Positions 1-64,000 of a DNA stretch of 64,000 bases are shown here, piece by piece. Every line of letters begins with the position of its first letter. Position 1 is the stretch's first letter. The stretch comes from Agelas oroides (lineage: Eukaryota; Porifera; Demospongiae; Agelasida; Agelasidae), in the NCBI GenBank assembly GCA_949130485.1, contig OX422189.1:9641992-9705991 (forward strand), read 5' to 3'. Under the pieces are notes generated by a model, which saw nothing but the letters and a program-made list of their open reading frames with translations, had not been told where the DNA came from and made no database searches. The translations under genes and the position numbers were made by a program.

Positions 1-1
1 A

Positions 2-1204
2 AAGCATGAGCACATCAATCTCATACCAGCAGAGGCAGCAAACATTGGTGTTAGAATGGCCTGTGCTGAAGGTATCTCTGACCTCTGTCAAAAGAATGCT
101 GAGTTAATAGTCTTGAATGTGGACCCCACAAAGTGCACAGCAGAGGGGCCTGGAACAAAATTTGCTGAAGTGGACAAGTCAGCCAAGTTTTCAGTACGCA
201 CTGTGTACCAAAATGGGCAGCTCTGTGGAGAAAAGCAAGAAGTTGAAGCAGAGCTAAAATCCCTAGTGACTGATTCTGTTATCCATGCCAAAGTCACCTC
301 CAAAGGGAGAGGAGATTATGAGGTCACTTACACTCTAGAGGTTCGTGGGAGGCACACCCTGATCATTAAGGTGAATGGCACCCAAATTGCTGGCAGTCCA
401 CTTCGAGTTTTTGCAAAGATCCATCCCACTCAGCTAGGGAAGCTAGTCAGGGTCATGGAAGGAGGGAGTATGCCAAAGGGAATAGCACTCAACAGCAAGC
501 AGCAGTTAGTTTTAGCTGAGTTTGGTGGGAAGGTTACAGTGTTGGATAGAGAGGGCAAGAAGGTACAAACAATCACATGTGATAACCTTTCGCGCCCTTA
601 TGGAGTAGCTGTGGACAAAGATGACAATATCTACGTTTCTGACTGGGATAGCGTTTCCCTTCTCAAGTTCAACAAGGAAGGAAAGCTCATGAAAGTAGTT
701 GGACAAAAAGGCACACAACCGGGAGAGTTCAGTAATCTCAGTTTTATCAAGATCTTCAATGACAAACTGTTTGTATGCGATGGTAGGAACCAGAGAGTTC
801 AGATACTGAACACAAAGTTGGAGTATGTGAATAGTTTTGGTTGCCATGGTAATGGAAACAACCCAATTGACATTGCACAGGACAGAGCAGGAAACTTACA
901 TGTGACTGATAGTAGTAATCACCAAGTGCTAGTATTTGACTACAGGGGTCAGTTTTTGTATACTTTCAGTAAGAAGGGTGCTGCCTCCAAAGAACTAACA
1001 TTTCCTCACGGAATCTGTGTTAGTTCTGATCAGTTTATTTATGTATGTGACACGGCGAACAAATGTGTGTCAGTGTTTAAGACAAGTGGCGAGTTTGTGA
1101 CTTCCTTTGGTCAGTTCAGCAAGTGTGATGGTATCATAATCGATGATGATGGTTTTGTATATGTAAGTAATTCTGAACTTACTGGCAATATTACTGTACT
1201 TTGA
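2..1204 (+). CDS. TRIM-NHL gene 1, 3' part (filamin + NHL), cut by window edge
   Basis: The reading frame is open from the first bases to a TGA at 1202-1204 and continues off the left edge, so RING, B-boxes and most of the coiled coil are not visible. What is seen is the end of the coiled coil (KHEHINLIPAE), a filamin/ABP280-type repeat (to about base 420) and six NHL repeats (GVAVDKDDNIYVSD type) forming a predicted six-bladed propeller. In TRIM-NHL proteins this propeller binds RNA or protein partners of the RING ubiquitin ligase. From about base 240 to the stop it is almost identical to gene 2 (constant offset of 6206), while the first ~60 codons of the filamin repeat are clearly different and closer to genes 5 and 7. 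This suggests gene conversion or a duplication breakpoint inside the filamin repeat. Function of this copy is unknown. Confidence 0.9.
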   Translation, partial: KHEHINLIPAEAANIGVRMACAEGISDLCQKNAELIVLNVDPTKCTAEGPGTKFAEVDKSAKFSVRTVYQNGQLCGEKQEVEAELKSLVTDSVIHAKVTSKGRGDYEVTYTLEVRGRHTLIIKVNGTQIAGSPLRVFAKIHPTQLGKLVRVMEGGSMPKGIALNSKQQLVLAEFGGKVTVLDREGKKVQTITCDNLSRPYGVAVDKDDNIYVSDWDSVSLLKFNKEGKLMKVVGQKGTQPGEFSNLSFIKIFNDKLFVCDGRNQRVQILNTKLEYVNSFGCHGNGNNPIDIAQDRAGNLHVTDSSNHQVLVFDYRGQFLYTFSKKGAASKELTFPHGICVSSDQFIYVCDTANKCVSVFKTSGEFVTSFGQFSKCDGIIIDDDGFVYVSNSELTGNITVL

Positions 1205-1649
1205 TAGTATCGTTATTCACCATAGTTGTTGTTGTCATGTGTTACGTCACTATTCCAGCTATACTGCCATTTTCTTGTTTCTCTCAAGGGAAGTCTCATC
1301 CTAATAGCTAGTGAAAACACACTACATCATGATCTCAAACTTCCTGGACTATATGAAATTTAAAACAAGCAGCTTCGTACGTACAGGCTTACTTTTTCTT
1401 ACATTTACATGTACATGTACCTTGTCCCAATCAGGTGTTGGAACTCAACAGCAGATCAATGAGTGCATTGTGTAGCACAGCCACAACCAATTTGTCTCTC
1501 AGCATTCTCAAGCAGAGTTACTAGCTGGCATGCAGATTTATTGCAAAATACAGCATATGAACACAAGTAGGGCATGTACACTGGGATGTTACAAGAATAT
1601 ACTATGGTAAACAGAGCTCCTATAGTCCACAGTTCGTGCTTCTTGGTGC
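1205..1649. other. Intergenic spacer, no gene seen
   Basis: This is the 3' flank of gene 1. It is repeated almost base for base after gene 2 at 7411-7852. I see no coding signal. Confidence 0.5.
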
Positions 1650-2234
1650 ATCTGTTCCACGGGTACCATACAACATCTATGTGTCTGACTGGAGTAATTC
1701 CACACTTTCTCAAGTTCAGCAAAGAAGGGAGCTCATGAAAACAGTTGTGACGAAAGGGCATACAACCGAGAGAGTTCAAGAGTGTCAGTTTAATCACTAT
1801 AATTATGTGTGTGATCGTGGGAACAACAGAGTTCAAATACTAAACACAGAGTTGGAGTACATGAGCCGTTTTGGTTGCCATGGTGATGGAGATGGTCAAC
1901 TTAACAGGCCAAATGACATTGCTGAGGACAAGGTTGGGAATTTGTACATTACTGATAGGGGCAATAACTGTGTGCACGTTTTTGACTGCAAGGGACAGTT
2001 TTTATTGACTTTGAGTGAGAAGGGTACTACTTCCAAACAACTAAGGAGCACTTGCGGCATCTGTGTACCAGCTTGTTTATATGTGTGAATCTTCTGTGTT
2101 AGTGTTTATGACAAGTGGAGAGTTTGTGACCTCCTTTGGTCAGTTCAATGACCCTGCTTGTATTGTAGTTGATTGTGATGGTTTTGTATATGTGAGCGAC
2201 TTTGTACTAGCTGGCAAAGTTGTCATAGTTTGAG
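1650..2234 (+). pseudogene. NHL-only relic (copy 1)
   Basis: This is an NHL propeller fragment without RING, B-box or filamin. It starts inside NHL repeat 2 (NIYVSDWSNSTL), runs open to a stop at 2086-2088, and the NHL signal resumes in another frame (SGEFVTSFGQF to a TGA at 2232-2234). The part coding the third repeat has lost several residues. It is near-identical to the relic at 7853-8437. It is most simply the decayed 3' end of an older TRIM-NHL copy that was later duplicated with its neighbour. Confidence 0.8.
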
Positions 2235-2502
2235 CGATTATGAACATTTCTCATTATACAATCACGACTGTCCAGATTGTGAGTGTCTAGCAAGGCACAT
2301 GTGTGTATACCTGTCAACATACACCAGCAATGCAGTGCATTCACCTGGATTTAATCACAAGCTGTAACACATGCTGTAGCCTTATTCCAGCCAGTGCATA
2401 TCTTCACAAGGCCGGGTGTTTGCTGCCTTTTTGTGTGGTACTTATATATATACTTGCAGTATGTGAACTCAAGATGTAGGAGGTGAATGTAATGCTATTA
2501 TG

Positions 2503-2962
2503 CTACAAAGAATGAAACTCTTCTAGTCCACTGCCACACAGCTCTGATGCTTCTCTGTGCATCCACTCTGTTGGTGCCAGAGCAGAGATGCCAGCAACCA
2601 TCTTTTTGATGATGGTGGAGAGGAGGGCCGGACACTTTGGGTGGTTGGCTGCATAGTCTGCTGACATCCTCAGATCTGAGAAGACAACTCTGTGGTCAGA
2701 TGGGGGAGAAGGAGGGAGTGAGAGGAAAAGAGGGTAGGAAGAGAGGGTGGAGGGAGTGAGGAAGGGAAGAATTGAGTGAGAAAAGAGTGTGTAAAGACTA
2801 TAACATTGCTCTCACTCACCTTTGCCTCTCCCTCTCCTCTCCCTTGCCACTCCCCCCCCCCCCCCCCCCTCCCTCACCTAACAGATATGGATTTCTCCAA
2901 GAGCAGTAGCGCAATCTTAGGAAGTGATAGTAGAGAACAGAAGCCAGAATGAACTTAACCCC
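2503..2962 (-). pseudogene. Orphan TMEM33 last two exons (copy 1)
   Basis: On the minus strand, 2962-2878 and 2689-2503 match the penultimate and last exons of the TMEM33 gene at 48932-57962, including the splice sites (ctctccag acceptor, GTGAGG donor, cacag acceptor). The encoded text is the TMEM33 C-terminus (HFLRLRYCS, then [16 protein letters not shown] and ISALAPTE). The penultimate exon carries a 2-base insertion relative to the other copies and the usual stop is altered, so the reading frame runs about ten residues further. No upstream TMEM33 exons are nearby, so this is a hitch-hiking fragment of the tandem duplication. The intron holds GGGA-rich DNA and a C tract at about 2852-2869. 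Confidence 0.8.
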
Positions 2963-3007
2963 TGGAGAGAGAGGGAAGGTAATCAAAACAAAAAGGTAAA
3001 ATCAGGC

Positions 3008-3056
3008 TAGTTGATTGATGTCATAAAGGTATCATTATTGATTCGTTACAACACCT
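3008..3056. other. Micro-inverted segment at a relic junction
   Basis: The roughly 40 bp reading TGATGTCATAAAGGTATC and onward are the reverse complement of the sequence at about 13681-13722. There, as in copies near 25160 and 50395, the segment sits in the opposite orientation and is followed by several hundred further bases. Here the inverted piece joins directly to the NHL relic, so inversion and deletion coincide. Confidence 0.65.
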
Positions 3057-3837
3057 ACCGAGTTTGGTGAGCCTGTCAGGGTGGTGGAAGGAGTGGTCGA
3101 CCCATGGGAGATAGCGCTCAATTGCAAGCAGCAGTTAGTTGTAGCTGAGTGGGATAGGAAGGTGTCTGTGTTTAATAAAGAAGTGGTAAAGGTACAAACA
3201 ATCTCACATGAGAAGCTTTTACACCCTGCTGGAGTAGCTGTGGATGAAGATGACAATATCTATGTGACAGACAGTGGTAACTCCACACTTTTCAAGTTCA
3301 GCAGGGAAGGGAAGCTCATGAAAGCAGTTGGACGAAAAGGCACACGACCAGGAGAGTTCAACAATCCCAGTTTCATCAAGGTCATCAATGATAGACTGTA
3401 CGTGTGTGATAGTGGCAACCACAGAGTTCAACTACTGAGCACAGAGTTGGTGCATATGAATAGCTTTGGTAGCTATGGTGATAGAGAGGGTCGGTTTACC
3501 AAACCAACTGACATTGCCCAGGATGGAGCAGGAAATTTGTATGTGACTGATACTAACAATGATCGTGTACAAGTCTTTGACTGCAAGGGACGGTTTTTGT
3601 CTGCTTTCAGTAGAAAGGAGGCTGCTTCTAAACGACTAGACTGTCCTTATGGAATCTATGTTCGGTTCTGATCAGGTGGTTTATGTATGTGACAAGAACA
3701 ACAATTGTGTGTCAGTATTTCAGACAAGTGGAGAGTTTGTGACCTCCTTTGGTGAGCTCAGTAGCCCTGGAGGTATTGAAGATGGTTTTGTATATGTGAG
3801 CAACTTTGCAGGAGTAGGCAAAATTGTTATACTTTAA
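3051..3837 (+). pseudogene. NHL-only relic (copy 2)
   Basis: It encodes most of an NHL propeller, starting at PTEFGEPVRVVEG, which equals the filamin-NHL junction of intact genes. There is no start codon or upstream domain. One extra base near 3660 shifts the frame. The NHL text continues in the ORF ending TTTAA at 3835-3837, and a few residues are missing near the end (GGIEDGFVY). A close paralogue lies at 14085-15066. It is regarded as a decayed 3' half of a TRIM-NHL gene. Confidence 0.8.
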
Positions 3838-3957
3838 CATTTGTACTGTATATTTCTTATCATTGTAACAAATAAATGACTGGCTCAGTGAGTATGAGTG
3901 TCCATGCATGCAAAGCATACACGTGAGTATGACTCTTGTACACTGCAATGCTACACT

Positions 3958-4269
3958 TAGTCTTGTCCCCAGACCACACCCTCTCATGGGTCTGTTTAAC
4001 CACATCCAATTTCTTGAGCTAGTGCACACTCTTGTGACAGTGTCACCTATAGCAACATTTTAAAAAATTTGCACCAAAACTGGTCAAAAAAGGTACGGAT
4101 ATAGTGTTGAACATTTTTTTTTACTGCTGTAAGGGAAGTGCTTTGTAACAAGTTCCAATCTCGCAATCTCATTGGTTCTTACCACTTTTTGGGAATAACC
4201 CAAGAAATTAGACTTCATTCACCAGACCATTTCTTGCCGGGAGGCGCACACGGGATGAACATGAGACTA
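3958..4269. mobile_element. Fold-back MITE with TAGTCTYG ends (copy 1)
   Basis: A 312-bp unit with inverted ends (TAGTCTTGTCCCCAG and GAGACTA). It is repeated at 15184-16007 and 51671-51982. Flanks TGCTACACT and TACTACACT suggest a 9-bp target duplication with one change. It is non-coding. Confidence 0.7.
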
Positions 4270-5067
4270 TACTACACTGTCCATTTTCACACAGAAACCT
4301 TGGAACTGGGTCCACAAAGAACTGTAGAACCTACATACCTGAAGTCTATAATTATGCATTCATGTAGTACAGCCTTCCAGTTACAATCCTTGCTTCTTAG
4401 CCCATGCAGTCCATTGTGGCAGAACCCCAGTTTTCATCCTCCTGCCCACATGTGCAGCCATGGTCTCTTCTTCTGGATCAGAATCTTGTCCTGTGAAGTA
4501 TTTTAAGCATTAAGACTTTCTATAACTTCCTGTGGTAGCTGTATGGAACAACTTCTTGTGAAAATATGGAAAAATATAACCCACCTCTTACTATATAGAC
4601 TAACAGATTAACATCTTTGGTGCTTAGGACTTCTTGCCTCACGTTGGAAATAAAGAGATGTAGGTATGTGTTTTGAGGTGAAATAGAGGGAAGTGAAAAG
4701 TTCTAACTAACCGCAATACTGGGATACCAGCTACAGTTTCTCCATCTGTTGTGAAAAGTGGTTGAGGCAGGTACAGAGAAGGTAGGACATATCATGCATG
4801 GCATGCTTTCATAAGTACACCATCCAAATCTTTGAGGTGGTCAAGGAAAGCTTGCTGGCAAATTTAGAAGCAGAAACCTGTCTCACCCTGGTCACGCTGA
4901 TGTTTTCTTCTTTCCTGTTGGATTTCACCAGTGGGGTCTGGCAGGTTCTGCTTGCCACAAGAAGAAGTAATTAAGTTCTCTGTATCTGAACCATGGGCCC
5001 TCTTTCTGAAATCAAAGCTAAGTTAATCTTGCAAAGCACTTGTAAGCGGCACCATGCAGTAAGCATA
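4270..5067. other. Duplicated upstream spacer of gene 2
   Basis: Near-identical to 16008-16970, upstream of gene 3. I see no gene. It shows that the duplication unit includes the whole 5' flank. Confidence 0.6.
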
Positions 5068-5070
5068 TTC

Positions 5071-5208
5071 AGTTTGCACATGCGCACTAGATAAGGTGGG
5101 TGGAGCAGCAGTCGCATTTTTTGTTTGCGCCATTTTTACTTACCCTCTTTTTACCGAAGGCGAAGACTAGGCCTTTCTTTTTTGCCTTGAAAAGAAGCTG
5201 CATTTGCG
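5071..5208 (+). promoter_or_regulatory. Shared TRIM-NHL promoter block, gene 2
   Basis: CACATGCGCA (5077-5086, NRF1-like) is followed by GGTGGGTGGAGC, then GCGCCATTTTTAC (YY1-like core in reverse) and a pyrimidine tract before the ATG. The same order occurs before genes 3, 4, 5, 6 and 7. Factor names are inferred from motif similarity. Confidence 0.6.
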
Positions 5209-7410
5209 ATGGCGGAGGCTCCGGACGTGATGGAGAAGGGGTTGGAAAAGCTGGAGGAAGAGATCACCTGCCCCGTTTGTCAGGAGCACTTCCGCGACCC
5301 CAAGATCCTCCCTTGCCTCCACTACTACTGCAAGGAGTGCGTCCGACAACTGGCCCTCCGAGCAGGGACCAACCGCCCCTTTGCGTGTCCGGAATGCCGA
5401 AAGGAAACAGTTTTGCCTCAAAATGACCCCGGTCAACTGCCCACGGCGTTTTTCGTCAACCGAATGAAAGAGCTCCACGCAAACATGGAGAAAGCGCAAG
5501 GAAAGTCGGAAGCTGTTTGCGAAATGTGTTCTGGAGCGAAGGTGGAAGCGTTTTGTCGTCAGTGTACCTACTTTATCTGCAGCGATTGCGTGAGATCGCA
5601 CAGTAAGATGAAGGTATTCGCTGGTCACAATGTTGTGACACTTCAGGAGCTGAAAGAGGGCGGGGCTAAAGTGATTCCGCTGAAAGAAGCCCCGCCCTCG
5701 ATGTGCAAAGACCACGATGAACAGTTGAAGATCTACTGTTTTGATTGTAATTGCCTCATTTGTCGAGATTGTATCATTCGTGACCATGCAGGACACACAT
5801 TTGAGTTCGTGAAGAAATCTGCCCCTCAGTACAAGAAAGCACGCAAAGAGAGTTTGGCACCACTTGAGAAGATCCAAACCAACATCTCGGCTGCTACCAG
5901 GGAGGTGGAGAAGGTTGAAAGGGAGGTTTCTGAGCAACATAAGGTCATTGCAGGCACAATAGAGCAATCGTTCAAGCAACTTCATGAAATCCTACGCAAG
6001 CGAGAGAAGCAACTGCTGGACAGAGCGTCTGAATTGAAGCAGCAAAAGCTGGACAACCTGGGAGCACAGAAGAAAGGCTTCGCACTAGCCACCAGTGAGA
6101 TTCAAGATCTTGTGGAGTTTGTCGAGCGCAGTGTTGAAAATGCAACTGACGAAGAATTCATGTCATTGCAGCAACACATTCAAGAGCACATTCAAGAGCA
6201 GTGTGCAAAGCATGAGCGCATCAATCTCGTACCAGCAGAGGTGGCAAATGTTGGTGTTAGAGTGGCCTGTGCTGAAGGTATCTCTGACCTCTGTCAAAAG
6301 AATGCTAATATTATAGTGTTGCCAGCAGACCCACACAAGTGCACAGCAGAGGGGCCTGGGACAGAAGTTGCTGAAGTCGGCAAGGCAGCCCAGTTCACAG
6401 TCCGCACTGTGTACCAAAATGGCCAGCTCTGTGGAGAACAGCAAGAAGTTGAAGCAGAGCTAAAATCCCTAGTGACTGATTCTGTTATCCATGCCAAAGT
6501 CACCTCCAAAGGGAGAGGAGATTATGAGGTCACTTACACTCTAGAGGTTCGTGGGAGGCACACCCTGATCATTAAGGTGAATGGCACCCAAATTGCTGGC
6601 AGTCCACTTCGAGTTTTTGCAAAGATCCATCCCACTCAGCTAGGGAAGCTAGTCAGGGTCATGGAAGGAGGGAGTATGCCAAAGGGAATAGCACTCAACA
6701 GCAAGCAGCAGTTAGTTTTAGCTGAGTTTGGTGGGAAGGTTACAGTGTTGGATAGAGAGGGCAAGAAGGTACAAACAATCACATGTGATAACCTTTCGCG
6801 CCCTACTGGAGTAGCTGTGGACAAAGATGACAATATCTACGTTTCTGACTGGGATAACGTTTCCCTTCTCAAGTTCAACAAGGAAGGAAAGCTCATGAAA
6901 GTAGTTGGACAAAGAGGCACACAACCGGGAGAGTTCAATAATCTCAGTTTTATCAAGATCTTCAATGACAAACTGTTTGTATGCGATGGTAGGAACCAGA
7001 GAGTTCAGATACTGAACACAAAGTTGGAGTATGTGAATAGTTTTGGTTGCCATGGTAATGGAAACAACCCAATTGACATTGCACAGGACAGAGCAGGAAA
7101 CTTACATGTGACTGATAGTAGAAATAACCAAGTGCTAGTATTTGACTACAGGGGTCAGTTTTTGTATACTTTCAGTAAGAAGGGTGCTGCCTCCAAAGAA
7201 CTAACATTTCCTCATGGAATCTGTGTTAGTTCTGATCAGTTTATTTATGTATGTGACACGGCGAACGAATGTGTGTCAGTGTTTAAGACAAGTGGCGAGT
7301 TTGTGACTTCCTTTGGTCAGTTCAGCAAGTGTGATGGTATCATAATCGATGATGATGGTTTTGTATATGTAAGTAATTCTGAACTTACTGGCAATATTAC
7401 TGTACTTTGA
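5209..7410 (+). CDS. TRIM-NHL protein, gene 2 (intact)
   Basis: Uninterrupted 733-codon single-exon ORF. Residues 21-63 are a C3HC4 RING (CPVCQEHF, CLHYYCKEC, CPEC), the expected E2-binding ubiquitin-ligase module. B-box1 is at 104-140 (CEMC, CRQC) and B-box2 at 166-196 (CKDHDEQLKIYC, CRDC, DHAGH). A coiled coil spans about 215-340, a filamin/ABP280 repeat about 370-470 (SPLRVFAKIHP end), and six NHL repeats 480-733. Domain order and length match animal TRIM2/TRIM3/TRIM71-type proteins, which act as cytoplasmic E3 ligases or RNA regulators. The start is the first ATG after the shared promoter, and GCGATGGCGG is conserved among paralogues. It is one of a tandem family, so one-to-one orthology with a named TRIM cannot be claimed. 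Confidence 0.93.
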   Translation: MAEAPDVMEKGLEKLEEEITCPVCQEHFRDPKILPCLHYYCKECVRQLALRAGTNRPFACPECRKETVLPQNDPGQLPTAFFVNRMKELHANMEKAQGKSEAVCEMCSGAKVEAFCRQCTYFICSDCVRSHSKMKVFAGHNVVTLQELKEGGAKVIPLKEAPPSMCKDHDEQLKIYCFDCNCLICRDCIIRDHAGHTFEFVKKSAPQYKKARKESLAPLEKIQTNISAATREVEKVEREVSEQHKVIAGTIEQSFKQLHEILRKREKQLLDRASELKQQKLDNLGAQKKGFALATSEIQDLVEFVERSVENATDEEFMSLQQHIQEHIQEQCAKHERINLVPAEVANVGVRVACAEGISDLCQKNANIIVLPADPHKCTAEGPGTEVAEVGKAAQFTVRTVYQNGQLCGEQQEVEAELKSLVTDSVIHAKVTSKGRGDYEVTYTLEVRGRHTLIIKVNGTQIAGSPLRVFAKIHPTQLGKLVRVMEGGSMPKGIALNSKQQLVLAEFGGKVTVLDREGKKVQTITCDNLSRPTGVAVDKDDNIYVSDWDNVSLLKFNKEGKLMKVVGQRGTQPGEFNNLSFIKIFNDKLFVCDGRNQRVQILNTKLEYVNSFGCHGNGNNPIDIAQDRAGNLHVTDSRNNQVLVFDYRGQFLYTFSKKGAASKELTFPHGICVSSDQFIYVCDTANECVSVFKTSGEFVTSFGQFSKCDGIIIDDDGFVYVSNSELTGNITVL

Positions 7411-7852
7411 TAGTATCATTATTCACCATAGTTGTTGTTATGTGTTACGTCACTATTCCAGCTATACTGCCATTTTCTTGTTTCTCTCAAGGGAAGTCTC
7501 ATCCTAATAGCTAGTGAAAACACACTACATCATGATCTCAAACTTCCTGGACTATATGAAATTTAAAACAAGCAGCTTCGTACGTACAGGCTTACTTTTT
7601 CTTACATTTACATGTACATGTACCTTGTCCCAATCAGGTGTTGGAACTCAACAGCAGATTAATGAGTGCATTGTGTAGCACAGCCACAACCAATTTGTCT
7701 CTCAGCATTCTCAAGCAGAGTTACTAGCTGGCATGCAGATTTATTGCAAAATACAGCATATGAACACAAGTAGGGCATGTACACTGGGATGTTACAAGAA
7801 TATACTATGGTAAACAGAGCTCCTATAGTCCACAGTTTGTGCTTCTTGGTGC

Positions 7853-8437
7853 ATCTTTTCCACGGGTACCATACAACATCTATGTGTTTGACTGGAGTAA
7901 CTCCACACTTTTTCAAGTTCAGCAAAGAAGGGAGCTCATGAAAACAGTTGTGACGAAAGGACATACAACCGAGAGAGTTCAAGAGTGTCAGTTTAATCAC
8001 TATAATTATGTGTGTGATCGTGGGAACAACAGAGTTCAAATACTAAACACAGAGTTGGAGTACATGAGCCGTTTTGGTTGCCATGGTGATGGAGATGGTC
8101 AACTTAACAGGCCAAATGACATTGCTGAGGACAAGGTTGGGAATTTGTACATTACTGATAGGGGCAATAACTGTGTGCACGTTTTTGACTGCAAGGGACA
8201 GTTTTTATCGACTTTGAGTGAGAAGGGTACTACTTCCAAACAACTAAGGAGCACTTGCGGCATCTGTGTACCAGCTTGTTTATATGTGTGAATCTTCTGT
8301 GTTAGTGTTTATGACAAGTGGAGAGTTTGTGACCTCCTTTGGTCAGTTCAATGACCCTGCTTGTATTGTAGTTGATTGTGATGGTTTTGTATATGTGAGC
8401 GACTTTGTACTAGCTGGCAAAGTTGTCATAGTTTGAG
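7853..8437 (+). pseudogene. NHL-only relic (copy 3)
   Basis: Near-identical duplicate of the relic at 1650-2234 (offset 6203), with the same frame break after 8289 and the same final TGA. Sharing the lesions shows that the relic was already broken before the ~6.2 kb duplication that made genes 1 and 2. Confidence 0.8.
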
Positions 8438-8991
8438 CGATTATGAACATTTCTCATTATACAATCACGACTGTCCAGATTGTGAGTGTCTAGCAAGGCA
8501 CATGTGTGTATACCTGTCAACATACACCAGCAATGCAGTGCATTCACCTAGATTTAATCACAAGCTGTAACACATGCTGTAGCCTTATTCCAGCCAGTGC
8601 ATATGTTCACAAGGTCGGGCGTTTGCTGCCTTTTTGTGTGGTACTTATATATATACTTGCAGTATGTGAACTCAAGATGTAGGAGGTGAATGTAATGCTA
8701 TTATGCTACAAAGAATGAAACTCTTCTAGTCCACTGCCACACAGCTCTGATGCTTCTCTGTGCATCCACTCTGTTGGTGCCAGAGCAGAGATGCCAGCAA
8801 CCATCTTTTTGATGATGGTGGAGAGGAGGGCTGGACACTTTGGGTGGTTGGCTGCGTAGTCTGCTGACATCCTCAGATCTGAGAAGACAACTCTGTGGTG
8901 AGAGTGAGGGGGGGAGGGAGGGAGTGAGAGGAAAAGAGGGTAGGAAGAGAGGGTGGAGGGAGTGAGGAAGGTAAGAATTGAGTGAGAAAAG

Positions 8992-9228
8992 TGTGATGTA
9001 CTGTTGAACTAGTGTAGCATATCTGTTCTGTAAGCTGTTATGGTTTTGTATCATGACTGCGCATGCGTGGTTTTTAGTACCTTTTAATGTGGTTTTGTTT
9101 GTTCAGTCATATAATGTTGGTGCACCATGTTTTATCTCAGTTGTGACCTATATGCCTTTATGGTGAGATTAATAAGTGTTGAGTGATTGCGCGCACAGCC
9201 GACCATAAAGGAACCCAAGAACCTCACA
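8992..9228 (+). repeat. 5' LTR of gypsy element
   Basis: Begins TGTGATGTACTG and ends ACCTCACA. It contains TGCGCATGCG, a perfect-looking NRF1-type motif that echoes the host TRIM promoter motif. It is nearly identical to the 3' LTR. Confidence 0.93.
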
Positions 9229-9250
9229 ATTGGCGACGAGGGTGAACGAT

Positions 9251-12200
9251 ATGGCAGCGAGACACGGTACGATCAGCGAGTTCGATCACGAAGTGGAGGA
9301 TTGGAAAACGTACGTCGAAAGGGTGAACTTGTGCCTCACGGCGAACGATATAACCGATCGAGACAAGAAGAGAGCCGTCCTCCTCAGTGTTTGTGGTGCA
9401 AGAACGTACCACACAATTCGCGACCTCGTAGCACCGAGTAAAACGACCGACCTCGCATACGATGAGATCGTTACGAGAGTACAAGAGCACTACAATCCGA
9501 TACAGGTGGTGACAGTGCAGCGCTACAAATTCAATTCGAGAGTTCGTCAGCCGGAGGAATCAGTCGCCAAGTTTGTCGCAGCCCTACGGCATCTAGCTAT
9601 TCATTGCGACTATGGAGATGCCCTCAATGACATGCTTAGGGATAGACTCATCTGCGGTATCAATGATGCCAGAATTCAGCGACGCTTACTCGCTGAGGCC
9701 AAGGTGGACTTCAAGCGTGCAATGGAAATCGCTCAAGCGATGGAAACCGCTGACCGAGACGCAACTCACTTGCAAGGTTTGCAAAAAGAGCTGACCTCGA
9801 CGGAGGCAGCCGTACATGTCGCTCGCAAACCACAGGGCGTGGAAAGGTCTCGCCCCTATGCAAACTGTCACAGGTGTGGTGGCAGACATAAGCCCTCCCA
9901 GTGCAAGTTCAAAGAGGCCGAATGTTACGCCTGCGGAAAGAAAGGTCACATCTCCAAGGCTTGCAGGAGCAAGTACAAAGGGAGGAGAGAGCAACCTAAA
10001 CAACCTGGTAGAGACCAGGCAGCTACCACAAATGCAGTGTGCAATGAAGTCGAAGAGGATGTTTATACCATGTTTCAGCTTACCAATAGCCGCAATGACC
10101 CCCTGTACATCACTGTTAGGGTGAACCAAGCTCCAATCAAAATGGAGATTGACACCGGAGCTACACTTACGGTGATCAGTGAGTCTACATACAGACAAGT
10201 GTGGACAAAAGAGCAAGCACCACCGCTGCAGATGACGAAGACCAAACTTCGCACATACACTGGCCAGGAGATCCCAGTGAAAGGATCACTACAGGTGACG
10301 GTGGTACATGGGAGCCAACAGAAAGTGCTACCCCTGATTGTTACAGAAGGACAAGGACCCAGCCTCCTGGGCAGAAACTGGCTGGGAGAATTGAAGTTAG
10401 ACTGGAAAGCCACGTACAGGGTGCAGGGACCCGACCCACTCGCAGCCGTTCTGGATGCACATGAGCCAGTCTTTCGAAAAGAACTGGGAACGATTAAAGG
10501 GATAACTGCAAAGATCCATATAGACCCACAGGTGCATCCACGTTTTCACAAGCCAAGGCCTGTCCCATTTTCTCTACGCCAGAAGGTGGAGGACGAGCTA
10601 GTGAGACTGGAGAAGGAAGGCATCATACAAGCGAGACAGTTTGCTGACTGGGCTGCACCCATAGTTCCCGTAGTCAAAAGTGATGGCTCAGTCAGGATAT
10701 GTGGGGATTACAAGGTGACGGCAAACATAGCCATGAAGGTCAACACTCACCCAATCCCCAGAATCGAGGAGCTGTTCGCAGCTATGTCTGGTGGGGTATC
10801 GTTTACCAAACTTGACCTGTCTCATGCATACCTCCAGTTGCAGCTTGACGAATCAGCCAAAGAATACCTGGTCATCAATACCCACAAAGGCCTTTTTGAA
10901 TACACCCATATGCCATTCGGGGTTGCATCCGCACCGTCTATTTTTCAAAGAACAATGGACAACCTCCTACAAGGCCTTGAACATGTAGTGGTCTATATTG
11001 ACGACATCCTGATAACAGGACGTACGGAAGAGGAACACCTCCGCACACTGGGCAAGGTGTTACAGATTCTGGAGGAGGCCGGAATGCGCCTCAAGAAAGA
11101 GAAGTGCGTTTTCATGGTCCCCAGAGTGGAGTACTTGGGCCATAGCATTAGCAAGGAAGGGCTACAGCCGACTGCTGACAAAGTGAGAGCAATCACAGAA
11201 GCACCTCACCCGACCAATGTGTCTGAACTCAAGGCATTTTTGGGACTTATAAACTATTACGGGAAGTTCATGCAGAACTTGTCCACAGTGCTAGCCCCCC
11301 TCTACACCCTGTTGAAAAAGAAGACCCCCTGGAGATGGCAGGCAGACCAAGAGAAAGCTTTTAATGAAGCTAAAGCATCCCTCAAGTCTCCGAAACTATT
11401 GGTCCACTATGACGGACGCAAGGAGTTGATCTTAACATGTGACGCCTCGCCAGTGGGACTGGGAGCAGTACTGGCACACCGGATGGAAGATGGAACTGAA
11501 CGCCCCATAGGATATGCTTCGCGAACTCTGACACAGGCAGAACGCAAGTACGCACATATTGATAAAGAAGCACTCGCCATCATTTTTGGAGTGAAGCGAT
11601 ATCACCAATACCTGTATGGCAGAAAGTTCATCATCTATTCTGACCATAAACCCCTGATGTATCTCTTTGGTGAGCACCGAGCCATTTCAGCAACTGCCTC
11701 TGCTCGAGTGCAGCGCTGGGCCTTGACTTTGAGTGGGTATCAGTACTCAATTGTACACAGACCGGGTTCCCAGCAAGGTAATGCAGATGGCCTCAGCCGC
11801 CTACCACTGCCAACCACACTCAAGGAGGTACCACAGCCAGCTGAAACCATCCTACTCATGGAACGACTAAATGCTTCCTTGGTGACCACCGCCCAGATTC
11901 GCTCCTGGGTAGACAGAGACCCAACACTAGCCAAGGTTCGCAAGTCGGTGCTGCAGGGTTGGCCAGACAGATCAGAGGACAAAGAGATGGAGCCGTACTT
12001 TCAGAGAAGAGAAGAACTGAGCATAGAAGATGGCTGCATCCTCTGGGGTGCGAGAGTGGTAGTGCCACCACAGCTCCGGGCAAAAGTAGTTGAAGAGATC
12101 CACGAAGGGCACCCAGGCATTGGACGGATGAAGAGCTTCGCAAGGAGCTACGTTTGGTGGCCACGAATGGATGCAGACTTAGAGAATAAGGTCAAGCACT

Positions 12201-13180
12201 GCCTTATATGCCAGAGAAGCCGGAAGAAGCCACCAAAGGTTCCAATGCAGCCCTGGGACTGGCCAGAGAAGCCATGGAGTCGTATCCACGTGGATCACGC
12301 TGGACCAATTCTGGGCAAGACATTACTCATTATTGTTGATGCGTACTCAAAGTGGATCGAAGTGCACATCGTCCCCTCCACTACATCGTCAGCAGCCATT
12401 GAAAAGCTACGAGTAACTTTCGCAACACATGGGTTACCAGAAACCCTAGTGTCTGATAACGGTCCTGGATTCGTATCAAGAGAATTCGAGGAGTTCATGC
12501 GACGAAATGGCATCAAACATTTGACAACAGCACCATACCACCCTTCGTCAAATGGTTTGGCAGAGAGGGCTGTCCAGACCGTAAAAGAGGGTTTAAAGAG
12601 GATGACGGGACCGCTAGAAACAAGACTCCCCAGATTCCTGCTTAAGTATCGAGTGACACCTCAGGCTACCAAAGGAATAGCGCCTGCAGAGCTCTTGATG
12701 GGTCGCAGAATCCGTACGCATTTAGATTTGTTGTATCCGACCACCCGACAAAGAGTGAGAGAACACCAGATGCAGCAGAAAAAAAGTGGTGATACAAATG
12801 CACACACACGACAGTTCAACCCAGGTGACCGAGTCATGGGCCGAAACTTTGCTGATGGTCCAAAGTGGCTTCCTGGGAATGTGTTGGAGGGAGGAAAAAC
12901 GATAGTGAAAGTGAAACTAGATGATGGTCGGATCTGGCGCCGCCATGTTGATCACCTCTTTCCAAGTCAAGTGCACATCGAAAGTGAGTCGACTGACCAA
13001 GAGTATGCACCACCTATGTCATTGGACAATGACCCACTAGTAGCTCCATCTGGTGAGCAGAATGCGGAGTCGACTTCTACAGAGATCCGAGGTCCTAGAG
13101 TCGTAATGGGACCACACTTGCCAGTTGGGCCACTGAGACGTTCCACACGAGTTGTTCGACCTCCTGATAAACTTATGTGA
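9251..13180 (+). CDS. Gag-Pol polyprotein of gypsy element
   Basis: A single ORF of about 1309 codons from ATG 9251, with Gag and Pol in one frame. Two zinc knuckles lie near residues 205-240 (CHRCGGRH and CYACGKKGH). The protease active site DTGA is near residue 300. Reverse transcriptase carries YIDD near residue 582. RNase H (LTCDASPVGLGAVL) is followed by an integrase with an HHCC zinc domain (HEGHPG, CLIC) and a D,D-35-E core (VDHAG, SDNGPG, HPSSNGLAE). No envelope ORF is present. The ATG at 9251 is chosen because the frame upstream of it lies in the primer-binding region. Its function is retrotransposition by reverse transcription in virus-like particles. Confidence 0.92.
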   Translation: MAARHGTISEFDHEVEDWKTYVERVNLCLTANDITDRDKKRAVLLSVCGARTYHTIRDLVAPSKTTDLAYDEIVTRVQEHYNPIQVVTVQRYKFNSRVRQPEESVAKFVAALRHLAIHCDYGDALNDMLRDRLICGINDARIQRRLLAEAKVDFKRAMEIAQAMETADRDATHLQGLQKELTSTEAAVHVARKPQGVERSRPYANCHRCGGRHKPSQCKFKEAECYACGKKGHISKACRSKYKGRREQPKQPGRDQAATTNAVCNEVEEDVYTMFQLTNSRNDPLYITVRVNQAPIKMEIDTGATLTVISESTYRQVWTKEQAPPLQMTKTKLRTYTGQEIPVKGSLQVTVVHGSQQKVLPLIVTEGQGPSLLGRNWLGELKLDWKATYRVQGPDPLAAVLDAHEPVFRKELGTIKGITAKIHIDPQVHPRFHKPRPVPFSLRQKVEDELVRLEKEGIIQARQFADWAAPIVPVVKSDGSVRICGDYKVTANIAMKVNTHPIPRIEELFAAMSGGVSFTKLDLSHAYLQLQLDESAKEYLVINTHKGLFEYTHMPFGVASAPSIFQRTMDNLLQGLEHVVVYIDDILITGRTEEEHLRTLGKVLQILEEAGMRLKKEKCVFMVPRVEYLGHSISKEGLQPTADKVRAITEAPHPTNVSELKAFLGLINYYGKFMQNLSTVLAPLYTLLKKKTPWRWQADQEKAFNEAKASLKSPKLLVHYDGRKELILTCDASPVGLGAVLAHRMEDGTERPIGYASRTLTQAERKYAHIDKEALAIIFGVKRYHQYLYGRKFIIYSDHKPLMYLFGEHRAISATASARVQRWALTLSGYQYSIVHRPGSQQGNADGLSRLPLPTTLKEVPQPAETILLMERLNASLVTTAQIRSWVDRDPTLAKVRKSVLQGWPDRSEDKEMEPYFQRREELSIEDGCILWGARVVVPPQLRAKVVEEIHEGHPGIGRMKSFARSYVWWPRMDADLENKVKHCLICQRSRKKPPKVPMQPWDWPEKPWSRIHVDHAGPILGKTLLIIVDAYSKWIEVHIVPSTTSSAAIEKLRVTFATHGLPETLVSDNGPGFVSREFEEFMRRNGIKHLTTAPYHPSSNGLAERAVQTVKEGLKRMTGPLETRLPRFLLKYRVTPQATKGIAPAELLMGRRIRTHLDLLYPTTRQRVREHQMQQKKSGDTNAHTRQFNPGDRVMGRNFADGPKWLPGNVLEGGKTIVKVKLDDGRIWRRHVDHLFPSQVHIESESTDQEYAPPMSLDNDPLVAPSGEQNAESTSTEIRGPRVVMGPHLPVGPLRRSTRVVRPPDKLM

Positions 13181-13207
13181 GTACTCCCAAAATATGAGGG
13201 GAGGAAT

Positions 13208-13443
13208 TGTGATGTACTGTTGAACTAGTGTAGCATATCTGTTCTGTAAGCTGTTATGGTTTTGTATCATGACTGCGCATGCGTGGTTTTTAGTACCTTT
13301 AATGTGGTTTTGTTTGTTCAGTCATATAATGTTGGTGCACCATGTTTTATCTCAGTTGTGACCTATATGCCTTTATGGTGAGATTAATAAGTGTTGAGTG
13401 ATTGCGCGCACAGCCGACCATAAAGGAACCCAAGAACCTCACA
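13208..13443 (+). repeat. 3' LTR of gypsy element
   Basis: A direct repeat of 8992-9228, followed by the second AAAAG target duplication and then host intron sequence identical to copy 1. Confidence 0.93.
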
Positions 13444-13639
13444 AAAAGAGTGTGTAAAGACTATAACATTGCTCTCACTCACCTTTGCCTCTCCCTCTCC
13501 TCTCCCTTGCCACCCCGCCACCCCCCCCCCCCTCCCTCACCTAACAGATATGGATTTCTCCAAGAGCAGTAGCGCAATCTTAGGAAGTGGTAGTAGAGAA
13601 CAGAAGCCAGAATGAACTTAACCCCTGGAGAGAGAGGGA

Positions 13640-14084
13640 AGGTAATCAAAACAAAAAGGTAAAATCAGGCTAGTCCCATGGTGTTGTAATGAATCGATAA
13701 TGATACCTTTATGACATCATCTTCAATGACATCACATCATTTTTAATTTAATGACATTTCTAATGACACCATTTTTAATCATGCACTCATTTTTCTTTTC
13801 TGTTGAGTTTCATCGGTGGGGTTGGCATGCAGGTTCTGTTTGACACAACAAGAATTAAATTTCTCTGACCAGCACTGTATCTTGACGCTGCATGGTCCTT
13901 CTTTCTGAAAACAAAGCCAAGCTAATCTACGTGTTGCAAAGCACTTCACATTAGTTTATGCCTTGGTATACCTGTAAGTCTTATGCATTATTCAGTTTGC
14001 ACATGTGCACTATATAGGGTGGGTGGAGCTCGTGTGTGATGTGTTAGTCGCATTTTTTGTTTGCGCCATTTTTACTCACCCAAG
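13640..14084. promoter_or_regulatory. Spacer ending in a decayed TRIM promoter block
   Basis: 13950-14080 resembles the shared promoter (CAGTTTGCACATGTGCACTA, GGTGGGTGGAGC, GCGCCATTTTTAC), but the NRF1-like CpG has become TpG. It runs straight into NHL-coding sequence, as if RING to filamin had been deleted. Confidence 0.55.
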
Positions 14085-15066
14085 ATCCACCCTACCGAGT
14101 TTGGTGAGCCTGTCAGGGTGGTGGAAGGAGTGGTCGACCCATGGGAGATAGCGCTCAATAGCAAGCAGCAGTTAGTTGTAGCTGAGTGGGATAGGAAGGT
14201 GTCTGTGTTTAATAAAGAAGGGGTAAAGGCACAAACAATCTCACATGAGAAACTTTTACACCCTGCTGGAGTAACTGTGGATGAAGATGACAATATCTAT
14301 GTGACAGACAGTGGTAACTCCTCACTTTTCAAGTTCAGCAGGGAAGGGAAGCTCATGAAAACAGTTGGACGAAAAGGCACACGACCAGGAGAGTTCAACA
14401 ATCCCAGTTTTATCAAGGTCGTCAATGATAGACTGTACATTTGTGATAGTGGGAACCACGGAGTTCAACTACTGGGCACAGAGTTGGTGCATATGAATAG
14501 CTTTGGTAGCTATGGTGATAGAGAGGGTCGGTTTACCAAACCAACTGACATTGCCCAGGATGGAGCAGGAAATTTGTATGTGACTGATACTAACAATGAT
14601 TGTGTACAAGTCTTTGACTGCAAGACTGTACATGTGTGATAGTGGGAACCACAGAGTTCAACTACTGAGCACAGAATTGGTATATGAATAGCTTTGGTAG
14701 CTATGGTGATAGAGAGGGTCGGTTTACCAAACCAACTGACATTGCCCAGGATGGAGCAGGAAATTTGTATGTGACTGATACTAACAATGATAGTGTACAA
14801 GTCTTTGACTGCAAGGGACGGTTTTTGTCTACTTTCAGTAGAAAGGAGGCTGCTTCTAAACGACTAGACTGTCCTTATGGTATCTGTGTTGGTTCTGATC
14901 AGCTGGGTGTGACAAGAACAATAATTGCGTGTCAGTATTTCAGACAAGTGGAGAGTTTGTGACCTCCTTTGGTGAGCTCAGTAGCCCTGGAGGTATTGTA
15001 ATTGATGATGGTTTTGTATAGCTATGTGAGCAACTTTGCAGGAGTAGGCAAAATTGTTATACTTTA
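14085..15066 (+). pseudogene. NHL-only relic (copy 4) fused to a promoter remnant
   Basis: Starts at the filamin-NHL junction (KIHPTEFGEPVRVVEG) directly behind the promoter remnant and has no ATG. NHL repeats are readable, but an internal tandem duplication of ~193 bp (not a multiple of three) breaks the frame at about 14637, and further small indels follow near 14905 and 15020. It ends at TTTAA like copy 2 (3837). It is host-derived and non-functional as read. Confidence 0.8.
14431..14815 (+). repeat. Tandem duplication of ~193 bp inside an NHL relic
   Basis: 14431-14623 and 14624-14815 are two copies of the same NHL stretch (from GACTGTACAT to TGACTGCAAG), with few differences. The unit is 193 bp, not a whole NHL repeat. 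Confidence 0.85.
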
Positions 15067-15183
15067 ACATTTGTACTGTATGTTTCTCATCATTATAACA
15101 AATAAATGACTGGCTCAGTGAGTATGAGTGTCCATGCAAGGCATACACGTGTGAGTGACTCTTGTACACTGCAATGCTACACT

Positions 15184-16007
15184 TAGTCTTGTCCCCAGAC
15201 CACACCCTCTCATGGCCAGGGCCGTAGCCACCGGTCCGGTTAGTCCGGTTTCAACCGAACCACTTTTTCCCTCACCCATGGCTTGCTTGGCGTCGCCAAA
15301 TAGGCCAATGCTCGGCAAACGCCCATGCCATGGCACGCACACAGCGTGGTGACATGTTGCAACAAAATACGAGATGGCTGCGAACAGTGTGAAAGACCGA
15401 GTCTTCCAACAATTTTCCGTTCTTCCAACCGAACGATCTGCGAAGGGTGTGGCTTGTGAGATTAGCGAACGATCGGAAAGTCGAAACCATGCAGTGCTAT
15501 ATGGCGCAACGGGCAGAAAGGGTAGATGTTCATACATGTAAAACTCTGTCGTCTAGCCTCCGAGAAGCATCGTTTTGGCCCAAAAATGGTCTCAGAAGCA
15601 ACCTCATAGCCTCTAAATTCCAAACATTTTCTGGGGGGGGGGCATGCCCCAAGACCCCCCTAGCTGTTGCGTGCTTACGCACGCACCACTAACCTGACCA
15701 CTCCAAATTTGATGGCTACAGCCCTGCATGTCATGGGTCTGTTGAACCACGTTGAGCTAGTGCACACTCTTGTGACAGTGTCACCTATAGCAACATTTAA
15801 AAAATTTTGCACCAAAACTGGTCAAAAAAGGTACGGATATAGTGTTGAACATTTTTTTTTACTGCTGTAAGGGAAGTGCTTTGTAACAAGTTCCAATCTC
15901 GCAATCTCATTGGTTCTTACCACTTTTTGGGAATAACCCAAGAAATTAGACTTCATTCACCAGACCATTTCTTGCCGGGAGGCGCACACGGGATGAACAT
16001 GAGACTA
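15184..16007. mobile_element. TAGTCTYG fold-back MITE (copy 2), interrupted
   Basis: The same element as 3958-4269, duplicated with the array. It is interrupted by the ~520-bp insert at 15216-15734, which is absent from copy 1. Confidence 0.7.
15216..15734. mobile_element. hAT-like non-autonomous element
   Basis: Inverted ends CAGGGCCGTAGCCACC and GATGGCTACAGCCCTG (13 of 16 pair). The target TCATGG is present on both sides, while the empty site at about 3990 has it once. CAGGG ends suggest hAT. No transposase is visible. Confidence 0.65.
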
Positions 16008-16969
16008 TACTACACTGTCCATTTTCACACAGAAACTGGGTCCACAAAGAACTGTAGAACCTACATACCTGAAGTCTATAATTATGCATTCATATAGTAC
16101 AGCCTTCCAGTTATAATCCTTGCTTCTTAGCCCATGCAGTCCATTGTGGCAGAACCCCAGTTTTCATCCTCCTGCCCACATGTACATGGTATCTTCTACT
16201 CTTGTCCTGTCAAGTATTTTAAACATAAGACTTTCTATGACTCCTGTGGTACCTATATGAAACAACTTCTTGTGAATAATCCTTGCTTCTTAGCCCATGC
16301 AGTCCATTGTGGCAGAACCCCAGTTTTCATCCTCCTGCCCACATGTGCAGCCATGGTCTCTTCTTCTGGATCAGAATCTTGTCCTGTGAAGTATTTTAAA
16401 CATTAAGACTTTCTATAACTTCCTGTGGTAGCTATATGGAACAACTTCTTGTGAAAATATGGAAAAATATAACCCACCTCTTACTATATAGACTAACAGA
16501 TTAACATCTTTGGTGCTTAGGACTTCTTGCCTCACGTTGGAAATAAAGAGATGTAGGTATGTGTTTTGAGGTGAAATAGAGGAAAGTGAAAAGTTCTAAC
16601 TAACCGCAATCCGGACTGGGATACCAGCTACAGTTTCTCCATCTGTTGTGAAAAGTGGTTGAGGCAGGTACAGAGAAGGTAGGACATATCATGTATGGCA
16701 TGCTTTCATAAGTACACCATCCAAATCTTTGAGTTGGTCAAGGAAAGCTTGCTGGCAAATTTAGAAGCAGAAACCTGTCTCAACCTGGTCACGCTGATGT
16801 TTTCTTCTTTCCTGTTGAGTTTCACCAGTGGGGTCTGGCAGGTTCTGCTTGCCACAACAAGAAGTAATTAAGCTCTCTGTATCTGAACCATGGGCCCTCT
16901 TTCTGAAATCAAAGCTAAGTTAATCTTGCAAAGCACTTGTAAGCGGCACCATGCAGTAAGCATATTCAG
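16008..16969. other. Duplicated upstream spacer of gene 3
   Basis: Matches 4270-5067 with an extra ~150 bp internal duplication near 16120-16330 (the stretch CCATGCAGTCCATTGTGG occurs twice). No gene is seen. Confidence 0.55.
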
Positions 16970-17081
16970 TTTGCACATGCGCACTAGATAAGGTGGGTGG
17001 AGCAGCAGTCGCACTTTTTGTTTGCGCCATTTTTACTTACCCTCTTTTTCTTTTTTGCCTTGGAAAGAAGCTGCATTTGCG
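16970..17081 (+). promoter_or_regulatory. Shared TRIM-NHL promoter block, gene 3
   Basis: CACATGCGCA (16974-16983), GGTGGGTGGAGC and GCGCCATTTTTAC in the same order as before gene 2, 99 bp before the ATG. Confidence 0.6.
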
Positions 17082-18506
17082 ATGGTGGAGGCTCCGGACG
17101 TGATGGAGAAGGGGTTGGAAAAGCTGGAGGAAGAGATCACCTGCCCCGTTTGTCAGGAACACTTTCGCGACCCCAAGATCCTCCCTTGTCTCCACTACTA
17201 CTGCAAAGAGTGCGTCCGACAACTGGCCCTACGAGCAGGGACCAACCGCCCCTTTGGGTGCCCCGAGTGCCGAAAAGAAACAGTTTTGCCTGAAAATGAC
17301 CCCGATCAACTGCCCACGGCGTTTTTTGTCAACCGAATGAAAGAGCTCCACGCAAACATGGAGAAAGCGCAAGGAAAGTCGGAAGCTGTTTGCGAAATGT
17401 GTTCTGGAGCGAAGGCCGAAGCATTTTGTCGTCAGTGTACCTACTTTATCTGCAGCGATTGCGTGAGATCGCACAGAAAGATGAAAGTATTCGCAGGTCA
17501 CAATGTTGTGACCCTTCAGGAGCTGAAGGAGGGCGGGGCTAAAGAGATTCCATTGAAAGAGGCCCCGCCCTCAATGTGCAAAGACCACGATGAGCAGTTG
17601 AAGATCTACTGTTTTGATTGTAATTACCTCATTTGTCGAGATTGTATCATTTATGACCATGCTGGACACAAGTCAGAATTTGTGAAGAAATCTGCCCCTC
17701 AGTACAAAAAAACACTCAAAGAAAGTTTGGCGCCACTTGCAACGATCCAAACCAACATTTCAGCTGCTACCAGGGAGGTTGAGAAGGTTGAAGGGGAAGT
17801 TTCTGAGCAACATAAGGTCATTGCAGGCACAATAGAGCAATCATTTAATCAACTTCATGAAATCCTACACAAACGAGAGAAGCAACTGCTGGACAGAACG
17901 TCTGAATTGAAGCAGCAAAAACTGGACAACCTGGGAGCACAGAAGAAGAGTTTTGCACTGGCCACCAACGAGATTCAAGGTCTTGTGGAGTTTGTAGAGC
18001 GCAGCATTGAAAACGCAACGGATGAAGAATTCATGTCGTTGCAGCAGCACATTCAAGAGCAAATCCAAGAGCAGTGTGCGAAGCATGAGCACATTGATCT
18101 CATACCAGCAGAGGCAGCAAACATTGGTGTTAGAGTGGCCTGTGCTGAAGGTATCTCTGGCCTCTGTCAAAAGAATGCCAATATTATAGTGTTGCCAGCA
18201 GACCCCACAAAGTGCACAGCGGAGGGTCCAGGGACAAAAGTTGCTGAAGTTGGCAAGTCAGCCCAGTTCACAGTCTGTACTGTGTACCAAAATGGCCAGC
18301 TCTGTAGAGAACAGCAAGAGATCGAGGCAGAGCTGAAATCAGTTGTAAATGATTCTGTTATTCACACCAAAGTCACTTCAAAAGGGAGAGGAGTTTATGA
18401 GGTCACTTACACCCCAGAGGTTCATGGGAGGCACTCCCTGATCGTTAAGGTGAATGGCACCCAAATTTCTGGCAGTCCATTTCACATGTTTGTGTTGTAT
18501 GTTTGA
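17082..18506 (+). CDS. TRIM-NHL gene 3, 5' part (RING-B-boxes-filamin), split by an insertion
   Basis: The ORF from ATG 17082 (MVEAPDVMEKG) encodes RING (CPVCQEHF, CPEC), B-box1, B-box2 (CKDHDEQLKIYC, DHAGH), coiled coil and filamin repeat, all with their zinc ligands. It is then cut at the filamin-NHL junction by the element at 18493-20758. The last few codons before the stop come from the element. As it stands, the product would be a ~474-residue TRIM without the NHL propeller, so it might act as a dominant or partner-less ligase. The NHL half continues in an open frame at 20763-21565. Apart from the insertion I see no lesion, so the event is recent. Whether the element is ever spliced out is unknown. 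Confidence 0.85.
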   Translation: MVEAPDVMEKGLEKLEEEITCPVCQEHFRDPKILPCLHYYCKECVRQLALRAGTNRPFGCPECRKETVLPENDPDQLPTAFFVNRMKELHANMEKAQGKSEAVCEMCSGAKAEAFCRQCTYFICSDCVRSHRKMKVFAGHNVVTLQELKEGGAKEIPLKEAPPSMCKDHDEQLKIYCFDCNYLICRDCIIYDHAGHKSEFVKKSAPQYKKTLKESLAPLATIQTNISAATREVEKVEGEVSEQHKVIAGTIEQSFNQLHEILHKREKQLLDRTSELKQQKLDNLGAQKKSFALATNEIQGLVEFVERSIENATDEEFMSLQQHIQEQIQEQCAKHEHIDLIPAEAANIGVRVACAEGISGLCQKNANIIVLPADPTKCTAEGPGTKVAEVGKSAQFTVCTVYQNGQLCREQQEIEAELKSVVNDSVIHTKVTSKGRGVYEVTYTPEVHGRHSLIVKVNGTQISGSPFHMFVLYV

Positions 18507-20758
18507 TTAGTATTTGTGCTGTACTTTGAACCGTGGACTATCTTACGTAATCGAGAGAACATTGTAGAAAAAGGAGGAACACGTGCATTTATTCATTCTG
18601 GCATTGTTTTGTGTGTTGAGTATTGTAAAAGTGGCAGTGTGTTGTATCAAGCCGGTGGTTGACTACAATATCCATTCTTGACTAAAGCATCTAATAGTGA
18701 TGTCAGAGTTTCCAAAAGTATGTAAATATTCTTCTACACAGGCCATTTCTCCACAATGTCTTAATGTATTCACATCAAATTTGATATAGAGGTTTTTTAG
18801 AGGCTTGGGTATATTTCCTTGCACAGCTTTGTTAAAAATATCTGCCTCGATCAAAACTACACACAATTTTTTGTCACATCTCGCTACTTTTCTGCAAATT
18901 GTTGAAGTATTAAGACATTTTGTGATGCTGCTCACAGTTACTTCAATATTCAACAAAGCACAACCAGTTCTGTATACTAGAGTAGTTGTCCAATGGGATG
19001 GTACAGGTTTTTGATTGGAACCTTGCTCCAACTTCCCCGGAAATGCAACTATTTATGGCCACAAAATGCCGTTTTTTAAGCATTTATCAAGCCTAGTGCA
19101 AGGATTATACTAGATATCTAAAAGCCACAACCTTCATTGGACTGAATAGGTACAGACTATCCTTCACAGCGAGTTTCGTTCTGATCGGGCTTACAGCGGC
19201 TTCCGGAAAGGTAGTGACCGGAATATTGCGCTAAAATGACGTAGAAAAAATTTGGCAAACCGGTTACATTTCGAAGACCGTACTGCTTGCTGTATTCACC
19301 CAATCTCATTGATATGGGTACCGTTGGAATCGCCATTTTATGCTCTTTTCGAAAATAAAGGTTGTTGTTGTGATAAACAAATTTTGATTTTCACCCCGAC
19401 ATCGCTACATCTAACATTACACTGGCGTAGTCGGCAGGATCTGCCCCGAGCTAACCGAACTCTGCGAGAAACTTGGAACTTAGCCGCGATACAACAACAC
19501 GATGGCTGACGACGATGACACTGCCGAGGGCGCTCGTACTAGTGCCGTAACAATGACAACCCGACCCTTGCTAATGCCAGAATCCTTCTCGGGAAAAGGA
19601 TCTTTTTCAGACTGGCTCCAACATTTTGAGGGAGTGGCCGCCATCAACAAATGGGACGATGCGGCCAAACTATTGTGGCTGAGAGTCAGACTCGTCGGAG
19701 CTGCACAGACGGCGTATGGACGACTTCCGACAACTGCCCGAGCATCGTACGCTGACTTGACTAAGGCCCTGAAGGACAGGTTTGAGCCAGAAGCCATGAA
19801 AGAAATGTATGTCGCAGAATTCCAAGCCTGCAAGAAAGGAAGGACAGTAGGGTGGGCGGAGTTTGCCGATCACTTGAAGCTGTTCGCAGACAAGGCTTTC
19901 CCAGACCTGGAGGACAAAGCTAGAGAGTATATGGCCTTAACACAGTTCATGGGACAAGTGGAAAACCCCCAGGTAGCTTTCAGTGTCCGACAGAAACGGC
20001 CCACTACGCTAATTGAGGCTGTCAGTGCAACCATAGAAATGGAGTCATACTTGAAGCCAAAGCCTAGTCACGTGGCACAAGTGGAACAATCGCATGCAGA
20101 TACTGCGATAGCAGCGGTACAGCTCAAACAAGACGCCATGATGGGAGTGCTGGAAAATATCATGGCGAGGCTGGAAAAACTGGAAGCCCAGGCAAGTGAA
20201 GGACGACCCACACCCGTTGGGAACTCAGAGCCCAGGGCAAAGAGACCTGTGGTGTGCGACAACTGCAAGCAGGAGGGTCACTATGCGAGAGGATGTGCAG
20301 CGCCGCCGGCAAGGACCTCCCGAGATCAAAGTAAGACCCCAATCTCACTCCTCCCAGTCAGCCACTCCTACCGCATCAATGGTCGAGTTAAGGGAGTCCA
20401 AGCAAGTTTTGTGGTTGACACAGGAGCAGCCGTCACCTTGTTAGACAAAACACTCTGGGACAAGGTGAACACGACAGGACAAGTATTGAGCACTTGGACA
20501 GGACCCCCACTGGTGGGAGTGGAGGGTACACGACTGGAGACGTGGGGAACTGCCACAGCTGAGATTGCCTTTGCTGGTGAGACCTTCCAGTTCCCTGTGC
20601 TCGTGGCCAGTTCATTGAAAGCAGATGCTATCCTGGGCATGGACTTCCTGGATGCGAATAAATGCACGTGTTCCTCCTTTTTCTAGAATGTTCTCTCGAT
20701 TACGTAAGATAGTCCACGGTTCAAAGTACAGCACAAATACTAATCAAACATCACAACA
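18493..20758 (+). mobile_element. TIR-bounded element (Ginger-like ends) carrying gag-protease
   Basis: 2266 bp. Inverted repeats of ~102 bp at 18493-18594 and 20656-20758 are nearly identical. The ends read TGTTG/CAACA and the target duplication is TTTG (18489-18492, 20759-20762). Ends of the form TGTNR with 4-bp duplications are described for Ginger DNA transposons, whose integrase is related to that of gypsy. Inside is a ~840-bp non-coding stretch, a tRNA-primer-site-like TGGCGTAGTCGGCAGGAT near 19433, and a gag-protease ORF. No reverse transcriptase or integrase is present, so it would be non-autonomous. The family assignment is inference from the ends. Confidence 0.75.
19502..20686 (+). 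CDS. Gag-protease ORF inside the TIR element
   Basis: 394 codons. The N-terminal part is a retrotransposon Gag-like helical region (MPESFSGKGSFSDWLQHFEG). A CCHC knuckle (CDNCKQEGHYARGC) lies near residue 250 and a retroviral-type aspartic protease (VVDTGAAVTLLD, later ILGMDFL) near 300-390. The ORF ends inside the right terminal repeat. The parts are those of a Ty3/gypsy element fragment. RT, RNase H and integrase are absent. Confidence 0.85.
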   Translation: MADDDDTAEGARTSAVTMTTRPLLMPESFSGKGSFSDWLQHFEGVAAINKWDDAAKLLWLRVRLVGAAQTAYGRLPTTARASYADLTKALKDRFEPEAMKEMYVAEFQACKKGRTVGWAEFADHLKLFADKAFPDLEDKAREYMALTQFMGQVENPQVAFSVRQKRPTTLIEAVSATIEMESYLKPKPSHVAQVEQSHADTAIAAVQLKQDAMMGVLENIMARLEKLEAQASEGRPTPVGNSEPRAKRPVVCDNCKQEGHYARGCAAPPARTSRDQSKTPISLLPVSHSYRINGRVKGVQASFVVDTGAAVTLLDKTLWDKVNTTGQVLSTWTGPPLVGVEGTRLETWGTATAEIAFAGETFQFPVLVASSLKADAILGMDFLDANKCTCSSFF

Positions 20759-20762
20759 TTTG

Positions 20763-21565
20763 TAAAGATCCATCCCACCCAGCTAGGCAAGCCAGTCAGG
20801 GTTGTGAAAGGAGTGAGGTGGCCATGGGCATTAGCACTCAACAGCAAGCAGCAGTTAGTTGTAGCTGAGTTTGGTGGGAGGAAGGTGACAGTGTTTGATA
20901 GAGGGGGCAAAAAGGTACAAACAATCACTTGTGGGTACTTTTCGCACCCTACTGGAGTAGCTGTTGACAAAGATGACAATATCTATGTGTCCGACTGGGG
21001 TAACTCCTCACTTTTCAAGTTCAGCAGGGAAGGGAAGCTCATTAAAACCGTTAGAAAACAAGGCACACGACCAGGAGAGTTCAGTAGTGTGAGTTTTATC
21101 AAGGTCCTCAATGACAAACTGTATGTGTGTGATAGTGGGAACCACAGAGTTCAAATACTGAGCACAGAATTGGACTACATAAATAGTTTTGGTTGCCATG
21201 GTGATGAAGATGGTCAGTTCAGAGGGCCAAGCAACATTGCCCAGGACGGAACAGGAAATTTATATGTGACTGATAGTGGCAATAGCCGTGTACAAGTCTT
21301 TGACTGCAAGGGACAGTTTTTGTCTACTTTCGGTATGAAGGGTGCGCAACCTTATGGAATCTGTGTTGGTTCTGATCAGCTGGTTTATGTATGTGACAAT
21401 AAGAACAAATGTGTGTCAGTGTTTCAGACAAGTGGAGAGTTTGTGACCTCCTTTGGTGAGCTCAGTGACCCTCAGGGTATTATAGTTGATGAGGATGGCT
21501 TTGTATATGTGAGTACTGCAATACATGTGAGTACTGCAATACCTGGCAAGATCATTATAATTTGA
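20763..21565 (+). pseudogene. TRIM-NHL gene 3, NHL part downstream of the insertion
   Basis: Continues exactly where 17082-18492 stops (TVKIHPTQLGKPVRVVKG in other copies) and encodes a full set of NHL repeats (GVAVDKDDNIYVSDWGNSS, NLYVTDSGNSRVQVFD) to TGA at 21563-21565. It has a small in-frame direct repeat near the end (HVSTAIHVSTAI). The frame is open, but it is separated from its start by 2.3 kb of transposon, so it is listed as the disconnected half of gene 3. Confidence 0.8.
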
Positions 21566-21680
21566 TTATACTTGTGAATATTTTAGTGCTAAACTAAGGA
21601 CCAATTTGGAGTGTACCATAACTAGTGAAAACTAACTAAACCTAGCCTTGGACAATAATAGAATTTTGAGAGATGTCATT

Positions 21681-21916
21681 AATTGAAGGGCCCAGTGGAA
21701 AAAGGGGATAACCGTTTTTGATAACCTCAAAAGGTCAAAGGTCAACAAAGAATTTTTATTGTCTAGCAAGACAAGACTGAATTTCAACAGTACACAGTTT
21801 CAACTGTTAAACTTCAGCCTTGATAATTTGTTTGAGAATGAAAATGCTTTGTTGACCTTTGACCTTTTGGGGTCATCAAAAACAGTTATCCCATTTTTCC
21901 ACTGAGCCCTTCAATT
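21681..21916. mobile_element. Palindromic MITE with AATTGAAGGGC ends
   Basis: Arms of ~70 bp (21681-21750 and 21846-21916) pair with few mismatches. Each arm holds AGGTCAAAGGTCA, a textbook DR1 nuclear-receptor element. Non-coding. Confidence 0.75.
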
Positions 21917-21995
21917 AGACAAAGTGGCTGAGCTACTGTACGTTGATCTCACCCACTCTTCAATCTGCTGTCAGGCTGTGGACTATATTATACTA

Positions 21996-22050
21996 TCAAA
22001 CCCAGGACACCTCTGGCTGGTAGCTCAAGCCAGAGGTGTCCTGGGTTTGA
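21996..22050. repeat. Perfect hairpin, 23-bp arms
   Basis: 21996-22018 (TCAAACCCAGGACACC...) and 22028-22050 are exact reverse complements around a 9-bp loop. Likely a miniature fold-back element. It sits in the 3' spacer of gene 3. Confidence 0.85.
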
Positions 22051-22514
22051 CGTACTCCTGGCGACTGCCGGCCTTTTCACTTTCCTCTATATTTTCACCT
22101 GTGAATTCCTTTACCATGCATGATTGTCCTTACCTGTCACACAAGTTGAAGCAGATTGAAGAGTGGCTGGGATCCATGTACAGTAGTTCAACCACTTTGT
22201 CTCTCAGTTGTTTTCTCACAATTATAAACACAACTAGTGCACACATAATTATGCTAACATGCTAGGGATATACTAAAATGGAACTCCTATAGTCCACATC
22301 CTGCTACACAGCTGATCATGCTTCTCTGTGCATCTGCTCTGTTGGTGCCAGAGCAGAGATGCCAGCAACCATCTTTCTGATGATGGTGGAGAGGAGGGCC
22401 GGACACTTTGGATGGTTGGCTGCGTAGTCTGCTGACATCCTCAGATCTGAGAAGATAACTCTGTGGTGGGAGGGAGAGTGAGAGGGAGGGAGAGGAAAAG
22501 AGGGTAGGAGAGAG

Positions 22515-22668
22515 GGTGGAGGGAGGGAGGGAGGGAGGGAGGGAGGGAGGGAGGGAGGGAGGGAGGGAGGGAGGGAGGGAGGGAGGGAGGGAGAGAGAGA
22601 GAGAGGGAGGGAGGGAGGGAGGGAGGGAGGGAGGGAGGGAGGGAGAGAGAGAGAGAGAGAGAGAGAGA
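22515..22668. repeat. (GGGA)n / (GA)n microsatellite
   Basis: About 150 bp of GGGA repeats with two GA blocks. The same spot is GGGA-rich in the other TMEM33-exon copies. Confidence 0.95.
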
Positions 22669-22669
22669 T

Positions 22670-24475
22670 ATCCTGAAGAACAGATGGATGGAATTCATGC
22701 TCTCCAATGGCTACCTCAATACCAACGTCCAGAAGGCATTCATGAGGAACATTCCCGGCTGTACTGAACAGTTTTACAAATTGATGGCAGCCCTTCGAAG
22801 ACACACCCCGCAAGACCTTCTAGCTGCCAAAACCTGCTCAATGGTGTGGAGCGATGGCTCCAGTGGACTGGTATGAAAGCTAAGGTCCCGAAATGTCACT
22901 CCCTTGCTATCCAGGTGTCATCAGGCAAGACGTATGACCCTGGCCTGATGTTGCAGGGAAAGCCCATTCCTTCCATTGGAAACAATGCCGTCAAGTTCCT
23001 TGGAGCGTACATCCAAGTTCCCAGAGACACTCAGCAAGGGAGAGAGCATCTCCAGACAAAGCTGACGTCACTGCTCGAGAAGGTGGATGCAGTCCCTGTC
23101 ACCAGACAGCAGAAGCTTCTTCTGTACAGGGCAGCCGTATGCCCCCGAGTGCTGAGGGACCTGGGTATCTTTGACCTGCCCATAACATGGGTCAACACAT
23201 GCCTAGAGGCCACTACAACCTGCTACCTGAAGAAGTGGTCGGGTCTGGCACGCTCAGCAGATCCCGCAAGGCTCTACCTGCCCAAGAAGAATGGAGGCCT
23301 AGATCTACCAGCAATCTCACACCTCTATAAGAAGATGCATGTGAGTCATGCCTGCCAGCTCATCACTTCCATGATCCCATCACCCAGCATGTGGCCAAGC
23401 TGCAGATTGAGAAGAAGCAGGACGAGCAGAGAGCCAAGTTCAAGCCAATGCTCACGGTACGGGAAGTGATGGTAGCAGACCCTGGTGCAGGCAAGAAGAC
23501 ATTGATGAGGAGAGCCAAAGAGGCAGTGAAGTCAGCAGAGGTTGCAGAACGGCTGGAGCATTCCCGGAGCCTGCCTCGCCAAGGAGAACTGCATCGGCTG
23601 ATAGAAGGGGATGCTGCCACCCTGTGGTCAGAGACAGTGCAAAAGCTACCTCCAGAAGCTCTCAAATTTGCATTGAATGCTGCTCAGGACACTCTGCCAC
23701 ACAATGCGAACCTGGCAATATGGAGGCGAAGTGAGGGTTTATCTAGTAATTGCAAGTTGTGTGGGGAGAGGCAGACGCTTGTGCACGTCCTCAACCACTG
23801 TCAGGTGGTGTTGAACCTTAGGAGGTACAATGCAAGACATGATGCAGTTCTGGAGGTGATAGACCAGTTCGTGAGGGAGAACTGTCCGCCAGATGTAGAG
23901 GCCATCACAGACCTACCAGCTTATGACTACACATTCCCAGCCTGTATTGCCCCAACTGACCTTCGACCTGATGTTGTGCTATGGAGCCCTGCTCAGAAAT
24001 CTGCTGTTCTCCTGGAGCTGACAGTGTGCCACGAAACTAACTTTGAAGATGCACACAGGCGAAAAGCAAATAAGTACAAGGATCTGGTTGAGACAGGAAG
24101 GAGAAATGGCTATGATACAAGCACTGTAACGCTTGAAGTTGGCAGCCGAGGTTTTCTAAACCCGGAGGGCTTCAAGCACCTGTTTTCGAGCCTCGAGAGT
24201 TGCAGCAGTCAAAACAGACACCACTTTCTACAAGACGTGAGCAGGAAAGCCATACTCGGGTCACACCGAATTTTGACATTGAGAAACTCTTTATTATAAC
24301 TTTATTTACCTTATCCTAATTTCTAAACTGTTCTATCTTTCTATTCTAGCCCTCGAGACAGCCAATTTATTTGTGCCATGCAATAGCTCAGCATGTAGAC
24401 AATGGCCGTATCTCTAGGCCTCCTTGTATGTACCCTCATCATGCAAAACGAGATGTTTATAAAAATTTTTTAAAA
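22670..24475 (+). mobile_element. LINE fragment with restriction-like endonuclease (R2/NeSL-like)
   Basis: A 5'-truncated non-LTR element in GGGA-rich DNA. 22688-22870 keeps an RT piece (NGYLNTNVQKAFMRNIPGC). The catalytic RT core is deleted. 22870-23390 is the thumb region (KVPKCHSLAIQV, KFLGAYIQVP). 23391-24299 is the C-terminal part with a CCHC motif (CKLCGERQTLVHVLNHC) and a PD-ExK-type endonuclease (RPDVVLWS, LLELTVCHETN). This domain set belongs to site-specific RLE LINEs such as R2 and NeSL. Adjacent pieces are in different frames. The 3' end is near 24475, where the host repeat resumes. Confidence 0.85.
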
Positions 24476-24514
24476 ATGGGAAGGATTGAGTGAGAAAAGA
24501 GTGTGTAAAGACTA

Positions 24515-24930
24515 TACCATTGTTCCCAGGCCTCCTCCGTTTTTTGTTCTTCGGTTTGCATTCAGTATACACAGAAGTGGAAGAGTGGAGAAAAATGGGC
24601 AAGGCCTGGGAACACCTATCATGTGAATGATGTTTGGTGGGTGCAAGGTGGATGTAGGTGGGGAGGGGTCCACATTCAAGTAACGTACTAGACTTTATCA
24701 TCGATAGCCAGGACCCCACCAGATGTTTATGAGATATACAGTACTCGACTCCACCGGTAAGAAACTCACTCTATCATTTATTGCACATGGGCATCAACCC
24801 CCCCCCCCCACGTCCAAGAGACGTCATTCACATAATAGGTTTTCCCAGACCTTCCCTGTTTTTTTTTGTGCCGCTCTTCCTGTATTATACTGAATGCAAA
24901 CTGAAGAACAAAAAACGGAGGAGACCTGAT
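24515..24930. mobile_element. Large fold-back element (TTCCCAGGCCTCC type)
   Basis: The left part TTCCCAGGCCTCCTCCG, then TTGTTCTTCGGTTTGC is mirrored at the right end (GCAAACTGAAGAACAAAAAA). Inner segments around TGTGAATGATGT also pair. Relatives lie at 40767-41220 and 54744-54936. Confidence 0.7.
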
Positions 24931-25404
24931 ATAAGATTGCTCTGACTCACCTTTGTCTCTTCCCTCCCTCCCCTCTCCCCACCTCCCCACTTCCCCCCCC
25001 TCCCCTCCCTCACCTAACAGATGGATTTCTCCGAGAGCAGTAGTGCAATCTTAGGAAGTGATAGTGGAGAAAGGGAGACAGAGTGAACATACAACCCCTG
25101 GAGAGAGAGGGAGAAGGAAGAGGAGAATGTAATCACTTGTTATTAAATCAGGCTTGTCACGTGGTGTTATCACAAGTGGATAATGATACCTTTATGACAT
25201 GATATTTCTAATGACACCATTTTTTAAAAATCATTTTCTTCTATTCTGTTGAGTTTCATCAGTGGGGTTGGCAAGTTATGTTTGCCACAACAAGAAGTAA
25301 CTAAGCTTTTCTCTGACCAGCTCTGTATCTTGACGCTGCATGGGCCTGAAAACAAAGCCAAGCTAACCAGCACTTCTCATCACAAGCTTTGGTATACCCC
25401 CTAT

Positions 25405-25566
25405 GCAGTTTGCACATGCGCAATAATAAGGTGGGTGGAGCTTGGGAGTGGTCGCATTTTGTTTGCGCCATTAGGGCATTAGCTAGCTCGGGCATTAGTA
25501 CTTGAATACTTCTTTTACCGAAGACTAGGTCTTTCTTTTTTGCCTTGGAAAGAAGCTACAGTTGCG
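25405..25566 (+). promoter_or_regulatory. Shared TRIM-NHL promoter block, gene 4
   Basis: CACATGCGCA (25413-25422), GGTGGGTGGAGC and GTTTGCGCCATT, then TTTTACCGAAGACTAGG as in gene 2. Confidence 0.6.
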
Positions 25567-27753
25567 ATGGCGGAAGCTCCGGACGTGATGGAGAAGGGGT
25601 TGGAAAAGCTGGAGGAAGAGATCACCTGCCCTGTTTGTCAGGAGCACTTCCGCGACCCTAAGATCCTCCCTTGCCTCCACTACTACTGCAAGGAGTGTGT
25701 CAGACAACTAGCCCTACGAGCAGGGACCAACCGCCCCTTTGCGTGCCCGGAATGCCGAAAGGAAACAGTTTTGCCTCAAAATGACCCCGATCGACTGCCC
25801 ACGGCATTTTTCGTCAACCGAATGAAAGAGCTCCACGTAAACATGGAGAAAGCGCAAGGAAAGTCGGAAGCTGTTTGCGAAATGTGTTCTGGAGCGAAGG
25901 CCGAAGCGTTTTGTCGTCAGTGTACCTACTTTATCTGCCGTGATTGCGTGAGATCGCACAGTAAGATGAAGGTATTCGCTGGTCACAATGTCGTGACCCT
26001 TCAGGAGCTGAAAGAGGGCGGGGCTAAAGTGATTCCGCTGAAAGAAGCCCCACCCTCAATGTGCAAAGACCACGATGAGCTGTTGAAGATATTCTGCTTT
26101 GAATGTAATCACCTCATTTGTCGAGATTGTATCATTCGTGATCATGCAGGTCATGTGTTTGAGTTTGTGAAGAAATCCGCCCCCCAGTACAAGAAAACAG
26201 TCAAGGAGAGTTTGGCGCCACTTGTGAAGATCCAAACCAACATCTCAGCTGCTACCAGGGAGGTGGAGAAGGTTGAAAGAGAGGTTTCTGAGCAAAATAA
26301 GGTCATTACAGGCACAATAGAGCAATCATTCAAGCAACTTCATGAAATCCTACTCAAACGAGAGAAGCAACTGCTGGACAGAGCGTCTGAATTGAAGCAG
26401 GAAAAGCTGGACAACCTGGGAGTACAGAAGAAGGGTTTCACATTAGCCACCAGTGAGATCCAAGGTATTGTGGAGTTTGTAGAGTGCAGTGTTGAAAATG
26501 CTACTGATGAAGAATTCATGTCGTTGCAGCAGCACATTCAAGAGCAAATCCAAGAGCAGTGTGCAAAGCATGAGCACATCAATCTCATACCAGCAGAGGT
26601 AGCGAATGTTGGTGTTAGAGTGGCCTGTGCTGAAGGTATCTCTGACCTCTGTCAAAAGAATGCTAAAATCATGTTTTTTGCAGATCCCACAAAGTGTACA
26701 GCAGGGTCAGAAGTTGCTGAAGTTGGCAAGTCAGCCCAGTTCACAGTCCGCACTGTGTACCAAAATGGTCAGCTCTGTGAAGAGAATCAAGAAGTTGAAG
26801 CAGAACTGAAATCTCTTGTGACCGATTCTGTTACTCACACCAAAGTCACCTCAAAAGGGAGAGGAGTTTATGAGGTCACTTACACTCCAGATGTTCGTGG
26901 GAGGCATACCCTGATCGTGAAGGTGAATGGCACCCAAATTATTGGCAGTCCATTTCAAGTGTTCACACAGATCCACCCCACCAAGCTAGGCAAGCCAGTC
27001 AGGGTTGTGGAAGAAGTGAGGTGGCCATGGGCATTAGCGGTCAACAGCAAGCAGCAGTTTGTTGTAGCTGAGTTTGGTGGGCCAAAGGTGATTGTGTTTG
27101 ATAAAAATGGTAAGAAGGTGCAAACAATCTCATGTGAGAAGTTTTCAAACCCTACTGGAGTAGCTGTGGACAAAGATGACAATATCTATGTGACAGACTA
27201 TAGTAACTCCTCACTTTTCAAGTTCAGCAAGGAAGGGAAGCTCATGAAGGTAGTTGGACGAAAAGGCAACCGACCAGGAGAGTTCAACAGTCCCAATTTT
27301 ATCAAGGTCATCAATGATAGACTGTATGTGTGTGAACATGGGAACCACAGAGTTCAAATACTGAACACAGAGTTGAAGTATGTGGACAGTTTTGGTTGCC
27401 ATGGTAATGGAGGTGGTCAGTTTAAAAGCCCAAATGACATTGCCCAGGACAGAACAGGAAATTTGTATGTGACTGATACTAACAATAACCGTGTACAAGT
27501 CTTTGACAGCAAGGGACAGTTTTTATATACCTTCAGTAGGAAGGGTGTGCGACCTTATGGAATCTGTTTTGGTTCTGACCAGCTTATTTATGTAAGTAAC
27601 ACTAACAACAATTGTGTATCAGTGTTTAAGACAAGTGGAGAGTTTGTGACCTCCTTTGGTCAGTTTAGTACCCCTATTGGTATTGTAGTTGATGACGATG
27701 GTTTTGTATATGTGAGTGATACTGTACTAGCTGGGAATATCACTATAATTTGA
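25567..27753 (+). CDS. TRIM-NHL protein, gene 4 (intact)
   Basis: 728-codon single-exon ORF. RING is at 21-63, B-box1 at about 104-140 (CEMCSGAKAEAFCRQC), B-box2 at about 166-196 (CKDHDELLKIFCFEC, DHAGHVFEF), coiled coil to ~340, filamin repeat ~365-465 (with a short deletion after PTKCTAG compared with its paralogues) and six NHL repeats to the end. All RING and B-box zinc ligands are present. The predicted role is a cytoplasmic E3 ubiquitin ligase using its propeller to choose RNA or protein targets. The ATG at 25567 is used because it aligns with MAEAPDVMEKG in the paralogues. The NHL loops differ from gene 2 more than the RING does. Confidence 0.93.
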   Translation: MAEAPDVMEKGLEKLEEEITCPVCQEHFRDPKILPCLHYYCKECVRQLALRAGTNRPFACPECRKETVLPQNDPDRLPTAFFVNRMKELHVNMEKAQGKSEAVCEMCSGAKAEAFCRQCTYFICRDCVRSHSKMKVFAGHNVVTLQELKEGGAKVIPLKEAPPSMCKDHDELLKIFCFECNHLICRDCIIRDHAGHVFEFVKKSAPQYKKTVKESLAPLVKIQTNISAATREVEKVEREVSEQNKVITGTIEQSFKQLHEILLKREKQLLDRASELKQEKLDNLGVQKKGFTLATSEIQGIVEFVECSVENATDEEFMSLQQHIQEQIQEQCAKHEHINLIPAEVANVGVRVACAEGISDLCQKNAKIMFFADPTKCTAGSEVAEVGKSAQFTVRTVYQNGQLCEENQEVEAELKSLVTDSVTHTKVTSKGRGVYEVTYTPDVRGRHTLIVKVNGTQIIGSPFQVFTQIHPTKLGKPVRVVEEVRWPWALAVNSKQQFVVAEFGGPKVIVFDKNGKKVQTISCEKFSNPTGVAVDKDDNIYVTDYSNSSLFKFSKEGKLMKVVGRKGNRPGEFNSPNFIKVINDRLYVCEHGNHRVQILNTELKYVDSFGCHGNGGGQFKSPNDIAQDRTGNLYVTDTNNNRVQVFDSKGQFLYTFSRKGVRPYGICFGSDQLIYVSNTNNNCVSVFKTSGEFVTSFGQFSTPIGIVVDDDGFVYVSDTVLAGNITII

Positions 27754-27796
27754 TTATATTAATGAGAGTATTTTACAAATGACTGATTTGGAGTGC

Positions 27797-27861
27797 CCTA
27801 GCCTCGTACCCAGGCCATTCATTAAATAATGTTTCTTCTACGAACGGCCTGGGTACAAGGC
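27797..27861. mobile_element. Miniature fold-back (TAGCCTCG type)
   Basis: TAGCCTCGTACCCAGGCC mirrored by GGCCTGGGTACAAGGC around a ~30-bp loop. A member of the dispersed 9-bp-duplication family. Confidence 0.65.
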
Positions 27862-27981
27862 ATGTGTTCTGTAAGAATTTTATGCAGCCACCACAATATT
27901 GTCATTCTCCCAAATGAACTCCATAACTATAGTGAAACCTAACTGTACCTTAATCATACAGTCCCACTTTTTCACACCAGG

Positions 27982-28143
27982 CAGTGTTGTTTTATGTATA
28001 GTTTCATGTTCAGACTAGTGGTTTAGTTTTAGGTTACACATTCGAGTTTAGTTGTAGTTTTAATTACTATCAGTAGTTCTAGTTTTTTAATTACTAAATA
28101 AACAATGCCTTACTAAAATGCTTGGTTAACTAAAACAACACTG
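27982..28143. mobile_element. AT-rich MITE with CAGTGTTGTTTTA ends
   Basis: Inverted ends CAGTGTTGTTTTA and TAAAACAACACTG, with an interior rich in TTTTAGTTTTA motifs. A second copy is at 43734-43981. The CAGTG ends suggest hAT. Confidence 0.6.
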
Positions 28144-28289
28144 ATGTTACCAGGTTGGAACCTGACAGCTGATTGAAGAGTGCATGGGATCTAGCCTCAT
28201 TAATCATGCAGTCCTATACCATGATTGTCCTTATCAGGTTGAAGCTGATTGAAGAGTGGGTGGGGTCACGTACAGTAGCTCAGCCACTT

Positions 28290-28530
28290 TGTCTCTCAGT
28301 TGTTTTCCAACAAATGGACCATTACTATTCATTGATGACATCTCTACACTGGCCCTCTCTGAAAGCATTAAACTTTCTCTCTATGCAGATGACATGCTAC
28401 TCTATAAAACCATCTCCTCGACTGCAGACTATGCTGAACTCCAACAAGACATTGATCTGATTTACGGTTGGTCTACTGCTAATTTGATTACTTTCAATGT
28501 CTCCAAATGTAAATGCATGTTTTTACCTAA
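28290..28530 (+). mobile_element. LINE reverse-transcriptase fragment
   Basis: Encodes a piece of RT with the catalytic motif SLYADDMLLYKTI followed by a typical LLYGW-like helix (DLIYGWSTANLITFNVSKCK). Looks like a jockey/CR1-type LINE and is distinct from the RLE LINE at 22.7 kb. Both ends are missing. Confidence 0.7.
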
Positions 28531-28924
28531 TTCTATCTCTCTATGGAGTAATTTACCTTTAGAAGCTGTTAATTGTACCACTCTTCCTATGTTTAAGTAC
28601 TATACTTTGCCACTCTTTCTGTAATGTAATAGTATTACTTTGGGTACACTGTTATATTAGCAGTTGGCTATTTGTGTACCCATTGCATTTATGCATAAAT
28701 TTTCATAGAAAAAAAAAACTAGTGTGCACATGCGTAGCAATTATAAACTAATGTGCACACATGTAGCTAATATGCTAGAGATATGCTAAAATGGAACTCC
28801 AAGCGACGAACGCGCGATGGCCTGGGAACGAGGCTAGCATGGACCCTCAGGGTCTTTCTGAAATCAAAGCCAAGCTATGCTACGCATTTTGCAAAGTACC
28901 GTGAGCACTTTGCAGGCATTTTTC

Positions 28925-29187
28925 AGTTCACACATGCGCACTAGATAAGGTGGGCGGAGCTCGTGTGTGGTTGCCATTTTTACCTACCCCCTTTTTATCG
29001 CCGTTAGCGACAGAAGGTTTCCATCCATAAGCTATACACTAATTTGTATTGGTTAGGGTGTGGTTAGGGTTGGGTTAGGGCTGTATAAATACAGTATAGG
29101 TTATGGATGGAAACATTCTGTCACTAACGGCGTGTTTATCGAAGACTAGCCCTTTCTTTTTTGCCTTACAAAGAAGCTACAGTTGCG
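28925..29187 (+). promoter_or_regulatory. Shared TRIM promoter block, gene 5, split by a MITE
   Basis: CACATGCGCA (28931-28940), GGTGGGCGGAGC, GCCATTTTTACC, then a 134-bp palindromic insert, then TTATCGAAGACTAG and the ATG. Confidence 0.55.
28999..29132. mobile_element. Palindromic MITE in the gene 5 promoter
   Basis: Arms of ~39 bp (CGCCGTTAGCGACAGAA and mirror) flanked by TTTAT on both sides. The loop contains several GGTTAGGG repeats (29051-29080). Confidence 0.75.
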
Positions 29188-29394
29188 ATGGCGGAGGCTC
29201 CGTACGTGATGGAGAAAGGGTTGGAAAAGCTGGAGGAAGAGATCACCTGCCCCATTTGTCAGGAACACTTTCGTGACCCCAAGATCCTCCCTTGCCTCCA
29301 CTACTACTGTAAGGAGTGCGTCCGACAACTGACCCTCCGAGCGGGGACCATAGATGATATAGTATGGACGTACTGTATTATCTATGCGGGGACC

Positions 29395-30318
29395 TGTCAC
29401 GAAAAAAAATGGACCCCCCTGAAATAGTTCCCCCCGGTCCAAATACTTCGAAGTATTTGGACCCCCGGTCCAATTACTTCAGAGTAGTGCTGAAGTATTT
29501 GGACCCCCTCTGAAATAACTGGACCCCCCATGGGGTCCAACTACTTCGAAGTATTTGGACTCCCGGTCCAAATACTTCGAAGTAGTACCGAAGTATTTGG
29601 ACCCCCATGTGCTCTAAGCAGTAATTCCAGAAATTTGCTGTATTTGGACCTGCTGAAAGTTTGAAAGTTTCTGGCATGACACTACAATGATACTACAATT
29701 AATTTGGCACTGCAATGTAAATCATCCACACGCACGCAAAAAAAAAAATTAACTAACAATGTATAAACAACTGTTACAATAGAGTCAAGTACAGTTGAAA
29801 ACATGCATTCACATATGAGGTATGGTATACAGGTAGTACACTCTCTGCTTCCTGGTGTTCGTCTTCTTCACAATCTCTCGCTGTTTACCGTCTCTTTCCT
29901 TGCCTCGATCTATTGTCTCGCAAACCAGACCCACTTTAGCGAAAGGGAAGGTCTGGTGAACTGCACATACCGTGAAGCTGTGTCCAGCTCACCAGACTCT
30001 TCCCTTTTATGCGAAAGTGGGTCTGGCTTGCGAGACTTGTCTCGATCCTCGGTACTCTGGTAGCGATCTCTCTCCTTCCGTTGTCTTCAGTCTTCCAATT
30101 CGCATTTTGTGACTCTACCTACCTTTGTATTGTCCTGTATTCTCACCTTAGATTGACAGACTCGCACAGTCGTCCCAGAAAGTCAGCAAACTGATCAACC
30201 AACGCGTTGCGCGCGTGCTTCTTAGGGGGGGTCCAAATATTTCAAAGGGGGTCCAAATGCTACCGTAATATTTGGACCGGGGGTCCAATTACTACGGGGG
30301 TCCAAATACTACGTGACA
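29395..30318. mobile_element. TGT-ended element with GGACCCCC subterminal repeats, in a RING exon
   Basis: 924 bp, ends TGTCACG/CGTGACA, 4-bp target duplication GACC (29391-29394, 30319-30322). Both ends carry many palindromic units built from GGTCCAAATACTTCG and its complement, resembling clustered transposase sites. No ORF. It contains a nested palindrome at 29915-30036. It shares TGT ends and a 4-bp duplication with the element at 18493. Confidence 0.75.
29915..30036. mobile_element. Nested fold-back element (GTCTCGCAA ends)
   Basis: GTCTCGCAAACCAGACCCAC and following bases pair with GTGGGTCTGGCTTGCGAGAC at the other end. Arms are ~45 bp around a ~30-bp loop. It lies inside the TGT-ended element, so it is the later insertion. 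Confidence 0.7.
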
Positions 30319-32726
30319 GACCAACCGCCCCTTTGCGTGTCCGGAATGCCGAAAGGAAACAGTTTTGCCTCAAAATGACCCTGATCAACTGCCAACGGCG
30401 TTTTTCGTCAACCGAATGAAAGAACTCCACGCAAACATGGAGAAAGCACAAGGAAAGTCGGAAGCTGTTTGCGAAATGTGTTCTGGAGCAAAGGCGGAAG
30501 CGTTTTGTCGTCAGTGTACCTACTTTATCTGCAGTGATTGCGTGAGATCGCACAGTAAGATGAAGGTATTCACAGGTCATAATGTTGTGACCCTTCAGGA
30601 GCTGAAAGAGGGCGGGGCTAAAGTGATTCCGCTGAAAGAAGCCCCGCCCTCAATGTGCAAAGACCACGATGAACAGTTGAAGATCTACTGTTTTGATTGT
30701 AATCACCTCATTTGTCGAGATTGTATCATTTACGACCATGCAGGACACAAGTCGGAATTTGTGAAGAAGTCTGCCCCTCAGTACAAGAAAACACTCAAAG
30801 AGAGTTTGGTACCACTTGCAAAGATCCAAACCAACCTCTCAGCTGCTACCAGGGAGGTAGAGAAGGTTGAAAGGGAGGTTTCTGAGCAACATAAAGTTGT
30901 TGCAGGCACAATAGAGCGATCATTCAAGCAACTTTATGAAATTCTACACAAGCGAGAGAAGCAACTGCTGGACAGAGCGTCTGAGTTGAAGCAACAAAAG
31001 CTGGACAACCTGGGAGCACAGAAGAAGGGCTTCGCACTGGCCACCAGTGAGATTCAAGGTCTTGTGGAGTTTATAGAGCGCAGCATTGAAAACGCAACTG
31101 ATGAAGAATTCATGTTGTTGCAGCAGCACATTCAAGAGCAAATCCAAGAACAGTGTGAAAAGCATGAGCACATCAATCTCATACCAGCAGAGGTAGCAAA
31201 CATTGGTGTTAGAGTGGCCTGTGCTGAAGGTATCTCTGACCTCTGTCAAAAGAATGCTGAAATAATAGTCTTGAGAGTAGATCCCACAAAGTGCACAGCA
31301 GAGGGACCTGGGACGAAAGTCGCTGAAGTTGGCAAGCCAGCACTGTTCACACTCTGCACTGTGTACCAAAATGGGCAGCTCTGTAGAGAGAAGCAAGTGA
31401 TCAAGACAGAGCTGAAATCCCTTGTGAATGATTCCGTTACTCACACCGAAGTAACCTCAAAAGAGAGAGGAGTTTATGAGGTCACTTACACTCCAGAGGT
31501 TCGTGGGAGGCATACCCTGATTGTGCTGATTGTGAAGGTGAATGGCACCCAAATTGCTGGCAGTCCATTTCAAGCGCTTGCAAAGATCCACCCCACCCAG
31601 CTAGGCAAGCCAGTCAGGGTTGTGGGAGGATTGGTTTTTCCAGGGGGGTTAGCACTCAACAGCAAGCAGCAGTTAGTGGTAGATGAGCGTTTTCTGGTGA
31701 ACAGGGTGACAGTGTGTGATAAAGATGGCAAGAAGGTGCAAACAATCTCACATGAGAAGCTTTTACACCCTGCTGGAGTAGCTGTGGATGAAGATGACAA
31801 TATCTATGTGACAGACAGTGGTAACTCTTCACTTTTCAAGTTCAGCAAGGAAGGGAAGCTCATGAAAACAGTTGGACGAAAAGGCACACAACCAGGAGAG
31901 TTTAACAATCCCAGTTTTATCAAGGTCATCAATGATAGACTGTACGTGTGTGAACATGGGAACCACAGAGTTCAAATACTGAGCACAGAATTGGAGTACA
32001 TGGACAGTTTTGGTTGCCATGGTAATGGAGATGGTCAGTTTAAATACCCAAGTGACATTGCCCAAGATAGAATGGGGAATTTGTATGTGACTGATACTAA
32101 CAATAACCGTGTACAAGTCTTTGACTGCAAGGGACAGTTTTGTTATGCCTTCAGTATGAAGGGTGTGTGACCTTATGGCATCTGTGTTGGTTCTGACCAG
32201 TTAGTTTATGTATGTGACAAGAACAGCAATTGTGTGTCAGTGTTTCAGACAAGTGGCGAGTTTGTGACCTCCTTTGGTGAGCTCAGTAGCCCTGGAGGTA
32301 TTGTAATTGATGACGATGGTTTTGTATATGTGAATAATGCTGTACTAGGTGGCATTGTCACCATATTGTGATTATATTGTTGTGACTATTTTAATATTAA
32401 ACCAAATGACTGATTTGGAGTTCCCAGGCCATGTACATGTTGCACTGTTCCACAAGAACTTCATGCAGCCAATATTGTCATTCTCTCAAAAATGAAGTCT
32501 TATCTATAAATATATAGTGAAAACTAACTGTACCTTAATCATGCAGTCCTACTTTTCTTCACTTTCCTCTATATATTTTCGCCTCATAACATCTGCATTC
32601 CTTTACCATGATTGTCCTTATATATCTGCAGGTTGGAGCAGAATTGAAGAGTGGGTGTACAGTAGCTCATCCACTTCAGTTGTTTTCTCACAATCATAAA
32701 CACAACTAGCTGCACATATAGCTAAT

Positions 32727-33240
32727 CAACCCTACCGAGTTAGGTGAGCCTGTCAGGGTTGTGGAAGGAATGAAGGCACCGCAGGGGATAGCACTCAATA
32801 GCAAGCAGCAGTTAGTTGTAGCTGAGTTTGGTGATAGTATTGGATAAAGATGGCAAGACAGTACAAACAATCACATGTGATAAGTTTTCCTGTCCTAATG
32901 GAGTAGCTATGGACGTGTTTGACTATGGTAACTCCTCACTTTTCAAGTTCAGCAAGGAAGGGAAGCTCATTAAAACAGTTAGAAAACAAGGCACATGACC
33001 AGGAGCCTCAGAGTTCAGCAGTCTGAGTTTAATCAAGCTTAAGGTCATCAATGACAAACTGTATGTGTGTGATTGTGGGAACCACAGAATCCAAATAATG
33101 ACTCTGATCACAGAGTTAGACTACATAAATAGTTTTGGTTGCCATGGTTATGAAGATGGTCAGTTCAGAGGGCCAAGCAACATTGCCCAGGACAGAACAG
33201 GAAATTTGTATGTGACTGATACTGGCAATATAGAAGCAGA
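32727..33240 (+). pseudogene. NHL-only relic (copy 5)
   Basis: Starts NPTELGEPVRVVEG and reads as NHL repeats in several frames, with stops and small indels (a lost segment near 32838, TGA at 32997). Ends in the fourth repeat (GNLYVTDTGN). Heavily decayed. Confidence 0.75.
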
Positions 33241-33299
33241 GTGAGTCAAATGTACTAACCTCCAGATGATAAAAGAACAGGAAACATCTGATTAATTAA

Positions 33300-33655
33300 T
33301 TAACTGAGGCCAGAGCAAAGTAATTGTTGAATGGAGAGAACAAGGAAACAGAGAGAATGGGGAGAACAGAACTGATCAAAGGAGGTCACACACTCTTTAG
33401 CACTGACACACACTTGCTCCCCCTCAACACAGATGCCGGATAGTTGCTTAGAAACAGCACCTTTCTAGTCAAAATCCTTGCAGTCAAAGACTTGCACATG
33501 GTAATTGCCATAATCACATACACATTTTCTACTCCCTCTTGGGCAACGCCAATGCCATTAGGTAGCTCAACTGACCATCCCCAGTACCAATCTTATTCAC
33601 ATTTCCAACCGTTTGTGTGTTCAGTAGTGTTTGAACTCTGAGAAAACTGTCACTT
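33300..33655 (-). pseudogene. NHL relic in inverted orientation
   Basis: On the minus strand, from 33655 downwards, the text RVQTLLNT, GDGQLSY, then VQVFDCKG-like and SKCVSVL...VTSF is the second half of an NHL propeller in broken frames. It lies tail-to-tail with the plus-strand relic just before it. This is the only inverted TRIM-NHL fragment seen here. Confidence 0.6.
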
Positions 33656-33734
33656 TATTCTCATGCATGCTGATTCCCACTTAGAGATATGTAGAATAAA
33701 TAATACATTTTCCATGGAATGGAGGATAAATAAT

Positions 33735-33841
33735 TTTAATGCACATGCGCACTGGGATGCAGCTCGTAAATCGCATTCGTTTCCTGTTTCCGCCATTTTA
33801 ATTAGCAACCTTTTTTTTCTCTGAAAGAAGCTACAGTGTTG
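33735..33841 (+). promoter_or_regulatory. Shared TRIM promoter block, gene 6
   Basis: CACATGCGCA (33742-33751), then TTTCCGCCATTTTAATTAG and a T-rich tract. The GGTGGGTGGAGC part is missing. Start is 91 bp downstream. Confidence 0.55.
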
Positions 33842-36800
33842 ATGGCTGAAGCCCCGGACACCGCGGGAAAGTCAGGATTGGAGGAGCTGGAGGGTGAGAT
33901 CACCTGCCCCGTTTGTCAGGAGTACTTCCGTGACCCCAAGATTCTTCCGACTTGCCTCCACTACTACTGCAAGGAGTGCGTCCGACAACTGGCCCTCCGA
34001 GCGGGGCCGAACCGCCCCATCACTTGCCCCGAGTGCCGTAGGGGAACAGTTTTGCCTCAAAATGACCCCGATCAACTGCCTACGGCGTTTATAGTCAACC
34101 GAATGAAAGAGCTCCACGCTAAAATGGAAAAAGCACAGGGAAAAGTGGAAGCTATTTGCGAAATGTGTTCGCGAGCAAAGGCCGAAGCGTTTTGTCGCCA
34201 ATGCACTGACTTTATCTGTGAGGAATGCGTGAGATCTCACAGTAAGTTGAAGGTATTCACAGGTCACACTGTCGTGACCCTTCAGGAGCTAAAGAAGGGC
34301 GGGGCTAAAGCGATTCCGTTGAAAGAAGCCCCACCCTCAATGTGCAAAGACCACGATGAGCAGTTGAAGATATTTTGTTTTGATTGTAATTGCCTAATTT
34401 GCCGAGATTGTACCATTCTTGATCATGCAGATCACAAATTTGAGTTAGTAAAGAAGAAAACAGTCAAAGACAGTTTGGTGCCACTTGCTGAGATCCAAAC
34501 CAAGATCTCAGCTGCTACTAAACAGATGCCGCTGAAAGAAGCCCCACCCTCAATGTGCAAAGTTCATGATGAGCAGCTGAAGATATTCTGCTTTGAATGC
34601 AAGTGCCTCATTTGTCGAGATTGTGTCATTAGCAACCATGTTGGCCACAAGTTTGAGTTTGTGACGAAGTCCGCCCCTCGGTACAAGAAAACGTTGAAAG
34701 AGAGTTTATCACTTGATGAGATCCAAACCAACACCTCAGCTGCTATCCAGGAGATTGAGAAGGTTGAAAGGGATGTTGTAACCCTGAAAGTGGGTAGGGC
34801 TGAAGAGGTCCCACTGAAAGAGTCCCCACCCTGCGAAGACCATGAAAAGCAATCAAAGTTTTTCTGCTTCGATTGTAATCACTTTATTTGTCGAGATTGT
34901 GAGCATGTCAAATTTGAATTTGTGACTAAACCATCTGTCCCTCAGTATAGGAAAACACTCAAAGAGAGTTTGGAACCACTTGCAAAGATCCAAACCAACA
35001 TCTCAGCTGCTACCAGGGAAGTTGAGGTGGTCGAGAGGGAAGTTTCCGAGCAGCATAAGGCTGTTGCAGGCACAATTCAGCAATTGTTTGCACAACTTCA
35101 CGAAATTATACACGAGCGAGAGAAGCAACTGCTGGACAGAGCGTCTGAATTGAAACAGCGGAAGTTAGACAACCTGGGAGCACAGAAGAAGGGTTTTGTA
35201 ATAGCTACTAGCGAGATTCAAAGTTTCATGGAGTTTGTAGAGCACAGCGTTGAAAATGAAGAATTCATGTCGTTGCGGCTGCACACTGAAGAGCAAATCC
35301 AAGAGCAGTGTGCAAAGCATGAGTGCATCAATCTCATACCAGCAGAGGTGGCAAACGTTGGTGTTAGAGTGGCCTGTGCTGAGGGTATTGCTGATCTCTG
35401 TCAAAAGAATGCTGAGATAATAGTCCTGCCAATGGATCCCACAAAGTGCACAGTGGAAGACCCTGGGGAAAAAGAACAATCACTTGAATCAGTACCCACT
35501 ATCTCCTCTCCACTCAGTACGTTAGCTGATGTTGAATGTTTAATTCAGATTTCATTAAAAATGTGATTGCTAGTAATTCTCCACTGACTCTGTTTTTTTA
35601 CAATAAGTGTTTGTTTGAAGTGGGCATTTAGGTGGTGTTTTCTTCTACAGGACACTTGCGTGGAGCTGAAGTTGTTGCTCAAACAACCTTCACACTTACA
35701 CCAGAACAACAAAGTTTTGAGTTTACAGGTTATGGCTTCAAGCTACATGTTCCAGAGGGCAGTCTACCAGCAGAAGTATCAGAAACACAGCTGAATGTGC
35801 AAGTCAGTCTGTCTGGCCAGTTCCAGCTGCCTTATGACTGTGAACTCGTAAGCGCAGTCTACTGGGTGTCTAGCCCTCACAGGTTTACAAAGCCACTTGT
35901 TATTGAGATACAGCACTGTGCTGCACTCTCTAGTGATGAGCAGTGTGAACAACTCACCTTTGTTCGTACCAGGTGTACACAGAAGGAACTTCCTTACACA
36001 TTCACAGAACTAGAAGGAGGAGTCTTCAGCTACCACAGTTCATATGGTAGCCTGTCACTGTCCCACTTTTCTGGAGTTGGAGTAGGACGCAGAAGAGGGC
36101 GCAGGTCACACAGGGCCCGGCCTGCTCCGTATCGAGTCCCATCCGTTTCAATGCAGACCATTCAAGTTCAGCCACAGCAGCAAGCATCAGAACAGGGCAC
36201 TAACATGATGCCATCTGAATTATCACCTCACTCAGACATGGCAGTTCAGGTCAAGGAAGATACAGAGGATAAAGAGGTAATTGACCAGTACTGTGGTCAA
36301 GTCTATACCAGGAAAGGGATGAATGACTGCAGAGTGTACTTTGTGATCACAAGAAATCTGGATGCCCATCGTACTGTAAGTGTATCCATTTTCATGGTCA
36401 TGTAGCATGTGACAACTTCCTGTGGATTGTTTTACTTCATAATGCCACATTTCAAGAAGTAATTAACAACAAGTGGCATCAGTCTGTGTCCTTGATGGTA
36501 CTCTAATAGTTGTATGGAGCTAAGTAGCCACATTGTAGGCAAATTGACAGCAAGTGAGAGTAGGTGAAAAGAGATGTGGACAAAGTGAGAACACTTCCTG
36601 TCTCCTCTTCTCAATGCAGGTTGTGAAGAAATTTTACTCTACAGAGTTGCATGCTAGAGAATATTTAGAGATGAGTCTCAGATTTGATGAAGATGAGATT
36701 TCCTTAGCTATTCCAAGAGGTGGCACAATGCTGCAGAGTGGCTGGAAGATCATTCCACTTCACAATCCTATAGTAAGTTGTTATTGCCGAATGCCCTAGC

Positions 36801-39800
36801 ATGAGCCACATAATCATGCGGGTGTGGTGGGTGGGATCTTAATCTGAGGTGTGCTTGTATGTCTGTCCGTAACGGGTTTACGATTGAAATATACGGGTTT
36901 GCACATAGTTTACGTACCTTTCTGGCATGTGCCGCTCATGGTGCCATCGCAATGGAGGACTTGGAGGATAGAAGACGACAGCAGACTAGAGAACGAGTCA
37001 TCTCGACCGCGCTTCGCCATTTCATCCGAGATTGACAACTTTCCGCATGCTCGGCATGAGGCACATGATGCGCTGCGTATATCTAGTATAGACAAATGAA
37101 AAGGAAAATAATAATAACATCACTACTATGCTTTCTTTTTCTTTTTCTTTTTCTTTTTTTGAGCATAACCGCACCACAAGTGGAAAGAAAAAGGTGACTG
37201 GAGTGCAGGTAGTAACTGCATCCCAAGTGCAAAGTATCGGGTGTAGGTGGCAGGCCATTTCGTCCTGCCATAACAGACCATTGAGTAGATCCACTAGAGG
37301 CACACACTTCCAGGTGCATGGTGAGCAAGCAGCAAGGGCATAAACTTTGACTAAGAGAAACCCACTAACTACACATAGTGTGGAAGCCTGGTTAGAGGAC
37401 AAAAGTGGAACAGGGAACAGGGGATTGGAGTTTGGTGCACAATCCAGCGTCTAACATTAAGTATAGTCATTGGGTTATATAGAGTGAAGTGAAGCTTACT
37501 TGGTATTGCATATGAAGCCATGTAGAAGAGGGGTGTTAATAGGTGGTAATTGAAGCCATGTAGAGGTGAGATGATACAAAGGCAGTCAACTTGCTGGGCA
37601 GAAGATGGCCATGCTACTGTTGTATGCATCTACATCTAAATTGTATAGAAAATAAGAACACCACACAAATGCTACCGAGAGACATCAGTCGGTGTTGTAA
37701 AGAAGCGCCGTTGCCATCAAAAGCGCTGTGGAGCCATGGGAGGTGCTGTAGTGCAGCAAGCCTGTAGCAAAGTGCGCACTTCACTTAAGTATCAAAGTGA
37801 CTTGTAGCTCAGTGTGGCTGTGCTGTATCGGTAGTCTGCTACCAGAAAGTTGTAGCTAACATACCTAGCTTGTTAACAGTGTACCTACCTTAGTTATTAT
37901 ACAAGGCTCCAGAGCTGCAAGTCAGGATGAAGTTTAGTGTGGTCACTGAAGTGTCAACATTTTTGATCATAACTCAGGTTAGCAAGGGTTTAAAAAAATC
38001 GTATATTCTCATTTATAGCAAATGTAAGTACCTCCATGCTAAGATAGGTAGTTTGGGCACTGTAAAATCCTGTGTCACCATAGGCCCCATTTCGTGATGG
38101 CAAATGTTTGGCCCTGTATAGACTCCATGGATTACCTCTCAGGCTTAGTGCTTTAACTGAAGGTTCTTCAATGATAACTGTATCCAGCTGTGGTGTCAAA
38201 CTTCAGGAAGTCCTCTCACGCTTGGAAAGACAGGCTAAAACATTGGGCATACACATGCACTTTTGCGGCTTTTCATTCATTCATTCATTCGTTACTGTAA
38301 TTATTTTTTTCTTTCCACTTGTGGTGTGATTTTACATTTTCATTCTACTTAGATTAGGAAAGCAAATGTTGACCACTTTGGATGTGGTCGGACAATTCCA
38401 AAGTGTGAGTTGCTTCTTCAGTGGCCACATAGAGACAAACCTCACGTCTGCCTTGTGTATGACATTGACCTAACTGGAGCAAAAGATTGTTCATACTTCA
38501 CACTCTACATCCCAGATGAAGGTGAGAGATTCAGTGACATTAAAGTATACTGTGTGAAGATTTCTTTTCTTGCGTTGTTATAGTGCATCTCAGTTAATTG
38601 TGCAATCATAGTCGATAGTTTATTGTTTTCACCTAGCAGTAGGAGTAATGCCAGAGGTGTGTCACCAATTTTGCCAAGTTTAACACTCAGAGCATAGCAA
38701 TCAGTCCCCAAATTCTACTAAGTAAACATTGTATCTCTGTTAAGTGTAATGTTCAGTTCATAGTCTGGACAGTTGCAATAGAGGAACTGTTTCCACAAGT
38801 TGCACAGGATGGCAGTAACATTGGAATGTTTTGAGAGTCTACATCTGCATTTGTGTATTGTTTGTAGTGACATGCATAGATTGCAGATTAACAGATTGGT
38901 AATGGATACTGGTTCACCAGCAATTTTGGTGGGAGCAGAAATGGTGCTGGGCTGCAATGAGGCTGGACACTAATTTTTTTTCCTCTGAGACATCACCTAT
39001 CGTATTCCTGCACCAATTCTGCTTGTCACATCTAGGTGCCTGTATACGAGCCCAGGTGGAGAGTTGTGGTAACCTCACATGGTTTCATGTTATTTGAAAG
39101 CTGTGGGGTGGAATGTGGGGGTGGAAAAACAAAAAGAAGCTGCACTCGACTTCGCAGAGGTCAGCTTGGTTACTTGGTTACGAGTTGGCGCCAAGGTCTA
39201 AGTACAGCTGGCAATAATTATCTGTGATTCATGCACACACAGATCAGCCCAACCCTACCCCCCCTCCCCCCTCCTATGTTAACTTACTTTAACCTTAAAC
39301 TTCAATTTAACATGTATGTTTATAGGCAGTACTCCTTTGAAGTGTTTGTGTGTAGCAAGTGTGCATAAGAACGGGTGGCTTGAGTAAGAGTGTGTAACTC
39401 CAATAGAAGCCCATAGCCAGTCAAAATTATTGAACCGTACTAAAAATAGAACACCCGGTCATGTGCTTAGCAACCATGGCTTATGTCTACACGCAGCTGC
39501 GCAGTGCATGTTACTATATTTAGTGCTGGCGGTAAATTCCGACTGGTTTCAAATTTTACGGAGTTACACACTCTTACTCAAGCCACCCATTCTTATGCAC
39601 TCTTGTGTGTAGTAACTGTCATACTTCAGTAGTGGCAGAATACACTGGAGAGGGGAGTCCTCCAGGAAAATTAGATGACCTTCACTTCTGAGACAATTTT
39701 GGAATTTGTGCCTTTGATTTCACCTGTAGCTTTTTGTGGTAGGATTCTGATTCACTTAACATCCACGTCAGGTTAGCTACATTTACTACATACGGAAGGC

Positions 39801-42800
39801 AAGAAGGGCCGTTTCCTTCTTCTTTACATTTCTTGCAAGCATTATTTAGGTAGCTGCTAGTTTATGACAAACAGTCAAGATCTCCAAGTTTATACATGCC
39901 AGCCCACCATTTCAGTTGCATTTCCACCTGTACCTGAAGCACAGAAGATATGATGTGCTTGTTCATTTAATTAATTAAAACCCCTTAAACCCTATAGTAC
40001 TGCGCACTGTGCAGAAAAGATAGTTTCTGCACAAGTCCACAGGTTCTGTGTCAACAGAAAGGGTGGGACAGGGGGAGATGGGTGGGGTCACCTGCAGGGT
40101 GCTGTGCACATGGCAGCTACTAGGCTTGGCTGTAAAAAGGCCACGGTTGGCACCATAAAAAGGCTTAGAGAACACTATTCTCACCTCGTAGGGGGCTCAT
40201 TTCTGGCAGGGAAGCCTGCTTGAGTTCTGAGCGGGCATTTGCTAACCGAGAATGCTGACTAATGTATGCTCGTTAATGAGTGGGTATGGTTAAGGTCACG
40301 AGTCTGCTTATTTTGCCTGAAAGTGCACTTGGGTTCAGTTTTGGAGTCAGAGCTCAGACAGAAACGAAGATATGGTGCATTAAAGGCATGTATATGCTAA
40401 AAGTAGTCTCAAGTGAAAAAATTCAGGGGGATTATTGTACCGATTACTTGGAATAGAGTTTAGTAGAGGTGGCATGCCAACAAATATACAAATGTGGTCA
40501 GGATGACAGCATAAAAGCGAAGGTCAACATATAGGCAAAACCCCATTTCGACATCCTTTTTTTACACTACACCCATACACAAGTACAAAATAACCATTCA
40601 GCTTATTAATTAATGCTCCATGTTGTGTACATGATATTATGCTGTTGCAAGTTGTGTTTTGGACATTCTGCCATACTGCCACTCTGATATCTTGTGAATG
40701 TTAATGTCCACTCTGCAGTCTGTTCAGTCTCCAGGTTTTGTGTAAAGAGATGATGTCCCACTTAGCTAGCCGCATTCCCAGGCCTCCCCCCGTTTTTGTT
40801 CTTCGGTTTGCGTTCACAATAATAGCGAAAGAGCGGAGAAAAACGGGGAAGGCCTGGGAACACCTATCACATGAATGACGTCTGGGGGACGCGAGGTAGA
40901 CGTAGGGGGGGTGGATATAGGGGGGGAGGGGTCCGCATTCAAATAATGTACTAGACTTCATCATCGAGCGCTCCGTCGCTAGGCAAGACCTCAGACATTC
41001 ACATGCAAGATCGCGAATATTCCGCTTGACCGGTAAGAAACTCACTCTCAGGTTTATTGCGCATAAATTTGTAGTTGGGCACCGTCCCGCATCCACCTGA
41101 TGTCATTCACATGGTAAGTGTTCCCAGGCCTTCCCTGTTTTTCGCCACTCTTCTGCTTCCATCTATTATTGTGAACGCAAACCAAAGAACAAAAGCGGGG
41201 GAGGCCTGGAAACGAGGCTACCACTTAGCTATAATACCGTACTGAAGGGCAATGCATGTGGGCAATAATCAGATTCTGTTATGATCTGTGTTGTATGCTA
41301 CCATCCCTACCTTCTTTGTATCATGGCGTACGGTAGTACGCCATATGTAGGGATGACCCCGAAAAAAAATGGCGGCCACATTAAAAGTGCACAAATGGCA
41401 TGCTCGAAATGTCTACGTTAGATTAGTCAGAGGCCTCCATGAGCCATATCAGGCATTATCGAGTGCTTCCATAAGCAACGGGACCATCAACTTTGCTGGA
41501 GACAATCGCTAAAGTACCAGACCGGCAAGTCGCTAAAACGGGCAAATCGTCTATCTTCTGACTTTCTGACTAGCTAGCTACCTTCCAACATGACAGCAAG
41601 ATAACTGCTACAGTTATTACAACAATTCAAACACGAAACAACAGCATAAATCACTGGGTATTGCACTCACTACTTATCGTTATCGTAGAACTCGAACTGT
41701 TCTTCAGTGATTTTCAAGCACTCCGATGTTAATGCTCAGTGCTATACGCCATTTTACTAGAATATCATTATTCATAGCAAGTACGCCCCCCCCGGATGTA
41801 CGACTGAGCACGTGTTTACCGTGAAAGATGAACTTCGGACAGCAACAGCCCATGTCAGGTGTATAGTATAACGCAAAACATAGAGAGGGGATGTGCATGT
41901 TTCCAGGAGAAGTGTTTAAAGGTGTATATTGCTAGAGCTGCTGTAAATGAAAGTGTAGGTGAGGACTCCCACACTGAGCACATGTAGTTTGCAAGTGCAG
42001 CAGTTTCTACTTCCATTAGACCGTAGCTGAAGTCATTTTGTAATCTAGTCAGTTGCTATATAGTCATATAACCCACCTATATACAAGGTATACTTGATGG
42101 TTAAAACACCAGCTGGTACTTGCCAGCTAGTGTTCTAAATTTGCCAGCTAGTGTTTTAACCATCAAGTACTTGTATCTAGGTGGGTTATATGACTTAGAA
42201 CACTATAGCCTCAGTTTTTATTTTCAACTTCACATTTCTTGTTATAGTCATTTACAACTGTACACATACAATGTTTACTTCGAGTTGATGGTAGCATTTT
42301 GGCTGGTGTCTTCTTAACATCCTCCTTTTGTGTTGGGCCTGAGTCTTCATATTCCTCCAACACAGCAAGTAGCAGCCTATTGATAGCTTGGTATTCGAAC
42401 TGCTCTAGTGCAGCTAGTAGCACCGAGAGTCAACAGTGCATGGCTTCATTCAAAAACTTCTGCACTAGAGGAGGCGGCCACAGAAACTGGCGGTTGTTCA
42501 GCTCCATCGATCCCTATGCTGTGGTTTCAAACTGATTTAGACTTTAGCTACTTACCATCAAACTGTTCCTATAATGGGGTCTTATGACTCAATACTCTGT
42601 GGTGACAGTCTATGGAGAGTTTATCGGTGAACCCATTAGCAGTCTACATGAAGTGAGCGCGGGAATTACAAGCTCGTGTGCAAAGCCTCATTAAACCCAT
42701 GTGCTTTGTGCTTGGGTTTTATGAGGCTTTGCTTGGGCTTCTAAACCCTGCAGATAAAGGAGTTTGATGTTTGGATTTACAATTTCACTTAGAAGCGTTT

Positions 42801-45203
42801 GAATTTATGACGACTCTTAGTTCTTTGTGTGAACAAATCAGTTCTATACTATCATACTGTACACAGCATGCTGGTCCTACCCTCCAACGTCTCTTCTTTC
42901 TTACCATTCCTAAAAAACAATACAAAAAAAAACAGCAGGAACAAGTCACAAAAAAGTTTTCTGAATGAAAACAAGCGCATGTAGGGATGGAACCCTCAAA
43001 AACCAACCAAACTAGATGGGAATGACACCACAATACCTTTTCACACCATCCCTACATCTTGTGCCATTTTGCCAACTATGCACACCACAAAACTCTCTAC
43101 ATGCACTTAGCCTATTCCCACCCACGAAATGAACACTGTGCTCAGCACTGCTCACTCCACAGCCTTCTACATAAAAGACAATCCATATCTGCCATGTTCA
43201 GCAGCAATAAAATTTCACATAACTTACTCCAACATACCATACAGACCCAGCTCATGCACTCCACAGTTTCTACATTCAAGACAGAACATATCTGCCATGC
43301 TCAGTATAGCAACTACATTGCAGCCATCAACAACGTAACTCACTCCCCGTGCACCAAGAGCGCATAAGAACGGGCGGCTAGAGTAAGAGCGTGTAACTCC
43401 AATAGAAGCCCGTAGTCCGGGAAAAATTATTGGACCGTACTAAAAATAGAACATCCGGTCACGTGTGCGCTTAGCAACAATGCATAAGGGCTTATGTCAA
43501 CGCAGCGTGCACGTGCGTGTTACTATTTTTAGTACTGGCGGTAAATTCCGCCCGGTTTCGAATTTTACGTAGTTACACGCTCTTACTCTAGCCGCCCGTT
43601 CTTATGCGCTCTTGCCGTGCACATAATGTGCACTGATGCGTCTAGTAAGGAGACCTCGTCATGTACAGGGACATCAGATAGACAGAAGCCAGACACACAC
43701 TGAGGGCAGAACCCAACCGTAATTGTGTTTAATCAGTGTTGTTTTAGTTCAATGTTCGGACTAGTAGTTTAGTTTTAGTTTTAATTACTAAATCTAAAAA
43801 GGGTTAGTATCGGTAGTTTTAGTTAACTATTATTTTCTGGTGATATCAAATTGGTTTAGTTGTAGTTTTTAATTAACAGACTAAGGCAGCATCAATTTTA
43901 GTTTTAGTTTTAATTACTAAAAGGTTTTATGCCTTACTAAAATGCATTTTAGTTTTAGCTTTAGTTAGCTAAAACAACACTAGCCTATACCACACTGCCT
44001 TCCACAACTTTCCTATGCACACAACTAACAAACACAAACCATAGTTGGCAAAATGGCACAAGATGTAGGGATGGTGTGAAAAAGTATTGTGGTGTCATTC
44101 CCATCTTTCCAGGACCTACCATTCTGTATACTGTCATTCTGCCATTCTGCCATACTGCCACTCTGCCATTCTGATATTTTGCTATTCTATATTATAAGCT
44201 TCAAAAAGCATTTCACTCATAGTGTGCACTGCATATCTTTCAAGGCATACACTACAAGTCGATCTATTAAACCTGCATTTTCCTCTCCACCTGAATCTGG
44301 AGACCTATTGTTCATCATTCCAGCCCTTCCTAACAAGTATATTATTGGGATCATTTCCGGTTTTAGTTGAGTACCTTATTGATGGTATACCCTAGGACTA
44401 TGAACAAGTGCAACTATACTAGCTACTCAGGTGCTTTTTCTCCTAAAACAATACTGCAGCAAGTGTGACTAGGCCACTAGGCCTAATGCCAAAGTAAAAT
44501 GTCGAACTAGATCCAATGACTAAACACCTTCTGGCCTTCAAAACTACAATGTAGCTGCATTTCTTCTGACTTTCAAATGACAGGTCGGCTGAACCACAGA
44601 ATGGCAGGATGGAATGACCCTTCTCAGCTTCCATAACTACATACATCACAGAGCTGTCAAACTGGGAGGGGCTTACTCCCCTCTGGAAAATGGGAGGGCC
44701 TTAGGCTCATTATGTTCCACTGCCTATGTACTTGGTTGTCCTTCCCTCAGATAATGACTCCTCATCAGAAATAGTCACACATCATTCAGAAGAAGCTAAA
44801 ACACTTGGTAAGCATAACACTTCTAATGTTAGTAGGCTTTATGGCTAGCGATCAGCTTTAACCAGACGTATAATGATGCTTTGTGTATGCATGTACAGGT
44901 ATAGAAACCCTTGCAGACATCACCAGCTACCTCCACTCGCTGGACAGAACATCAGTGTTCAACCTGGGCCTGGTTCTGGGCCTTGATTACAACCGACTCA
45001 AGTCCATGACAGACTTTCCAAGCTTCCTTCAAGACATGCTAGCTGGGTGGCTGCAGATGGTGGACCATGTTCTAAGCACTGGGGTCCCAACATGGAAGAG
45101 GCTAGTGGAGGCCTTGCAAGATCCAAGAGTTGGCCAGAATGGAGTTGCCAGCAAGATTGAACAGGATAAGCAATGGACAAAAGCATTTCAACTGCAGCAT
45201 TAG
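33842..45203 (+). CDS. TRIM-ZU5-Death fusion protein, six exons
   Basis: Exons 33842-35516, 35651-36375, 36620-36772, 38353-38521, 44751-44807 and 44899-45203. All introns are GT-AG, phases 1,0,0,1,1 agree, total 1027 codons. Exon 1: RING (CPVCQEYF, CPECRRG), B-box1 (CEMCSRAKAEAFCRQC), three B-box2-type modules (CKDHDEQLKIFC; CKVHDEQLKIFC; CEDHEKQSKFFC, the last lacking the usual His end), coiled coil, and the first ~25 residues of a filamin repeat. Exon 2: ZU5 domain (FTGYGFKLHVPEGSLPAE, SAVYWVSSP, FTELEGGVF), then an Arg- and Gln-rich linker. Exons 2-4: a conserved region in the place of UPA. Exon 6: Death domain (DITSYLHSLDRT, LGLVLGLDYNRLKSM, LAGWLQMVDHV). ZU5-Death is known from UNC5, PIDD and ankyrins; a TRIM front end is not familiar to me. 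The first splice (CTCA/gtacgt) is the least certain part. Confidence 0.85.
36773..38352. other. Intron 3 of the TRIM-ZU5-Death gene
   Basis: 1580 bp. It holds CACCACAAGTGGAAAGAAAAA near 37170, mirrored near 38320, which may mark the ends of a decayed fold-back element. A short open stretch near 36952-37035 (MEDLEDRRRQQTRERV) lies inside and is not assigned. Confidence 0.45.
39356..39605. mobile_element. hAT-like MITE in intron 4 (copy 1)
   Basis: 250 bp. Inverted ends of ~45 bp (CAAGTGTGCATAAGAACGGG and mirror) flanked by TGTGTAG on both sides. Copy 2 is at 43355-43614. Confidence 0.75.
40767..41220. mobile_element. Fold-back element, TAGCCTCG type, 9-bp duplication
   Basis: 454 bp flanked by CCACTTAGC at 40758-40766 and 41221-41229. 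Outer arms carry CCCAGGCCTCCCCC and TTGTTCTTCGGTTTGCG with mirrored copies. Inner arms carry GGCCTGGGAACACCT. Confidence 0.8.
42063..42194. mobile_element. Palindromic MITE in intron 4
   Basis: GTCATATAACCCACCTA and GATGGTTAAAACAC pair with their mirrors at the right end. Arms are ~45 bp. No coding. Confidence 0.75.
43355..43614. mobile_element. hAT-like MITE (copy 2), 8-bp duplication
   Basis: 260 bp with ~45-bp inverted ends (CAAGAGCGCATAAGAACGGG), flanked on both sides by CCGTGCAC. The 8-bp duplication fits hAT. Confidence 0.8.
43734..43981. mobile_element. AT-rich CAGTGTTGTTTTAG MITE (copy 2)
   Basis: The same end motif as 27982-28143, with an interior of repeated TTTTAGTTTTAGTTTTAATT. 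Confidence 0.6.
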
Positions 45204-45639
45204 TATGCTGATAATTTCAAGCCATTCATATGCATGCTAGATAATTATATTGTCTTCACTGTGTATGGTGCGGATGCTACAGTTGTTGATATTGTAGCCT
45301 CGTTCCCAATATATTTTTCCCGTAACTTGAAACCACACTTCAAACTTCTCCCAGCAACATGAAGGTTCAAGTGTGTACAAATTAGAGCTGATTCCCACCC
45401 TTCTAAATCTAATATGGCCCACCTTTCTAAAACCTAAACCAGGCCCAGAGCCAAAAAAGAGTTTGCATTTTCATTATTCTGTATTCATATAGATTGCCAA
45501 AACCTGACAGTTAGCACTAGTATTACTGGTTTTTGCTGTAGACCCACTCGCCCCCCATTATGAACTCTAAACTTTCATCAAGTATAGTATAAGGAAGGGG
45601 TAATACTCTCAGAATATCCTACAGTTCAAAAACAAATTA

Positions 45640-45790
45640 GTTGTGAAGAGCTGGAAATCGAACCAAGGCCCCGGGCTTGAACTGCCAGTGCTCTAACTAG
45701 TCTCGTGTAGTCAGACTCTTCCGGCAAGAGTCTGGCTACGCGAGACTATGCTCTAACCACCATGAGCTTTATACGACCACTGGGCAACTA
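45640..45790 (-). mobile_element. tRNA-derived SINE-like sequence
   Basis: On the minus strand, GCTCATGGTGGTTAGAGC forms a D-arm and GGTTCGATTTCC a T-arm, with a possible anticodon arm between, but no matching acceptor stem. This fits a tRNA-derived SINE or tRNA relic rather than a working tRNA. It is interrupted by the 51-bp element at 45698. Confidence 0.55.
45698..45748. mobile_element. 51-bp palindromic element with 9-bp duplication
   Basis: TAGTCTCGTGTAGTCAGAC pairs with GTCTGGCTACGCGAGACTA across a tiny loop. TGCTCTAAC is duplicated exactly at 45689-45697 and 45749-45757, inside the D-arm of the tRNA-like sequence. Confidence 0.8.
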
Positions 45791-45879
45791 GCCTCCTAGT
45801 ATAAAATACTAGACAGAGTGGTATGAATGCTTGATTGTTGAGTAAATCGGTGATGTGTAAAAAATTTGCATATTCATTA

Positions 45880-45959
45880 GGCCTATGCACATGCGCAGAA
45901 TAGACTGAGCTGCCATTTTAGTTTATTTGGGCTTTTCCCCTGGAAAGAAGCTACTTTCA
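45880..45959 (+). promoter_or_regulatory. Shared TRIM promoter block, gene 7
   Basis: CACATGCGCA (45888-45897) and GCCATTTTAG at about 45912, 63 bp before the ATG. The most compact version. Confidence 0.55.
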
Positions 45960-48143
45960 ATGGCGGAAGCACCGGGTATGAGGGAGAAGGATTTGGAGGA
46001 GCTGGAGGAGGAGATCACTTGCCCCGTTTGTCAGGAGCACTTCCGCGACCCCAAGATCCTCCCTTGCCTCCACTACTACTGCAAAGAGTGCGTCCAACAA
46101 CTAGCCCTCCGAGCAGGGACTAACCGCCCCTTTGCTTGTCCGGAATGTCGAAGGGGAACGGTTTTGCCTCAAAATGACCCTGATCAACTGCCCACGGCGT
46201 TTTTCGTCAACCGAATGAAAGAGCTCCACGCGAAAATGGAGAAAGCGCAGGGAAAAGTGGAACCGGCCGTTTGTGAAATGTGTTTAGAAGCAAAGCCCGA
46301 AGCGTTTTGTTGTCAATGTACTGACTTTATCTGCAGTAGTTGCGTCAGAGCCCATAAATTGTTGAAGGTATTTGCAGGTCATAAGGTCGTGGCCCTTCAA
46401 GAGCTGAAGGAGGGCGGGGCTAAGAAAATCCCGCTGAAAGAAGCCCCGCCCTCAATGTGCAAAGAGCACGATGAGCAGTTGAAACTGTTCTGCTTTGAAT
46501 GCAAGTGCCTCATTTGTCGAGATTGTGTCATTAGCAACCATGTTGGCCACAAGATCGAATTTGTGAAGAAATCTGCCCCTCGGTACAAGAAAACACTGAA
46601 AGAGAGTTTGGTGCCACTTGTGAAGGTCCAAACCAACATCTCAGCTGCTACCAGGGAGGTTGAAAAGGTTGAGAGGGAGGTTTCTGAGCAGCATAAGGCT
46701 GTTTCGTGTACAATTGAGCGATCATTCAAACAACTTCATGAAATCCTACATAAGCGAGAGAAGCAACTGCTGAACAAGGCATCTGAATTGAAGCAACAAA
46801 AGCTGGACAACCTGGGAGCACAGAAGAAGGGTTTCACACTAGCTACCAGTGAGATTCAAGGTCTTATGAAGTTTGTAGAGCGCAGTGTTGAAAATGCAAC
46901 TGATGAAGAATTCATGTCGTTGCAGCAGCACATTCAAGAGCAAATCCAAGAGCAGTGTGCAAAGCATGAGCACATCAATCTCATACCAGCAGAGGTGGCG
47001 AATGTTGGTGTTAGAGTGGCCTGTGCTGAAGGTATCTCTGACCTCTGTCAAAAGAATGCTGAGGTAACAGTCTTGAGAGTGGATCCCACCAAGTGCACAG
47101 GGGCTGGGACGAAAGTCACTGAAGTTGGCAAGTCAGCCCAGTTCACAGTCCACACTGTGTACCAAAATGGCCAGCTCTGTGGAAAGAACCAAGTGGTCAA
47201 GGCAAACTTAAAATCCCTTGTGACTGATTCTGTTACTCACGCCAAAGTCACTTCAAGAGGGAGAGGAGTTTATGAGGTCATGTACACTCCAGAGGTTCGT
47301 GGAAGGCACACCCTGGTTGTGAAGGTGAATGGCACCCAAATTGCTGGCAGCCCATTTCAAGTCTTTGTGAAGATCCACCCTACTCAGCTAGGCAAGCCAA
47401 TCAGGGTTGTGAAAGGAATGAGGTGGCCATGGGGGGTAGCACTCAACCACAAGCAGCAGTTAATTGTTTCTGGGATGAGTGTGACAATGTTTGATAAAGA
47501 TGGCAAGAAGGTACAAACAACAAGAGAGAATGTTTCATACCCTAACGGAGTAGCTGTGGACAAGGATGACAATATCTATGTGTCCGATTGGGGTAACTCC
47601 TCACTCGAGAAACTCAGCAAGGAAGGGAAGCTCATGAAAGTAGTTGGACAAGAAGGGACAGGACCAGGAAAGTTCCGTGATGTCGGTTTTATCAAGGTCA
47701 TCAATGACAAATTGTATGTATGTGATCGTGGGAACAACAGAGTTCAAATACTGAACATAAATTTGGAGTATGTAAGTAGTTTTGGTTGCCCTGGTGATGG
47801 AGATGGTCAGTTTAACAGACCAACTGGCATCGCTCAGGACGCAGCAGGAAATTTGTATGTGACTGATACTAACAATCACCGTGTACAAGTCTTTGACTAC
47901 AATGGACAGTTTTTGTCCAGTTTTTGTCAACAAGTGAACTATCCTCGTGGCATTTGTGTTGGCTCTGATCAGCTTGTTTACGTCTGTGACAGGGACAACA
48001 GATGTGTGTCAGTGTTTAAGACAAGTGGAGAGTTTGTGACCTCCTTTGGTCAGTTCAGTAGCCCTGCAGGTATTGTAATTGATGAGGATGGTTTTGTGTA
48101 TGTGAATGACTGTATTGCTGAAGGCAAAGTTAACATCTTGTAA
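45960..48143 (+). CDS. TRIM-NHL protein, gene 7 (intact, probable founder neighbour of TMEM33)
   Basis: 727-codon single-exon ORF, ATG 45960 (MAEAPGMREKDLEELEEE). RING (CPVCQEHF, CPECRRG), B-box1 (CEMCLEAKPEAFCCQC), B-box2 (CKEHDEQLKLFCFEC, NHVGH), coiled coil, filamin repeat (a three-residue gap at KCTGAGTKV) and six NHL repeats ending with VNIL. All zinc ligands are present. It is the TRIM-NHL gene that lies next to the complete TMEM33, tail to tail, so it may be nearest to the ancestral arrangement from which the duplicated units came. Its RING and B-box1 share ECRRG and other residues with the TRIM-ZU5-Death gene rather than with genes 2-5. Confidence 0.93.
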   Translation: MAEAPGMREKDLEELEEEITCPVCQEHFRDPKILPCLHYYCKECVQQLALRAGTNRPFACPECRRGTVLPQNDPDQLPTAFFVNRMKELHAKMEKAQGKVEPAVCEMCLEAKPEAFCCQCTDFICSSCVRAHKLLKVFAGHKVVALQELKEGGAKKIPLKEAPPSMCKEHDEQLKLFCFECKCLICRDCVISNHVGHKIEFVKKSAPRYKKTLKESLVPLVKVQTNISAATREVEKVEREVSEQHKAVSCTIERSFKQLHEILHKREKQLLNKASELKQQKLDNLGAQKKGFTLATSEIQGLMKFVERSVENATDEEFMSLQQHIQEQIQEQCAKHEHINLIPAEVANVGVRVACAEGISDLCQKNAEVTVLRVDPTKCTGAGTKVTEVGKSAQFTVHTVYQNGQLCGKNQVVKANLKSLVTDSVTHAKVTSRGRGVYEVMYTPEVRGRHTLVVKVNGTQIAGSPFQVFVKIHPTQLGKPIRVVKGMRWPWGVALNHKQQLIVSGMSVTMFDKDGKKVQTTRENVSYPNGVAVDKDDNIYVSDWGNSSLEKLSKEGKLMKVVGQEGTGPGKFRDVGFIKVINDKLYVCDRGNNRVQILNINLEYVSSFGCPGDGDGQFNRPTGIAQDAAGNLYVTDTNNHRVQVFDYNGQFLSSFCQQVNYPRGICVGSDQLVYVCDRDNRCVSVFKTSGEFVTSFGQFSSPAGIVIDEDGFVYVNDCIAEGKVNIL

Positions 48144-48213
48144 TAGTTGTGTACACATTTGTTGTCCCTTTTTCTTTTCATGCAAGAAGTCACAATTATT
48201 GTTTCTTAATTGT

Positions 48214-48560
48214 TTGCAAAGATCCACCCCACATTCACCCATGCACCTAGTTAAGCCAGTCAGCTCCAGGGATTCAGGAGTGAACATGGGCCGGGAATAG
48301 CACTCCAATAGTGGCAAGCAGCAGCTAGCTGATTGAGCTCAAGTCTAATAATAAAATTACAAGCTGTATGTCTCATCAAAATTTGAAGTATGTAAACTCT
48401 TTTGGTTTTGTGATGGAAATGGTTGACACAGTGCCTGCAATCGAGCAGCAAGTTTAAGTTTATATGCTGCTGAACTAAACTTGCTGCTCATGTGGCAATA
48501 ACAGTGCAAATCTTTGATCGCAAGAGACAGTACAGTCTACTCTCAGTAAAAAAGGTTTGT
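48214..48560 (+). pseudogene. NHL-only relic (copy 6), very decayed
   Basis: GATCCACCCC, AAGCAGCAGCTAGC, LKYVNSFG and a final ATCTTTGATCGCAAG correspond to landmarks of the NHL region, with large gaps. A 14-bp-arm hairpin (GAGCAGCAAGTTTA) is inserted near 48440-48487. Confidence 0.6.
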
Positions 48561-48931
48561 ATGCTTCCAAATTACTACAAGCCTTCCTAAATCAGTTTTG
48601 CGTTTTGCTCTGACGAGTGACTAGTAACGTGGCTGTAACACATGGCCATCCTCACAAAGGTATATAGCCTTGTGCCAAGACCCTCTTCTCTCCGGAGGCA
48701 CAAGACCCTTCGGAATTCTAGCTTAGTGTATGCTGGCCTACTTTTCTTTGCGAACATCTTATGTTACCCTACACCAGATCAGTAGAAGTTACAGTAGCAC
48801 ATAAAGGCTTAGCCAGTTTCTCATGCAGACTTACTGCTGCCATGTAGTCATATCTCATATTATACTGTTATATGAACACAAGTAAATACTAAAATGGAAC
48901 TCCTATAGTCCACATCCTGCTACACAGCTGA
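48561..48931. other. Spacer between NHL relic and TMEM33 3' end
   Basis: No gene is seen. The last ~40 bp (AATGGAACTCCTATAGTCC) recur before the orphan TMEM33 exon at 22316 and belong to the TMEM33 3' flank. Confidence 0.5.
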
Positions 48932-51900
48932 TCATGCTTCTCTGTGCATCCGCTCTGTTGGTGCCAGAGCAGAGATGCCAGCAACCATCTTTCTGATGAT
49001 GGTGGAGAGGAGGGCAGGACACTTTGGGTGGTTGGCTGCGTAGTCTGCAGACATCCTCAGATCTGAGAAGACAACTCTGTGGTGAGAGGGAGGGAGGGAG
49101 GGAGGGAGGGAGGGAGGGAGGGATTGAGAAAAATGTGTAAACACAAACTGTAATTGGGCGAGTGTGAGCGAGCCCCACACTAGTGAGTTGAATCGAGATT
49201 TTTCATCGAATATTATTATTATTATTATCTGTCATACGTCGTTCCGTATATTCTTGACGCTGTAATTTAACACGATAGCCGCGTGCCGCGTGCGGACCTT
49301 AAGTAAGATTTTCGTGCAACTTGGCAGTCAGCTAGCTCCAGGGTGACTTTGAAAGATGGCACTTATGAAAGGCAGCCAGGAATTGCAGCCAGAGCGTGCG
49401 CACATATTGAACAAAGGATAGCCTATAGAAGTTGTGTTTGCAGCGACATCCAGGATAGATGGCTGGAGCGTGAGTATCTACTATACAGAGGAGGTCGGAC
49501 ATGGTTGACCTTTGCTAATTGAAACAACTGAGGTCACACTAATTGATCTTGGATATTGCAAAGTAGAAAGTTTTTTTAGCTTTTTCTATGACTGGATCCA
49601 GCCTTGAATCCTGATTTGAAAACTGGGGCCCACCTCAGTGAAAGTCGAGAGAACTAGTCTGTTGCCAATTAGTGTGACCTCAGCCATTTTAATTAGTAAA
49701 GTTCAACCATGTCCGACCTCCTCTGTCTACTATATGTATGAGGGCTATTAAACAGTTGTGTAGAGAGGCTGAAGCAGGAAGCAGCAGAGACCCTCCTTCT
49801 ATCCATGGCTGATGGATGGCGAACCCCATCTGCTATATCTCTTAGATGCCTCAAGTAAGGACTATGCGCGACAAGCCAGGCTGTGTTTAGACTTAGCCTA
49901 CAGTTAGCCAGAGTAGATGCTTAGGATGTACTAATGGCTGCATTGTATGGTACCACCCCATGACAACTAGTCTCTGCAACCATCTTCTCTAACCTGTTAA
50001 GCACTTTTGTAGAGAGTAGAGTGAAAAGCTTTGTTCAGCTACATGCCACGCCACCTGTGTGCTGTGATGTGACACTTCACTGATCCAGCCTTTGATATAA
50101 GTTAAAGCTGTGTATTGCTTGCTCACGCTCGCCCCACAATGTTCTACATTCTCCTAGTAGTTATTGTTCCACTCTTTCACCTTTGCCTCTCCCTCCCCCT
50201 CCTCCCCCTTCCCTTCTTAAGCTTCCCCCCTTCCCCCCTCTCCACCTCCCCACCTCCCCCCTTCCCTCACCTAACAGATGGATTTCTCCGAGAGCAGTAG
50301 CGCAATCTTAGGAAGTGATAGTGGAGAAAGGGAGCCAGGATGAACATATACCCCCTGGAGAGAGAGGGAGAATGGAAGGTCAAATCAGGCTTGTCACATG
50401 GCATTATCAAGCGTGTACCTTTCTGACATCATTTTAATGACATCATCATGCACTCTTGTGCTATACATTCCTACACACCATTTTTCCCCAAGCCTTGTTC
50501 CCAGACACTCACAGGCTTTTCATGATTTTTGGTACGGGAGAGAGACTGGGAACAAGGCTACTGTAGATCAGGACGTTTAATAATTCGCATTTTAAATGTT
50601 TCCATTAAAAATATTTCGTCACTCAACGGTTCCACAATGTAGCGCATACACGTATTTTAATTTTTTTGCGCGTTTCCGGCGCAACAATGAAAATATTTTT
50701 ATGGTGAAAATTTTCCGATCTACGGTAGTTTGCTAATCTCGTAAACAGCTAAACTTATTTAGGCTTGCAACACTAAACTATGATATACGTTATAGATAAA
50801 CCACAGTAGACAGGGATTTATGGTCCATAAACCACCCGAGCCCGAGAGGGCAAGGGTTGTTTATGGACCATAAATCCCTGTTTACTGTGGTTTATCTGTT
50901 ATATTCTCCACTCTGATTGGTCCTTGTTGTTATTAGTAAACACACATGGTAGTTTTCACTGTAAACAAGGTATGTTATTAGTAAACATGTAAAGTAGTTT
51001 ACACTGTAAACAAGGTAGCTTATAGAAAGCATCATTTTACAACTTCTGGGGTATATGGAACAGAATCTACAGAATCTACAACTTCCTGTCAGTATATGGA
51101 AAATAATACCCACCTGTTGCCACAGAAACAAGGGTGAAGTGGAGTATTATATGTACTTATTATATACCTAGTATACGCGCCAACAGTATTTCCCATAGAG
51201 CAACATGACAAATATTTTCCCATATTCCATAGTCCGTATTTCATAGCCCCCAGGACATATGCTGCGTAGCAACCGCGGTGTGTGCTTTAATTGGAATGCA
51301 CTCGTAGCCGCTGCTGAAACAACGAATGAGCTTTCATTACGGATGAACACGGCATTATTTACTGACTTACGGTACTTTCTTCCACTGGTAGAGGGATCGG
51401 TACGCGTGCTGGTGCCGTCCAAAGCTAGAAACAGGCCAGCAGCCTGAAGCTTATTAAATATGCACGCAGCAACGACCTTTGTACTGCGCATGCGCAGTAG
51501 CTGTCTATCTTCTAGGTGCTGCTAAATCACAGTAGTATATAATAAATCTATTATTTGATGTGTGAGAGGGCAATATGGCTGGATATTGCACTCTCACCCA
51601 TCAAATAATATATATGTACATTATCTGTTATGGCTTCAACAGTCTCTGCAGCTTTAGACAGAGGTGACAGTAGTCTCCTCCCCAGACCCCACCCTCTCAC
51701 AAGGAGAAACGGTCTGGTGAGCCAAGTCAAATTTCTTGGGCTAGCGCATACTTTTGTGACAGTGTAACCTAGCAACGATCAATGCGACCAACCCGCTCAA
51801 AAAAGGTACGGATACTCGAATGGAGATGAACAAATTTTACTGTTGTAAGGGAAGTGCTATGTAATAATTACTGATCTCGCAATCTCATTGGTCGTTACCA

Positions 51901-52865
51901 CTTTTGGGGAATAAGCCCAAGGAATTCAACTTTGTTCACCAGACCGTTCCTCGCCGGGAGGCGCACGCTGGGCACGAGACTAAAATAACAGCTGCGTAAG
52001 TATTTCCGTGTATCAAAAGCAAGGCAATGAGGCGGTGAAGAACTGGAAATGAGTCTAGTTAGGGACAGGTCTAATGACTGGTCTTACGAGAGTGCGTTCC
52101 ATAAGACGATGAGTCTAGTTAGGGACAGGTTTAATGACCGGTCTTACGAGAGTGTGTTCCATAAGACCATGAGTCTAGTTAGGGACAGGTTTAATGACTG
52201 GTCTTACGAGAGTGCGTTCCATAAGACGATGAGTCTAGTTAGGGACAGGTTTAATGACCGGTCTTACGAGAGTGCGTTCCATAAGACCATGAGTCTAGTT
52301 AGGGACAGGTTTAATGACCGGTCTTACGAGAGTGTGTTCCATAAGACAATGAGTCTAGTTAGGGACAGGTTTAATGCCGACTGGTCTTACGAGAGTGTGT
52401 TCTATAAGACAATGAGTCTAGTTAGGGACAGGTTTAATGACTGGTCTTACGAGAGTGTGTTCCATAAGACAATGAGTCTAGTTAGGGACAGGTTTAATGA
52501 CTGGTCTTACGAGAGTGTGTTCCATGAGACGAGTCTAGTTAGGGACAGGTTTAATGACTGGTCTTACGAGAGTGTGTTCCATAAGACGATGAGTCTAGTT
52601 AGGGACAGGTTTAATGACCGGTCTTACGAGAGTGTGTTCCATAAGACGATGAGTCTAGTTAGGGACAGGTTTAATGACCGGTCTTACGAGAGTACGTTCC
52701 ATAAGACGATGAGTCTAGTTAGGGACAGGTTTAATGACCGGTCTTACGAGAGTACGTTCCATAAGACGATGAGCATGAGGAAGATCTCACTGTAGGCGAT
52801 GAATCTTTTTAGGTCCTGTTGCTTGGTTGCTATCCATTTGTTGGACGCTGTGATTATTCTGTGTG

Positions 52866-52913
<48 letters not shown>

Positions 52914-53596
52914 TGGATGGAGGTGGTGGTATGTGTGTGGCAGTCCCAGATAGAAATTGAAGATTATTTCATATTTCGTCACATCCTTATATTGCATCAC
53001 TAGCCTCATTTCCAGGCTCTCTCCTCATAAATGGGGGGAGCCTGGGAACGAGGCTATTACATCATCACATTCAAAGCATTACACAGCTGAAACATCATTA
53101 GGGGCGGGGTTCGTATACACTATGTAGACACATACATGTATTCATGCATCTACCAAGAGTGTATGAGTCCCATCCACCCTGAACAGAAGCTCTGTGACAC
53201 AATGGCAATGATGCAATCAAAATACACGATGGAATCCATCACTACTGGTGACTGCCACCGATACAGAAGGATACGTGCACAATAGATATCCCTCCGTTAA
53301 GAGTGTGTGTGGGTAGACATGTAGTTGGGGCGAGCCTGAACAAGACCCACACTGTGATGAGTTGAATGGAAGCAGTGTATGTATGTGAGTATGTATGTAT
53401 GTATGTATGTATGTATGTTTGTTAGATGTTGCTTAGCAACCAAAACTTTGTACTTGAATAACATGAAGTAGAATGGGTGGAGGTGATTATGGCAGTGGGT
53501 TGCTAGGGGTAACATCTAACAAATAAGTTACATTCCCCAGACAGAACAGCATTCACCCTTCGGGCTCATGCTGCTCCGTCTGGGGAATGTAACTAT

Positions 53597-53628
<32 letters not shown>

Positions 53629-56600
53629 TGTATGTATGTATGTGTGTATGTATGTATGAATGTATGTATGTATGTATGTATGTATGTGTGTATGTATGTA
53701 TGTGTGTATGTATGAACAATCAACGAACCACATCTCCCTTATAAAACAGGCCTAGATGTTATGCAAAGTCACCCACTGCGCAGTATGTATACTTCTTAAT
53801 GTAAATACACTTCCACAATAACGAACTCTACAAGCACCATCTCGGCTTGTCTTTTACTAAATCATAGAGTAGACTGACTCGTCCAGTGGTCAAGTACTTC
53901 CAGTGTGGGTGAAGGTGGCTAAGAGCAACAGCCAGGGGGGGGCACCTGGAGCGGGAGTACTTTACTGTGCGAGGTCCAAGCTATCAAGCCACATAACACA
54001 GGCAGATGAAGCGGCATGCAACAAATCCTGCTACTAAAGCGACATGTGTGCACTGCTCTCTCAGGCTCGCCCCACGATGATGAAGCACCTTCCTAGTAGC
54101 ACAGTAGCCTCGTTCCCAGGACCCGCCGCTTGCAGTACAGAAAAGCGGGGAGACCCTGGTATCTTTTCTCACGTGAGCATGACGTAATCGGAAAATATTG
54201 AAAATTTGCAGAACCAACAGCTGCGTTTCGCATATTGTTCAACCGACTACACGCTCAAAGCTTGGTGTATACGACAATCGCTCTCCGCTAGCTAGATATG
54301 TGCGGTAAGTTACCTGCTACGTTGGCTCTTTTTGCTGTTCTGGGCACTGTGCACCCACGCACAATTAAACCCTTTCTACCATCCTTTCTATCCTGACATC
54401 ATTCACGTGAGAAAAGATACCAGGCCCTCTCCCACCTTTCCATACTGAAAGCGACAGAAAGCTGGGCGGGGCCTGGGAACGAGGCTAGTAGCACAGAGTG
54501 TGTGAGCATAGGTATACACTGTGAGTGTGGGCTGTGTCCTTCCTCCACCATGAGTACAAGTGGTTTACACAACAGCCACTACAGTTAACAGTGCACAGAT
54601 GTTCAGGTCACCAGACCTACCTTTGAACTGAGGCGGGAACAAACTGTGAAGGAGGAAGAACAAAGTGGCAGCTTCACTTATCAAATTACTTGTCAAAGCT
54701 AATGAGTGGCTGACCGACTGGCAGAGGAGGCATGGAGTGGAGCTAGCCTCGTTCCCAGGCCTACCCCGTTTTTTGTTCTTCGGTTTGCGTTCAATATAAT
54801 ACACGGAGGCGGAAGACGCGAAAAACGGGGAAGGCCTGGGAACACTTGTCATGTGAATGACGTCTGGTGGACGTGAGGTGGACGTAGGGGGGGGCAGTGC
54901 CGAACAAAAAATGGGGTAGGCCTGGGAACGAGGCTAGAGTGGAATTATGTGGTTCTTTGTGAATGCTGGTTGAAAATGCGGTGCAGTGAAAGTGCCATAG
55001 CTGTCCATCTAGAACTCACCTGACAGTATCCACTGAGTGAGTTTCATATTTGAAACAGACTATGGGCTGTTTTGGCTGTCTGTATGACTATGTGCACGTA
55101 GCTACTGATCGTTAGCTTCCAACCTCCTCTGATCCAGTGGATCGCAAGACATGAGACGTGAGACATGAGATATGAGACATGAGACATTAGATATGAGACA
55201 TGAGACATGAGACATGAGACATGAGACATGAGACACGAGACACGAGATATGAGACATGAGATATGAGACATGAGATATGAGATATGAGATATGAGACATG
55301 AGACACGAGATATGAGACATGATATGAGACATGAGATATGAGACATGAGACGTGAGACATGAAACGTGAGACATGAGATATGAGACGTGAGACGTGAGAC
55401 ATGAGACATGAGATATGAGACATGAGATATGAGACATGAGACATGAGACACGAGATATGAGACATGCGACACGAGATATGAGACATGAGACACGAGACAT
55501 GAGACACAATAGAGACACAACTATTACATATAATATTAATTGAGAAAACAACATTTATCAACGTACTGGTAGCAGTCCCTGAGTGTAGTTTACAGAGAAG
55601 AGGACAGCATACAGAAATGGAGGAATCAGGTTAACTACACGAGGAAAAGAAAACCATTCACACAACGTTACACCATTACGTTACACCCACAAACACAAAA
55701 CGTACACAACTTGTCTTAAGTTACACTTCCTCAATTTGTCAATTTTCTTGGAAAAGTCAAACAGTTAATTATCCAATCATTTTCATTCCATAGTGATGAC
55801 GATTCTTCGTGACCAGTGGGAGTGCCTATAGTGTAGCCTTGGTCCCCTGCTCAGCTTTATGTCACTCAAAAGTAAAACCTGATGTCTTTCCTCATGTCAG
55901 CATGCGTAATCGAAAAGTCCACTCTTCATGAGCAGTGGTAGTCGTGACCACTTTACGACAGAGTGCCTGAAGTGTACTCATACATCTAGTGGACTTGCTC
56001 CCAGGCCCCGCCCAGCTTTCTGCACACTAAATGTACACAAATCGGCTTAAGTTACATTTCCTCAAATTCTTCAATTTTCCAGGAAAAGTCAACCAGTTAG
56101 TTATCCAATCATCTTCATTCCACAGTGATGGCCACTTTAGAAGAGGTCAGAGTGCATGTAGTGCATGTAGTAGTCTCGTACCCAGACCCTACCCTCTCAG
56201 CAATATCGATTCTGAGCAAGCAAATGAAATAGTGCACCATACAAGCGTTGACGCTAGCCAATGAAATAGTGCTACATCATAAAGATATAATCATTCACTT
56301 ATTCAAAATGTGCTGACTCAGCACAACCAAGGAAGCACTCAATCGTCACCAAACCCTTTTCCTTGTAAGAGGGGTGGGGTCTGGGCACGAGACTAGGTGG
56401 GAGAGGGCCTGGTATCTTTCCTCATGTGAGCACAATGTTATTGAAACGTGGCAAGAATTTTTATCTTACTGGTCAGTGGCAGCTGAATCATACAGACTAT
56501 CATAGCAGCCCACAATGACAGGGTCACAAAAAGTGGGCGTGGTCATCTCTCTTACTGGTTAGAGGCATCTGGTAGTAGTAGAAGAGTGTGTAGAACATGT

Positions 56601-57415
56601 AATGGCCGCTGTCCTCAGACGACATGAGGTCTAACATTTTCCGGCTAAATAGACTGATCTGAAGAGGATAGAGAGAGAGGGGAAGGGGGAGGTGGAGGGA
56701 GGATAGGAGGAGGAGAGAGAAGCAAGGAAGAGGAAGGAGGGGGAGGGAAAAGAAGGAGGTGGAGGAGGGAGTAGAAGGGAAGAGGGGAGAGAAGTGAGAA
56801 GGAAGGAGGAAAGAGGAAGAAGGAGGGATGGGGAGGGAGGAAGAGGAGAAGGATAGGGAGTGGAGGGAGGAGGAGGGAAGAAGAAAGGGGAGAGGAAAAG
56901 AAGGGGAGGAGAAGTAAGAAGGGAGAGAGGAGGAGGATATGGGACAGAGAGAGGAGGAGGGAAGAGGAAGGGGAGGTGAGGGGAGAGAAGAGGAGGTGGA
57001 TGTAGGAGGAAGGAGGGGGGGGAGGAGAGGGGATAGCGGTGGAGTAAGGAGGAGGAGGGGGAAGGAGGGAGGAGGGGAAGGAGGGAGGAGGGAGGAGGGA
57101 GAATCTCTATCGCACACTCACCTCCTGTTGTGTCTTCCTCTGGTGGAGTCGGATAGTGAAGGTGAAGAAGGATGCGAGCATCGCATTCAGGTAACACCGA
57201 TACAACAGGTCACCAAAAAGCCTGCAACCAACCAGAAATTGTAGCTGGTACACTTCCAAACTGACATTGTTTTACTGAAAATGAAACTATATCTCCAATC
57301 ACATCCTTGCATGAGGAACGTTTTCCTCTTCTTTGAGACTCGTGGCTACATGTAGTTTAAGAGGCCATTGATCATCATAACCCTCTTTTCCTCTCACACA
57401 CACGTCACACACACA

Positions 57416-57460
<45 letters not shown>

Positions 57461-57466
57461 GCACAT

Positions 57467-57510
<44 letters not shown>

Positions 57511-57962
57511 CTCCCTCCCACGACTCACCCGAGAGTTGATAGAATGTAGAGGAAAGAACAGACTACGGTCACTAGTCTCATGCTGAACAATGTCGTAGCT
57601 GCTAAGTCTGATCCAATGTACCTCTGGAGTGTGTGTAGGGGGGGAGGGTATATGTTTATGTGTGTGTGTATGTGTGTGTGTGGGGGGGGGGGGATATGTG
57701 TGTCTACATACATTTGCGTGTGTGAGATGAGTTATGATTAGCTGAGGATGTGAGCATGTAGCCTTGTTCCAAGACCGATCTTGCATTCAGGCTTGCTCAC
57801 ACGTGTGTGTGTGTGTATATGTGCGTGCGTGCGTGTGTGCATGCGTGCGTGCAGGTGTGCATGTCACTGGGAACTGACCATCAGTGACGGTGTGGGCGAC
57901 CCTCCACCACCTGACGACTGCTGAGACCCACCAGTAGACTGCTCTTGCTGTGCATCAGCCAT
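48932..57962 (-). CDS. TMEM33: TMEM33 homologue, multi-exon
   Basis: Minus-strand exons 57962-57879 (MADAQQEQ start), 57623-57529 ([18 protein letters not shown]), 57221-57122 ([20 protein letters not shown]), 56658-56556 ([20 protein letters not shown]), 54698-54621 ([14 protein letters not shown]), 50354-50271 ([20 protein letters not shown]) and 49076-48932 ([24 protein letters not shown]). Phases agree within 1-5 and across the last two. The middle (~40 residues) is not firmly found; 53244-53154 has open, phase-compatible sequence and is a weak candidate. TMEM33/Pom33 is an ER and nuclear-envelope membrane protein that shapes the ER and takes part in stress signalling. The order RLHQR, SRRNP, LF.DLR, P.CP, ISALAPT is diagnostic. 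CAAGATGGC at the start is YY1-like. Its last two exons were copied three times into the TRIM array. Confidence 0.85.
49154..50140. mobile_element. ~1 kb element in the last TMEM33 intron
   Basis: Imperfect inverted ends around GGGCGAGTGTGAGCGAGCC and GCTCACGCTCGCCCC. No ORF. Similar ends bound 53325-54074. Exact limits are uncertain. It contains the MITE at 49486-49725. Confidence 0.5.
49486..49725. mobile_element. Fold-back MITE with 9-bp duplication TCTACTATA
   Basis: 240 bp. CAGAGGAGGTCGGACATGG and ~60-bp arms are mirrored at the right. TCTACTATA is repeated exactly at 49477-49485 and 49726-49734. Confidence 0.8.
50492..50566. mobile_element. Miniature fold-back (CCTTGTTCCCAG ends)
   Basis: CCTTGTTCCCAGACACTC mirrored by GAGACTGGGAACAAGG. 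A member of the same family as 54105-54487. Confidence 0.6.
50790..50903. mobile_element. Near-perfect palindromic MITE
   Basis: Arms of ~45 bp (ATAAACCACAGTAGACAGGG and mirror) around a short GC-rich centre (CCCGAGCCCGAGAGGG). Confidence 0.75.
51549..51612. repeat. Hairpin repeat
   Basis: TATTATTTGATG and GAGAGGGCAATAT are mirrored by ATATTGCACTCTC and CATCAAATAATA. Arms ~28 bp. Confidence 0.7.
51671..51982. mobile_element. TAGTCTYG fold-back MITE (copy 3)
   Basis: 312 bp, alignable end to end with 3958-4269 (shared CAAAAAAGGTACGGATA, ATCTCGCAATCTCATTGG). This copy is outside the TRIM duplications, so it shows the family is truly dispersed. Confidence 0.75.
52049..52774 (+). repeat. 60-bp minisatellite, 12 units, open reading frame
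   Basis: Twelve tandem 60-bp units (GAGTCTAGTTAGGGACAGG core). Read on the plus strand each unit encodes 20 residues of the type [20 protein letters not shown]. One unit has a 3-bp insertion and one a 3-bp deletion, so the frame stays open for 248 codons to a TAG at 52793-52795. It lies in an intron of TMEM33 on the opposite strand. It is not claimed as a gene. Confidence 0.85.
52861..52912. repeat. (TG)n microsatellite
   Basis: About 50 bp of near-perfect TG repeats directly after the minisatellite region. Confidence 0.95.
53001..53056. mobile_element. 56-bp fold-back (TAGCCTCATTTCC ends)
   Basis: TAGCCTCATTTCCAGGCTC mirrored by GAGCCTGGGAACGAGGCTA. Flanks TTGCATCAC and TTACATCAT agree at 7 of 9 positions. 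Confidence 0.7.
53325..54074. mobile_element. ~750-bp element with GGGGCGAGCCTGA ends
   Basis: TTGGGGCGAGCCTGAACA is mirrored by TCTCAGGCTCGCCCCAC. Related to 49154-50140. It contains TATG microsatellites and a hairpin at 53528-53592 (TTACATTCCCCAGAC arms). Confidence 0.5.
53603..53712. repeat. (TATG)n microsatellite
   Basis: About 110 bp of TATG with TGTG interruptions. A shorter run is at 53384-53417. Confidence 0.95.
54105..54487. mobile_element. Fold-back element with 9-bp duplication GTAGCACAG
   Basis: 383 bp, ends TAGCCTCGTTCCCAGG and CCTGGGAACGAGGCTA, exact GTAGCACAG at 54096-54104 and 54488-54496. Inner arms pair around CACGTGAG. Confidence 0.85.
54744..54936. mobile_element. Fold-back element beside TMEM33 exon 5
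   Basis: Ends TAGCCTCGTTCCCAGGCC and GGCCTGGGAACGAGGCTA. Flanks GAGTGGAGC and GAGTGGAAT (7 of 9). It starts 46 bp from the exon at 54698. Confidence 0.8.
55146..55508. repeat. Heptamer satellite (GAGACAT)n
   Basis: About 50 copies of a 7-bp unit GAGAYRY. Because 7 is not divisible by 3 and the unit has no minus-strand stop, all three minus frames are open here. They are not genes. Confidence 0.95.
55560..56170. other. TMEM33 intron sequence with decayed repeats
   Basis: Two related segments (near 55735-55930 and 56035-56140, sharing AAGTTAC, CAATTTTC and GGAAAAGTCAA) indicate an old partial duplication of a fold-back element. No exon is recognised. Confidence 0.4.
56171..56395. mobile_element. 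TAGTCTCG fold-back element (copy 4)
   Basis: TAGTCTCGTACCCAGACCC mirrored by GGGTCTGGGCACGAGACTA. 225 bp, with an interior differing from copies 1-3. Confidence 0.7.
56665..57107. repeat. Polypurine tract in a TMEM33 intron
   Basis: About 440 bp made almost only of G and A on the plus strand (GGAGGA, GAAGGA units). It is the polypyrimidine side for TMEM33 transcription, immediately upstream of the exon at 56658. It could form triplex DNA. Confidence 0.9.
57399..57508. repeat. (CA)n microsatellite
   Basis: About 110 bp of CA with few interruptions, in the intron between TMEM33 exons 2 and 3. Shorter TG runs lie at 57655-57682 and 57801-57850. Confidence 0.95.
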
Positions 57963-58490
57963 CTTGAAACTTATCACAATCTGAGATCAGAAAGAGCCGT
58001 AACAACATTTCAATCCACTGACAATTTGCTTGACTTACATAATATTGTAATTTGCAAGCTCTTGACTTACATATTAGAGGGACAGAAATTCCTGGACTGT
58101 TTTACACTCTTGTAGCCTGGGAAGGCCTGGGACACAGAGTGTTTCTATACTCCTAGTGTCGTTCTCACGAGGGCAGTCTATTCTCCTCTACTCCTGTGAA
58201 CTGAAGACAGTGGACAAAGATCCAAGGTGTGTGACTGGTCTTTGCCAAACCTTTGAACACAAACAAAGTGGGTTTGGCAACCATGATCAACCAATGAACA
58301 ATTCCCAGACAGACTAGCGTTCCCCCTTATTTGGCTCACGCTGCTCTATCCAAGATGGTGACTGTTATCTTGGCCATGTAACTACCACATACGGTATGTC
58401 TAAGGGTTTGCATTGTTTGAGGGATCAAGTCACATAAGTCAAGGATGTCCTCTAAGAGGGTACATCCCACTGTGGAATTTGGAGTACAAT
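57963..58490. other. TMEM33 5' flank
   Basis: Upstream of the TMEM33 ATG. It contains a partial match to the hairpin repeat at 53528-53592 (CCCAGACAGACTAGCG near 58302). No clear promoter motif beyond CAAGATGGC at the start codon. Confidence 0.4.
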
Positions 58491-58745
58491 GGAGGGGAAG
58501 TTGGAACCCCCCCTAGCATGATGTCACCACAATCCTCCCACCTCTTCTTCCTCTTCTTCCCACTCTCTACCACAATGGTGGGCTTCCGCTTCTCATTTTT
58601 GCATTTATTCTACGAGAGAGTGAGAAATAAATCCACGGACAAAAATCCGGAATCCAGCTGAGATTTGAACCCAAAGCCTTCAGAATACTAGTCAGACGCT
58701 CTTACCACTAAGCTACTTGGACCCCTGGCAGAGGAGCGGAAGATA
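58490..58745 (-). mobile_element. tRNA-derived SINE
   Basis: The minus strand begins GGTCCAAGTAGCTTAGTGG (A box TAGCTTAGTGG) and has GGGTTCAAATCTC (B box) ~60 bp later, followed by a tRNA-unrelated body reaching GTGGTAGAGAGTGGGAAG. The anticodon stem does not pair, so it is not a working tRNA. The body resembles the tandem units at 58951-59250. Confidence 0.7.
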
Positions 58746-58950
58746 AGCTACATAAGCAGCATTACCTAGAGGCTTCAACCAAATTCCGAGCTGGACTGAA
58801 CAGATTTTTTTCCATAGATTTATTTCTCACTCTCTCAGCAAAAACATCATTATTCATGAGTGCCTACTGTCATTTATAGAACAGTCTGTATGTTTCATAA
58901 TATGCAGCAGCCTACTGGGAACACCATTTCACTCCACCATGAACCAGTTC

Positions 58951-59250
58951 TTCCCACCCTCTACCACACTGTCGCAGTGAGGGTCAACCTCCCCTCCCCA
59001 GCATGACGTCTCGACAACTCTCCTACCTCTTCTTCCTCTACCACACTGTCACAATGGGAACACTTCCTACCTGTTCTTCCCACCCTCTACCACACTGGCA
59101 CAGTGAGGGTAGAGCTTCAACTCCCCTCCCCAGCATGACGTCACAACAACTCTCCTACCTCTTCTTCCTCTACCACACTGGTACAGTGGGAACACTTCCT
59201 ACCTCTTCTTCCCACCCTCTACCACACTGGCACAGTGAGGGCAAAGCTTC
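58951..59250. repeat. Tandem repeat, ~126-132 bp unit, 2.3 copies
   Basis: Units start at TTCCCACCCTCTACC at 58951, 59077 and 59209 (partial). The units resemble the SINE body at 58490-58620. The third unit contains the last codons of the CMC4-like gene. Confidence 0.8.
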
Positions 59251-60655
59251 AGTATCCTTGGCTTCAGTCTTTGACAGCACGCTCTGAGGGCCTGGATCTC
59301 CGCCTGACAGGCAGTCTCCTGGTAGTTGTGCGCTGGGGTTGGGGCAGTAGAGAAAGGACGTGCCTACCAATGTAAGATACTTTCTGTTGCAAATTTGCAA
59401 AGCCTTTAAAGGTGTCCAAAGTCTCATTCCCATGTCCCCACCCAGCTTGCTCTCTGTCCTACTGCAAGTGATGGACAGCTAGGGCCAGGGACTGGGAACG
59501 AGACTAACATAAAGCACACATAATATATAGCACAAGCACAATATTGTTTTGAAATTCTGCGTAGGCAGCCCTGGGCACAGTGGTTCAGTGGTATAAGGTC
59601 CTGGGTTTGATTCTCTGAGGTTTGCTTCTCTCACAGTTTACATCAAACAGCAACTAAATTAAACATTAATGATGGACGTTGTTGGGCTAGTAACTTATGT
59701 GTCACTAGCCTCGTTCCCAGGCCTTCCCACCGTCCAGTTTTTGATCGCTTGTAGTATGCCAAAACAAAGGGGGAAACGAGCTTGAGGCCTCATCTCGTAG
59801 TTTCTACCCCAAGCGCTGGAGTTTCAAACGTTTGTGAAGTGAAAAATGTACCGGTCCTGGTTCAAAACGAAGAACGCATGCACGAAATGCGTTATTTCGA
59901 TTGGGGATCCCTCCCCCCCTCTGTCTACCTAGGTAGACACATCATTCACGTAATTCACGTGATAAAAAATGGACCAGGCCTTCCCTCTCCGTTTTTGCAT
60001 ACTGCAAGCAATCAAATACTGGACGGCGGGAAGGCCTGGAAACGAGGCAGAAGCGTTTGCAATGTAATCAAGGAACCAAGGTGACCCCCAAATTGCAAAT
60101 CAATGCATCAATGATAGTGAAGTAGGAGTGGTTACCGTTTTGTCATTGAGTCACAATTTTCACCAATCAAACCTTAATTACAGTTACAAACACTTTTCAA
60201 AGGCAACATGTAATGGTGACTAACTCTTGTAAAACTAGATCCAAGGCACAATGCAGAGGGTCTAGCCTCGTACCCCGCCCACAAAGAGCCTGGGTACGAG
60301 GCTAGGGGGCGTCTCAACTCATATCACAAATTATGACATCATAATGAGCTATTCCAAGGATCTGTGCGCGACTACAGTGGGGCAAAATTGTCCTTACACT
60401 TCTAGCTTAAACAGTAGTTTACGGAGAATTACGGAAATTGTACTGAAGTTTGAAATACACAAATACCCCTGGGGAAAAATCATCCATGGGGGGGTTGGGG
60501 GAGCCCTTATTTTTGATTTATAGCTTCTATGGGAGCATAGGTACTGTATTTATAACTCAATCATCCCTCTCTGTACCTTGTAGACAATACTGGATCTGAC
60601 AAGCCTGCTCTTTGCAGAGTTTTTCAGCAACCTTTTTGATGTTCGCCTCGGCCAT
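59199..60655 (-). CDS. CMC4: CMC4-like twin CX9C protein, two exons
   Basis: Minus-strand exon 1 60655-60577 (MAEANIKKVAEKLCKEQACQ) and exon 2 59332-59199 (ACQAEIQALRACCQRL to TAG), joined in phase 1 by a 1244-bp GT-AG intron. The spliced 69-residue protein has two CX9C helices: C-KEQACQIQY-C and C-QAEIQALRA-C followed by another Cys. ACQIQYCLQ and ALRACC are hallmarks of CMC4 (p8/MTCP1), a small mitochondrial intermembrane-space protein folded by the Mia40 disulfide relay. The final ~17 residues (KLCPHCASVVEGGKKR) lie in the tandem repeat and do not resemble the usual CMC4 tail. The start codon is the first Met of the exon; GCCGAGG follows. Confidence 0.85.
59573..59640 (+). mobile_element. 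tRNA-like fragment
   Basis: TGGTTCAGTGGTATAAGG and GGGTTTGATTCTC resemble A and B boxes, but the anticodon region between them is almost gone. A short SINE remnant in the CMC4 intron. Confidence 0.35.
59706..60047. mobile_element. Fold-back element in the CMC4 intron
   Basis: TAGCCTCGTTCCCAGGCC and CCGTCCAGTTTTTGAT are mirrored by ATCAAATACTGGACGG and GGCCTGGAAACGAGGCA. No clear target duplication. Confidence 0.7.
60263..60304. mobile_element. 42-bp palindrome (TAGCCTCGTACCC)
   Basis: TAGCCTCGTACCC and GGGTACGAGGCTA with a 16-bp centre. The smallest member of the family. Confidence 0.65.
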
Positions 60656-61127
60656 GTGCCGCTGGAGGATCTCCCGTCCAATCGAGCCATAATGAATTCT
60701 TGAAAGTACGCCCCTTTAGTGCTTGAACTTCGTATAACTCCGTATAACTCCGTATACTGTTCCCCGAGGCGGTCGCCCGCATTCCAGGAAGTTATTGCTT
60801 GAAATGAAATCGTTTATTGGCTTTTTGTGGTTTCGTTTTCCTTAATTTGTAGGCTTTCCAAAAGTTCACTCGAGTTCACGACGGTGCAAAGAGCAGTGTA
60901 TTTACTCACCAGAGTGTGTCTCTGTGTAGCGGTGTAACTGTGTGGATGAAAGCCTTCTTTTCGGCACGATCTCGACCCGTTTGGGCGCCCCTTCTCGCTT
61001 TGAAGGTCGTGTGAAACCGCCCTTTGTGAATAAAAGAGGGTGGGAAAGACAAAGAGGCGAGACAGACAGACGTCCACGTCGTTCTCGTTCGGAGGTAAAG
61101 TTGCAGCATACAGCGTGTGTCGTTCCC
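60656..61127. promoter_or_regulatory. Divergent promoter region between CMC4-like gene and the right-hand gene
   Basis: 472 bp between two start codons on opposite strands. It contains a short direct repeat (CGTATAACTC twice near 60731) and GC-richer sequence (CCCGAGGCGGTCGCCCG). No TATA box is evident. Inferred bidirectional promoter. Confidence 0.5.
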
Positions 61128-61779
61128 ATGGATGCGTTAGGTGGAGCACCCGCGGTCGTCCAAAGCCTGCACAAAGACCTTGCAGGCGATTCCACCACCT
61201 CGACTCTTCATCCTCCTCCTCCTCCTCACCAGGCTATCTCGCCTCGAGCCAAGGAGATTATCAAAACCTTAGACAGGTGAGTGCAAGCGAAAAAGCGTCA
61301 CTGAAGCATGCTAGCTTGCTGTTTGGAACTCGTGTTTGTGGGTTGGGTGTACGGGTGTTGCCAAACGCACACACCCACTTTAGAAACTGAGTGTTACATT
61401 GCCTACAGCTAGACATAAGCGAGCTGTAATTCGATTTGCTTCTTTCATAGTTGGCCTTTGATACAGATTTGATGTATAACCTGAATTGTAGTCGGAGTGT
61501 ACCTGCACAAAAGGAAGGTGTAGAAATTGCTCGTAATTATTAGAAGCAGTTTTAGGAATTTAATAACAGTATATACTCACATGTTTTACCCATATAAGTC
61601 TAGTTTCTGGTTACGTGTTACAGGAAAATCTTGTTAACAGTTTTCACCCTTCCTCACCACCCACCCCACCCTGCTCTTCCCCTCTCAGCCGTTCGTTTGG
61701 ATTCCTGGACTTTCAACAGAATCCCAGTTCCAGCAATGAAGATAAAGCCAGTTTTGTCACCAAAGAGTTTATCCGACAG
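61128..61779 (+). CDS. Unidentified protein, first two exons; gene runs off the right edge
   Basis: Exon 1 61128-61276 (MDALGGAPAVVQSLHKDLAG, a PPPPP run, then SPRAKEIIKTLD) ends at AG/gtgagt in phase 2. Exon 2 61689-61779 (SFGFLDFQQNPSSSNEDKAS, then FVTKEFIRQ) starts after ctctcag and ends at CAG/gtaaga in phase 0. An acceptor-like CTTCCAG at 63979-63985 may begin exon 3 at 63986. ATG 61128 sits in a good context (CCCATGG); an in-frame ATG at 60942 would add 62 basic residues and is thought to be 5' UTR. I do not recognise the family from 80 residues. Confidence 0.65.
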
Positions 61780-62750
61780 GTAAGAAGAGAAATGCAGGTG
61801 ACAAAGAAGACTTGCTTCTTGTTTGGGTATATACAAAGACAATTGGACATAAGCCCAAATGAAAAAAAAAAAGAAGCAGCCGCCAGTCTGAAAGATTGCT
61901 CAGTAGAGAGGGATCTGTGACTCTCTCTTTCCTTTTGGGAGGTGTGGAGAGTGTGACACTAATGGATAAAAGTTATGGTACATATTCATGAATAAAATTA
62001 GTATGTCACAAACCTGTATAACATTTCCTACATAAAAGCCTGAAAAACCAGCCAGTCAGTCTGGGATTGAATTATCACCAACCTACTCAAAGAACCAACC
62101 TTCACAACAAGCTGTTAGCTAGTTAGTCAGTGATCTTTATAGCTAGTTAGCACTAGTGGTCTCCCATTAGGTTTCTTGGTGTTGCACTAAATTTTCAAGT
62201 GTGGATTTTCAAGTTGAAATAGGTTGTTAAAAAGAGCAAGTGAATAAAAACTATGCGCATGTGATGTTCAATTGACCCGGTGTGCCTTAATTTTTTTTGC
62301 CATCTGAGACGTGGAGAAGAAGTAGGTATTGTTGTAAGTATTGAGTGCTACAGAACCGTGCAGAAATTGATAGTCTGTGAACTTGAATCTTGTTTCAAAG
62401 GTCAAAGGTGAATAGGACGATGAGTGCGCATGTGCAAGCCAGCTAAGTCTCGTTCTTGAGAGACTTGAAAATTTAAATCATGCTGCAATGGCACAAAACG
62501 CAGTGATTTCATGAAGGGAGAAAGCCAGCATATTTGGGAGTCCCTTACCCACTTCCTTTCCTGTGTGTACACTGACACTTCTCTTCTTCTACAGGAAATG
62601 TGTTGTCTGTGTGTGCATTGTGTTTTGGTGGCTCTGACTGCCAAGACTACTGTGTGTGTCTAGTCTGTATCCAATGTGCTGCCCTGTGCAGTGGATGACT
62701 GTGTGTGACATCTAGGCCCACTTTTTAACAGAGGGGTGGGGTTTATTGGT

Positions 62751-62786
<36 letters not shown>

Positions 62787-63985
62787 TATTCATGTTAACA
62801 GTCCATCAGTATAGCTTCTGATGAGGCCATGTATGGGTTGAACCACGTCCTGCACAGTGGGTGGCTCTAGGCCTGGCTTTTTATAGAGGGATGTGGTTCA
62901 CCGATTATTCCTGTGCATTGCCATCTGTTGATAACAGCTACTGTTTAATAAGGCATTCAAGTCTTTAAAATGGCCACTACACTCTGGCTCCCAGTTGCTG
63001 CACTAAATTACCCACGAAAGCAGCCACTCACCTGTAAAACGGCCCATGGCGGCTAGGCAGCAGCTGCTGTGGACAACAAGAGCTTATTATGAGTACCATG
63101 GGAAGTGGGAAATTCCCTTCTCTTTGTGCACCAAGAACCGTGGCACTTTTTGCTATGCCACTGTGTACCACACCTGCTTGGTATGTTGTTCCAACAAAAC
63201 ACTTTGTTTGGTCGTTAGTACTGTATCCAACAGCAACAGCTGTTAGCTGTATGAAATCGTTTATCAATGTTTTGACGGAACGCTTCGTCACTTTTGCCCT
63301 GATAACCGCTGAAGTGTTTTAGTCAAAACCCTCTGCTAGATTTTCTGGTTAAGTTGAACCCTCTTAACGTGGCTAGTTAACTGTTTCCCATAGTAACAGG
63401 TGTGAGTGCAACTCACCTAGGATATCCGACTCCCTCCTGTAAAGGACAACTGTTATAGGAGAGCCTGACTGCTGCGGGGCCATAGACGCTGCAGCTAGGT
63501 TGTGGGTTTGGGTTTAGCAGATGAACAGCAAGGTGCTGTAGTGGTCAAGGATGGGAGTCAGAAATAGTCTGTCTTGCAATATTTGTGAGCATCTGTCAGT
63601 GTGAGTAGTTGAACTTAAAACTGAAAACCATATTTTAATAGATGTTGACATGCATAACTGAATTGAAACAACCTAGCTAATGGACAGCCATGAATTTCTA
63701 TAATTATCATAATACACAGTTTACTATGCTATGTGCCTTTGAAGCTTTGAAATTCTCTAATTTATTTGTTTTGCAAGAAAATTTAGTCAGAAATGTGCTA
63801 AGTGGCCACCATGCATCATGAATTTCTATACCACCATCTGTTAGAACTTTACTACACTCTGTGTGTGTGTGTTATGCCTACCACGTGTGAAATTTTCTCA
63901 TTTTATTAATTTTGTTTTCCAAGAAAGTTTAGTCAGAAATGTGGTAATTTTGCCTAGCAAGAATTAATTATTCATGTACTTCCAG
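61780..63985. other. Presumed intron of the right-hand gene
   Basis: No convincing exon. It holds a (CA)n run at 62752-62783 and an imperfect direct repeat of ~55 bp (63749-63802 and 63890-63946, sharing TTTAGTCAGAAATGTG). Short open frames near 63050-63320 have no recognisable similarity. Confidence 0.45.
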
Positions 63986-64000
63986 GAAAGATGGCATCAT

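Follow-up and report, generated by a model that had tools for sequence, protein, structure and literature searches.

The window analysed here, 64 kb of C7 (positions 9641992-9705991), contains a tandem array of TRIM-filamin-NHL genes, the intact copies of which are single-exon. Within this array, on the plus strand, lies one spliced chimeric gene in which a TRIM front end is followed by a ZU5-UPA-Death tail, an architecture predicted from the DNA. Downstream of it, on the same strand, there is an ordinary single-exon TRIM-filamin-NHL open frame (45909-48143, with its Met at about 45957). Elsewhere in the window (16992-21565), a retroelement insertion seems to have broken up one TRIM-NHL gene: its TRIM-filamin frame (16992-18506) lies apart from the NHL frame (20744-21565), and the frame between them (19484-20686) is gag/protease-like by eye. 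A 1323-aa frame between TRIM-NHL genes (9209-13180) resembles by eye the gag-pol of an LTR retroelement, and a 254-aa frame (52031-52795) is built of a unit of about 20 residues repeated 12 times almost unchanged.

The chimeric gene comprises six exons with entry phases 0, 1, 0, 0, 1 and 1. The 1027-aa protein proposed in the initial annotation was rebuilt by independent splicing, and all five introns were GT-AG with matching phases. Exon 1 (33842-35516), supported by splicing, Pfam, zinc patterns and comparison with the array, encodes a RING finger, B-box1, three B-box2 copies and a coiled-coil region, and ends in a phase-1 donor. Intron 1 (35517-35650, 134 bp) contains the stop of the TRIM frame (to 35566) and, beside it, ATTAAA at 35554, a possible alternative polyadenylation site. 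Exon 2 (35651-36375), identified by genome matches, a structure model and fold matches, encodes the ZU5 domain, a low-confidence linker and the start of the UPA. Exons 3 (36620-36772) and 4 (38353-38521) are UPA-like and were placed by splicing and by alignment to P0113, a homologous protein that includes a Death segment and was aligned against the spliced protein; exon 3 is further supported by paralogous loci, and exon 4 by 87% DNA identity to loci L047 and L048. Exon 5 (44751-44807), placed by splicing, encodes a short linker, and exon 6 (44899-45203), supported by genome matches, an AlphaFold2 model and fold matches, the Death domain and the stop codon.

When 14 loci of the same genome were compared, exons 2, 3, 4 and 6 showed 73-87% DNA identity to other loci, and exon 5 matched only L059 (80% over 59 bases), beside a Death exon. 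Given these exon alignments, the gene model exceeds chance. An open frame between exons 3 and 4 (38084-38330) was considered as an extra exon and rejected, as it was unmatched in the 14 loci and P0113 runs straight across the exon 3/4 joint; both results favour its skipping in the initial annotation. The named species among the relatives found in homologue searches were Amphimedon queenslandica and Halichondria panicea, which points to a sponge as the source of the DNA.

The RING and the B-boxes of the front end, both named in the initial annotation, were clear in Pfam on the spliced protein (B-box 96.9 bits over 4 stretches, RING_UBOX 33.0 bits, C3HC4 30.5 bits). The RING finger (33905-34036, residues 22-65) retains all 8 of its 8 zinc ligands. 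The stretch 34157-34648 holds B-box1 (residues 106-142) together with two copies of B-box2 (residues 168-198 and 239-269) that agree with the zinc pattern used, from which a third, degenerate B-box2 copy (34832-34921) departs. The coiled-coil region (34913-35452, residues 358-537) is labelled by homology to TRIM-NHL proteins; its identity is 77-80% to the array copies and reaches 82% with copies on C10. The order is that of a TRIM (RBCC) protein: a RING with its zinc ligands, then the B-boxes, then the homology-based coiled coil. Counting partial matches, exon 1 was 77-83% identical to the TRIM-NHL array copies over residues 1-206 and 77-80% over residues 357-542, a paralogy that bears out its proposed origin as a TRIM-NHL duplicate. 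The filamin stub of the initial annotation is practically nil, since homology to the TRIM-NHL neighbours ends at 35453-35474, only a few residues into the filamin domain. Pfam detected neither filamin nor an NHL propeller in the spliced protein, which consequently falls outside TRIM-NHL class VII, and tblastn found no remnant of either between 35467 and 45956 at E 0.001.

The ZU5-UPA-Death tail and its predicted cleavage motif

The ZU5 assignment holds, but narrowly: the domain scored 21.0 bits in Pfam at a cut-off of 21, and 22.9 bits on the 468-aa C-terminal part. Its fold is that of a ZU5 domain, according to the fold matches of the model. NCBIfam gave no match for the ZU5 exon or the Death exon, and a solved-structure search with the single sequence returned weak zinc-finger matches alone. 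The search of solved structures with the profile of alignment A1 was swamped by the coiled coils of the relatives, and a fold search was used in its place.

The ZU5 domain ends in HFS (residues 697-699; 36064-36072, plus strand), a tripeptide that precedes the last ZU5 strand and was absent from the initial annotation. HFS is the autocleavage motif of PIDD and Nup98. Motif and fold alignments lead us to predict autoproteolysis between its Phe and Ser. HFS was present in 83 of 120 ZU5 relatives and xFS in 103; of the 17 lacking xFS, 10 had Cys for Ser (P0042, P0045, P0049, P0060, P0073, P0006-P0009 and P0120), and this Cys could likewise serve as nucleophile. In the structure model, the fold-aligned ranges of several solved NLRP1 and GAIN chains end at the Phe of HFS; as counter-cases, the GAIN chains 4dlo, 8oek, 9mqr, 8ikj and 8vy2 continue past it, to 146-151. 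The aligned range of the ZO-1 ZU5 chain 2kxr likewise stops at 139, and we know of no self-cutting by this domain. In alignment A1, His occupies model residue 88 in all relatives and residue 138 in many, as read from the aligned sequences. In rat NLRP1, H942 is the essential activating His for self-cutting. The Pfam FIIND model was not among the matches of the spliced protein at E up to 5, in a search whose HMMER filters drop most weak matches. Autocleavage is attributed to HFS in PIDD and SFS in CARD8, and in UNC5b the Phe of the cutters is replaced by Leu (PMC3210808). In sum, the ZU5 domain probably cuts itself between the Phe and Ser of HFS as in PIDD, NLRP1 and CARD8, which would leave two non-covalently held parts.

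Of the UPA, the model covers only the start; alignments with ankyrin, UNC5b, NLRP1 and CARD8 chains extend to residue 241, and the UPA-like region was colinear with P0113. The Death domain of the initial annotation had no Pfam Death match; its AlphaFold2 model (pLDDT 82.8) nevertheless resembles death domains, and the Death segment of P0113 agrees. The model and its fold matches show the six-helix death fold. Foldseek gave no match for it at E 0.001 or better (best 0.088), and the Death profile had no match among the sequences of solved structures. The first row of the fold matches was chain H of 2of5, which we take to be the PIDD death domain, tied with FADD.

Origin of the joint and the ZU5 repertoire of the genome

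Among the at least 142 ZU5-exon matches of the genome, the three closest paralogues of the ZU5 exon were L047, L048 and L049, on C7 at 6.63, 6.72 and 8.84 Mb (77-81% identical). Where the fusion has TRIM, they have a long charged heptad-like frame before ZU5 (477, 456 and 871 aa, respectively), judged by eye to be coiled coil; in the one frame scanned, that of L047, Pfam found no domain. At the joint, the paralogue consensus of exon end and inferred donor is CTCCTCTCCACTC[T/A] followed by GTACG, and it survives at the end of the TRIM exon, where the inherited end of the ancestral coiled-coil-like exon, CTCCTCTCCACTCA, the inferred donor GTACG and the start of intron 1 occupy 35499-35542. The breakpoint falls within 35467-35498, between the end of TRIM-NHL homology, which varies by copy (35453-35474), and the beginning of coiled-coil-exon homology at 35499.

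This similarity was evaluated by Smith-Waterman alignment of window positions 35454-35645 (192 bases) to the coiled-coil exon and intron of the paralogues. The scores were 38, 38 and 40 for L047, L048 and L049, with shuffle maxima of 30, 29 and 31, so that 0 of 200 shuffles reached the real score at each locus. The best local alignment fell on the exon end and donor in all three, whose donors are inferred and unannotated, and the codon phase agreed. With nine other ZU5 loci, the same query scored only 22-28, values reached by 8 to 125 of 200 shuffles. Over the coiled-coil exon and intron, L047 shares 92% identity with L048, so the evidence is nearer to two witnesses than to three. The simplest reading is that the intron joining TRIM to ZU5 is the ancestral coiled coil-ZU5 intron, and very probably the TRIM exon is spliced through it to ZU5-UPA-Death. 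An own start for ZU5 in exon 2 is ruled out: the ZU5 frame has no ATG upstream of HFS, at the end of the domain, and must therefore be entered by splicing from upstream.

The initial annotation had a TRIM duplicate landing upstream of a ZU5-Death gene and capturing its exons. The break does not sit simply at an intron, but inside the preceding coiled-coil-like exon, the last bases and donor of which were kept. As regards direction, position makes the entry of a truncated ZU5 gene into the TRIM-NHL array more probable than a move of TRIM onto a ZU5 gene: the gene lies inside the array, at 9.64-9.69 Mb of C7, and the other 29 C7 ZU5 places among the matches listed are at 2.8-8.9 Mb. No Death exon near L047 or L048 was present among the 96 Death-exon matches listed for the genome. 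At L051, ZU5, UPA and Death matches lie within about 2.2 kb, and the Death exon carries a stop; this cluster and P0113 point to an ancestral gene ending in Death.

The genome (259 Mb) yielded at least 142 matches to the ZU5 exon, some of them pieces of one exon, and 96 to the Death exon. These constitute, at the level of sequence, a large shuffled repertoire, and the loci read show front ends of more than one kind. With such numbers and front ends, the tail is a member of a large same-genome family and not a rare UNC5-like gene. Among the relatives, NACHT plus an N-terminal Death domain was found in P0005, a Roc-like GTPase in P0004 (Roc 16.2 bits, under the cut-off), Kelch in P0006, P0007, P0009 and P0103, ankyrin in P0120 and MATH in P0121 and P0122; the Pfam ZU5 score was under the cut-off in P0004-P0006, P0103 and P0120-P0122, and no ZU5 was listed in P0007 and P0009. 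At L052, an upstream same-strand frame (6250-8196) encodes a complete protein kinase domain (125 bits) and a charged stretch, and ends about 290 bases before the ZU5 exon, making this locus a possible kinase-ZU5 gene candidate. The corresponding frame at L057 gave COR-A (28.1 bits) and Roc (22.6 bits), both under the cut-off.

Of 136 ZU5 places among the matches listed, only 1, this gene, has TRIM or B-box sequence on its own strand within the 30 kb that precede it. The count, compiled by hand, compares 136 of the at least 142 ZU5 places with at least 128 TRIM/B-box places; duplicate pieces of TRIM exons were left out, as was the second piece of a ZU5 exon where that exon was split (six pieces). 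The place lists are lower bounds (150 of 182, 80 of 304 and 150 of 321 candidates scored). TRIM sequence had no match in 14 ten-kb ZU5 loci at E 1e-4. The initial annotation knew of no such architecture in standard model animals; a RING-B-box-ZU5 frame does occur on another public contig. This is P0107: on an ENA contig of 59,934 bases, a single open frame of 446 aa encodes RING, two B-boxes and ZU5, all above their Pfam cut-offs. Compared with the window gene, its TRIM part is 32% identical and its ZU5 38% (with some linker) to 47%; its counterparts in this genome lie at separate places on C1 (TRIM part up to 79%, ZU5 part 90%). It was the sole RING/B-box carrier among 122 distinct matches (proteins of 257-819 and 565-1797 aa), in a protein search that would miss gene models split over exons, and it had no relatives in viral contigs. 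TRIM thus joined ZU5 at least twice with different partner subfamilies, in what looks like convergence, provided that P0107 does not stem from misassembly; the position of its joint, in frame and between domains, renders such an error less likely.

Pairwise dN/dS against paralogues, computed for ZU5, RING-B-box, coiled coil and exons 3, 4 and 6 (exon 5 and residues 207-357 lying outside), was 0.25-0.26 in three comparisons of the ZU5 exon, 0.15-0.16 in two of RING-B-box and 0.25 in the one of the coiled coil. Exon 3 gave 0.18, 0.18 and 0.25 against L047, L048 and L049, and 0.34 and 0.31 against L051 and L053; L052 had no exon 3 match. For exon 4, the ratios against L047, L048 and L049 were 0.42, 0.42 and 0.13, with only 6 synonymous changes in each of the first two, and dS was saturated against L051-L053. 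The Death exon ranged from 0.17 to 0.44 in eight loci, not all distinct (L041-L043 gave equal values, L045 is the L059 exon and L046 has a stop). Fusion-only changes in ZU5 amounted to 23 synonymous and 11 nonsynonymous (ratio 0.14), or 23 and 17 without L048 (0.21); as controls, L049 gave 0.28, and L047 had just 0 synonymous and 1 nonsynonymous change. For RING-B-box they were 18 and 5 (0.07; controls 0.12, 0.03, 0.10 and 0.06), and for the coiled coil, somewhat faster, 13 and 16 (0.33; controls 0.17, 0.08 and 0.36, leaving out T5191, whose anchor was not found). The dS from close paralogues was about 0.2-0.8. The exons tested look constrained, with low dN/dS; the fusion branches include time before the fusion, so these ratios do not date it.

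Proposed mechanism and comparison with known systems

Starting from the observed architecture, shared donor, low dN/dS, motif and fold, we propose that a TRIM-NHL duplicate, cut at the start of filamin, became fused in frame with the final bases of a coiled-coil-like exon whose donor was kept, and that the gene would be transcribed as one unit. Cleavage within HFS would divide the protein into RING-B-box-coiled coil-ZU5, the N part, and UPA-Death, the C part, which would stay together without a covalent bond. The N part would act as an E3 ligase and be ubiquitinated, either through its own activity or by TRIM-NHL partners that bind via the coiled coil; it would then go to the proteasome, and the freed UPA-Death would build a death-fold signalling complex. 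As the fusion has no NHL propeller, sensing may come from TRIM-NHL partners in mixed assemblies. According to PMC7483925, self-cutting leaves NLRP1 as two fragments held together; E3-driven proteasomal destruction of the N fragment halts at the break, so that the C fragment is released, and an E3 directly ubiquitinating NLRP1B suffices for this activation route. Against a ubiquitin trigger, degradation of CARD8 can be ubiquitin-independent, according to PMC9213247. By analogy, functional degradation with a built-in E3 trigger is a tentative proposal. More speculative still would be a self-arming device, in which RING clustering, alone or with TRIM-NHL sensors sharing the coiled coil, ubiquitinates the protein's own N part, within a repertoire of self-cutting modules behind TRIM, kinase, Roc GTPase, NACHT, Kelch, ankyrin, MATH and coiled-coil fronts. 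The whole, a chimera with an inherited donor and a self-cutting, E3-triggered device, is the best explanation we can offer, and we regard its chances as evenly balanced.

Other explanations must be considered. The fusion could be a scaffold without self-cutting, a closed UNC5- or ankyrin-like adaptor that brings the RING to Death partners, which would be ubiquitinated and damped. We consider this unlikely: UNC5b has Leu for Phe (PMC3210808), whereas the fusion and 83 of 120 relatives read HFS, and the aligned ranges of several chains of self-cutting families end at its Phe. It is more improbable that the locus is transcribed as two units, with the ZU5-Death gene independent of a shortened TRIM that comprises RING, B-boxes and coiled coil and stops at 35566. 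The TRIM-frame stop lies 50 bases past the donor and ATTAAA at 35554 could permit a TRIM-only transcript; but the donor end is common to the pre-ZU5 exon of the paralogues with matching phase, the ZU5 frame lacks an ATG of its own before HFS, and P0107 is a TRIM-ZU5 protein in a single open frame. Least probable, and very improbable in our judgement, is a young dead-end chimera or pseudogene, open by chance. Consistent with it, TRIM or B-box lies within 30 kb upstream on the strand in only 1 of 136 ZU5 places among the matches listed, and the third B-box2 misfits the zinc pattern; against it, 1027 codons are free of stops and the tested exons have low dN/dS at dS of about 0.2-0.8, part of which predates the fusion.

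Among known proteins, PIDD has two ZU5 domains. PIDD1 resembles the fusion in its ZU5-UPA-Death order and in its HFS motif (PMC3210808), and differs in having LRR, none of which Pfam listed here, in place of the RING-B-box-coiled-coil front. The FIIND (ZU5-UPA-CARD) sensors NLRP1 and CARD8 carry CARD and not Death, and SFS, given for CARD8 (PMC3210808), and not HFS; their N part is NACHT-LRR or disordered in contrast to the TRIM E3 front, and Pfam FIIND was not matched here. UNC5 and ankyrins have the same ZU5-UPA-Death order and fold behind a receptor or cytoskeletal front instead of an E3. The motif Phe, absent from UNC5b (PMC3210808), is present in the fusion. The class VII TRIM-NHL proteins share RING, B-boxes and coiled coil and include direct paralogues in the same array; filamin and NHL were lost here and ZU5-UPA-Death gained. 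Pyrin/TRIM20 combines B-box, coiled coil and a death-fold domain in one protein; unlike in the fusion, its death fold (PYD) is N-terminal, and it has no RING and no ZU5-UPA.

Early animals have NACHT-ZU5 proteins (PMC12909245), and TRADD-N is fused to TRIM and, separately, to UPA-ZU5 (PMC8195603); these fusions likewise mix immune domains with ZU5. In the portions available, neither source describes RING-B-box and ZU5 in one protein, and no RING-ZU5 or TRIM-ZU5 protein was described in the literature searched (titles and abstract openings, with few subscription papers). The wider family suggests that, in sponges, HFS-bearing ZU5-UPA-Death modules had already been exchanged between many kinds of front end, a point of relevance to the origin of inflammasome- and PIDDosome-like signalling, and the surviving splice donor is a clean example of how such chimeras arise. 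Functional degradation of NLRP1 uses an outside E3 (PMC7483925); an own E3 beside a self-cutting ZU5, if true, would be its one-piece version and would allow an easy test of the principle.
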